From contig JAQXQS010000005.1 of NCBI GenBank assembly GCA_029101305.1, positions 1-35,977 on the forward strand: a stretch of 35,977 nt of DNA, given 5' to 3'. Numbering within the stretch: the stretch's first letter is position 1; each line of letters begins with the position of its first letter. The notes beneath the pieces were generated by a model. That model was not told the DNA's origin. It worked only from the letters and a program-made list of their open reading frames with translations, and did not search any database. The DNA comes from Clostridia bacterium (GTDB taxonomy: Bacteria > Bacillota > Clostridia > Lachnospirales > Lachnospiraceae). Both the position numbers and the translations under genes were made by a program. Below, piece after piece: positions 1 to 35,977 of the stretch.

Positions 1-730
1 CAAAGATCGCGCCCCAGTTCTTGGATCCAAACTCATCAGAGAAGTACAGAAGTCCTGTCTGCACAGTCTTCAGTGCAGAATCGCTGATGAATGTCATGGA
101 AAACAGAAGATCGTTCCATTTGAAGAAGAACTGAAGAACCAATACGGTTACAATAGAGTTCTTCATCAGTGGTGTTACAATGTGCCACATCAGCCTGTAA
201 ATACCACAGCCATCGATAACGGCTGCCTCCATAATGTCATCCGGGAAGGAACGAAGATATCCCTGAACCAGATAAATGGACAGCGACAAACCAAATGCTA
301 TGTACGTAATGATCAGACATGTTCTGGTATTTAACATGTTTGATCTGCTGTAAATCTGGAACAGCGGGATCAAAGCAATTGCTACCGGAATCATGATACC
401 GAAACGGAAATACTGTGCAACTGCATTTCTAAATTTCCATTTCATTTTTGTTACAGCAAAACCAACAGTTACTGAGAAAAATACAATAAATACAAGTGCC
501 ACTAATGTAGTGATCAAACTGTTCTTAAAGAAAGTGGACATATGTCCTCTTGTCCATGCATCAGAGTAGTTCTGGAAATAGAAACCATCATTTAATGCAT
601 AAGCTGGTTTTTCACTCCACTCAGCCTGTTTCTTGAAGGATGCGGTAAGCATCCAGAATAATGGGTAAATCTCAATTATGCAAAGAAGGAAAATTACAAT
701 TCCCCGAAAAACTGCTTTTACTTTTTTCAT
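1..730 (-). CDS. Sugar ABC transporter permease 2 (MalG/AraQ type), C-terminus cut by window edge
   Basis: Inner-membrane permease subunit that pairs with the permease encoded just upstream to import a sugar or oligosaccharide. About 243 codons are present; the family is usually about 275-280 residues, so only some 30 C-terminal residues lie outside the window. The ATG at 730-728 follows an AGGAGG-type ribosome site and opens with MKKVKAVFRG and a first hydrophobic helix. Several further membrane segments are visible, as is the cytoplasmic EAA loop (EAAVIDGCGIYRL) that contacts the ATPase. It starts 14 bp after the stop of permease 1, so the two are co-translated. No ATPase gene is visible; in such Firmicutes a shared MsmX-type ATPase encoded elsewhere is usual. 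Substrate is inferred from context only. Confidence 0.9.
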   Translation of the reverse strand, partial: MKKVKAVFRGIVIFLLCIIEIYPLFWMLTASFKKQAEWSEKPAYALNDGFYFQNYSDAWTRGHMSTFFKNSLITTLVALVFIVFFSVTVGFAVTKMKWKFRNAVAQYFRFGIMIPVAIALIPLFQIYSRSNMLNTRTCLIITYIAFGLSLSIYLVQGYLRSFPDDIMEAAVIDGCGIYRLMWHIVTPLMKNSIVTVLVLQFFFKWNDLLFSMTFISDSALKTVQTGLLYFSDEFGSKNWGAIF

Positions 731-744
731 AATATTTCCTCCTT

Positions 745-1623
745 TCAGTCTTTTACATCAAATTTATTGATAACAAGAGAGCCCACAACACAGATCAGGA
801 AAATTACAATAGCGATAACACTGGCATAACCTACCTTGTTATAGGTAAATGCAACATCATACATATACATGGAAAGTGATTTTGTTGCACTTCCAGGGCC
901 ACCCTTGGTAAGAGCCATAGCAGACTCGAACATCTTTACAGTTCCGGAGAAGCTGAATACAAGGCTGGTGATCACCATTGGACGAAGAAGCGGAAGAAGG
1001 ATGTTTTTGAATAACTGCCATCCGCCGCAGCCGTCGATTCTGGCAGCTTCCAAGATATCATCAGAGATATCAAGAAGTGCACCATAAAAAATTACAGAAT
1101 AGAAGCCCATGGCAACCCAGATATCCATTACGCACAATGCCCAGAGAGCTGTGCTGGACTGGCCGATCCATGGCTGAACAAGGTTCGTGAAACCAAGAGA
1201 GTCAAGCAATGAGTTTAACAGACCATAATTTGGCTGGATCTCATAGATTTTTGCAAACAGCTGGCCTACTGCAACTGTAGGAAGTACTACCGGGAAGAAA
1301 ACCAGTGTTCTTACGATGGTTTTGCATCTCTTCAGCCAGAATTTAAACATCAGGGAAAGAAGAAGCCCCATTCCTACCTGACCGATGGTTACTACCAGTA
1401 CATATTTACAGTTTACGGTTAATGCGTTCAAAAAGTTCTTATCCTTGAAAAGTCTTGCATAGTTGTCAAGGCCTGCAAATTCCCACTGAAGTCCCGGGCT
1501 GCCGCTGAAGAATGAGTAATACAGTGACCAGATAACCGGTACCATTACAATAATGGTATAAATAATCAGTGCCGGAACTACGAAAAGGGATATCGCTTTC
1601 TTATTACCTAATACCTTGTTCAT
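745..1623 (-). CDS. Sugar ABC transporter permease 1 (MalF/UgpA type)
   Basis: Membrane permease of a CUT1-type carbohydrate ABC importer, 292 residues, normal length for the family. The first membrane helix is near residues 11-36, and further hydrophobic segments are near 70-95, 105-125, 155-185, 215-235 and 265-285. The EAA loop (EAARIDGCGGWQLF) lies near residues 191-204 and is the expected contact with the ATPase. The ATG at 1623 is preceded by AAGGAAGG. It lies downstream of the binding-protein gene, behind a hairpin that probably lowers permease expression relative to the binding protein, and immediately upstream of permease 2. Substrate is not readable from sequence; the neighbouring rhamnosidase and two-component genes suggest a plant-derived oligosaccharide. 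Confidence 0.93.
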   Translation of the reverse strand: MNKVLGNKKAISLFVVPALIIYTIIVMVPVIWSLYYSFFSGSPGLQWEFAGLDNYARLFKDKNFLNALTVNCKYVLVVTIGQVGMGLLLSLMFKFWLKRCKTIVRTLVFFPVVLPTVAVGQLFAKIYEIQPNYGLLNSLLDSLGFTNLVQPWIGQSSTALWALCVMDIWVAMGFYSVIFYGALLDISDDILEAARIDGCGGWQLFKNILLPLLRPMVITSLVFSFSGTVKMFESAMALTKGGPGSATKSLSMYMYDVAFTYNKVGYASVIAIVIFLICVVGSLVINKFDVKD

Positions 1624-1691
1624 AAAATTCCTTCCTTTCTTTCTGTGTCTAAATAAATATTGATGCTGCCTTTAAATGGATTTTCCCCATA

Positions 1692-1722
1692 GAAAAGGGA
1701 GTGTCTGCTGGCAAACACTCCC
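1692..1722 (-). terminator. Intercistronic hairpin between binding protein and permease 1
   Basis: An 8-bp perfect stem, GGGAGTGT with ACACTCCC (1697-1704 and 1715-1722), has a 10-nt loop; on the minus strand it is followed by TTTTCT. It sits 38 bp after the binding-protein stop and about 70 bp before the permease start. Such partial terminators or mRNA-end stabilisers often let a binding protein be made in excess over its permeases. Confidence 0.7.
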
Positions 1723-1759
1723 ATGTAAAGTTCAAAGCTTATATTGCCAAGGCTGTGTC

Positions 1760-3064
1760 TTACTGCATGTTATATACATCCTGGATGGACTGCATATATT
1801 CTTCGCCGGTCATTTCGCCATTCAGCAGAGGCTGTACATTTTCCTGTGCAGTCTTGGAGATTTCGCTAGGCATTTTTGCTTCCCACCAAGCAAATCCCTC
1901 TGTGGATTTGTCAATCTCATCAAGAACCAGTTTGGTGTAGTTGTCCATATCATCAGCAGCTACATCATAGGTGTAACCTTTAACTGTTCCCTGCTCTTCC
2001 ATTGCTACGTTACCAATGTTCTCCATGAAGTATTTCAGGAACCAAGCGGTACCTTCATCATATTTGTCATTGTCAAGTGCAAGGATGTTACCACAGTTCA
2101 TAGAATAAGAAGTAGCGGAGCTGATGGACTCATCTTCGATCGGAATGTTGAAGAATCCAATTCCGTCCTCGCCTGCCGGGTTCTGGGAATCATCTGTCAG
2201 GTTCTGTGTGAACCAGGAACCATTGTAGAAGATAGCTGCTTTACCGCTCATCAGCATGGATCCTGCTGTGTTCATATCTACAGTTGTGATACCTTCTCCG
2301 AAGTATCCTTTTTCTGCCCACTCTGCAAGTTTGTCAGCTGCTGCAACAAGTTTCTCATCTGTATAATCAACTTCGCCGTTAGCTGCTTTTGTCATGATGT
2401 CGTTTCCTGCTGTTCTTACTGCGTAAGCGTTGATCAGACGGGTTGCACCCCATTTGTCAGATCCACCTGTTGTAAGAGGCTGGATACCAGCATCGGAAAG
2501 TTTCTGAAGAACATCTTCGAATTCTGCCCATGTAGTAGGAACTTCGCAGCCTGCCTGCTCGAACAGAGCTTTGTTGTACCAGAAGCCCTCTACGTTCAGT
2601 CCAAGTGGAAGATCATAAAGATCATCTGTTCCGGATAATCCTTTCAGAAGCTCAACAGCACCACTGTTCAGATAATCAGCTGTTCCGATTTCATCAACTG
2701 CTTCTGTGATATTTTTAACCTTTCCGGAATCGATCAGTACGCTAAGTGGAGCACCAGCTTCATAAGCGAACAGGTCTGGAAGGTCATTGGATGCTGCAAG
2801 TGTAGCGATTTTCTGCTGAAGGTTATCAGAAGCAACCATCTCATAGTCCCATGTGAAGTTCGGGTTTACATCTTTCTGATAGTCTTCGCAGATCTTATTG
2901 ATCAGCGCACCGTTATCAGAATCCTCTGCCCAGATGGTAAGGATCTTAACGTTCTTCTCAAGCTGCGGATCATCGCCTGAATAATCTGCTGCGAATGTTG
3001 GAACTGCGAACATGGTGCTTGCTGTGATTGCTGCCATTAAGAGAGCTAAAGTTTTCTTTTTCAT
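1760..3064 (-). CDS. Extracellular solute-binding protein (family 1) of the sugar ABC transporter
   Basis: Secreted sugar-binding component of the importer encoded with the two downstream permeases; 434 residues, typical for family 1 binding proteins. It begins MKKKTLALLMAAITASTMFA and has an AxA-type cleavage site near PTFA-ADY. Unlike most Gram-positive binding proteins, no lipobox cysteine follows the hydrophobic stretch. The ATG at 3064 has a clear GGAGG site 8 bp upstream, so a missed longer N-terminus is unlikely. The mature part carries typical family features (NVEGFWYNKALFEQAG, GKAAIFYNGSWF). It lies between a 331-bp regulatory gap and the permeases, and is probably controlled by the response regulator upstream. 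Ligand unknown; a rhamnose-containing oligosaccharide is inferred from the neighbouring GH78 gene. Confidence 0.93.
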   Translation of the reverse strand: MKKKTLALLMAAITASTMFAVPTFAADYSGDDPQLEKNVKILTIWAEDSDNGALINKICEDYQKDVNPNFTWDYEMVASDNLQQKIATLAASNDLPDLFAYEAGAPLSVLIDSGKVKNITEAVDEIGTADYLNSGAVELLKGLSGTDDLYDLPLGLNVEGFWYNKALFEQAGCEVPTTWAEFEDVLQKLSDAGIQPLTTGGSDKWGATRLINAYAVRTAGNDIMTKAANGEVDYTDEKLVAAADKLAEWAEKGYFGEGITTVDMNTAGSMLMSGKAAIFYNGSWFTQNLTDDSQNPAGEDGIGFFNIPIEDESISSATSYSMNCGNILALDNDKYDEGTAWFLKYFMENIGNVAMEEQGTVKGYTYDVAADDMDNYTKLVLDEIDKSTEGFAWWEAKMPSEISKTAQENVQPLLNGEMTGEEYMQSIQDVYNMQ

Positions 3065-3395
3065 TGTAAAAACCTCCGATTTTTCAATTTTTGAGTTTGT
3101 GTTCGGAATCTTCTAAGATTCCCTCTGTTACTTTTCAGCCAATTTACTTTTCGGTCATGTTTGTTTCTTTTTTATCCCCGGGAAATATCTTATGGTTATA
3201 TAATACCATTGTTCATTTTTTTTACCAGTGCCTATTTTTTTTGGTAATGTGCAGATTTTTTAGACTGTTTTGTATTAAAAAATTATGTTTTCAAAAGCTG
3301 TTTGTTATATGTTTTATACATTTAGGTAATTTTACACAAGATTATAATATGTTTTTTGCACAATATTCTATTTGAGCAAAACTATCGCATCAAAG
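3065..3395 (-). promoter_or_regulatory. Regulatory gap upstream of the transporter operon
   Basis: This 331-bp AT-rich gap has no convincing gene. On the minus strand a TATTAT/TATATAA -10-like block near 3197-3207 has only a poor -35, as expected for a promoter that needs an activator. Just upstream are two A8-tracts (plus-strand ATTTTTTTT at 3215-3223 and 3234-3242, 19 bp apart) flanked by TACC/GGTA half-sites. These are reasonable direct-repeat binding sites for the AraC-type response regulator at 3396-4469. A second TATAAT-like block lies near 3341-3350. All assignments here are by eye. Confidence 0.4.
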
Positions 3396-4469
3396 CTAAT
3401 TCTCCGCCTTCCACACATTCCCCTTGTACTCATTCGGTGTCATGCCTTCATGCTTCTTGAAAATATCGCAAAAATACCGGTAATTATTATAGCCAACCAT
3501 CTCGCTGACCTCATTGACCTTATAGCCGTCCTGAAGCAGCTTCTTCGCTTTCTTGATCCTCAGATCCGTGAGATATTTCACATAGGAAGTACCCACCTCT
3601 GTTTTAAAAAGGACACTCAGATATGCCGTGCTCATGCCTACCCGGTCTGCCAGCTCACTAAGCCCGATATCCTGGTTATAATGTTCATCCAGATAAGTAA
3701 GCAGTTCCAGGATCACACGGTGCTTGCTGCCAGTCTGGTCTGCTGTAAGATGCTTGCCAATATCAGAAAGCACACTTTCTCCATATGCCTGCACTTCTTC
3801 AATGCTCTGGCATTTCTCCATTTCCTGAAAGGATACCAGGGAGCCCCGTTCCACCTGCTTCTGGCTCTCGATCAATACGTCGCTGAGCACACACAGATGC
3901 TTGTAAAATTCCCTGCGGAAATCCTGCATTTCCGGATAAAGTTCTTTCAGGCAACGGATTGCCTCTCTGGAATATTCACGGAAGGCTCCTGCGTCACAGC
4001 CTGTGATGCTTTTAATGCCTCCTTCAAAAATCTTTTCCAGTTCCTGGAATTTCTCCCGGTTCGCCTGTGCCTTGCGATTGTCTTCGTGGCGGTTTTTTGC
4101 CCATTCCTCTTCAATTCTGGAAAGAGCATTTTTCAGCTTTTCGGCAGTTACAGGCTTATCAATATAGTCTTTTACTCCAAGGGTCAGAGCCCGCTGCGCA
4201 TAAACAAATTCAGAATAGCCGCTGATTACCACAAAACAAGTCTCCGGGCATTCCTCCTTTGCGGCTTCAATTACAGACAGTCCGTCCAGTCCTGGAATAC
4301 GGATGTCCGTAATTACCACGTCCGGTTTCTCATTCCGTATCACCTCTAGCCCCTGGATTCCGTCATAGGCAGCACCTATCACTTCATAATCCAGCTTCAG
4401 CCGGGAAATTAAAGCCTTGATTCCCTGCACAACTATATATTCATCATCAATTACTACCAAGCGATACAT
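3396..4469 (-). CDS. AraC-type response regulator (YesN-like), transporter-linked
   Basis: Cytoplasmic DNA-binding response regulator of 357 residues. The receiver domain covers about residues 1-120, with the acidic pair DDE at 8-10, the likely phospho-acceptor Asp55 in VVITDIRIPG and the conserved Lys in IDKPV. A variable linker follows, then an AraC/XylS double helix-turn-helix at about 250-350 (IGLSELADRVGMSTAYLS; VNEVSEMVGYNNYRYFCDIF). The ATG at 4469 follows AGGAGGG. It lies 52 bp after the sensor kinase gene and directly before the transporter operon, which it probably activates in response to extracellular sugar. Family and mechanism are well established; the target promoter is inferred from position. 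Confidence 0.93.
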   Translation of the reverse strand: MYRLVVIDDEYIVVQGIKALISRLKLDYEVIGAAYDGIQGLEVIRNEKPDVVITDIRIPGLDGLSVIEAAKEECPETCFVVISGYSEFVYAQRALTLGVKDYIDKPVTAEKLKNALSRIEEEWAKNRHEDNRKAQANREKFQELEKIFEGGIKSITGCDAGAFREYSREAIRCLKELYPEMQDFRREFYKHLCVLSDVLIESQKQVERGSLVSFQEMEKCQSIEEVQAYGESVLSDIGKHLTADQTGSKHRVILELLTYLDEHYNQDIGLSELADRVGMSTAYLSVLFKTEVGTSYVKYLTDLRIKKAKKLLQDGYKVNEVSEMVGYNNYRYFCDIFKKHEGMTPNEYKGNVWKAEN

Positions 4470-4521
4470 GAAAATCCCTCCTGTATCTCTAAAACATTTT
4501 TGAAAAAGCTTTCTGCATATT

Positions 4522-6255
4522 TTACCTCACTGGCACCACAATCGTCACCTTTGTCCCTTCTCCCGGACTGCTTTCAAAGGTCACTCCGTATTTTTCACCA
4601 TAATTCAGCTTAATACGCTCAATTACGTTCTTCACTCCATATCCTTTTTCCAATCTGGACATATCATCGATTCCCACACCATCATCCTCAATGGTAAAGA
4701 TCATATTGTTCTGTTCCTGCCAGCCACGCAGAGAAATCTTACCTTTTCCGATTTTCGGCTCCAGGCCATGATACATGGCATTTTCGATAAATGGCTGGAA
4801 AATAAAGGTGATGGTCTCCCGCGGGAGGATTTCACGGCTGATATCTACAAATAACTCAAAACGGTTATTATAACGCATATTCTGCAGCTTCATATACCCC
4901 TGCATCCATTTCACAGAATCCGCAACTGTAATGTATTTGCTTCCATTATTCAGTGCCAGCTTGAAATTGTCTGAAAGCGCCTCCACCATTTCCGCCATCT
5001 GGTCATCCCCGTGCATGATTGCCACAAAATACAGGGAATCCAGAGTGTTATAAAGGAAATGAGGATTGATCTGGGACTGTAAAAGCAAAAGCTCTGCCTC
5101 ACGCTCATTCAGCTTCACCGCCATCAGATGCTCGGAAAGTTCCAGGTTTGTATTAACCATCTCTTTAAATTTCTGTCCGATCCGGCCAACCTCACTGTAA
5201 TCAAACTCTTCTGTAATATGACGCTCTCCCTCTCCGACCTTGGCAATGGTATTTTCCAGCTGCTTCAGCGGATGACTGATTGTTCTGGAAATGATCCTTG
5301 CCATGATAAAACCAACGAGCAGTACACAGCCTGCCACCCAGAAGGAAGTGAGGCGGACATTTTTGCTTTCTTCGCTGATCTCGTCTTTCTCTACTACGTT
5401 CACTATTTTCCAGCCTGTAGTCCCATTATTAACAGAAGAAAATAGATACGCCCGATTCTTTTCCGGATTGGAAAATGCCTCCATGATCGCATTTTCCTGT
5501 TCCTCATTTCCAACAAAATAAACCAGCTGGTCAGCCTCATTCACCACCATAAAATTACTGGAATCAAAGCTCTCGTTTCCCATGACAAAAGATTGGCCAA
5601 GCAGCTTCTGACTAAGTCCAATGATCATATATCCCATTCCCTTTCCATCGGATGGATTGATCATATATTTCGCATAGGAAAATCCGGTTTTGGTACCTGC
5701 GCTCAGAATACTGTCTCTGAAAAACACCTCTTTTCCTCTTGCTGCCTGAGCCTGTTTTACCCAGTCCTCTTCAAGGATATCTTTGTCTTCATAATAATTA
5801 TAAAAATCATAGGTGCCTTCATTTACATTATTTAACTGGAAAACATGACCATAAAGATCTGTAAACACAATATAATTTACCCAGACCTGCTGGCTCGCCA
5901 TCTCATTTGCGATCTTACGCAAATTCACACGGTCAGTGGAAGAGAATTTACTTCCACCATATTCATCTCCCTTTTCCAGTATCTGTTGAAGAGCTTCGTC
6001 ATTCAGGAAATTACGTCCCACATCCACGATATTTTTCAGATTCATGTCCATAACACGACTGGAATTCTTAAGCGTGGACTGGTAGGATGCCCGGTAGTTC
6101 TGTTCGATGGCTTCTATAGAAGTTTTGTATACAATATTCATCAAAACTCCCACACCCAAAAGGGTGATGAGAAACATGGAAAGAAAAATCTGATTCTGAA
6201 TACTCAGCTGCCTCCATGCTGTCTGTATTCCCGAAACCTGTTTCTTTTTTTCCAT
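4522..6255 (-). CDS. Sensor histidine kinase (YesM-like), transporter-linked
   Basis: Membrane sensor of 577 residues. Helix 1 is near residues 22-43, an extracellular sensing region of about 260 residues follows, and helix 2 is near 302-323. Next come a HAMP region, a His_kinase domain with the phospho-acceptor His399 in QSQINPHFLYNTL, and an HATPase domain with the N box (NAMYHGLEP), a G1 box (DDGVGIDD) and a G2-like YGVKN. Its partner is the response regulator 52 bp downstream. The ATG at 6255 has a GAGGGTG site. The pair most likely senses the sugar taken up by the adjacent ABC transporter; the ligand cannot be read from sequence. Confidence 0.93.
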   Translation of the reverse strand: MEKKKQVSGIQTAWRQLSIQNQIFLSMFLITLLGVGVLMNIVYKTSIEAIEQNYRASYQSTLKNSSRVMDMNLKNIVDVGRNFLNDEALQQILEKGDEYGGSKFSSTDRVNLRKIANEMASQQVWVNYIVFTDLYGHVFQLNNVNEGTYDFYNYYEDKDILEEDWVKQAQAARGKEVFFRDSILSAGTKTGFSYAKYMINPSDGKGMGYMIIGLSQKLLGQSFVMGNESFDSSNFMVVNEADQLVYFVGNEEQENAIMEAFSNPEKNRAYLFSSVNNGTTGWKIVNVVEKDEISEESKNVRLTSFWVAGCVLLVGFIMARIISRTISHPLKQLENTIAKVGEGERHITEEFDYSEVGRIGQKFKEMVNTNLELSEHLMAVKLNEREAELLLLQSQINPHFLYNTLDSLYFVAIMHGDDQMAEMVEALSDNFKLALNNGSKYITVADSVKWMQGYMKLQNMRYNNRFELFVDISREILPRETITFIFQPFIENAMYHGLEPKIGKGKISLRGWQEQNNMIFTIEDDGVGIDDMSRLEKGYGVKNVIERIKLNYGEKYGVTFESSPGEGTKVTIVVPVR

Positions 6256-6282
6256 ATTTCCATCACCCTCTCGTATTTTAAG

Positions 6283-6300
6283 GCGTATTAAAGAATACGC
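6283..6300 (-). terminator. Short hairpin between GH78 and sensor kinase genes
   Basis: A perfect 7-bp stem GCGTATT/AATACGC has a 4-nt loop and lies 28 bp upstream of the kinase ATG. On the minus strand it is followed by CTTAAAATAC, so the U-tract is poor. A second, weaker hairpin (CTGCC/GGCAG) lies nearer the GH78 stop at about 6347-6370. The gap may partly separate the GH78 transcript from the kinase operon. Function uncertain. Confidence 0.35.
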
Positions 6301-6376
6301 TCACAACGTAAATTCATTTGCCTTCGCTCTGGCGCAGCAAACCCAATCTGCCTTTCAGTAAAATTGGCAGAAATTT

Positions 6377-9046
6377 TTATTGTTCAAATACAATACGATA
6401 AATACCGCTTCCAGCTTCCGCAGCCATATAATCGGCTTCCTGGGTAAAGGTAAGTCCGTCGCTCTCTTTCACCAGTTTCGCTTCATCCAGACGGATCTGG
6501 GCCGTTGTATTTACCGGAATATGAACCGTCAGCACGATCTGTTTTCCCTGGACTTCCCATTTTACACCAACATTGCCATAAATGCTATGGTAATTTCCGA
6601 CAGTATATTCCAGGTTACCACCGATTCTCGGATAAAGGATCGCATGCTTAAAGCCTGGCTGATCCGGGTCAGCTTCAATTCCTGCCATTGCGCGGTACAT
6701 CCACTCACCGATCGCACCGTATGCATAATGGTTAAAGGAGTTCATATCTGCGCTCCACATGCTTCCATCATCCTTCAGTCCATCCCAGTGCTCCCAGATG
6801 GTTGTGGCACCTTTTTTCACCTGATACAGCCAGGATGGGAAATCCTCTTTCAGAAGCAGGTCATAGGCCTCTTTCAGGCTGTGATTCTGGCTGAGTGCAT
6901 GGCAGAAATACGGGGTTCCCACAAATCCGGTAACCAGATGGCCATTCTCTTTATCCAGAAGTTTTTTCAGACCTTCTACTGTCTTTTCAATATATTTCTC
7001 AGGTGTCAGCTGGAAATACAGAGCCACAATATGGGCAGTCTGTGTCTGGGCTGTCATATTTCCATCCTCATCAAAGAAGGTTTTCTGGAATTTATCTACG
7101 ATCTTATTGTAAAGTGCTTCATACTCTGCTGCCACATCCTCTTTTCCAAGTGCACGGGCCATTCTTACAAAAAGTCCAGTGGAATATGCATAGTATGCAG
7201 TACAGGTCAGGTCGTTTGGAGTGGCGCCGAAATAGCTGCCTTCCTCTGCGTCAAGTGCAACCCAGTCACCGAACTGCAGCTTGTAATTCCAGATATAATC
7301 CACAGCATGTGCACGCATGAAATCAATCCAGCCTTTCATGCTGTTGTACTGCTTTTTCAGAATATCCTTGTCGCCGTACATCAGGTACATGGTCCATGGG
7401 TTGATGATCGCTGCATCTGCCCAGGCTGCTGCGGAATGAGGTCCCTGGCTGAGAAGCCAGTTGCCATCTGTGCGTCCTTCCTCAATGTTCGGGATAACAT
7501 GGGGCACACCGCCCTCCAGTGTCTGGTCAACCTCCAGGTCGCGGAGCCATTTCTTATAGAATGTATAGGTATTCATCAGGTAAGTAGCTGTGCGGCAGAA
7601 AATCTGCGCATCGCCAGTCCAGCCCAGACGCTCGTCACGCTGCGGGCAGTCTGTAGGCACATCCAGGAAGTTGCTCTTAAGTCCCCACAGGAAATTGTGA
7701 TGAAGCTGATTCAACAACGGATTGGAGCACTCCAGGCTTCCGTTTGACGCCATATCGGAATGCAGTGTACATGCCGTAAAGTTCTCTGCTTTCGGTTCAC
7801 CTGGATAGGAAACGATCAGTGCATACTGGAAGCCCATATAGGTAAAGGTAGGATGCCAGGTCACGGTTTCTTCTTTTGCAAACGTATATTTCATGGTTGC
7901 CTTGGCTGCACGGAGGTTATCCAGATAAACATTTCCGTCTTTGTCCAGAACCTCGAAGCAGTGGAGCTCGATCACATCCCCTGGCTTTCCTGTTGCAGTT
8001 ACTTCAATACGGCCTGCCATATTCTGGGCAAAATCAATTACTGTATCTCCTGCTGGTGTTTTGAAGATTCGCTTTGCAGGAATGCGGTCCATTACATGTA
8101 CCTTGGCGCCATACTGCGCACGCATAACCTGAGTGTCAAAAAATACTAACTGTACCGGTTTCCAGTCCCCTTTTGGAATCTCAGCCTTAGACCAGTCCGG
8201 AATTTCCAGAGCCGCATCATAAGTTTCACCATCATAAATTTCGGCAAACACGACTGGTGAATCACAGCCCTTCCAGGAGGGATCTGTACAGATGGATTCT
8301 GTAGTTCCGTCGGTATAACGAACCAGGATTTCCATGGTAAAAGCAGTCTGGTCGCCATAGTTATTGCGTGCCTTTGTCAGTCCCATTACGCCCTTGTACC
8401 AGCCTGGAGCCAACATTGCACCTGCACCGTTGACACCTTTTTGCAGATACTCTGTTACATCGTAGGTCTGATAAAGAAGATGTCTTCTGTAGGAGGTCCA
8501 TCCAGGAGTCATCTCATCCTCGCCTACTTTTCTTCCATTCAGATAGAACTGATACAGACCAAGAGCAGTTGTAAATGCGTAAGCTTCTTTTACTTCTTTT
8601 TTGATTTCAAAGGTTCCTCTTACATAGGTTCCCTTGGAAACGCTTTTGTAGGAATCATCTGTTTCTGTAGATACGAAAGGTGCTTTCCACGCAGGTGCGC
8701 CTTCTTCCCATTCACCATGTTCCCCTGCAAGTGCAGTTACGAAGGAAGCTGTCTCACTCCAGTCCGTTTCTTCCTCACCGTCACTTACCTTTGCGCGGAC
8801 AAAATAACGTCTGCCGCTTTCAAGAGCTGCACCTTCCACATAAACATGTGCAGATTCCTCTGATTCAGTTTTGCCGCTGTCATAAATCAGTTCCGCAAAA
8901 GCAGGATCCTTGGCGATCTGAAGTTCGTAGAATTTCTGTTTTACATTTCTCTTATCACTTGTAAGCTCCCAGGCAAACTGGGGCATATGGGAAACGCCCA
9001 CCGGGGCAGTTTCATAATCCATGTAGATGTTCTTAATTGCCAGCAT
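6377..9046 (-). CDS. Intracellular alpha-L-rhamnosidase, GH78
   Basis: Hydrolyses terminal alpha-L-rhamnosyl residues from glycosides or oligosaccharides. The protein has 889 residues and no signal peptide, so it should act in the cytoplasm after uptake. It has an N-terminal fibronectin/Ig-like region (about 1-105), beta-sandwich domains (about 140-430), the (alpha/alpha)6 catalytic domain with the family signature DCPQRDERLGWTGDAQ at 466-481 and WEHW at 751-754, and a C-terminal beta domain. The acid/base residues expected for inverting GH78 enzymes are in these motifs. Start MLAIKNIYMD at 9046 is preceded by a GGGA-type site. It is the last enzyme gene before the kinase/transporter genes and follows the BKACE gene by 144 bp. 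A second, secreted GH78 is at 26680-30306. Linkage specificity is unknown. Confidence 0.95.
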   Translation of the reverse strand: MLAIKNIYMDYETAPVGVSHMPQFAWELTSDKRNVKQKFYELQIAKDPAFAELIYDSGKTESEESAHVYVEGAALESGRRYFVRAKVSDGEEETDWSETASFVTALAGEHGEWEEGAPAWKAPFVSTETDDSYKSVSKGTYVRGTFEIKKEVKEAYAFTTALGLYQFYLNGRKVGEDEMTPGWTSYRRHLLYQTYDVTEYLQKGVNGAGAMLAPGWYKGVMGLTKARNNYGDQTAFTMEILVRYTDGTTESICTDPSWKGCDSPVVFAEIYDGETYDAALEIPDWSKAEIPKGDWKPVQLVFFDTQVMRAQYGAKVHVMDRIPAKRIFKTPAGDTVIDFAQNMAGRIEVTATGKPGDVIELHCFEVLDKDGNVYLDNLRAAKATMKYTFAKEETVTWHPTFTYMGFQYALIVSYPGEPKAENFTACTLHSDMASNGSLECSNPLLNQLHHNFLWGLKSNFLDVPTDCPQRDERLGWTGDAQIFCRTATYLMNTYTFYKKWLRDLEVDQTLEGGVPHVIPNIEEGRTDGNWLLSQGPHSAAAWADAAIINPWTMYLMYGDKDILKKQYNSMKGWIDFMRAHAVDYIWNYKLQFGDWVALDAEEGSYFGATPNDLTCTAYYAYSTGLFVRMARALGKEDVAAEYEALYNKIVDKFQKTFFDEDGNMTAQTQTAHIVALYFQLTPEKYIEKTVEGLKKLLDKENGHLVTGFVGTPYFCHALSQNHSLKEAYDLLLKEDFPSWLYQVKKGATTIWEHWDGLKDDGSMWSADMNSFNHYAYGAIGEWMYRAMAGIEADPDQPGFKHAILYPRIGGNLEYTVGNYHSIYGNVGVKWEVQGKQIVLTVHIPVNTTAQIRLDEAKLVKESDGLTFTQEADYMAAEAGSGIYRIVFEQ

Positions 9047-9122
9047 TTATTTTCCCGATCCTTTCTCGTAACTATCTCATATCTATCTTGCGTTATATTT
9101 TGCCGAATACTTATCTAAACGG

Positions 9123-9184
9123 AAATTTCGGCGTAGCAGACATTTCCATGAATGAAAGTCAATTGCTCCGCGCCAAAATTTTTT
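9123..9184. repeat. Long palindromic hairpin between BKACE and GH78 genes
   Basis: An interrupted inverted repeat: AAATTT then GGCG then AGCA at 9123-9138 pair with TGCT, CGCC and AAATTT at 9164-9181, and there is a smaller self-complementary core (CATTTCCATGAATGAAAG). On the plus strand it ends in a run of T. On the minus strand it lies 7 bp after the BKACE stop and could be a terminator or processing hairpin within the operon. It might also be a REP-like intergenic palindrome. Confidence 0.5.
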
Positions 9185-9190
9185 CATGTA

Positions 9191-9991
9191 TCAGCGCTTT
9201 CTCAGCTTCAGCATCTGTCTTGCTTCATCCGGGGTTGCAGGTTCCAGACCCATAGCGCGGATCAGATTTACCAGTTTCTCCACAACCTGCCAGTTATACT
9301 GGGCTTCAACTCCATCAGAAAGATAAGCACTGTCTTCAAAGCCAACACGCACTACTGTTGCACCCATGGCAATTGCAGCAGCCAGGAAGGTCCAATTGTC
9401 ACGTCCGAAATGAGTAACACCCCAAAGGGAATCTGATGGGACAAAAGAACGGAAAGCTGCCAGCATTTCCGGGGTTGGCTGCATACCGCCTTTATGTCCG
9501 AATACCAGGTTAAACAGCATCGGATCTGCAAATGGCTGCTCTCCTCTTACGATCTGCATATTATGGATCATTCCAATGTCAAATACTTCTGTTTCCGGAA
9601 GGATTCCTCTTTTATAAACTGCATCTGCACAATAACGGATATCATCAAAGGAATTGATGTATACGGCTTCTCCAAGGTTTGTGCTGCCACCATTCAGGGA
9701 GGCACTTTCTACCTTTGGATAATCCAGGGGATTGCAGCGGTCCTGGATATTCATGTCAGAAACACCACCTGTAGATGCCTGGACTACCACATCGGTACGT
9801 TTCAGGATCTCATCAAAACATTCAGACATATAAGTAATATCTGGAGTCAGGCTGCCATCTGGTTTTCTGCAATGAAGATGGCACATGGCTGCACCAAGCT
9901 TCACGCTCTTCTCTACATCTTCTGCAAGTTTTACTGCATCTACACTGGTTCCCGCCTGTACCGGAGCCAGGGATATGATTACTTTTCGCAT
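9191..9991 (-). CDS. BKACE family beta-keto acid cleavage enzyme (DUF849)
   Basis: Zn-dependent TIM-barrel enzyme of 266 residues. Characterised members (3-keto-5-aminohexanoate cleavage enzyme and relatives) condense a beta-keto acid with acetyl-CoA and release acetoacetate plus a new acyl-CoA. The metal ligands are visible as the HxH in CHLHCRKPDG (His38, His40), and the signature RVGFEDS near 216-222 carries the conserved glutamate. The ATG at 9991 follows GGGAGG. It lies 32 bp downstream of the DUF1537 kinase gene and clearly belongs to the same operon. No lysine-fermentation genes surround it, so the lysine-pathway substrate is unlikely; a beta-keto sugar acid or its phosphate made by the neighbouring enzymes is inferred. 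Family assignment is firm, substrate unknown. Confidence 0.88.
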   Translation of the reverse strand: MRKVIISLAPVQAGTSVDAVKLAEDVEKSVKLGAAMCHLHCRKPDGSLTPDITYMSECFDEILKRTDVVVQASTGGVSDMNIQDRCNPLDYPKVESASLNGGSTNLGEAVYINSFDDIRYCADAVYKRGILPETEVFDIGMIHNMQIVRGEQPFADPMLFNLVFGHKGGMQPTPEMLAAFRSFVPSDSLWGVTHFGRDNWTFLAAAIAMGATVVRVGFEDSAYLSDGVEAQYNWQVVEKLVNLIRAMGLEPATPDEARQMLKLRKR

Positions 9992-10023
9992 TTTATAAAC
10001 CTCCCATTGCGTTGCTATTTAAT

Positions 10024-11505
10024 TCAAATCAACTCTTCTACAATTTCTTTCAACGTAGCAACTTCCCCCACGTTTCCAGGGAAAATAATATAAGGCATTC
10101 CCGGGAATTTGCTTTCTTCCCCTGTCATCCACACCGGGATTCCTTTTTTCACCTGCCCCATAACACGGGCCTTCTTCACGCGAAGCGCCTTGGTTCCTAC
10201 ATCTGAGGATGTGATTCCGCCCTTGGCAATAATGAATTTGGGTTTCACAGAAAGCTTTCCAATAATACTTGTCACTGCATTGGAAATCTTTACGGAAATC
10301 TGCAGTTTTTCTTCCGGAGTCATATTCTCCGGGGCAAGAAGCTGTCTGCTTGTATAAATTACAACGGTTCTGCCAGACAGAATTTTTTCCTCTGCCGCTT
10401 TTACCGTTCTCTCTACCTCTTTTTCCAGTCCGTTTTCCTCAAATACGGTATTTACCTGGAATTCCATAAAATCAGCCTGTCCTTCAAGCTCCTTCAGACA
10501 GTTCAGCTGATCTGTGGTTTTCTTCACATGGGAACCGATCAGCACGATTCCCCCATTCTTGGTATCCCCCTCTAACTGCGTTCTTCCAAGAAGAGGCTGG
10601 TCAGACACACGGCCCATTACTTTTGTGAAAGCAGCTGCAGTTCTTGCCATATAATGTTTTCCCGCTTTCATGGCAAGGACAAGTGCTGCGCAGAATACTT
10701 TCAGATCTGCATAAGAAACTGCATTTACTATAATCTTCGCCATATTCTGTGCAGACATAAGCTTCGTCTTGATTCCCTGTACGTCCAATGCGTTTAATTC
10801 TTCCAGGGAAATAGAAATGCAGTCCTCTTTATGGTACTTTCCTTCCGTTTTTTCTTCCACATATTCTGTAAGATCAGATGATTTATAACCAAAGGTCTTG
10901 TCCTTGGCAAACTCTGTCATCCCGGCTGGAATCAGCTTGTCCTGCTCTTTTACATAATGGATGTTATCCATTGTATAACGGCCGCCTTCCGGGAAAAACG
11001 GGCAAAGAATTTCGCCATCTATCTCTAAGGTCACAGGATTTCTATCGCCTATATTTGTACAATTATTCTTATCTTTCCCAGTCTCCTCGTTCTGCATCAA
11101 TGTCTCTGCAAGCATTCTGGTTTCCAGTGGATAATGGCCTCTTAAAGTGGAATCGCCACGGGAAATGATCATAAAATCCTGTCCCAGTTCATCCGCTACT
11201 TTCTTCACCCTTTTTGCAATATCCTGGTGGACTCTGGTAGTTTCCTCCACGGAAAAGCTGCGGGAATTGGTAAGAATAAAGAACATGGATTCTTTTTCCT
11301 GGAATCCCTTGCGAATGGATTCTTCCTCCCAGTCTGTATAAACGGACACATCATGAACAGTCTGTACACCGGTGGGATCGTCATCCAGTACCACCAGTTT
11401 TTTATGAAAACCCTCCATCGCCTGGGCAAGAAGAGCTTCTGCTTTGTTCTCATCCGTTTTGGTTTTTTCTTCTATGGTTGTAAAGGGAATGATCTTATAT
11501 TCCAT
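10024..11505 (-). CDS. Four-carbon acid sugar kinase family protein (DUF1537)
   Basis: ATP-dependent kinase of the DUF1537 family, 493 residues. Known members phosphorylate D-threonate, D-erythronate, 3-oxo-tetronates or 3-oxo-isoapionate. The N-terminal substrate-binding domain contains the family signature VVLDDDPTGVQTVHD (about residues 35-49), and the C-terminal nucleotide-binding domain contains KGGITSSDVG and the closing FPGNVGE. Start at 11505 follows GGAGA. It lies between GH127 (48 bp upstream) and BKACE (32 bp downstream). None of the usual partners (a dehydrogenase, OtnI/OtnC-type isomerase/decarboxylase, or PdxA2) is in the window, so the standard tetronate pathway is not complete here. 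The pairing with BKACE suggests a phosphorylated beta-keto sugar acid as intermediate; that is inference. Confidence 0.9.
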   Translation of the reverse strand: MEYKIIPFTTIEEKTKTDENKAEALLAQAMEGFHKKLVVLDDDPTGVQTVHDVSVYTDWEEESIRKGFQEKESMFFILTNSRSFSVEETTRVHQDIAKRVKKVADELGQDFMIISRGDSTLRGHYPLETRMLAETLMQNEETGKDKNNCTNIGDRNPVTLEIDGEILCPFFPEGGRYTMDNIHYVKEQDKLIPAGMTEFAKDKTFGYKSSDLTEYVEEKTEGKYHKEDCISISLEELNALDVQGIKTKLMSAQNMAKIIVNAVSYADLKVFCAALVLAMKAGKHYMARTAAAFTKVMGRVSDQPLLGRTQLEGDTKNGGIVLIGSHVKKTTDQLNCLKELEGQADFMEFQVNTVFEENGLEKEVERTVKAAEEKILSGRTVVIYTSRQLLAPENMTPEEKLQISVKISNAVTSIIGKLSVKPKFIIAKGGITSSDVGTKALRVKKARVMGQVKKGIPVWMTGEESKFPGMPYIIFPGNVGEVATLKEIVEELI

Positions 11506-11553
11506 ATTTATAAATTCTCCATTCTGAATCTTTACTTTTTTGAGAGGCAGCTT

Positions 11554-13515
11554 TTATACTGTATACGCAATCGGGAACCAGATCCGCATCTCGCCGTAAT
11601 CACGGTTATCCCACGCATAATAAGGGATCAGGCGTACCTGTTTCCTGCCCATACCGTGATATTTCAGCGACTGGTACAGGGCATTTCTGTCGAATTCAGA
11701 ACGGTCAATGGCATATTCTTCTGTTTCCAGAGCTGTCATTTTTCTTCCCTGGATCTCGTACTCCACAGGAGTAAATTCTGCATTCAGATCCAGATAAATA
11801 TCATCCAGAGTGGCCGCCTGTGTATCCACACTTTCACAGCAGTATACCAGCGGTCCACGCTCGATTGCTGCCTGTCCCACGGTTTCCTCCACCATGTTAT
11901 TGGCAACTGTATAGCGGACTTCCATATCCAGATTCAGCTGTACATCCATATTCTGTGGATCTTCCACCAGAATATCCAGATAAGTTCCTGCATCCTCTTT
12001 TGCAAGCCCCCGGTCTACTGCCCCACCTTTGATGGAACCACCTGCTGCCCAGCCTGGGACACGAAGTCTCAGATGAACCGGTGCATTTACTTTCACATCT
12101 TTTGTAGTGAAATGAATCGCTCCATCAAAAGGATAATCTGTAGACTGAACAAGTGTAAATTCACCACCGTTTTCCAGTTTCACCTGTGCCTCACTTGCAC
12201 CGTACATACCAGTCCATACGCTGTTATCAGAGGTCAGGTATGCATATTCGCTGGACTGCGCAATGGTTCTTGCCAGGTTTGGAGGGCAACAGTAGCTGAG
12301 AATGTATTCACTTCTGGTAAGGGGCCAGATCAGCTTATAATCAAGCTCTTTGGCACGTCTTAACATATTTTCATAGAAAAATCTCTTCCCATCCAGGCTA
12401 AGTGCAGCCAGATTGGTATTTAACATCATGCGCTCAAGAATATCGAAATACTCTGCCTTCGGCTCCAGCTGGAACATACGGTATGCCCAGAAAACACCGC
12501 CAAGAGACGCACAGGTCTCATTGTATGCAGTAATATTCGGAAGCTGATATTCATAACCATAAGCCTGATGTACAAGCTGGTGGTCAAAGAAATATCCATA
12601 GGGAGATGCTCCGTTGTATAGCGCTCCACAGCCACCGGTAATATAAATTTTTTTATCCACAAGGCTTCTCCACACTTTGTGGAGTACTTCCATATAATCA
12701 GGATCCTCCTCTTCCAGACAAAGATCCGCTACGCCTGCATAGAGATAGTTGGCACGCACTGCATGGCCAAGAATCTTCTCGTGCTGTTTCAGCGGAATTT
12801 TATCCTGATTATCATCCATACCGTTTTTCACACTATCGCGAAGAGCGATTGCCTGTTTCGCAAGCTTCAGATAACGTTTGTCACCAGTAGTACGGTACAT
12901 TTCCACAAGTCCCATATAGTGAGATGGGCAGACTGCGGTCTGCACTTCCCCGGTGCGCTCTGCCTCTTCATAAAGATGCTCCAGATAGTCTGCTGTTTTT
13001 GCTGCAATGGCAAGGAAATTATCTTTTCCGGTAATTCTCTTGTGTACGCAGGCAGCGGTAAACATATGTCCGAAATTATAGACCTCGAAATCGTTAATAT
13101 CTCCCATTCTGGAAACACCGTTGCCGCTTCTTTCCCCAATGATCTGCTTAGTGGAAAGGTATCCGTCCGGCTGCTGTGCCCTGCCGATCAGGTCTATGTA
13201 ATCCTCAATTTCGTCCTTCAGCTGCCGGTTATCTGTCTGATACGCTGTATAGATGGCAGATTCCATCCATTTATAAAAGTCTCCGTCGCCGAAAACGGTT
13301 CCGTCAAAGTCTCCCTGTGCATCCCCTGCACAGATTTTAAAATTCTCTACTACATGGCTGATATCCTTGCTGTCAAACATGTGCTTCAGCTGGGGCACTG
13401 TGCTGTTGGCGCAGGTATCAAAGCGCTCCTTCCAAAGACCGCCTGTCCATTTTACTTTCATTCCGTCAAGGGCGTGAACCTTTGCGTATGGGGATCTGGT
13501 TGTATCTGTAAGCAT
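11554..13515 (-). CDS. GH127 family glycoside hydrolase (beta-L-arabinofuranosidase-like)
   Basis: Retaining, Zn-dependent glycosidase of 653 residues, close to the size of characterised GH127 enzymes. The cysteine nucleophile cluster CC at 409-410 (YCCPPN) and the acid/metal ligands E333 and C335 (NETCAS) match the Glu/Cys/Cys-Cys zinc site of Bifidobacterium HypBA1. The (alpha/alpha)6 barrel spans about 1-430, followed by beta-sandwich domains. No signal peptide, so it is cytoplasmic. The family cuts beta-L-arabinofuranosides; one GH127 member has been reported to release aceric acid from rhamnogalacturonan II, which matters because acid-sugar enzymes follow in this operon. The ATG at 13515 follows AAGGAG. 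It lies 48 bp from both neighbours. Specificity within the family is not resolvable by eye. Confidence 0.92.
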   Translation of the reverse strand: MLTDTTRSPYAKVHALDGMKVKWTGGLWKERFDTCANSTVPQLKHMFDSKDISHVVENFKICAGDAQGDFDGTVFGDGDFYKWMESAIYTAYQTDNRQLKDEIEDYIDLIGRAQQPDGYLSTKQIIGERSGNGVSRMGDINDFEVYNFGHMFTAACVHKRITGKDNFLAIAAKTADYLEHLYEEAERTGEVQTAVCPSHYMGLVEMYRTTGDKRYLKLAKQAIALRDSVKNGMDDNQDKIPLKQHEKILGHAVRANYLYAGVADLCLEEEDPDYMEVLHKVWRSLVDKKIYITGGCGALYNGASPYGYFFDHQLVHQAYGYEYQLPNITAYNETCASLGGVFWAYRMFQLEPKAEYFDILERMMLNTNLAALSLDGKRFFYENMLRRAKELDYKLIWPLTRSEYILSYCCPPNLARTIAQSSEYAYLTSDNSVWTGMYGASEAQVKLENGGEFTLVQSTDYPFDGAIHFTTKDVKVNAPVHLRLRVPGWAAGGSIKGGAVDRGLAKEDAGTYLDILVEDPQNMDVQLNLDMEVRYTVANNMVEETVGQAAIERGPLVYCCESVDTQAATLDDIYLDLNAEFTPVEYEIQGRKMTALETEEYAIDRSEFDRNALYQSLKYHGMGRKQVRLIPYYAWDNRDYGEMRIWFPIAYTV

Positions 13516-13563
13516 GGTTGTTCTCCTTAATTCTGATAAAAATCATTATGTATATAAATTATT

Positions 13564-14229
13564 TTATAATCCCTTAGCCTTCAGTGCAGCAGCAAGTGCC
13601 TGGGCACCAAACCGCGGGCTGGAAAGTACCGGTTTGCCGATTTTCTCATGAATTGCATCTTCTGCATAAGCCATAGAGCCCTGTGCCAGAAGAATTACAT
13701 CTACCTGATCTGCAATCTCTGCTGCTTTTCCACAAAGTAAAGCTTTAAACTTGTCCTGATCTGCGCCGAACGCATCTACCAGTCCATCTACCAGCTCTAC
13801 ATGCTTATTCATTTCTCTTGCAACACGTGCAACTGTATTTTTCGTCGGTTCAAGAGTGGTAGGAAGAGTGGCAAGTACGCCTACCCGAAGTCCCAGGCGG
13901 GCTGCTTCACGGCACATTTCCTCATCAATACGCACAATAGGGATTCCGGTATAACGTCCGATACTCTGCGCTGCATCTGCAACCTCTCCTACTGAAGAAC
14001 AGCAATTCAGAATTGCATCAGCTCCGTCGGAAACAGCCTGCATATACATGCCAACAAGGCGGGCTGCTGCTCCGGCAGTTACATAGCCATGTTCTCTTAC
14101 CTCTGCCAGAATAGACGGATCCTGATAATTCAAAATCTCCGGTGCATCGCCCAGATTCTTTCTGATTTCTTCATTCACGCACTCAATTAATTCCGGTGTG
14201 GTACTTGTGTAAACAATTCCTAATTTCAT
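13564..14229 (-). CDS. Asp/Glu racemase superfamily protein lacking the second catalytic cysteine
   Basis: A 221-residue protein with the two-lobed Asp/Glu/hydantoin racemase fold (KLGIVYTSTTPELIE at the start). The first active-site region is DAILNCCSSVGEV with Cys76/Cys77. The equivalent of the second catalytic Cys, usually in a GCT/GCG-type turn, reads LLAQGSMAY near 181-189, so the cysteine pair needed for two-base racemisation is missing. An isomerase, lyase or decarboxylase role, as in other single-Cys members, is more likely than racemisation. It is the first gene of an operon with GH127, the DUF1537 kinase and BKACE, and has its own promoter candidate. The ATG at 14229 follows AAGGAGA. 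Substrate is inferred to be a sugar acid related to that pathway; not established. Confidence 0.8.
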   Translation of the reverse strand: MKLGIVYTSTTPELIECVNEEIRKNLGDAPEILNYQDPSILAEVREHGYVTAGAAARLVGMYMQAVSDGADAILNCCSSVGEVADAAQSIGRYTGIPIVRIDEEMCREAARLGLRVGVLATLPTTLEPTKNTVARVAREMNKHVELVDGLVDAFGADQDKFKALLCGKAAEIADQVDVILLAQGSMAYAEDAIHEKIGKPVLSSPRFGAQALAAALKAKGL

Positions 14230-14355
14230 TTTATCTCTCTCCTTCTCTTAAGACGCTGTTAAGCTCTCTGATCTTATACTTTTATAGTTTCACTTGTTAA
14301 TTTTGCCTATCAAATATGATTTTTTGCGTCCAATCTTTTAATAATCTATACAAAA

Positions 14356-14385
14356 ATTTTACGATTATGGAGCTGTCCGCGTCAA
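14356..14385 (-). promoter_or_regulatory. Candidate sigma-A promoter for the racemase/GH127/DUF1537/BKACE operon
   Basis: Minus strand: -35 TTGACG (14385-14380), 18-bp spacer, -10 TAAAAT (14361-14356), about 120 bp upstream of the ATG at 14229. Just upstream (14408-14418) the minus strand carries AAATAAAAGTG, close to the AAATAAAGT motif repeated before the isomerase operon, so one regulator may bind both places. Found by eye. Confidence 0.45.
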
Positions 14386-14493
14386 GTCCAATTTATTTAT
14401 TTAGTGTCACTTTTATTTGTGTTAAAGCCTATCATCGAAATACGAAACATTTTTGCGATTTGCCCTGAACAGTTCTATTAATTCCATATTTAT

Positions 14494-14539
14494 AAACGGG
14501 ATTTCACAAGCATGATACCGCCATGTAAAATCCCGTTTT
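14494..14539 (-). terminator. Terminator after the FGGY kinase gene
   Basis: An 11-bp perfect inverted repeat (AAACGGGATTT / AAATCCCGTTT at 14494-14504 and 14528-14538) with a 23-nt loop lies 54 bp past the kinase stop. The minus-strand stem ends in CCCGTTTATAAATA. It separates the isomerase/transketolase/kinase operon from the next one. The rest of the 363-bp gap (14230-14592) holds the promoter candidate listed above and AT-rich sequence with no gene. Confidence 0.65.
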
Positions 14540-14592
14540 ATATCATTTTAAATATACATTTTTTATCTGGACAATATCGCGCAATTACAAAT

Positions 14593-16068
14593 TTATTTAT
14601 TCGTAATCACCGACGCTACCGCTTTCTTCCATCCAGCATACTTCTTTTCCCGTTTCTCTGCATCCATAGCCGGTTTGTAAGACACACGGTTCAGTTTGCC
14701 AAAAATCCTTTCATCCCATACCCCAAGACGAAGTCCTGCCGCGTAAGCCGGTCCGATTGCGGAAAGCTCTTCAGAGTCCGGAACCAGTACACCTGCGTCC
14801 GCAATATTACTCTGGAACTGCATCAGGTAATCATTTCTGGTGGGGCCGCCGTCTACACGAAGTTCCTTAACCGGAACCCCAGCATCCTCTGCCATTGCCA
14901 GCACTACATCTGTGATCTGGTAAGCAATACACTCTACTGCTGCACGTACAAACTCTGCCTTGCGGGTAGTACGGCTCATTCCTACTACAGAAGCTCTTGC
15001 TTCACTATCCCAGTAAGGTGCGCCAAGACCACTGAATGCCGGAACCAGGTACAGGTTATCTTCCTGAATAGCCTCTTTTGCCAGTTTGCCAGTTTCACCT
15101 GGGGAAGAAATAAGCTGGAGGTCATCTTTCAGCCATGTGATAACCGCGCCTGTGTAATTCAGGTTTCCTTCCAGGACATAATTTACCTTGCCGCCGATTT
15201 TCCATGCAAGGGAAGTTACAACTCCATGAGTGCTGAGGGTTGGTTTTTCCCCGATATTCATCATAATGGAGGAGCCTGTTCCATAGGTAGCTTTTGTCAT
15301 GCCAGGCTGAAGGCAGCCCTGTCCGAAAAGAGAACCATGGGAATCACCAAGCACACCGTGAATCGGTACTTTCTTCGGGAGAAGTCCCTCGAAGTCGGTC
15401 TCACCAAAGCATGCATCAGAGTCTGTCATCTCAGCCATATTGGCCGGGTCAATGCCAAACAGCCCACAGATTTCCTCATCCCATTTCAGGTCAAAGATGT
15501 TAAAAAGCTGGGTTCTGGATGCATTGGAATAGTCTGTTCTATATTCTTTTCCCCCAGTCAGCTTGTAAACCAGCCAGCTGTCGATGGTTCCATGGCAGAT
15601 TTCATGGCGTTCTGCCGCTTCTTTAGCGCCTTCTTCATTTTCCAGAAGCCAGGCAATCTTAGATGCCGGGAAATACGGAGAAAGATTCATACCTGTTTTC
15701 TGGCGGATCATTTCTGCTGCACCGGCTTTCTCTACACGGGCACAGATATCCACTGCACGGGCACACTGCCATACCACTGCATTTCCGTACGGTTTGCCTG
15801 TAATCCGGTTCCATGCAAGAGAAGTCTCACGCTGGTTGCTGATTCCAAGACCAACTACGCATTCTTTGTCAACACCCTCCAGAAGTTCTTTCACAACAGC
15901 CAGTACATTGCTGTAAATTTCCTCCGGGTCATGGGAAACCCAGCCTTTTTCATTGATGATCTGTCTGTGCGGGCGGTCAGTACGGCGCATGATACTGCCA
16001 GTCTCATCGAAAAGAAGTGCCTTGGTCCCCTGGGTACTCTGGTCGATACTTATGATATATTTTGCCAT
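14593..16068 (-). CDS. FGGY-family sugar kinase (glycerol/xylulose-kinase-like)
   Basis: ATP-dependent kinase of 491 residues with the FGGY two-domain fold. The N-terminal phosphate-binding loop reads YIISIDQSTQGTKALLFD, the substrate loop includes NQRETSLAWNR, and the second nucleotide-binding lobe contains TKATYGTGSSIMMN and the family signature around VKELRVDGGPTRNDYLMQFQ. A GTG seven codons upstream is possible, but the ATG at 16068 has AAAGGGGA seven bases before it and gives the canonical N-terminus, so I use it. Closest in style to glycerol kinase, but its place after an isomerase and a split transketolase argues for a ketose substrate; D-apulose is the leading idea (see findings). It is the last gene before a terminator. 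A structured RNA candidate lies in its leader. Confidence 0.9.
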   Translation of the reverse strand: MAKYIISIDQSTQGTKALLFDETGSIMRRTDRPHRQIINEKGWVSHDPEEIYSNVLAVVKELLEGVDKECVVGLGISNQRETSLAWNRITGKPYGNAVVWQCARAVDICARVEKAGAAEMIRQKTGMNLSPYFPASKIAWLLENEEGAKEAAERHEICHGTIDSWLVYKLTGGKEYRTDYSNASRTQLFNIFDLKWDEEICGLFGIDPANMAEMTDSDACFGETDFEGLLPKKVPIHGVLGDSHGSLFGQGCLQPGMTKATYGTGSSIMMNIGEKPTLSTHGVVTSLAWKIGGKVNYVLEGNLNYTGAVITWLKDDLQLISSPGETGKLAKEAIQEDNLYLVPAFSGLGAPYWDSEARASVVGMSRTTRKAEFVRAAVECIAYQITDVVLAMAEDAGVPVKELRVDGGPTRNDYLMQFQSNIADAGVLVPDSEELSAIGPAYAAGLRLGVWDERIFGKLNRVSYKPAMDAEKREKKYAGWKKAVASVITNK

Positions 16069-16092
16069 TTTTGCTATCCCCTTTATCACTAT

Positions 16093-16202
16093 TCAAAAAA
16101 CAACAAGCGTGCCTGACCAGGTATGCTCTGCTGTCGATTTCCGATCTATCAGCAACAGAACATACCCAGGAGCTGCATTTATTGCAGTCTGTCAGTCACG
16201 CT
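16093..16202 (-). ncRNA. Candidate structured leader RNA ahead of the FGGY kinase
   Basis: Read on the minus strand, 16202-16106 folds by eye into a three-way junction. P1 is AGCGTG-A-CTGAC pairing GTCAG-G-CACGCT. P2 is CTGCA/TGCAG with a 5-nt loop. P3 is a long arm: GGTATG/CATACC extended by TTCTGTTG/CAGCAGAG and capped by a small GAT/ATC stem. The P1 3' strand is followed at once by TGTTGTTTTTTG, a terminator-like U-tract 25-37 bp before the kinase ATG. This could be a riboswitch or attenuator, or simply an elaborate intercistronic terminator. I do not recognise it as a known class: no T-box, lysine, glycine, purine or cobalamin motif is visible. Confidence 0.45.
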
Positions 16203-16240
16203 AAAGCTTGTTTTGTTATTCACTTTTTACCACTTCTCCG

Positions 16241-16300
16241 CGAGTGTATTTGAAAAAAACTTTCACCAATCTGCACACTCACTTTGCAGGAAATTTTGCC
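16241..16300. repeat. Diverged partial copy of the 162-bp inverted-repeat element
   Basis: Shares long blocks with the right end of the element at 30509-30670 in opposite orientation (TTTGAAAAA, CAATCTGCAC, ACTTTGC, ATTTTGCC), roughly three quarters identical by eye. It starts at the base next to the transketolase C-subunit stop codon. Only the terminal part of the element is recognisable. Confidence 0.5.
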
Positions 16301-17233
16301 TTATTTCAAAGCTTCCACAGCCTTCTTCGCAATTCCCTCAGCATTTAATCCATAATAATCAAATACTTCCTGGGAGGTTCCTGTGATAACTGGTGCATCC
16401 GGAAGTGCCATGTTCAGCACCTTCTTCGGGCAGTTAGCACCAACTACCTGTGCAACCATGGAGCCAAGTCCGCCGAACGGAGCATGCTCTTCAACGGTGA
16501 TCACTGCTTTCGCATTCTGTGCTGCTTTGATCACACCGTCTGCATCAAGAGGTTTCACACAGTACATATCCAGTACTGTTGCGGAGATTCCCTGTGCTTC
16601 CAGTAATTTGGCAGCTTCATTTGCCGGGCGGACCATCTCACCGCAGGCAATGATCGCTACGTCTGTTCCTTCTCTGAGAACAGTTGCCTTGTCCATTTCG
16701 AATGGGCAGTTATCTTCTGTATAAATGTCCTCAACCGGATTTCTTCCTACACGGATGTAAGCCGGTTTCTCATCTTTTAACAGAGCCTCGATCAGGTGCT
16801 TGGTCTGATGACGGTCACTTGGAAGATAAACTCTCATGTTCGGGATTGCAGACATGGCTGCAATATCCTGTGCGGAATGATGGCTCATTCCCAGTGCGCC
16901 GTAGCTTACACCACCGCTGATACCGATCAGGGTAACATTTGTGTTGGAATATGCAACATCAATTTTGGCCTGCTCATAGCTTCTTGTAGATAAGAAGCAG
17001 GCTGGTGAGCATGCGAAAGGCTTCTTTCCACATTTTGCAAGACCTGCGGAAATACTTACCAGGTTCTGCTCTGCGATACCAGTCTCAACGAACTGATCCG
17101 GGAAATTATCTGCAAATGGTGTCATGGAAGCAGATCCTCTGGAGTCACTGCAAAGCACCATAATATCTTTGTCTTCTTTTGCCTTGTCCATCAGTACTTC
17201 ACAGATGGCCTGTCTGTTTGGAATCTTATTCAT
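16301..17233 (-). CDS. Split transketolase, C-terminal (pyrimidine-binding) subunit
   Basis: Carries the TPP-pyrimidine and C-terminal domains of a transketolase, 310 residues. Visible features are the catalytic GIAEQNLVSISAGLA (TPP-activating Glu) and a C-terminal domain (VITVEEHAPFGGLGS). I choose MNKIPNRQA at 17233 over an upstream in-frame start at 17281, because an AAGGAGGCC site sits 7 bp before it and the upstream codons lie inside the partner gene. It overlaps the N-subunit gene by 8 bp, indicating translational coupling and an equimolar complex. The pair transfers a two-carbon ketol unit between sugar phosphates. Given the isomerase upstream and the ketose kinase downstream, it may act on a dedicated substrate such as apulose-4-phosphate rather than pentose-phosphate intermediates. 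That substrate is an inference. Confidence 0.92.
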   Translation of the reverse strand: MNKIPNRQAICEVLMDKAKEDKDIMVLCSDSRGSASMTPFADNFPDQFVETGIAEQNLVSISAGLAKCGKKPFACSPACFLSTRSYEQAKIDVAYSNTNVTLIGISGGVSYGALGMSHHSAQDIAAMSAIPNMRVYLPSDRHQTKHLIEALLKDEKPAYIRVGRNPVEDIYTEDNCPFEMDKATVLREGTDVAIIACGEMVRPANEAAKLLEAQGISATVLDMYCVKPLDADGVIKAAQNAKAVITVEEHAPFGGLGSMVAQVVGANCPKKVLNMALPDAPVITGTSQEVFDYYGLNAEGIAKKAVEALK

Positions 17234-18059
17234 GAAGAGTGGCCTCCTTTCTTGCTGCAAAATCCGCGATGATCTGATCATATTCTTCCTGGGTAGGAAC
17301 CTTATGATGCCAGTTTGCCTTGTTCTCCATTACGGAAGAGCCGCAGCCTTTTACGGTATTTGCAATTACAGCGGTTGGTTTGCCTTTAACAGTTTTTGCT
17401 TCTTCAAAAGCAGCATTTAACTGGTCAATGTCATTACCATCTTTTACATCGATCACATGCCATCCGAAGGAACGGATACGCTCGCACAGATCATCATGTC
17501 CCATTACATCTTCTGTATTTCCGGAAATCTGAAGGCGGTTACGGTCAACGACTGCGCAAAGATTATCCAGTTTATACTGATGTCCAGCCATGAAGCCTTC
17601 CCATACAGAGCCTTCTGCCAGCTCACCATCACCCATTACGGTGTAAACACGGTAGTCTCTGTTGTCTTTTTTGCCAGCCAGAGCCATACCTACGCAGACC
17701 GGAAGTCCATGTCCAAGGGAACCAGAGTTCATCTCGATTCCTGGAAGCTTGTTGTTCGGGTGTCCGATATATTTAGAACCAAATTTAGAAAAATGCTCTT
17801 TTACATCTTCAAGATCCAGGAAGCCTTTTGCTGCAAGTACTGCATAATAAGCTTCTACAGAATGACCTTTGCTCAGTACGAAACGGTCACGGTTCGGGTC
17901 ATCCATGTTTTCCGGAGAGATGTTCATCTGGCAGAAATACAGGCTAATCAGAGTATCGATCACACTCATGTCACCGCCGATGTGTCCGCCCTTTCCGGCA
18001 ACGATGATATCTACAGTATCTTTTCTTAAATCAAAAGATTTTGCCTTTAAATTTTCCAT
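17226..18059 (-). CDS. Split transketolase, N-terminal (TPP-diphosphate-binding) subunit
   Basis: TPP-binding subunit of a two-gene transketolase, 277 residues. The TPP motif is GDGELAEGSVWEG followed by NLCAVVDRNRLQISG (about residues 146-183). The N-terminus shows the usual KGGHIGGDMS and SKGHS signatures with the conserved His. There are two candidate starts: 18065, whose ATG overlaps the isomerase stop as ATGA but has only 1 bp after the AGGTG site, and 18059, which has 7 bp. I prefer 18059 (MENLKAKSFDLRKD). It forms an operon with the isomerase upstream and the C-subunit downstream. Split transketolases are common in Clostridia. The operon placement suggests a specialised role separate from central metabolism; this is inferred. 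Confidence 0.92.
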   Translation of the reverse strand: MENLKAKSFDLRKDTVDIIVAGKGGHIGGDMSVIDTLISLYFCQMNISPENMDDPNRDRFVLSKGHSVEAYYAVLAAKGFLDLEDVKEHFSKFGSKYIGHPNNKLPGIEMNSGSLGHGLPVCVGMALAGKKDNRDYRVYTVMGDGELAEGSVWEGFMAGHQYKLDNLCAVVDRNRLQISGNTEDVMGHDDLCERIRSFGWHVIDVKDGNDIDQLNAAFEEAKTVKGKPTAVIANTVKGCGSSVMENKANWHHKVPTQEEYDQIIADFAARKEATLHE

Positions 18060-18061
18060 TC

Positions 18062-19462
18062 TCATTCACCTCTTAAATATGCTTTCACATCTTCTTCAAT
18101 AGGATCATATAAATCAGGAGTGATTCCCATATATTTGCATGCCTCATAAAGTACCGGAACTACATCCTTATGGATACCTACACAGTGATGGATGTATGGT
18201 CCCTCTACGATCTTGGCTTCCAGACGTTTGATGTTCTCTACCTCAACCCAGAGATAAGTTCCCATTCCTTTCGGTCCGTCAACGCCTTTGGCTTTTCCAA
18301 GAAGCATGGAGTACTCTCCGTTATCACCGTCGAAACGTGCCAGAGTTACTTCGCCATGTTTTGCTTCTGCTGTAATACTTCCCGGATGGCTGAATGCCAG
18401 CGGATAAGTAAGCTTCGGTGTCTCTTTTGCAACAGAGATCGGCCATGGTCCACAATGCTGAAGGAGCTCACCGTTCTCAATATCAGGATGACGGATGGTC
18501 CAGTCAGCGAAGAAGCTTCTGGTATCATCAAGTGCTGCTGCCTCAACAAGAAGAGCTGTAATAGCACCGTGGATATCTGTCTCGCAGACAACCGGGATTC
18601 CTTCTTCGTTCAGAAGGGCATTTGCTGCACATGGCATAATTCCGATTTCACTCTGTAACTGGTTCCAGCACTGGATTGCAGCTGCCTGGCAGCCATATTT
18701 TGTAATCAGGTTTTTCATAGCAACCTTAAGAGCTGCTACATTTTCAAGCTCGTTGTCTTTGATGCAGATTTCCATATGCTCGCGGCAGTATTCTACAACC
18801 TTGGCAACCTCTGTTCCTTCTGCTTTGGCTTTCTTCATCTCATCTGTCAGCTCTGGCATTGGGATCGGAGTCAGCTGGATGTTGAATTTCTCCAGAAGCT
18901 CACCCTCGTTGCACATGGTTGACCAGAACTCATATGGTCTTGTGGAAATCTGAAGGATTCTCATATTACGGAAGGTTTTTACTACATTACAGACAGCCAT
19001 GAAATCGCGAAGGCCACGCTCGAATACAGGGTCGTTCAGTCTGCAGTTGGTCATGTATGTAAATGGAACGCGGAATCTTCTAAGTACTTTACCTGTTGCG
19101 AAAAGTCCGCACTGTGTATCACGGAGACGTACGCCGTTCTCATCCGGACGCTCATCAAGAGGTCCCCACAGAAGAACCGGTACATTTAACTCTTTTGCAA
19201 GTCTTGCACACTCAAACTCTGTTCCGAAGTTACAGTGTGGAAGGAAAAGTCCGTCGATTTTCTCTTTTTTGAACTTCTCTGCGATCTTGATGCGGCCTGC
19301 CTCATCATACAGAAGTCCTTCATCATTTACATCTGTGATATCTACAAAATCAATTCCTAACTCTCTTAATCTGTCTGCAGTAAGTCCACGATACTTTACT
19401 GCATCTGGTGCACTGAAAATGCTTCGTCTGGTTGGCGCGTAGCCGATCTTAATGTTTGCCAT
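18062..19462 (-). CDS. L-fucose/L-arabinose isomerase family protein
   Basis: Probable aldose-ketose isomerase of the fucose-isomerase-related superfamily (COG2407-like), 466 residues. Recognisable features are the N-terminal NIKIGYAPTRRSIF, the RLAKELNVPVLLWGP stretch in the first Rossmann-like domain, and a C-terminal domain with LLQHCGPWPIS and HHCVGIHKDVV. Characterised relatives are Mn-dependent. The ATG at 19462 has AAGGAGG 8 bp upstream. It is the first gene of the isomerase/transketolase/kinase operon and lies divergent from lacI, with an operator-rich gap between them. The substrate is not an obvious rhamnose, fucose or arabinose, because the matching aldolase or epimerase is absent; a branched or rare pentose such as apiose fits the neighbours best. 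Family call is firm, substrate is inference. Confidence 0.85.
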   Translation of the reverse strand: MANIKIGYAPTRRSIFSAPDAVKYRGLTADRLRELGIDFVDITDVNDEGLLYDEAGRIKIAEKFKKEKIDGLFLPHCNFGTEFECARLAKELNVPVLLWGPLDERPDENGVRLRDTQCGLFATGKVLRRFRVPFTYMTNCRLNDPVFERGLRDFMAVCNVVKTFRNMRILQISTRPYEFWSTMCNEGELLEKFNIQLTPIPMPELTDEMKKAKAEGTEVAKVVEYCREHMEICIKDNELENVAALKVAMKNLITKYGCQAAAIQCWNQLQSEIGIMPCAANALLNEEGIPVVCETDIHGAITALLVEAAALDDTRSFFADWTIRHPDIENGELLQHCGPWPISVAKETPKLTYPLAFSHPGSITAEAKHGEVTLARFDGDNGEYSMLLGKAKGVDGPKGMGTYLWVEVENIKRLEAKIVEGPYIHHCVGIHKDVVPVLYEACKYMGITPDLYDPIEEDVKAYLRGE

Positions 19463-19581
19463 TCTGGGTGTCCTCCTTGTATTTTATAATTTTTATAGTT
19501 TCTGATTTTTAAGCTTCAATTGAATTTTTTTCTTGCAATTCATCTTTTTTGATACTTTCGTATTTGCTTTTCTTTGATTCT

Positions 19582-19610
19582 AGTATATGGCTCTTTGTAC
19601 TTTATTTCTA
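19582..19610 (-). promoter_or_regulatory. Candidate promoter of the isomerase operon
   Basis: Minus strand: -10 TATACT (19587-19582), 17-bp spacer, weak -35 TAGAAA (19610-19605), about 120 bp before the isomerase ATG. The -35 falls inside the palindrome at 19598-19624, so a protein bound there would directly block or recruit RNA polymerase. Confidence 0.4.
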
Positions 19611-19650
19611 TATAAAATAAAGTATTTTCCACTTTATTTTTACTTTATTT
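19598..19650. promoter_or_regulatory. Operator-like array: palindrome plus direct repeats of ACTTTATTT
   Basis: TACTTTATTT (19598-19607) and its perfect complement AAATAAAGTA (19615-19624) form a 27-bp palindrome with a 7-bp spacer. Two more direct copies of ACTTTATTT lie at 19631-19639 and 19642-19650, 11 bp apart, about one helical turn. The array is in the divergent lacI/isomerase gap. Likely binding sites for the LacI-type protein or another regulator; the binding protein is not known. Confidence 0.5.
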
Positions 19651-19662
19651 ATTGTGAATATA

Positions 19663-19692
19663 TTGTTTATTTTTCAATTAAGAAGTACAATA
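19663..19692 (+). promoter_or_regulatory. Candidate promoter of the lacI-type gene
   Basis: TTGTTT (19663-19668), 18-bp spacer, TACAAT (19687-19692), about 114 bp before the ATG. Downstream, in what would be the leader, are GCATCAA (19723-19729) with its complement TTGATGC (19767-19773), and a 10-bp direct repeat ATGCAACATA (19734 and 19770, 36 bp apart). These could serve autoregulation. A TTGACA at 19709-19714 has no good -10. Confidence 0.35.
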
Positions 19693-19805
19693 TATACAAT
19701 AATTCACTTGACAGATACGCCGCATCAACGAAATGCAACATATTTTGAAGGTTCGCTTTGAACAATTGATGCAACATAGTAAATTTCCCGGGAGGTGTCC
19801 ATAAA

Positions 19806-20813
19806 ATGTCCATTACCGCAAAAGAACTGGCCCAGAAGCTGAAGCTTTCCCAGACTGCCGTCTCCATGGCTCTCAATAACAAGCCCGGAGTCAGCACAGA
19901 AACCCGGCGTATGGTGGTGGAGGCAGCTGAGAAGTACGGCTATGACTTTACCAGACTTTCCTTAAAGAAAAATAAAGCAGGAAGTATTTACGCGGTAAGT
20001 TACCGTTCCCACAACGCCATTATGTCCTACTCTCCTATTTTTGACGCAATGGTAGAAGGAATGGAATCCATGGTCCAGAAGAATAACTACAAGCTGAAGG
20101 TGATCACCTTTTATGAAAAAAGAGACAATCTGGAACATTATCTGGAAGACCTTCGGACTACAGACTGCGTAGGACTTATCCTGTTTGGAACAGAAATGCG
20201 TGAAGAAATGGTACGTCCTTTCCTAAAGCTGCCTTTCCCGGTGGTAATCCTGGATGCCTATTTCGAGAATCTGGATTGTACCTATGTTGTTCCAAACAAC
20301 CGACAGGGTGCTTACCTGGCTACGGACTATCTCATCAGCCGTAGGATGAAGCAGCCAGGATATCTGCAGTCCACCTATCCGCTCCGGAACTTTTCCGAGC
20401 GTCTGGAGGGCTTCTACCATGCAGTCCATGATAATGGAATGTCACGCTCCCGCTGTGTCATTCACCAGCTTTCCCCTACCATCGACGGAGCAATGGCAGA
20501 TATGCTGGCTGTGATCGATCGTGGGGACGCACTGGCAGACTGCTATTTCGCAGACAATGACCTGATTGCTATCGGAACCATCAAAGCACTGAAGCTTCGT
20601 GGGTATAAAGTCCCGGAACAGATAGCGATCGTAGGCTTTGATAATATTTCAGAAGGCCGGATCATTGACCCTTCCCTTACCAGCATCAGTATCCCACGCC
20701 ATTATATGGGCCAGGTTGCCGCAAGGGAATTGTTGTCACAGATTGATGCCCCGCAGCAGCATACCTGTAAAATTGAAGTTTCGGCAAATTTGGTAAAGCG
20801 TTTCTCGGTTTAA
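19806..20813 (+). CDS. LacI-family transcriptional regulator
   Basis: DNA-binding repressor/activator of 335 residues. The N-terminal helix-turn-helix with hinge is SITAKELAQKLKLSQTAVSMALNNKPGVS (residues 2-30), followed by a periplasmic-binding-protein-like effector domain (about 62-335) ending with typical VGFDNISEGRIIDPSLTSI. The ATG at 19806 follows GGGAGG. It is transcribed divergently from the isomerase operon, separated by 343 bp rich in inverted and direct repeats, so it most likely controls that operon and itself in response to a sugar or sugar phosphate. The effector is unknown. Confidence 0.93.
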   Translation: MSITAKELAQKLKLSQTAVSMALNNKPGVSTETRRMVVEAAEKYGYDFTRLSLKKNKAGSIYAVSYRSHNAIMSYSPIFDAMVEGMESMVQKNNYKLKVITFYEKRDNLEHYLEDLRTTDCVGLILFGTEMREEMVRPFLKLPFPVVILDAYFENLDCTYVVPNNRQGAYLATDYLISRRMKQPGYLQSTYPLRNFSERLEGFYHAVHDNGMSRSRCVIHQLSPTIDGAMADMLAVIDRGDALADCYFADNDLIAIGTIKALKLRGYKVPEQIAIVGFDNISEGRIIDPSLTSISIPRHYMGQVAARELLSQIDAPQQHTCKIEVSANLVKRFSV

Positions 20814-20871
20814 AAATGCTGCATAAAAGCAGCTAAATCACAGAAATCCGAAATCTCGGGGTGAAATCATA

Positions 20872-20900
20872 CTGACAAATCTCTACATTTATGGTATACT
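20872..20900 (+). promoter_or_regulatory. Candidate sigma-A promoter of the LytTR gene
   Basis: CTGACA (20872-20877), exact 17-bp spacer, TATACT (20895-20900). The leader of about 120 nt contains a 7-bp inverted repeat AGATGTC/GACATCT (20922-20928 and 20950-20956). Good match to consensus. Confidence 0.6.
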
Positions 20901-21026
20901 TATGCTGTTGCCTACCGTTACAGATGTCGGATACACAATATCATTCCCTGACATCTTATCATAAACGAAACAGGCATGTCTGCTTACGCAGATATCACCA
21001 TAAAGGAAAGTCGGGAGGGATATTTA

Positions 21027-21728
21027 ATGGATGAAAAAATTCTGAAATTCTTTAAAAAGCATAAGATCCATATCAATGATATCAAATATCTGCTTAGACA
21101 GGAGAATAAGACTTGCATTTACATGAAAGACGGACGTATCGTAAGAACCTTCATCACAGTCAAGGATCTGTATGATGTCCTGATACCTTATGACTATCTT
21201 TCCATAAATAAGGGCACTGTTGTCGCCAGAAACCAGATCGACCACATAGAAAACTGCACCTACTATATGCGGGATGGTCTCCGTCTCGAGGGGCGTAAAC
21301 GAGGTGCTGCCACCCATAAGCTTTTAAACAAATCCCTTCACCAGGATCTTTCCAAAATTGCTTCCACCAATATCCGTACCCGTTTTTCGGTGCTGGACAA
21401 TATGCCGCTGGCATTTTGTGTGATCGAGCTTATTTTCAATCAAGGGGGAACCGGTATCGATTTCGTCTTCCGTTATTGTAATAAAGAATTGCTCCGTCTG
21501 GAAAAATTGACTGCAAATGACATAGTCGATCAGTCCTTCTATCAGGTATTTCCAGATGGCGACCGCAAGCTTCTTGCCACCTACACAGATGTAGCGGTAA
21601 ATGGCGGGAAATGCCATATGCACACTTACAGCTCCCACATCGGCAAAAATATTCTCATCAAGGCCTTCCAGCCCCTGGAGAATTTCTGTGCATGCGTATT
21701 GATCCCAGAAAGCGAAATGGCAGAATAA
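21027..21728 (+). CDS. LytTR DNA-binding domain protein with C-terminal PAS-like domain
   Basis: A 233-residue probable transcription regulator. The N-terminal ~105 residues (INDIKYLLRQENKTCIYMKDGRIV ... LYDVLIPYDYLSINKGTVVARNQIDHIE) match a LytTR DNA-binding domain, with the usual pattern of a short reading-head strand, a self-recognition region and a final strand. Residues about 130-230 look like a PAS fold (VLDNMPLAFCVIEL ... FRYCNKELLRLEKLTANDIVDQSFYQVFP). The usual N-terminal receiver is absent, so this is not a classical two-component partner; the PAS part may bind a small ligand. I choose ATG 21027 because GGGAGGG sits just before it; an in-frame upstream start at 20976 lacks such a site. 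It is convergent with the response regulator at 21759-23318 and shares a terminator hairpin. Confidence 0.75.
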   Translation: MDEKILKFFKKHKIHINDIKYLLRQENKTCIYMKDGRIVRTFITVKDLYDVLIPYDYLSINKGTVVARNQIDHIENCTYYMRDGLRLEGRKRGAATHKLLNKSLHQDLSKIASTNIRTRFSVLDNMPLAFCVIELIFNQGGTGIDFVFRYCNKELLRLEKLTANDIVDQSFYQVFPDGDRKLLATYTDVAVNGGKCHMHTYSSHIGKNILIKAFQPLENFCACVLIPESEMAE

Positions 21729-21758
21729 CCCGAAGGTTCTTCTGCCACTTCTTTTTAT
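21718..21758 (+). terminator. Terminator of the LytTR gene, overlapping its stop
   Basis: TGGCAGAA (21718-21725) pairs with TTCTGCCA (21740-21747), with an inner ACC/GGT stem around a CGAA tetraloop, followed by CTTCTTTTT. The stem begins inside the last codons of the gene. It ends right at the stop of the convergent response regulator gene. Confidence 0.8.
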
Positions 21759-23318
21759 TTACTGATTCTGGCTGTTTCTATACTGTTCTGGTGTAATTCC
21801 TTCTATTTTTTTAAATACCCTGAAGAAATACTTCACATTTTCATAGCCTACCGCCTGTGCGATCTGATACATCTTTTTGCTGGTGCCTCTCAACAGCTCT
21901 TTTGCATGGCTGACGCGGACCAGGTTTACATAATCCACAAAACTGATTCCCATCCGCGCTTTAAACGCAGAACTGAGATAACTTCTGTTCAGACGGAATA
22001 ATGACGCAACAAATTCCTGGGTCAGATCTTTTTCATAATGCAGGTCAATATAATTTTTCACATTTTCCAGAACGTCCTTCTCCGAATAAAATCCAGCATT
22101 CTCAAATGCCATAGACATATTTTTGAAAATCTGTTCAAAATACTCCTCCAGTTCCTGGAAACGGAAAATAAGATTCAGGTTGCTGATCAGATTCAGGCTT
22201 GTAGCGGCACTTTTGTGCACCTGCAAATCCCGCGGAAGGGATTTTTTCAAGATCTCCGCGATTTCCAGACAGTATTCTTTTGCGTCCTTCAGACTGCATT
22301 TCTCATTTCTTGCAAAATAATGAAATAATTCCGGGAACACCGCCTCCACTTCACTGGTTCTTCCAGATTCTACCAGAAACAGAAACTGCTCCAGCTTAGG
22401 CCATTCCAGTGTACAGTTCTCCTGCGTCTTTTCTTCAAAAAACAGGTAATCCCTTTTCATCCCCAGAGTCATCTGATTCAGTGCCTGCAGAGACTGTGAA
22501 TATGCCCGGTTCAGCTGCGTGAAACTTTCCTGTACCTGACTGATTCCATAAAAAGGTTCAATCCGAAGGCTTTCCAGAAAACAATCCAGAAGGTTTTTTA
22601 TCTGAAGGATTTCCTCTTCTTTCACCTCTTTTTCCCTCGGGAAAAACAGCAATAGAAAATACAGATTCTCGATATTGTCCCTGGCAAGCAGAATCGTCTC
22701 TGCTTCCACCTCCCGCATAGTCAGAAATTCTGTCAATGCTTTCTCTCTTGTTTTACCAGATAACGTGACTGTCATTACTGCAAACCGGTGATCTTCCTTA
22801 AGTCTGCACATCTTGCGGGAACTGAATACCGGCATTTCCTTGCCTTCGCCAAACAATGCATTGCGAAGTATCTGCCTGTCATACTCATACTTCAGGCTTT
22901 CCTTTTCCTGCTCATCCAATGTTAATTTTTCATGTAGGCTTTTCTGGTTTTTCAAAAGCCGGACTGCTTTGTTCACAGCGTTCCAAAGAGTTTCCTGACT
23001 GAAGGGCTTCACTATGTAATCCAGTGTATTGGCGCGAAGGGCCTCCTTGGCATAATCGAAATCTTTATATCCGCTGATCACAATAATATATTTCTCCGGA
23101 TATTGGGTAGACAGAACCGGCAAAAGCTGGGTTCCGTCCATGATCGGCATTTTCATATCTGTGATAATAAAATCCGGATTCTTTTCCTCAATCAGTTCCA
23201 GCGCGCTTTTTCCATTGGAAGCCTGGGCAACGCATGTAACATCTGGATAATTTTCCAGTTTTTTCACCGTTCCACGACGGATCAGCGGTTCATCATCGAT
23301 TACAATATAAGTATACAT
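21759..23318 (-). CDS. AraC-type response regulator (YesN-like), second pair
   Basis: Response regulator of 519 residues, longer than the one at 3396-4469. Receiver domain at residues 1-120 with DDEP near 8-11, phospho-acceptor Asp54 in DFIITDMKMPIMDG and VKPF as the switch Lys motif. A long middle region (about 130-410) of unknown role resembles the extended linker of YesN proteins. The C-terminal AraC helix-turn-helix (about 415-515) contains LTQEFVASLFRLNRSYLSSAFKARMG and MYQIAQAVGYENVKYFFRVFKK. I choose MYTYIVIDDEP at 23318 over an in-frame ATG at 23348, since it matches the canonical receiver start and has a GGAAGGAAG region upstream. Its partner kinase is 110 bp upstream. Likely targets are the divergent binding-protein gene and the rhamnosidase beyond it. 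Confidence 0.9.
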   Translation of the reverse strand: MYTYIVIDDEPLIRRGTVKKLENYPDVTCVAQASNGKSALELIEEKNPDFIITDMKMPIMDGTQLLPVLSTQYPEKYIIVISGYKDFDYAKEALRANTLDYIVKPFSQETLWNAVNKAVRLLKNQKSLHEKLTLDEQEKESLKYEYDRQILRNALFGEGKEMPVFSSRKMCRLKEDHRFAVMTVTLSGKTREKALTEFLTMREVEAETILLARDNIENLYFLLLFFPREKEVKEEEILQIKNLLDCFLESLRIEPFYGISQVQESFTQLNRAYSQSLQALNQMTLGMKRDYLFFEEKTQENCTLEWPKLEQFLFLVESGRTSEVEAVFPELFHYFARNEKCSLKDAKEYCLEIAEILKKSLPRDLQVHKSAATSLNLISNLNLIFRFQELEEYFEQIFKNMSMAFENAGFYSEKDVLENVKNYIDLHYEKDLTQEFVASLFRLNRSYLSSAFKARMGISFVDYVNLVRVSHAKELLRGTSKKMYQIAQAVGYENVKYFFRVFKKIEGITPEQYRNSQNQ

Positions 23319-23428
23319 CCTGTTCTCTTCCTTCCTGTCAGCTCTCATCGTTTATCTGTCCGGCACTTATCGGCCTTTTTCCGGCACATTACCAGGCAAT
23401 TTCCAACCTCTTTTTCCATCTATCGCAA

Positions 23429-25153
23429 TTACTTCCCATCCTCAATCTCCGGGATCCGTATCTGCACAGTAGTTCCCTTGTCCTGCTCACTGGTAATTTC
23501 TAATCCGTAATCATCCCCATAATACAGCCTGATACGGGAATTAATATTTTTCAGTCCGATACTTCCGTTTTCTCTCTGGTTTAATTCCTGGAACTTTGGT
23601 TTCCCAGCCAGCATCTGCTGAAGATTTTCAAGCTTTTCCCGGGGAATTCCCACTCCATCATCCTTTACAGAAAAGCAGATTACTTTCCCCTGTTTCCGGG
23701 CTGACAGCCAGATCGTACTCCCTGCATTGCAATGAAGCAGTCCGTGATACAGGGCATTTTCCACCAATGGCTGAAGAATCAGTTTCAGTATCCTGCAAGA
23801 AAGCAGCTTCTCCGGAACATCCAGCTGAAATGAGAATCCATTATCGAAACGGATCTGCTGAATGGCAACAAAATTCTGCACATGAGCCAGTTCTTTTTCC
23901 AGAGGTACAAGTGCACCCTTGGTCTTGATACTATATCGGAACATATCCCCCAGCGCCAGTGCCATTACGGAAATGTCCCTGGAGCCTTCAATTTCTGCCA
24001 GACTGTTGATTGCCTCCAACGTATTATAAAGAAAATGGGCATTGATCTGGGACTCCAATGCTTTCATCTGGGTATCCATGAGGACGATTTTATTCTCATA
24101 CTCAGATTTTATGTACCGGTTATTCTCCTCCAGCATCGTCCGGTATTGATTATATAATGTCCCGATCTCGTCCGTCCGGTTCAGATAGGGAGATTCCACG
24201 ATCCGGTGCTTTTCTCTTGGATGTGCCATGATCCGGCTCAGTGCTGTGATCGGTTCCGTCAGATAACGGGCCAGGAAATAGGCCAGAATAATAAACATAA
24301 TAAAAAATACTGCCAGAACCGAAATCATCTCAAGCAATGTGATTCTGAAATCTGAATCCAGGCTTGCTTTGTCAAAAACAGCTGTAAGTGTCAGTCCATC
24401 TTCCGAAATTTCTCTTTCGTATTCAATTTTTTGCTTCTTTTCCCCTGCAGAACCGCTCTGGTATATCACTTCTCCATCTCTGCTCACACAGAATTCTGCG
24501 GAGTCAGGAAGCACATTTATCTGATCCAGCGAAAAAATTTCCGGCGCACAGTTCACATACAGCACGCCCAGAAAGTCTCTGGAATATACATCATAGATAC
24601 ACATGGAAAAAGACACAGAAGGAGTGTCGTTCAGCAGATAGTCCCGTTCTCTGGTTCCCTCCACATATATTTTCCCCTTTAATGCCAGAGTGTTTTCATA
24701 CCATTCTTCCCCTTTCGGATCATAATCACTGTAGACATCCACTCCGTTTCCATAGCCTTGGCCCAGCACAACGCCAGATGGGGTAAAAATAAAAATACCA
24801 TTTACATTTTCTGTGGAAAAAGTGAAATCCTGAAAGGTGTATTTCATATTCTGGTTTGCTTCATAAATATCCCGGTCTGTATAGGATTCTTCTGAACCGG
24901 TAAATTTGCGCAGTTCCTGTATCAGCGTTTCCTCATTCGGTGATGTATACTGGACGATTTCCAGAATATGCTGCATCCCTTTCAGCACAGAGGTGGTCTC
25001 TTCCACTGCCTGTTCCATAATATTAGAAGATGTCTCTGTAATCCTGGCATTGGACAGTCTTGTATAATTTGTGTACGCAATATAGGAAAAAAGCAGCATA
25101 GGCACCACAGCCAGTGCGGAAAAAATAAGAAAAAAGCGAGTTTTCAGTTTCAT
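23429..25153 (-). CDS. Sensor histidine kinase (YesM-like), second pair
   Basis: Membrane sensor kinase of 574 residues with helix 1 near residues 5-27, an extracellular region of about 240 residues, helix 2 near 271-297 and a HAMP segment. The phospho-acceptor His373 lies in ALESQINAHFLYNTL, where most homologues have Pro before the His and this one has Ala. The HATPase part shows the N box (NALYHGLL), VKDDGVGIP, and IGLKNINSRI. The ATG at 25153 follows AAAGGAG. It is divergent from an orphan solute-binding protein (25303-26556). Because no permease is near that binding protein, the protein may present sugar to this kinase; this is an inference from gene order. Confidence 0.92.
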   Translation of the reverse strand: MKLKTRFFLIFSALAVVPMLLFSYIAYTNYTRLSNARITETSSNIMEQAVEETTSVLKGMQHILEIVQYTSPNEETLIQELRKFTGSEESYTDRDIYEANQNMKYTFQDFTFSTENVNGIFIFTPSGVVLGQGYGNGVDVYSDYDPKGEEWYENTLALKGKIYVEGTRERDYLLNDTPSVSFSMCIYDVYSRDFLGVLYVNCAPEIFSLDQINVLPDSAEFCVSRDGEVIYQSGSAGEKKQKIEYEREISEDGLTLTAVFDKASLDSDFRITLLEMISVLAVFFIMFIILAYFLARYLTEPITALSRIMAHPREKHRIVESPYLNRTDEIGTLYNQYRTMLEENNRYIKSEYENKIVLMDTQMKALESQINAHFLYNTLEAINSLAEIEGSRDISVMALALGDMFRYSIKTKGALVPLEKELAHVQNFVAIQQIRFDNGFSFQLDVPEKLLSCRILKLILQPLVENALYHGLLHCNAGSTIWLSARKQGKVICFSVKDDGVGIPREKLENLQQMLAGKPKFQELNQRENGSIGLKNINSRIRLYYGDDYGLEITSEQDKGTTVQIRIPEIEDGK

Positions 25154-25181
25154 ATGTGGCTCCTTTAATCCAAATCTGTTG

Positions 25182-25210
25182 TTTACAAATTTCGGGAGAA
25201 CTTTTATACT
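25182..25210 (+). promoter_or_regulatory. Sigma-A-like promoter of the orphan binding-protein gene
   Basis: TTTACA (25182-25187), exact 17-bp spacer, TATACT (25205-25210). The transcript would begin near 25217, giving an ~86-nt leader with a small ATCAG/CTGAT hairpin. The same 149-bp gap must also hold the minus-strand promoter of the sensor kinase, which I cannot place with confidence. Confidence 0.6.
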
Positions 25211-25302
25211 TTATAAATAATAACATCAGTGTCTCCGCTGATTTAATTGTTTAGAGCCATATTATCACAACTTTCTTCAATTTGGTAGTGAAAGGATTTT
25301 TT

Positions 25303-26556
25303 ATGAAAAAATTATCTGTCCTGTTTCAGACCGCAGCTATAACCGCAAGCTTACTTCTAAGCCCTTTATCCAGTGTCTTAGCCGCCACCCCGGCCGATAC
25401 TGTTTCCCAGGAGAAAACAGAAATTACCTTTATGGTCAGCGGAACCGGAGATTACGCCCAGCGTTACAAAGAATCACTGGAGGAGAAGCTTCTGGATGAT
25501 TTTCCAGATATCGAGATCACAGTGGAAGCCTACCCGGATGAACAATATTACAGCACCCTTAATACGAAACTGAGCATGGGTGACGGGCCCGATTTCTTCC
25601 GTATCCAGTCCTACTGGGCAGGTCCAAACGCGGTCCAGAAGCTGGCACCGGCTGATTATCTGGTTCCCCTGGACGACCTTCCTGTCATACAAAGCACAGA
25701 TAAAAACAACACGGATCCGTTCACTTACAATGGGCATATTTATTCTCTGGATGACGGCTCCATGATCTTATGCACCTATTACAATAAATCTGTTTTCCAA
25801 AAGCTAGGACTCTCCATTCCTCAGAACTGGCAGGAATTTCTCGATGTATGTGAAACACTGAAGCAGAATGGTATCACACCTATTGTCGCAGGAAACAAAG
25901 ATTCTTACACCATGCAGTTCTGCCTTTATCAGATTGCGGCCAGTCAGGTTTATGCCGAAAATCCTGATTTTAACGCACAGCTGGCAGACGGAACCACCCA
26001 TTTTACAGATCCTGGCACCTGGGATAAGGTTCTGGACCAGTATCTGCTGCTTTTCAAAAACAACTATGTTCTGGAGCATTCCCTGACCATGGGTAATTCA
26101 GAAGCAATAGAGCGCTTTACTAACGGGGAAGCTGCTATGCTTTTCAATGCCAATTTCACTTACCCCTCTTTAACAACAGCTATGGGCGAGGATGAAGTCG
26201 GCGCTTTTCCTTTACCTGCCAATGATGTCGGGCAGCCAGTTTATACGGTTATTTCCAAAGGAAATGGTACCGCGGTTTATTCAAGAAGTAAGCATATTGA
26301 ATTATGTAAACAAATTTTCAATAAGCTGTATGCACCAGCGGATGCTTCTGCCACTGAAGAAAGCAGCGCAGACAATATATGGCAGATTTTCCTTAACCTT
26401 CAGGAAAAAGGCCAGTACACCAACAACTGCAACCAGGGCTGGAAGGGCGACGTGGAATGGACGCTGGAAGACGGACTTTCCCAGAAAATCGCCGGTGCTT
26501 CCATCTCCGTAAATTACATTACTGCCCAAATGCAAAAAGCTTATGAAAATGGCTAA
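25303..26556 (+). CDS. Extracellular solute-binding protein without permeases nearby
   Basis: Family 1 sugar-binding protein, 417 residues. Start MKKLSVLFQTAAITASLLLS at 25303 is chosen over an in-frame GTG or ATG at 25282, because it follows GAAAGGA and starts a normal signal peptide. Cleavage is likely after SSVLA; there is no lipobox Cys. The mature region has typical family features (TKLSMGDGPDFFRIQSY, NGEAAMLFNANFTY). Permease genes are absent on both sides. The neighbours are a divergent sensor kinase/response regulator and a downstream secreted rhamnosidase. It may therefore be a sensing accessory of the kinase, or it may feed a transporter encoded elsewhere, such as the one at 1-3064. 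A hairpin at 26630-26674 follows the gene. Confidence 0.9.
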   Translation: MKKLSVLFQTAAITASLLLSPLSSVLAATPADTVSQEKTEITFMVSGTGDYAQRYKESLEEKLLDDFPDIEITVEAYPDEQYYSTLNTKLSMGDGPDFFRIQSYWAGPNAVQKLAPADYLVPLDDLPVIQSTDKNNTDPFTYNGHIYSLDDGSMILCTYYNKSVFQKLGLSIPQNWQEFLDVCETLKQNGITPIVAGNKDSYTMQFCLYQIAASQVYAENPDFNAQLADGTTHFTDPGTWDKVLDQYLLLFKNNYVLEHSLTMGNSEAIERFTNGEAAMLFNANFTYPSLTTAMGEDEVGAFPLPANDVGQPVYTVISKGNGTAVYSRSKHIELCKQIFNKLYAPADASATEESSADNIWQIFLNLQEKGQYTNNCNQGWKGDVEWTLEDGLSQKIAGASISVNYITAQMQKAYENG

Positions 26557-26629
26557 ACCAGGCACGCTCTCACTTGCAATCTACAGTTCATACCTAAAAA
26601 TTGTATACCAAATTAAAATCAAAAAGATA

Positions 26630-26679
26630 CCCTCCGTTTATTATAATGAACTTACAAAATAATTAAACGGAGGGTTTTT
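26630..26679 (+). promoter_or_regulatory. Terminator-like hairpin that buries the rhamnosidase ribosome site
   Basis: CCCTCCGTTTA (26630-26640) pairs perfectly with TAAACGGAGGG (26664-26674), followed by TTTTT and then the rhamnosidase ATG at 26680. The right arm contains the GGAGGG ribosome site. The 23-nt loop carries TATAAT (26642-26647), a possible -10. Read-through RNA from the upstream gene would fold and terminate or hide the ribosome site, whereas RNA started from the loop promoter would lack the left arm and leave it free. The -35 for that promoter is poor. Confidence 0.6.
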
Positions 26680-29600
26680 ATGAAAAAAAGAAACTTGGTT
26701 CAAAAAAGCGTCACCTTCGCTTTGACCGCTGTGATGGCTGGCTCCGGTATTGCCAGCGCACTTCCTGTCATGGCTGCTGAAGATGATTCCAAAAGTATCG
26801 TGGCACTGACCACAGACGGACTTACTAACCCAATTGGCGTAGACACCCAGACACCGGTTTTCACCTGGCAGATGGAATCTGGCAAAACAGGTGCAAGCCA
26901 AAGCGCTTACCAGATAACGGTAATGGATATGGACGGAAATACCGTCTGGGACAGCGGCGTTGTGGAAAGTGGAGAATCCACAAATATCAAATATGAAGGA
27001 GATACCCTTCAGCCAAAAACTGAATACCAGTGGAAGGTAGCTGTCACAGATGAAGAGGGCAACACATAGGAATCTGACCTGAACACATTCGAAACCTCTT
27101 TCCTGGACACCACCTATGATTCCTGGGGCGATGCCAAATGGATCGGCTCCTCCAAGAAAAACCTGGATGCTACTGCTGCCGATCTCTTCGACATGCATGT
27201 GGACGTGACCATTCCGGAAGGAAGCACCAAAGCTTCTGTCATCCTGGGGGCAAACGATTTCCGACTTCAGAACAAAGCCATGAACGTATGGAATAAAGAA
27301 AACGAGAATTATTTCCGCTACGAAGTGGACGTTTCTGATCCTGAGAATCCTAAGCTTAACATTTATGTAGTCGGTATGCCGGCAACCGTAAATGAACTGG
27401 ATGAGAATGGAGAGCCTGTTATGGTAGAATCCAGACGAGGACTCACACCTTCCCTTATCACCCAGGAAGAAGAAAATCCAGCAGACGAACCAGACGTTAC
27501 CGTTGCGATTCCAGCAGAAGTATTTGACGGAAAATCTGTAAATGATCCGATTACCCTGCGTATCTGGACCAACCAGTGCAACCAGTTAAGTGCTTCCATG
27601 AACGGCGTGGACGTAGACACCGGACGCCAGCTGAATCCACTTGGCGGTGACCACAACTCCAATACCTTCCCGAACCTGAACTCCATCGGCTTCGCAGTCA
27701 ATGCAGGGGAAACCGCTTATTATAACGGTTTGGCAGTAGACATGTACGGAGACAATGACGATGGTGTGGTTCTTTTTGACAAAACAACCGGCACAACCTA
27801 CAGCATCTTCGAAGGACTTGACGGAGTTACCGTTGACAGCGAAGAGGACAAGATCACGGTAGAAGGCGGGGAAAACGGAACCCTCGTTTACGCAGATCCT
27901 TCCGACGGCGCTTCTCCTATGGTAAGAACCAAATTCTCCACAGAGGACAAAGAGGTTGCCAGCGCAAGAATGTATGTCAGCGCACAGGGTACTTATGAAA
28001 TGTACATCAATGGCGACAAAGTAGGAAATGGCCTTTTCAATCCTGGAAATGAAGAATATTCTACTTACATGCCTTATCAGGTTTACGATGTAACCGATAT
28101 GCTCCAGTCCGGAGACAATGCCATCGGCGTTCAGATGGGACAGGGCTGGTGGAGCGGCGAACTGAATTACACCACTGGCGATTACAACTATTATGGTCCT
28201 TACCAGGCAGTTCTGGCGCGTATGGATATCACTTACACAGACGGCACTACAGATACCATTGTTACAAATGAGGATGACTGGTCTGTTTCCACTGAAGGTC
28301 CTGTGAAATCCGAATCCCACTACAATGGTGAAAGATATGATGCTCAGACAGAATCTGAATATGACGGCTGGGCAACTGCAGATTATACAGAGTCCGAAGA
28401 CTGGGAAACTCCTGTTGTCCATGAGCCAAGAATGAATGATTTTGATTTCGTGGTACGCTACGATGAAGAGGCTTCCATCGTAAAAGAACTGGATGTGAAA
28501 GAAGCTCTTGGTGAGTCCAAGGAAGGCTCCGGTTCCTATATCTACGATATGGGCGAGAACGTTATCGGTGTTCCGCAGATCACCATTCCTGCTGAGTATG
28601 TAGATCCAGGCAGCACCGTAACTGTCCGCTACGCAGAGATCCTTTATCCGGATCTTCCGGAATATCAGGAAGCCGGACTTGTTGGAACCATGATGGTAGA
28701 AAACCTTCGTGCAGCCCTTTGTACAGACTTCTATATCGCAGGAGAGGGAGATCAGGTATTTGAGCCTCATTTCACCTTCCACGGTTACCGTTATATCGAG
28801 ATCAGCGGACTTAAGAAAGAGCTCCCGGCTGAAAACATCAAGACAGAGGTTATTTCTTCTGTAAATATGACCGCAACCTATGATAGTTCCAATGAGAACG
28901 TAAACCGTCTGTTTAAGAACGTACAGAATTCGCAGACAAGCAATTTCCTTTCCCTTCCGACAGACTGCCCGCAGAGAAATGAGCGTCTTGGATGGACTGG
29001 TGATGCACAGGTATTCTCCATGGCAGCTTCCTACAATGCAGACGTTTACAACTTCTACAGAAACTGGCTGAAATCCCTTCGTGCATGCCAGCGTAAGGAT
29101 GGTTCCCTTCCGGTATACGCTCCTACAGCAGAGCCACAGGAAGATGAATACAGCGGAATGGGCTTCTCCGGTGTTTCCTGGGATGCAGCACTTACTGTTA
29201 TTCCTTATAACATGTACATGCAGACTGGCAACACTGCCATCATCGAAGACAACATGGATGCCATTGACAGATATCTGGATTACCTTGACAGCTACGATAT
29301 GAGTGAAGAGTTTACCCACCTTACCAGCAGAACTGGTATCCTGGCTGACTGGCTGTCTGTTGATTCCACAGATGCAGGCCTGATCAACAATGCTGTTTAT
29401 GTATATCTTATCGGCCTTGCAAGAGATATGGCAGACATCATCGGAAATACCGAGCTTCACGACAAATACGCTGCACAGTACGACCTTGCAAAAGCAGAGT
29501 GGAACGACTGCTATGTAGAAGCAGACACCTGCAGACTTTACACTACAACTACTACCGATCAGGATGGAAATGAACTGGAAGAGCCGGAAATCACCTACTA

Positions 29601-30306
29601 CGATACAGAGGCAGCTTACGCAACACCTCTCCGCTATGGTGTATTTAATGAAGAAAACGAAGCAAAAGCAGTAGAAAACTATGTTGAAACTGTAAAAGCA
29701 GCCGGTTACACCATTACCTCTGGTTTCTCCGGAACTCCGAACCTGGTTCCTGTACTGACAAAATATGGTTACACAGAAGAAGCTTACAAGCTGTTTGAGC
29801 AGACAGATTATGCTTCCTGGCTGTATCCGGTAACCCAGGGTGCAACCTCCGTATGGGAGCGTTGGAATTCCTACACTGTAGAGGGTGGCTTCAACGGAAA
29901 CAACTCCATGAACTCCTTCAACCACTTCTCTCTTGGCGCAATCTCCGAGTGGATGATGGCTTACCAGCTTGGTATTACAAGAGAAGACGGACAGGCAGGT
30001 TACAAGAGCTTTGTATTACAGCCAACTGTTGGCGGCACCTTCACCTATGCAAATGGTTCCTATGATTCCAACTACGGAACAATTTACAGCGGATGGACTG
30101 CAAACGACGGCGTTATGGAAACTTACACCGCTACTGTTCCTGCAAACACAACTGCTACTCTTTATCTTCCAATTTCCGAGGAGCAGGCAAATGCTACTAC
30201 CGCTCCGAAAGGTGCTACATTTGTAGAAATGACAACACACAACGGAACTACCTGCGCAGTTTATACACTGGAAGCTGGAAGCTATGAATTTACAATTGGG
30301 GCATAA
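26680..30306 (+). pseudogene. Secreted GH78 alpha-L-rhamnosidase interrupted by one amber codon
   Basis: A single continuous reading frame of 1208 codons broken only by TAG at 27067-27069 (codon 130). The N-terminus (MKKRNLVQKSVTFALTAVMA, cleavage near PVMAAED) is a secretion signal, unlike the cytoplasmic GH78 at 6377-9046. After it come a fibronectin-like domain ending at the stop, then a carbohydrate-binding-like region, beta domains and the catalytic barrel with TDCPQRNERLGWTGDAQ (Asp at codon 762) and VWERW (Glu at codon 1060). The frame beyond the TAG is intact for 1078 codons. Alignment with the paralogue puts a Trp about where the TAG lies, so TGG to TAG is the simplest origin. It could be a recent nonsense mutation, an assembly error or a suppressed codon. 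An internal start at 27193 would make an unsecreted protein. No cell-wall anchor is seen. Confidence 0.85.
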
Positions 30307-30310
30307 ATGC

Positions 30311-30390
30311 CAGAAATGCAATTGAATTGCCAGAAGCTTAATTGAAATCCCCAAAGTATAATTGACGCTTCAGAAGTATAATTAAATAAG
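30311..30390. repeat. Four degenerate 20-bp tandem repeats after the rhamnosidase gene
   Basis: Four successive 20-bp units starting at 30311, 30331, 30351 and 30371 share the pattern CAGAAGTATAATTGAA plus four variable bases. They begin 5 bp after the rhamnosidase stop and end before its terminator. There is no coding potential and no CRISPR-like spacer structure. Role unknown. Confidence 0.6.
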
Positions 30391-30408
30391 TTATCTTGAA
30401 TCTTTCAT

Positions 30409-30473
30409 AAAAAATACTCCCTTCCGGATGACAAGTTTTCGATCACTTGTCAGTCTGGAGGGGAGTATTTTTA
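30409..30473 (+). terminator. Strong terminator of the rhamnosidase gene
   Basis: A long stem: AATACTCCC (30413-30421) with GGGAGTATT (30461-30469), and TGACAAGT (30429-30436) with ACTTGTCA (30445-30452), around an 8-nt loop. It ends in TTTTT and lies about 105 bp past the stop codon. Confidence 0.85.
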
Positions 30474-30487
30474 TATTAGGACTCTAA

Positions 30488-30670
30488 AGCCATTTTCAAA
30501 CACGCTCTAGAGCGTGTTTGGAAAAGGCTTTCTGCAAGATGTACGTCACAATTTGTGGGAGATTTTGTCTGATTGATGGAGGCGTAGCGGGCTACGCCGA
30601 CTGAAAGAAGGCAAAATATACCGCAAAGTGGGGCGTGCAGATTGCGGGAATGATTTTTCAAACAGGCTCT
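30488..30670. mobile_element. MITE-like inverted-repeat element with abutting second end
   Basis: The 162-bp element at 30509-30670 is bounded by AGAGCGTGTTTG and CAAACAGGCTCT, which are inverted with one mismatch. Its centre has a perfect hairpin GGCGTAGC-GG-GCTACGCC (30581-30598). It has no open reading frame for a transposase. To its left, 30488-30508 is an inverted copy of the terminus, giving a perfect 24-bp palindrome at 30497-30520. Partial copies lie at 32681-32720 (38 of 40 bases the same) and 16241-16300 (diverged), which supports a dispersed repeat family. It lies between the rhamnosidase terminator and the stop of the gene at 30693-31466. Confidence 0.7.
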
Positions 30671-30692
30671 AGCATTTCAAAGTTTCTCTCTT

Positions 30693-31466
30693 TCAGGATT
30701 CAGGCATTTCAGGATTCCATGAATTGTCGTCCAGTTTTTTCACCATCTCTTCAAGATCAACTGTATAGGCCACTTTCACTGTGCTGTCCTTTTTGATGAT
30801 AAATTCAGACAGTCCATATTCCGTGCCATTATCTGCCCAGTCATAGGTATAGCCCAGTCTGGTCCATGGATACTTTCCATCGAAATAGCTGGAAATAATA
30901 TTCCCGTCAAACCACGCCTTATATTCTTCACTGACTGTATCTGAAAAAGAATCTGTCATCTCTACCGTTCCGATATCCCACACATATGCAGGCCGGAATA
31001 CATCTTCCGGATTTGCCCACATGGCAGTAAAATAATCGGATTCATTATCCGGGCGCAGACCTATCAACTCTTTCATTCTCGTCTGCCAGTCTGTTACACC
31101 ATCCTTATTTTTCTGATACCAGTCTTCTAGTTCGCCACCTGTAAATGCCCATACATTTCCCCATTCCAGCTTTACCTCGGTGCCATCTGGATAGCTGTCC
31201 GGATACTTATGGAATGTATAAAGAAGAACTCTGCCCTCCTGGTCGTAAACGGCATACGGTTCTCCTTTATCCAGGCTTACCACTGGAAGGATTTCGTCCT
31301 GGTCTATGATCATTGCATCCTCAACTGCCTGGTCAAAGAGGAGCTGCTCTTCCTCACTTTCCGCGGCCTGTACCGTCACATTCACTACATTTTCCCCGAC
31401 TGGCACTGCCGCTACCGAAACCAAAACTCCCATGACAGCCAGCCGTTTCCATAATTCATTTCTCAT
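30693..31466 (-). CDS. Secreted protein of unknown function
   Basis: A 257-residue protein I do not recognise. Residues 1-34 form a signal peptide (WKRLAVMGVLVSVAAVPVG, cleavage near VQAA-ES), so it is exported. The mature part is acidic and rich in Asp, Glu, Trp and Tyr. It starts with an EEEQLLFDQAVEDAMIIDQDEI stretch and then has a beta-rich region with GRVLLYTFHKYPDSYPDGTEV. No membrane anchor, lipobox or sorting signal is seen. The ATG at 31466 has GGAGA nine bases upstream. It stands alone between the repeat element and the NifX/FKBP fusion gene, so context gives no clear role. Confidence 0.75.
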   Translation of the reverse strand: MRNELWKRLAVMGVLVSVAAVPVGENVVNVTVQAAESEEEQLLFDQAVEDAMIIDQDEILPVVSLDKGEPYAVYDQEGRVLLYTFHKYPDSYPDGTEVKLEWGNVWAFTGGELEDWYQKNKDGVTDWQTRMKELIGLRPDNESDYFTAMWANPEDVFRPAYVWDIGTVEMTDSFSDTVSEEYKAWFDGNIISSYFDGKYPWTRLGYTYDWADNGTEYGLSEFIIKKDSTVKVAYTVDLEEMVKKLDDNSWNPEMPES

Positions 31467-31604
31467 ATCCCATCATCTCCATATCTTTTGTTCTGCTGTT
31501 GATCTGCATCTAACTGTACCGATCATATCACAGGTAAAATGTAGATTCTGATATAAGGAATGAATGGCAGGCTTGTGGAATAAAATTTTTACTTACATTT
31601 TTTT

Positions 31605-32528
31605 TTACTTCACTTCAACCAGCTCGATTTTGAAATTCAGCTCTTTCCCTGCCATTTCATGATTGGCATCAAACGTAATATTTTTTTCATCCTTTGCAGT
31701 TACTTTCACCGGGAATGGCTGTCCATACTGATTGGATAAGTATACCTGCTGTCCTACTGTAAGATCTTCTGAGCCGGGAAGCTGTGCGATCTCAACGGTA
31801 AAAATCGCATTGGGATCAGCCAGACCGTAGGCTTCCTCCGGCATCAGATGAACCTCTTTGATCTCTCCTACTTCCATATCTGCAACAGCCGCGTCAAAGC
31901 CCTTGATCATCTGTCCTGCTCCGCAGATAAATTCCAATGGTTCGCCGCGGTCATAAGAGGAATCAAACTGGGTTCCGTCGTTAAAAGTTCCTCTATAGTG
32001 GGTACGGCAGGTTTTTCCCACATTACGTCCGGTGAGTGTATTATGGGAACCACAGCCTCCACAGCTGCTTCCACAGGAATGCTCTTCTGCATGGCTTCCA
32101 CAGCCGTGATTTTCTCCGTGACTTCCGCAAGTATGGCCTTCTTCATGGTCTCCGCAGCTGTGACCCTCTCCGTGGTTTCCGCAAGTATGACCTTCTCCAT
32201 GGTGGTCACAGTTTACTCCGCCAGATACCAGCTCTCCGGCAAGATATTTCTCTACCGCCTGATCTGCATCTCCCTGCGCACCGGAACAGAATTCAATCCC
32301 AGCCTGCGCAAGAGCGGACTGTGCACCACCGCCAATTCCACCGCAGATCAACACGTCGATTCCCTGCTCTGCAAGAAGTCCTGCAAGGGCACCATGTCCG
32401 CTTCCATTAGAGCTGATCACTTCACTGGAAACTACTTTATTTTCCTCGATCTCGTATATTTTGAAAAATTCAGTCTTTCCAAAATGTTGAAAAATATTTC
32501 CATTCTCATAGGTTACTGCAATCTTCAA
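31605..32528 (-). CDS. Fusion: NifX-like domain, CxxHxxxH metal repeats, FKBP-type prolyl isomerase
   Basis: A 307-residue protein in three parts. Residues 1-100 are a dinitrogenase iron-molybdenum cofactor (NifB/NifX-like) domain (MKIAVTYENGNIFQHFGKTEFF; DVLICGGIGGGAQSALAQAGI). Residues 107-162 are a linker of five 9-residue units of the type CxxHxxxHx, followed by CGSSCGGC, with 8 Cys and 12 His in all. Residues 165-307 are an FKBP-type, SlyD-like peptidyl-prolyl isomerase (GTFNDGTQFDSSYDRGEPLEF; GFDAAVADMEVGE; PEEAYG). The linker should bind Ni, Zn or Co, reminiscent of the His-rich tail of E. coli SlyD. It starts with TTG at 32528; GGAGGGG seven bases upstream supports that start. No nitrogenase or hydrogenase genes are nearby. 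A metal chaperone role is inferred. Confidence 0.88.
   Translation of the reverse strand: MKIAVTYENGNIFQHFGKTEFFKIYEIEENKVVSSEVISSNGSGHGALAGLLAEQGIDVLICGGIGGGAQSALAQAGIEFCSGAQGDADQAVEKYLAGELVSGGVNCDHHGEGHTCGNHGEGHSCGDHEEGHTCGSHGENHGCGSHAEEHSCGSSCGGCGSHNTLTGRNVGKTCRTHYRGTFNDGTQFDSSYDRGEPLEFICGAGQMIKGFDAAVADMEVGEIKEVHLMPEEAYGLADPNAIFTVEIAQLPGSEDLTVGQQVYLSNQYGQPFPVKVTAKDEKNITFDANHEMAGKELNFKIELVEVK
32049..32210 (-). repeat. 27-bp coding tandem repeats for CxxHxxxHx units
   Basis: The His/Cys linker of the fusion protein is built of five in-frame 27-bp units; the Cys residues fall at positions 107, 116, 125, 134, 143 and 152, exactly nine apart. The DNA is therefore prone to slippage and copy-number change. 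Confidence 0.8.
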
Positions 32529-32566
32529 ATCTAAACCCCTCCATTTATCATAAGTATTGTCTGCTT

Positions 32567-32595
32567 AGTATAACTGGAATAAACAAGAAAAGCAA
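32567..32595 (-). promoter_or_regulatory. Promoter of the NifX/FKBP fusion gene
   Basis: Minus strand: TTGCTT (32595-32590), 17-bp spacer, TATACT (32572-32567), ~40 bp upstream of the TTG start. The -35 lies in the 3' arm of the hairpin described next. Confidence 0.55.
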
Positions 32596-32610
32596 GGAAC
32601 ATTTGCTTTC
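32587..32610 (-). terminator. Terminator after the methyltransferase gene
   Basis: GAAAGCAA (32610-32603 on the minus strand) pairs with TTGCTTTTC (32595-32587) across a 7-nt loop and is followed by TTGTTTATT. It lies about 110 bp past the methyltransferase stop and overlaps the -35 of the next gene. Confidence 0.5.
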
Positions 32611-32680
32611 CTGTCTATGTAAAGGTCAATACCCGGGAAAACAGTGCCTCTTTTAAAGTTACTTACCGCACGTCGCCCCT

Positions 32681-32720
32681 AGAGCCTGTTTGAAAAATCA
32701 TTCCTGCAATCTACACGCCC
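32681..32720. repeat. Partial copy of the 162-bp element touching a stop codon
   Basis: Forty bases starting AGAGCCTGTTTGAAAAATCA match the right end of the element at 30509-30670, in inverted orientation, with only two differences. The inner boundary coincides with the methyltransferase stop: the last base of its TAG (32720) belongs to the repeat. Only one element end is present. Confidence 0.7.
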
Positions 32721-33316
32721 TAAACCACCTCAAACACCAATATCCTTTCCCTCCGATTCTCCCCTTCGAACAAATCCATACAATCAATCTCATCTGAAAA
32801 CAGCAGCTGTTCTTCTGTCATCAGATAACTGATATATTCATCCGATGGGTAATAGAAAAATAAAAGCATTTCCCTTGGGTTGTCATAAAAAGAATCGTAT
32901 ATTCTTGCCAGCACCTTTTGCAAAATTTCTACGGAAAAAGGATTAAAAAAGTAGCACCGGTCAACATTTTCCGGTACTGCATAAGTTTCTGCATTCGTCT
33001 TAACGAAGGATGCCCTGCCACCTGACACTGCATGCTCCTGATTTTCTCTGGCTCCTGCGAAAATCCGCTCATCATATTCAATTCCAACAGACTGGCATCT
33101 GGTCTGATAAGACAGGTAAAAACACACTCTGCCTTTTCCTGTTCCATAGTCTAAGACTGTATTTTTCTTTCCGATCAATCCGCTGTTTGCCAGTCTTTCC
33201 AACACGCAATAGGGCGTGGGTTCATAAGGGAAACGGTATTGGTCTGAATGGGAATCATCCCGGCCTGTTGTTTTTATTTTCAGCAATTTATCCCATTGTA
33301 TTTCATTTTGATCCAT
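32720..33316 (-). CDS. Class I SAM-dependent methyltransferase
   Basis: A 198-residue Rossmann-fold methyltransferase. Motif I is VLDYGTGKGRVCFYLS (about 49-64), the adenosine-binding acidic residue is in VGIEYDER (about 77-84), and a motif IV-like FFNPFS is near 123-128. The N-terminal DQYRFPYEPTPYCVLERLANSG is a typical cap. It starts 2 bp after the stop of the peptide-deformylase-like gene, so the two are co-translated; its own ribosome site (AGGAAAG, 12 bp upstream) is weak. Its 3' end abuts a repeat fragment, so the true C-terminus could have been altered there, though the protein looks complete. The substrate, protein or small molecule, cannot be inferred. Confidence 0.85.
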   Translation of the reverse strand: MDQNEIQWDKLLKIKTTGRDDSHSDQYRFPYEPTPYCVLERLANSGLIGKKNTVLDYGTGKGRVCFYLSYQTRCQSVGIEYDERIFAGARENQEHAVSGGRASFVKTNAETYAVPENVDRCYFFNPFSVEILQKVLARIYDSFYDNPREMLLFFYYPSDEYISYLMTEEQLLFSDEIDCMDLFEGENRRERILVFEVV

Positions 33317-33318
33317 CG

Positions 33319-33729
33319 CTATATAATCTTTCCTGATAAGTGGTCAATCTCATGCTGAGCGATCTGCGCCGTCCAGCCGGACAGCTTCTGACGTTGTTTT
33401 TTCCAGCTGAAATCATAATATTCTACTTCGATTTCCTGATATCTGGTGGTCGGCCTTACGCCATCCAGTGACAGGCACCCTTCCTCTGTCTCGTACATAC
33501 CGCTTTTGGAAATGATCACCGGATTGAACATTACCACATCCACAAAGCCCATATTTACGATAATAATGTTCTTTTTCACGCCGATCATGTTCGCAGCCAT
33601 TCCTACGCACCGTTCCCGATTCGCCTGCAACGTATCCTGTAAATCTTTTCCCACCTGAATGTCAGCTTTCGTAGCCGGCTCTGAAGGCTGACTTAAAAAG
33701 AAAATGTCTCTTACAATTTGTTTTATCAT
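33319..33729 (-). CDS. Peptide-deformylase-like protein with altered motif 1
   Basis: A 136-residue member of the peptide deformylase family, which removes the formyl group from new proteins. Metal motifs are present: EGCLS at 83-87 (Cys ligand) and HEIDH at 126-130 (two His ligands and the catalytic Glu). Motif 1, normally GxGxAAxQ, reads CVGMAANM (41-48): both its first Gly and the catalytic Gln are replaced. Activity may therefore be reduced or changed. I use ATG 33729, which has AGGAG seven bases upstream, and not an in-frame upstream ATG at 33756. It is coupled to the methyltransferase gene. It may be an accessory, antibiotic-insensitive or non-canonical deformylase; the main def gene is probably elsewhere. 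Confidence 0.83.
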   Translation of the reverse strand: MIKQIVRDIFFLSQPSEPATKADIQVGKDLQDTLQANRERCVGMAANMIGVKKNIIIVNMGFVDVVMFNPVIISKSGMYETEEGCLSLDGVRPTTRYQEIEVEYYDFSWKKQRQKLSGWTAQIAQHEIDHLSGKII

Positions 33730-33759
33730 TTGAAGTTCTCCTGTTTTTTTCGACACATT

Positions 33760-33954
33760 TTATCTGCTCTTGGTCATTCCACAATAGTCATGTTGTATGC
33801 AGCCTGAATGTAGTATCCCTTTTAGCCTGGTTCTTTGCAACCTCTGTGACTTCATTATCGATATTGTTATAACATCTCCTGTCGCTATATAGAAATCATC
33901 GTAATCGCTTTCTTTTATATTCTTATTATAAGTGCTAGCATTATAGTTGTGCAA
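33760..33954 (-). pseudogene. Possible small ORF or remnant related to its upstream neighbour
   Basis: A 64-codon frame with a TTG start and no visible ribosome site, overlapping the upstream ORF by 14 bp. It contains SDYDDFYIATGDVI, which resembles SYEDFYLTTGIIKV in the neighbour; DNA over that stretch is also similar. It may be a degraded tandem duplicate or not a gene. The remaining sequence has no recognisable features. Confidence 0.25.
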
Positions 33955-34207
33955 TATGATTTTTTCGCCAAAACATAACGCGAATAACCAAAGGGTTACT
34001 GTTTACTCCGCGCACAGCAACCACTTCATAATGCACAGAAAACACCTCACGGAATGCTTCCAGTGAACAGAAACACCAGAGGACTTTAATTATTCCGGTT
34101 GTCAGATAGAAATCTTCATAACTTATAAATTTCGCACTCCCAATCTCTTGTTGTTTCCCTGCGTTTCCGATATAATAAAACTTATACACCCAACACACAT
34201 ACAACAT
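33941..34207 (-). CDS. Small protein of unknown function
   Basis: An 88-residue frame I do not recognise. ATG at 34207 has GAGGAAG at good spacing, which makes it a plausible gene. It is hydrophobic and aromatic near the N-terminus (MLYVCWVYKFYYIG) and contains SYEDFYLTTG, found again in altered form in the next ORF. Longer in-frame starts (34264, 34279) would run into the divergent XRE-like gene. No membrane helix is convincing. Coding status is moderately uncertain. Confidence 0.45.
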   Translation of the reverse strand: MLYVCWVYKFYYIGNAGKQQEIGSAKFISYEDFYLTTGIIKVLWCFCSLEAFREVFSVHYEVVAVRGVNSNPLVIRVMFWRKNHIAQL

Positions 34208-34262
34208 GCGGACTTCCTCACCAGTATTCCTCATGTTTGTGATATACAGGGAGGTTATTCTC

Positions 34263-34781
34263 ATGGGAAAGCAATCCACCAGGGAAAATAAGACGATTTA
34301 CCAGATTTGCAGAGAAGAGGCTGGTCTTACAAGATCCGAAGCCAGCGAAAAGATGACTGCCGTTTCCGACTCTAAAATTGAAAAATTCGAATATGAAATG
34401 CAGGAGCCTACCCCATACGATATCATTCAGATGGCTGATGCCTATAAGCGTCCGGATCTTTGCAATTATTTCTGCTCTCATAAATGTGAAATTGGGCATC
34501 GATATGTTCCGGAAGTAGAAATTTCCGATCTGCCAGATATTATTCTTGAGACAATTGCCAGTCTGAATGAGATCAACCCGCTCACCGCACGCCTGATCCA
34601 GATTGCCAGAGACGGCAAGATTAGTGATGATGAAATAAAAGATTTCGCTTTTATCAGCAAAAAGCTGGATGAAATCTCTCTTGCTGTTGACTCCTTAAAT
34701 CTCTGGGTTGATAAAACGGCCAGCGAACAGGGGCTTAATATCGACCTGCTCAATGCGGAAAAAGAGAAGTTAAGCAAGTAG
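34263..34781 (+). CDS. XRE-like helix-turn-helix protein
   Basis: A 172-residue protein. The N-terminal part (TIYQICREEAGLTRSEASEKMTAVSDSKIEKFEYEMQEPTPYDIIQMADAYKR, about 10-65; split here by domain halves) looks like a Cro/XRE helix-turn-helix. Next is a Cys/His cluster (CNYFCSHKCEIGH), then a helical C-terminal half that may be an oligomerisation region. ATG 34263 follows GGGAGG; an upstream in-frame start lacks such a site. No phage structural genes are near. It is divergent from the small ORFs and convergent with a coiled-coil protein. The likely role is a transcription regulator; targets unknown. Confidence 0.75.
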   Translation: MGKQSTRENKTIYQICREEAGLTRSEASEKMTAVSDSKIEKFEYEMQEPTPYDIIQMADAYKRPDLCNYFCSHKCEIGHRYVPEVEISDLPDIILETIASLNEINPLTARLIQIARDGKISDDEIKDFAFISKKLDEISLAVDSLNLWVDKTASEQGLNIDLLNAEKEKLSK

Positions 34782-34799
34782 GTTCACTGCCTTTTTTGT

Positions 34800-35213
34800 T
34801 TACATGCGTTGCAACTGGTTTATTATGTATTCCGTTCTCCGAATTGCCTCATCCACCTGACGTCTTGCAGTATTGATTCGGTCCTGTACCATCCAGTCCA
34901 CTACAAATCCATCAAAGAAATAATCGGCAAAGGAAAGGAAATCTCCGGTATCTATATTCAGATCACATGCCATGTTGACATCATTTAATTCTTTACTAAA
35001 ATTACGAAGATCATATTTCGCCTGCTCCATATTCCGCTTTGCCTGATCCATCTTGGAATGTTTTAACATCGTAGTAAAAAATCCACCGCCAAACATATCA
35101 ACCAGTCCCCAGTTTTTTGCACTGTTCAGGTTCTCTCTGGCTGTTCGCAGACTATTCAGAGCTCTGTTTCCAGCACCAATTGCTTCTCTTTTTTCTTTTT
35201 CTAAATCATACAT
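34800..35213 (-). CDS. Conserved-looking cytoplasmic coiled-coil protein
   Basis: A 137-residue protein with no known function that I can name. Two helical, charged stretches suggest coiled coils (about 1-33 and 55-78, then 105-135), flanking a glycine-rich motif WGLVDMFGGGFFTTMLKHSKM near 35-55. No signal or membrane segment is seen. The ATG at 35213 follows AAGGAG. It lies 22 bp downstream of a small membrane protein gene and is probably co-transcribed with it, so the two may form a membrane-attached complex; that is inferred. Confidence 0.7.
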   Translation of the reverse strand: MYDLEKEKREAIGAGNRALNSLRTARENLNSAKNWGLVDMFGGGFFTTMLKHSKMDQAKRNMEQAKYDLRNFSKELNDVNMACDLNIDTGDFLSFADYFFDGFVVDWMVQDRINTARRQVDEAIRRTEYIINQLQRM

Positions 35214-35235
35214 GTTTTCTGCTCCTTCATCCGAT

Positions 35236-35451
35236 TTATGCTTTAGATACTATAAGTGCAATAATTCCACCAATGATCAGTACTGGAAATGCTATATAAA
35301 GCAATCCACCAACAACCATTCCGATCAATATCACAGGAAAAAATACCACCGTACAAAGTAATTTTAAAATTCCCCAGGATGCTTTAAGTCCAAATATAAA
35401 AAACTTGCCAATAAACCAAATCATACAAATTGTAAATAATATTGTTAACAT
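35236..35451 (-). CDS. Small membrane protein
   Basis: A 71-residue, almost wholly hydrophobic peptide with two or three membrane segments (about 2-22, 30-50 and 50-68) and few charges. The ATG at 35451 has GGAAGGAG upstream, a strong ribosome site. It is the first gene of a two-gene unit with the coiled-coil protein downstream. Function unknown; no holin, toxin or transporter motif is visible. Confidence 0.65.
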   Translation of the reverse strand: MLTILFTICMIWFIGKFFIFGLKASWGILKLLCTVVFFPVILIGMVVGGLLYIAFPVLIIGGIIALIVSKA

Positions 35452-35589
35452 CTTTTTTCTCCTTCCGTCACCATTTCATGAATGACTCTACATAATAATT
35501 TTCTTTCATCACTTAATGATTACATTTATTATAACGAGCTTACTTTCAAAAATATACATCAAACTCATCGAATTGCAGATCTTTAATTC

Positions 35590-35913
35590 TCAAATTTTGA
35601 GAAATAGCGAAAAAAATTCCCGTTTCATTTCTGCTTCAACTTCATCTGCTGAATACACTCTGCCAGCTTTAATATCTTCCATGCCTTTTTCTATTTCTGC
35701 ATCGAACTGTTCCTTTGTAAGAGAACCATACGCAACAGGTTCCTCATAAGCCGGAAGTTTCATTTCAAAAGGAATTCCTCTCTGGAGTACAATCTGTCTC
35801 AGAAACATTCCTACCGCATTGGACATTGGAATGCCAAGTCGATCAAGCACCTGCTCTGCCTGCTCTTTTACTTCAGGCTCAACACGTGCAAATACATTTG
35901 CTGTTCTTGCCAT
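35590..35913 (-). CDS. RelB/DinJ-family antitoxin, toxin gene not present
   Basis: A 107-residue antitoxin. The N-terminal ribbon-helix-helix (MARTANVFARVEPEVKEQAEQVLDRLGIPMSNAVGMFLRQI; given as two halves of one domain) binds DNA and the partner. The C-terminal part (GSLTKEQFDAEIEKGMEDIKAGRVYSADEVEAEMKREF; also two halves) wraps the toxin. ATG 35913 has AGGAGG seven bases upstream, so in-frame starts further upstream are rejected. A YafQ/RelE-type toxin would normally begin at or just after the stop, but 35452-35589 has none. The C-terminal tail FFSLFLKI follows a run of T and is unusual for the family, so the 3' end may be frameshifted. Confidence 0.85.
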   Translation of the reverse strand: MARTANVFARVEPEVKEQAEQVLDRLGIPMSNAVGMFLRQIVLQRGIPFEMKLPAYEEPVAYGSLTKEQFDAEIEKGMEDIKAGRVYSADEVEAEMKREFFSLFLKI

Positions 35914-35977
35914 AGATATCGCCTCCTCTTTTTTCTTCATTATATTTCGTTTGATTGCTAATTGCAAGCAGTTTGCA

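Follow-up and report, generated by a model that had tools for sequence, protein, structure and literature searches.

A probable D-apiose operon with an arabinose-isomerase-like first enzyme in a Lachnospiraceae genome

The reactions of the non-oxidative D-apiose pathway were reportedly described by Carter et al. in 2018. Its enzymes are ApsI, AplK and the two transketolase subunits AptA/AptB (MetaCyc PWY-8089), and the comparison below is with the apiose cluster of Escherichia coli SE15. The only relevant apiose paper among the matches listed from the open-licence literature shows that strains with an SE15-type cluster grow on D-apiose (PMC13001218). An isomerase of a related family and a split transketolase are likewise found in the sulfoquinovose pathway (SqvD, SqwGH, SqwI), which, as described, has no kinase step and a transketolase with RAFDR instead of RSFHR (PMC11659671).

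In this paper we examine four minus-strand genes in a window of 35,977 nucleotides from a Clostridia bacterium (Lachnospiraceae). Judged from sequence comparison, these genes probably constitute the D-apiose catabolic operon of a plant-fibre-degrading bacterium, with apiose as the predicted substrate and each reaction predicted likewise. Their kinase and transketolase subunits are homologous to those of the SE15 cluster and have the diagnostic residues in common with them, and the same type of transporter adjoins the module in some relatives of the window. By contrast, SE15 has a pair of short-chain dehydrogenases (SDR) and three other apiose loci (L117, L255, L256) have a TIM barrel, while the window isomerase is neither; a LacI regulator stands where the SE15 cluster has a sugar-binding regulator. 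Most likely, then, the operon would use the known route of kinase and two-part transketolase, with an arabinose-isomerase-like enzyme for the first step.

Apiose would be imported or freed inside the cell, and the product of the first gene, a metal-dependent enzyme of the arabinose/fucose-isomerase fold, would convert D-apiose to D-apulose. Apulose can be viewed as a glycerol that bears a glycoloyl substituent at C2, and the glycerol-kinase-like FGGY kinase would phosphorylate one of its CH2OH groups to yield apulose 4-phosphate. Finally, glyceraldehyde 3-phosphate would receive a C2 ketol unit through the two-subunit, thiamine-diphosphate-dependent transketolase, the products being xylulose 5-phosphate and dihydroxyacetone phosphate.

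Operon layout and conservation of the module

Read from 19462 to 14593, the gene order is aldose isomerase, transketolase N-terminal subunit, transketolase C-terminal subunit and FGGY kinase, and all four reading frames are open. The gene of the candidate D-apiose isomerase (18062..19462, minus strand), whose ATG at 19462 is preceded by AAGGAGG, overlaps that of the AptA-like subunit (17226..18065, minus strand) by 4 bp; the latter overlaps the gene of the AptB-like subunit (16301..17233, minus strand) by 8 bp, with an ATG at 17233 that has AAGGAGG upstream and is favoured over the listed frame start at 17281. The kinase gene (14593..16068, minus strand) follows after a gap of 232 bp, and its ATG at 16068, which has a ribosome-binding site, is favoured over the listed GTG at 16089. 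Gene order, overlaps of 4-8 bp and the lack of an aldolase had been claimed in the initial annotation; the first two are borne out and the last is true of the four genes. The usual routes for rhamnose, arabinose and fucose do not fit, as there is neither aldolase nor epimerase among the four genes and the models for rhamnulokinase, ribulokinase and fuculokinase give the kinase just 42-67 bits.

The stretch between the C-terminal subunit and the kinase (16069..16300, minus strand) appears structured (RNA fold z-score -3.4), is present in a single copy in its own genome and gave zero Rfam matches at the gathering threshold. Upstream, a divergent intergenic region that is rich in AT and holds several inverted repeats (19463..19805) separates the operon from a LacI-family regulator gene assigned by Pfam (19806..20813, plus strand). 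This region is likely the promoter/operator region of both, and promoter-like sites within it show no excess over shuffled sequence.

The isomerase, both transketolase subunits and the kinase occur in one stretch in 22 of the 30 loci retrieved for isomerase relatives with identities of 43% or more (17/20 in the first set and 5/10 in the second), in one of them (L049) with transporter genes intervening before the kinase. Because the four genes are kept together this often, their association is more than chance; a LacI-family gene is also found in these 22 loci. Four related loci (L229, L230, L231, L233) possess the kinase without an operon-type isomerase, three of them with the transketolase genes; L229 has a zinc alcohol dehydrogenase with this core and L230 an SDR.

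Enzymes of the operon and their relatives

The N-terminal transketolase subunit matches Transketolase_N (175 bits) and is 42% identical to AptA of SE15, and the C-terminal subunit matches Transket_pyr (109 bits) and Transketolase_C (117 bits), is 37% identical to AptB and shares its D-S and H-H motifs. Both can be regarded as putative subunits of an apulose-4-phosphate transketolase. A tree, from which 12 near-duplicate or partial pairs out of 77 had been removed and in which SqwGH is absent, unites 24 pairs from apiose clusters, 21 window-type pairs (three of them, L229, L230 and L233, from loci without an operon-type isomerase) and L198 in one group (SH-aLRT 99). Outside it fall the 19 remaining split transketolases, among them the second one of the same genome (L234). 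The D-S motif of the C-terminal subunit is present in 46/46 members of this group and 0/19 of the others. By grouping and motif the split transketolase is an orthologue of AptA/AptB, in the kind of comparison that the initial annotation had proposed.

The kinase matches FGGY_N (208 bits) and FGGY_C (126 bits), belongs to a glycerol-kinase-like family and is 38% identical over its full length to AplK of SE15, so that it is predicted to form apulose 4-phosphate. Positions 246 and 270 of GlpK, which we take to line the glycerol pocket, are Q and F in 13/13 glycerol kinases, whereas both are S in 21/21 window-type and 9/9 apiose-cluster kinases and in 0/13 glycerol kinases (the glycerol-kinase rows come from 12 chosen loci with a reading frame containing 'GDQ', of which 12/12 passed and none was removed; the set leaves out the module kinases of L039 and L042, missed by a simple gene caller). 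The window kinase, with S246 and S269/S270, thus shares these pocket residues with AplK and lacks those of a true GlpK, although L or M takes the place of its Y135 in the apiose-cluster kinases. With these residues and the grouping of the transketolase, the proposal of an apiose route gains support at the level of sequence.

Overall similarity is less telling for the kinase. It passes the glycerol-kinase subfamily model NF000756 (583 bits, cut-off 498) and fails the equivalog model TIGR01311 (572 bits, cut-off 590), while the module kinase of L072 passes both (634 vs 590 for the latter). The initial annotation had named clustering with glycerol kinases as evidence against apulose as substrate. 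The operon kinase does stand beside 13 true glycerol kinases, but it is not among them, and the tree alone does not fix the root; since AplK itself is glycerol-kinase-like overall, such clustering does not discriminate. Window-type and apiose-cluster kinases are joined at 92/82 in one tree (one row dropped) and at 71 in another. An AU test (15 rows dropped) does not settle the root, as it fails to reject a tree that unites the window-type kinases and the glycerol kinases to the exclusion of AplK (p 0.50).

The isomerase was the weak link of the initial annotation; its fold can now be named, and other apiose clusters offer a parallel. Its single Pfam match, Fucose_iso_C, is below threshold (25.8 vs cut-off 29.3), yet its fold is that of the arabinose/fucose-isomerase superfamily. 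E294, D320, H336 and H425/H426 align with E306, E333, H350 and H449/H450 of AraA, presumably its metal ligands, in an hhalign alignment whose probability is only 16% and which is to be read together with the fold. Fold and these four metal-site residues are alike in AraA and FucI, with 12-17% identity to the window isomerase, whereas their partners AraB, AraD, FucK and FucA are absent from the window operon. The only NCBIfam match is the sulfoquinovose isomerase SftI, whose cut-off of 700 bits is far above the 106 bits obtained.

Isomerases of the same superfamily take the same place beside transketolase and kinase in apiose clusters from Rahnella, Sodalis and Klebsiella plasmids and from Yersinia, Citrobacter and others, but these enterobacterial counterparts are only about 27% identical to the window isomerase and form a separate clade. 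They are labelled 'L-fucose/L-arabinose isomerase family protein' or 'fucose isomerase'; the neighbours of the Rahnella one (L115:7559-8977) closely resemble the genes of the cluster type whose carriers grow on apiose. With this remote relative as query, AptA, AptB and AplK adjoin in 72 of the 80 loci found; with AptA as query, 4 of the 10 enterobacterial clusters drawn have it in the isomerase position, where the others have a TIM barrel, a pair of dehydrogenases or no gene that was recognised. The window isomerase differs from the TIM-barrel type of L117, L255 and L256, which we assume to be ApsI. At least 7,126 isomerase relatives were scored, the best 120 being 72-98% identical, with several Lachnospiraceae genomes among the source names, and no record named D-apiose isomerase was found among the matches listed in the isomerase and TIM-barrel searches. 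Among the matches listed from the open-licence literature, we found no report of the arabinose/fucose-isomerase class for D-apiose.

Transporter, apiosidase and the GH127 gene set

Some relatives have a sugar transporter linked to the module. In L072 the binding protein next to the module is identical to PDB 5ibq at 208 of 286 positions; 5ibq and 4ry0 presumably show one Rhizobium etli protein in complex with alpha-D-apiose and with ribose, respectively. Compared with the 5ibq chain, the binding proteins of 13 apiose-cluster loci are 71-82% identical in nine cases (one over 65% of the length), 49% in SE15 and 31-33% in three apiose-type clusters with a different binding protein (L080, L081, L082). 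Proteins of the 5ibq type (E up to 1e-50) occur in at least 13 of 98 related genomes, all module-bearing, in a survey that scored at most 21 candidates per genome and was uncorrected for relatedness. The genome of the window has one on another contig, with DUF2291, ATPase and permease. Because a ribokinase and a ribose pyranase, both above their cut-offs, adjoin the L072 transporter, and a PfkB-family kinase adjoins that of the window's own genome, the linked transporter may carry ribose. These neighbours in L072, and the different binding protein of the three clusters, weaken transporter synteny as decisive evidence.

Within the genus, 24 genomes were counted as module-bearing and 36 as others, the sole criterion being an isomerase identity of 70% or more (two cases are partial), with kinase and transketolase not required; the 98-genome comparison used the same criterion with G060 added. 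The apiosidase family PF13204 is present in 19/24 module-bearing vs 4/36 other genomes, and matches above 240 bits alone in 6/24 vs 1/36 (p 0.013), while the control family GH28 is found in 6/24 vs 5/36; GH127 occurs in 10/24 vs 4/36. The PF13204 and GH127 counts are uncorrected for relatedness.

Downstream of the operon lies a second gene set, all on the minus strand, beginning with an Asp/Glu racemase-family protein (13564..14229; PF01177), followed by a GH127 enzyme resembling aceric acid hydrolase (11554..13515), a DUF1537-type acid-sugar kinase with SBD_N and NBD_C (10024..11505) and a beta-keto acid cleavage enzyme (BKACE, 9191..9991). A GH78 alpha-L-rhamnosidase, assigned by family match, is encoded beyond it on the minus strand (6377..9046). 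The racemase-family protein, the kinase and BKACE, identified by Pfam, are conserved beside GH127. The GH127 enzyme scores 754 bits on NF049879, the aceric acid hydrolase model, below its cut-off of 950, and its best solved relative is 5mqo (514 bits; the next 321), presumably BT1003, the aceric acid hydrolase; the beta-L-arabinofuranosidases with solved structures are more distant. Rhamnogalacturonan II contains both apiose and aceric acid. The initial annotation had noted that the nearby GH78 and GH127 genes would fit this polysaccharide or apiosyl-rhamnosyl glycosides; the gene set around GH127 points to rhamnogalacturonan II, which the locus probably serves. We know of no catabolic route for aceric acid, and no title on its catabolism was found among the matches listed from the open-licence literature. 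A tentative proposal, to which we give rather less than even credence, is that the window serves both branched sugars of rhamnogalacturonan II, with a D-apiose operon whose isomerase class we have not found reported for this sugar and, in the GH127 set, a candidate pathway for aceric acid.

Rival readings and implications

The kinase-transketolase core could be a general ketose module which several sugars enter by different first steps, the sugar here being another pentose or branched sugar. The cores without an operon-type isomerase (L229 and L230 with their dehydrogenases, L231, L233) would fit this, as would a transporter that suits ribose too and the pairing of close isomerase relatives with other kinases, such as those at 57-61% identity (L054, L055) that sit with XylB-like kinases. 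Nevertheless we consider it unlikely, as every core row examined has the AptB/AplK diagnostic residues and the first step varies among apiose clusters themselves. Aceric acid (3-C-carboxy-5-deoxy-L-xylose) as the substrate of the four genes, isomerised to a ketose that the transketolase would cleave to a 2-oxo acid, is very improbable: the acid has a tertiary alcohol, as apiose does, and the downstream GH127 enzyme, which most resembles aceric acid hydrolase, is found more often in genomes with the module, but it is missing from 14 of the 24, has conserved partners of its own, and the ketose would be without a CH2OH beside the branch, the assumed target of AplK-type kinases. We have dropped this reading on account of the 14 genomes and the separate partners.

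The reading of the kinase as another glycerol kinase in a fortuitous neighbourhood, with isomerase and transketolase in ordinary pentose metabolism, can be given scarcely any weight. The score of the kinase above the subfamily cut-off, the equivalog score of L072, the deep root left unsettled by the AU test and the gap before the gene speak for it; the replacement of Q246 and F270 by S in 21/21 window-type kinases, the recurrence of the complete module and the presence of a separate GlpK in the same genome, with 64% identity to the E. coli enzyme, speak against it. Least credible of all is a sulfoquinovose transketolase pathway of the SqvD/SqwGH/SqwI type, which shares the isomerase and split transketolase and would account for SftI as the only NCBIfam match. 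We reject it in view of the low SftI score, the presence of a kinase and the retention of S and H at the transketolase positions taken as equivalent to RSFHR; no sulfosugar genes were recognised among the neighbours scanned.

If D-apiose is indeed the substrate and the class of isomerase is as proposed, apiose isomerisation would have arisen at least three times, in a TIM barrel and in two branches of the arabinose/fucose isomerases, besides the dehydrogenase pair of Escherichia. This suggests a first-step enzyme for apiose clusters without a TIM-barrel isomerase or the Escherichia dehydrogenases, and is a warning that apiose users are overlooked when a single isomerase family is screened for. 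With the GH127 gene set, what becomes of aceric acid can be tested directly, and the operon represents a concrete set of genes by which Lachnospiraceae could use apiose.

Organization and conservation of the four-gene module

The operon spans positions 14593-19462 of the minus strand and comprises four genes: an isomerase (19462-18062), the N and C subunits of a split transketolase (18065-17226 and 17233-16301, respectively) and an FGGY kinase (16068-14593). The order given in the initial annotation is indeed seen on this strand, with overlaps of 4 bp between isomerase and transketolase N and of 8 bp between the two transketolase genes, while a 232-bp gap separates the kinase gene from transketolase C. 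A LacI-family gene (start 19806) is divergent from the operon. Downstream follow an Asp/Glu-racemase-family gene, GH127, a DUF1537 kinase, BKACE and GH78; the series continues with a sensor and regulator pair, a binding protein and an ABC permease. Another GH78 alpha-L-rhamnosidase, larger than the first, is located at 27193-30306 (plus strand), with sensor, regulator and binding-protein genes between it and the LacI gene.

The gap (16069-16300, minus strand), a single copy within this genome, folds into a long hairpin (z -3.4) with a T run behind it, and a search of Rfam matched no family. At locus L049, whose kinase is nearest to that of the window in the tree, transporter genes occupy its place. 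The spacer from the kinase to the racemase-family gene holds a near-perfect (93%) inverted repeat of 15 nt (14494-14538), possibly a terminator or operator.

Thirty loci were fetched from genus, order and phylum, each containing an isomerase relative that shares at least 43% identity. In 22 of them (17 of 20 and 5 of 10 in two batches) the complete set of isomerase, two transketolase genes and kinase occurs in one stretch, always with a LacI-family gene; the remaining eight are L054, L055, L057 and L074 to L078. L054 harbours both isomerase branches within 9 kb (6793-15300), together with RpiB and a pair of XylB-like kinases, and just downstream a triose-phosphate isomerase and a split transketolase. 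In the phylum draw, isomerase relatives (E up to 1e-60) were present in 11 of 398 genomes, including that of the window. Among the matches listed in the search for close isomerase homologues, those bearing names were mostly from Lachnospiraceae, which makes this the probable family of the host. At the edge of contig C175 in the same genome as the window, the module kinase recurs in a second copy, with 92% identity over 54% of its length, adjoining an alpha-L-fucosidase and a carbohydrate esterase.

The neighbouring GH127 gene set

A second conserved set (9191-14229, minus strand) consists of the racemase-family gene, a GH127 gene resembling aceric acid hydrolases, the DUF1537 kinase and BKACE, and is a candidate operon for aceric acid catabolism. 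Of 98 related genomes, 14 contain GH127 relatives. Among 12 loci fetched from 15 places outside the window, short contigs included, GH127 is accompanied by DUF1537 in all 12; the racemase-family gene was found at 11 of these loci and BKACE at 10. A TRAP transporter is present at four and a GntR-family gene at five, one member of each being annotated. As in the window, a GH127 gene (L117:10616-12532), 31% identical to the one here, lies near an apiose-type cluster of rhizobial origin whose isomerase is a TIM barrel.

Relationships of transketolase and kinase

According to PMC13001218, which names the genes aplK, aptA and aptB in E. coli SE15, strains of E. coli and E. fergusonii that carry this cluster type grow on D-apiose. 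With the SE15 sequences as reference for pairwise identities, transketolase N shares 42% with AptA, transketolase C 37% with AptB and the kinase 38% with AplK. A tree built from 65 split transketolases bore out the proposed kinship of both subunits with AptA/AptB: 24 apiose-cluster pairs, 21 window-type pairs and one extra row (L198) form one group (SH-aLRT 99); the other 19, among them the second split transketolase of this genome, fall outside. All 46 members share D-S in the C subunit, where the other 19 have D-L or D-I, and all have H-H, which is absent in 17 of the 19 outsiders.

Judged by profiles, the kinase belongs with the glycerol kinases: it scores 583 bits on glycerol-kinase profile NF000756 (cut-off 498) and 572 on the stricter TIGR01311, below the cut-off of 590; AplK of SE15 falls just short on the former (490 bits), and the module kinase of L072 exceeds both cut-offs. 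The genome also encodes a distinct GlpK, which shares 64% identity with the E. coli enzyme. Positions 246 and 270 (E. coli GlpK numbering) are Q and F in all 13 glycerol kinases and S and S in all 21 window-type and all nine apiose-cluster kinases, and position 269 is S in 21 of 21 and eight of nine, respectively. In the kinase tree suggested by the initial annotation, the 13 glycerol kinases form a single group and the 30 others, window-type and apiose-cluster kinases together, are united at 92/82 in one run and at 71 in a smaller one, but an AU test on the smaller tree did not reject a grouping of window-type with glycerol kinases (p 0.50). The residues thus favour an apulose kinase, and the AU test is compatible with either deep branching.

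Genomic context and the substrate

The binding protein adjoining the module in L072 is identical to the PDB chain 5ibq at 208 of 286 positions. Of 13 apiose-cluster loci compared, nine (L115 to L119, L172, L255, L256 and L258) reach 71-82%, the L117 match covering 65% of its length; SE15 reaches 49% and L080, L081 and L082 31-33%. Values are 58-60% for the module loci L049, L056 and L070 and 56% for the copy in the window's genome. Among the 98 related genomes, a 5ibq-type protein was found in 13, all carrying the module, and in none of the 73 module-free ones (Fisher p 1e-9, without correction for relatedness). In five of the 13 its distance from the module is no more than about 5 kb; of the other eight, one has it about 60 kb off and the rest on a separate contig. 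Since ribokinase and ribose pyranase adjoin the binding protein of L072, ribose transport is a fair alternative for the linked transporter. Within the genus, the apiosidase family PF13204 is represented in 19 of the 24 genomes that bear the module and in 4 of the 36 that do not (p 2e-7), most matches being weak (33-76 bits, cut-off 26.5); above 240 bits the counts are 6 of 24 and 1 of 36. The control family GH28 was present in 6 of the 24 and 5 of the 36 (p 0.32).

We also allow that the operon acts on a related substrate. This would agree with L054 and L055, where isomerases of 57-61% identity, within the clade of module isomerases, stand beside XylB-like kinases, a SIS-domain protein and dehydrogenases, and with four loci at which the kinase, in three of them with transketolase, occurs without this isomerase. 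At L229 (3734-8049) kinase and transketolase precede a zinc alcohol dehydrogenase and a different ABC transporter for sugars, and no isomerase was seen at the locus; this is perhaps a route from the sugar alcohol. L231, whose contig begins at the kinase, has an unannotated gene of the same size and the L229-type transporter; L230 has an SDR; and at L233 neither dehydrogenase type was seen beside the core. The searchable literature yielded no report of this isomerase class for D-apiose. The grouping with AptA/AptB and the AplK-like pocket residues sustain the apiose reading of the initial annotation, and on these sequence comparisons the four genes are quite probably an operon for D-apiose that would proceed by the transketolase route.
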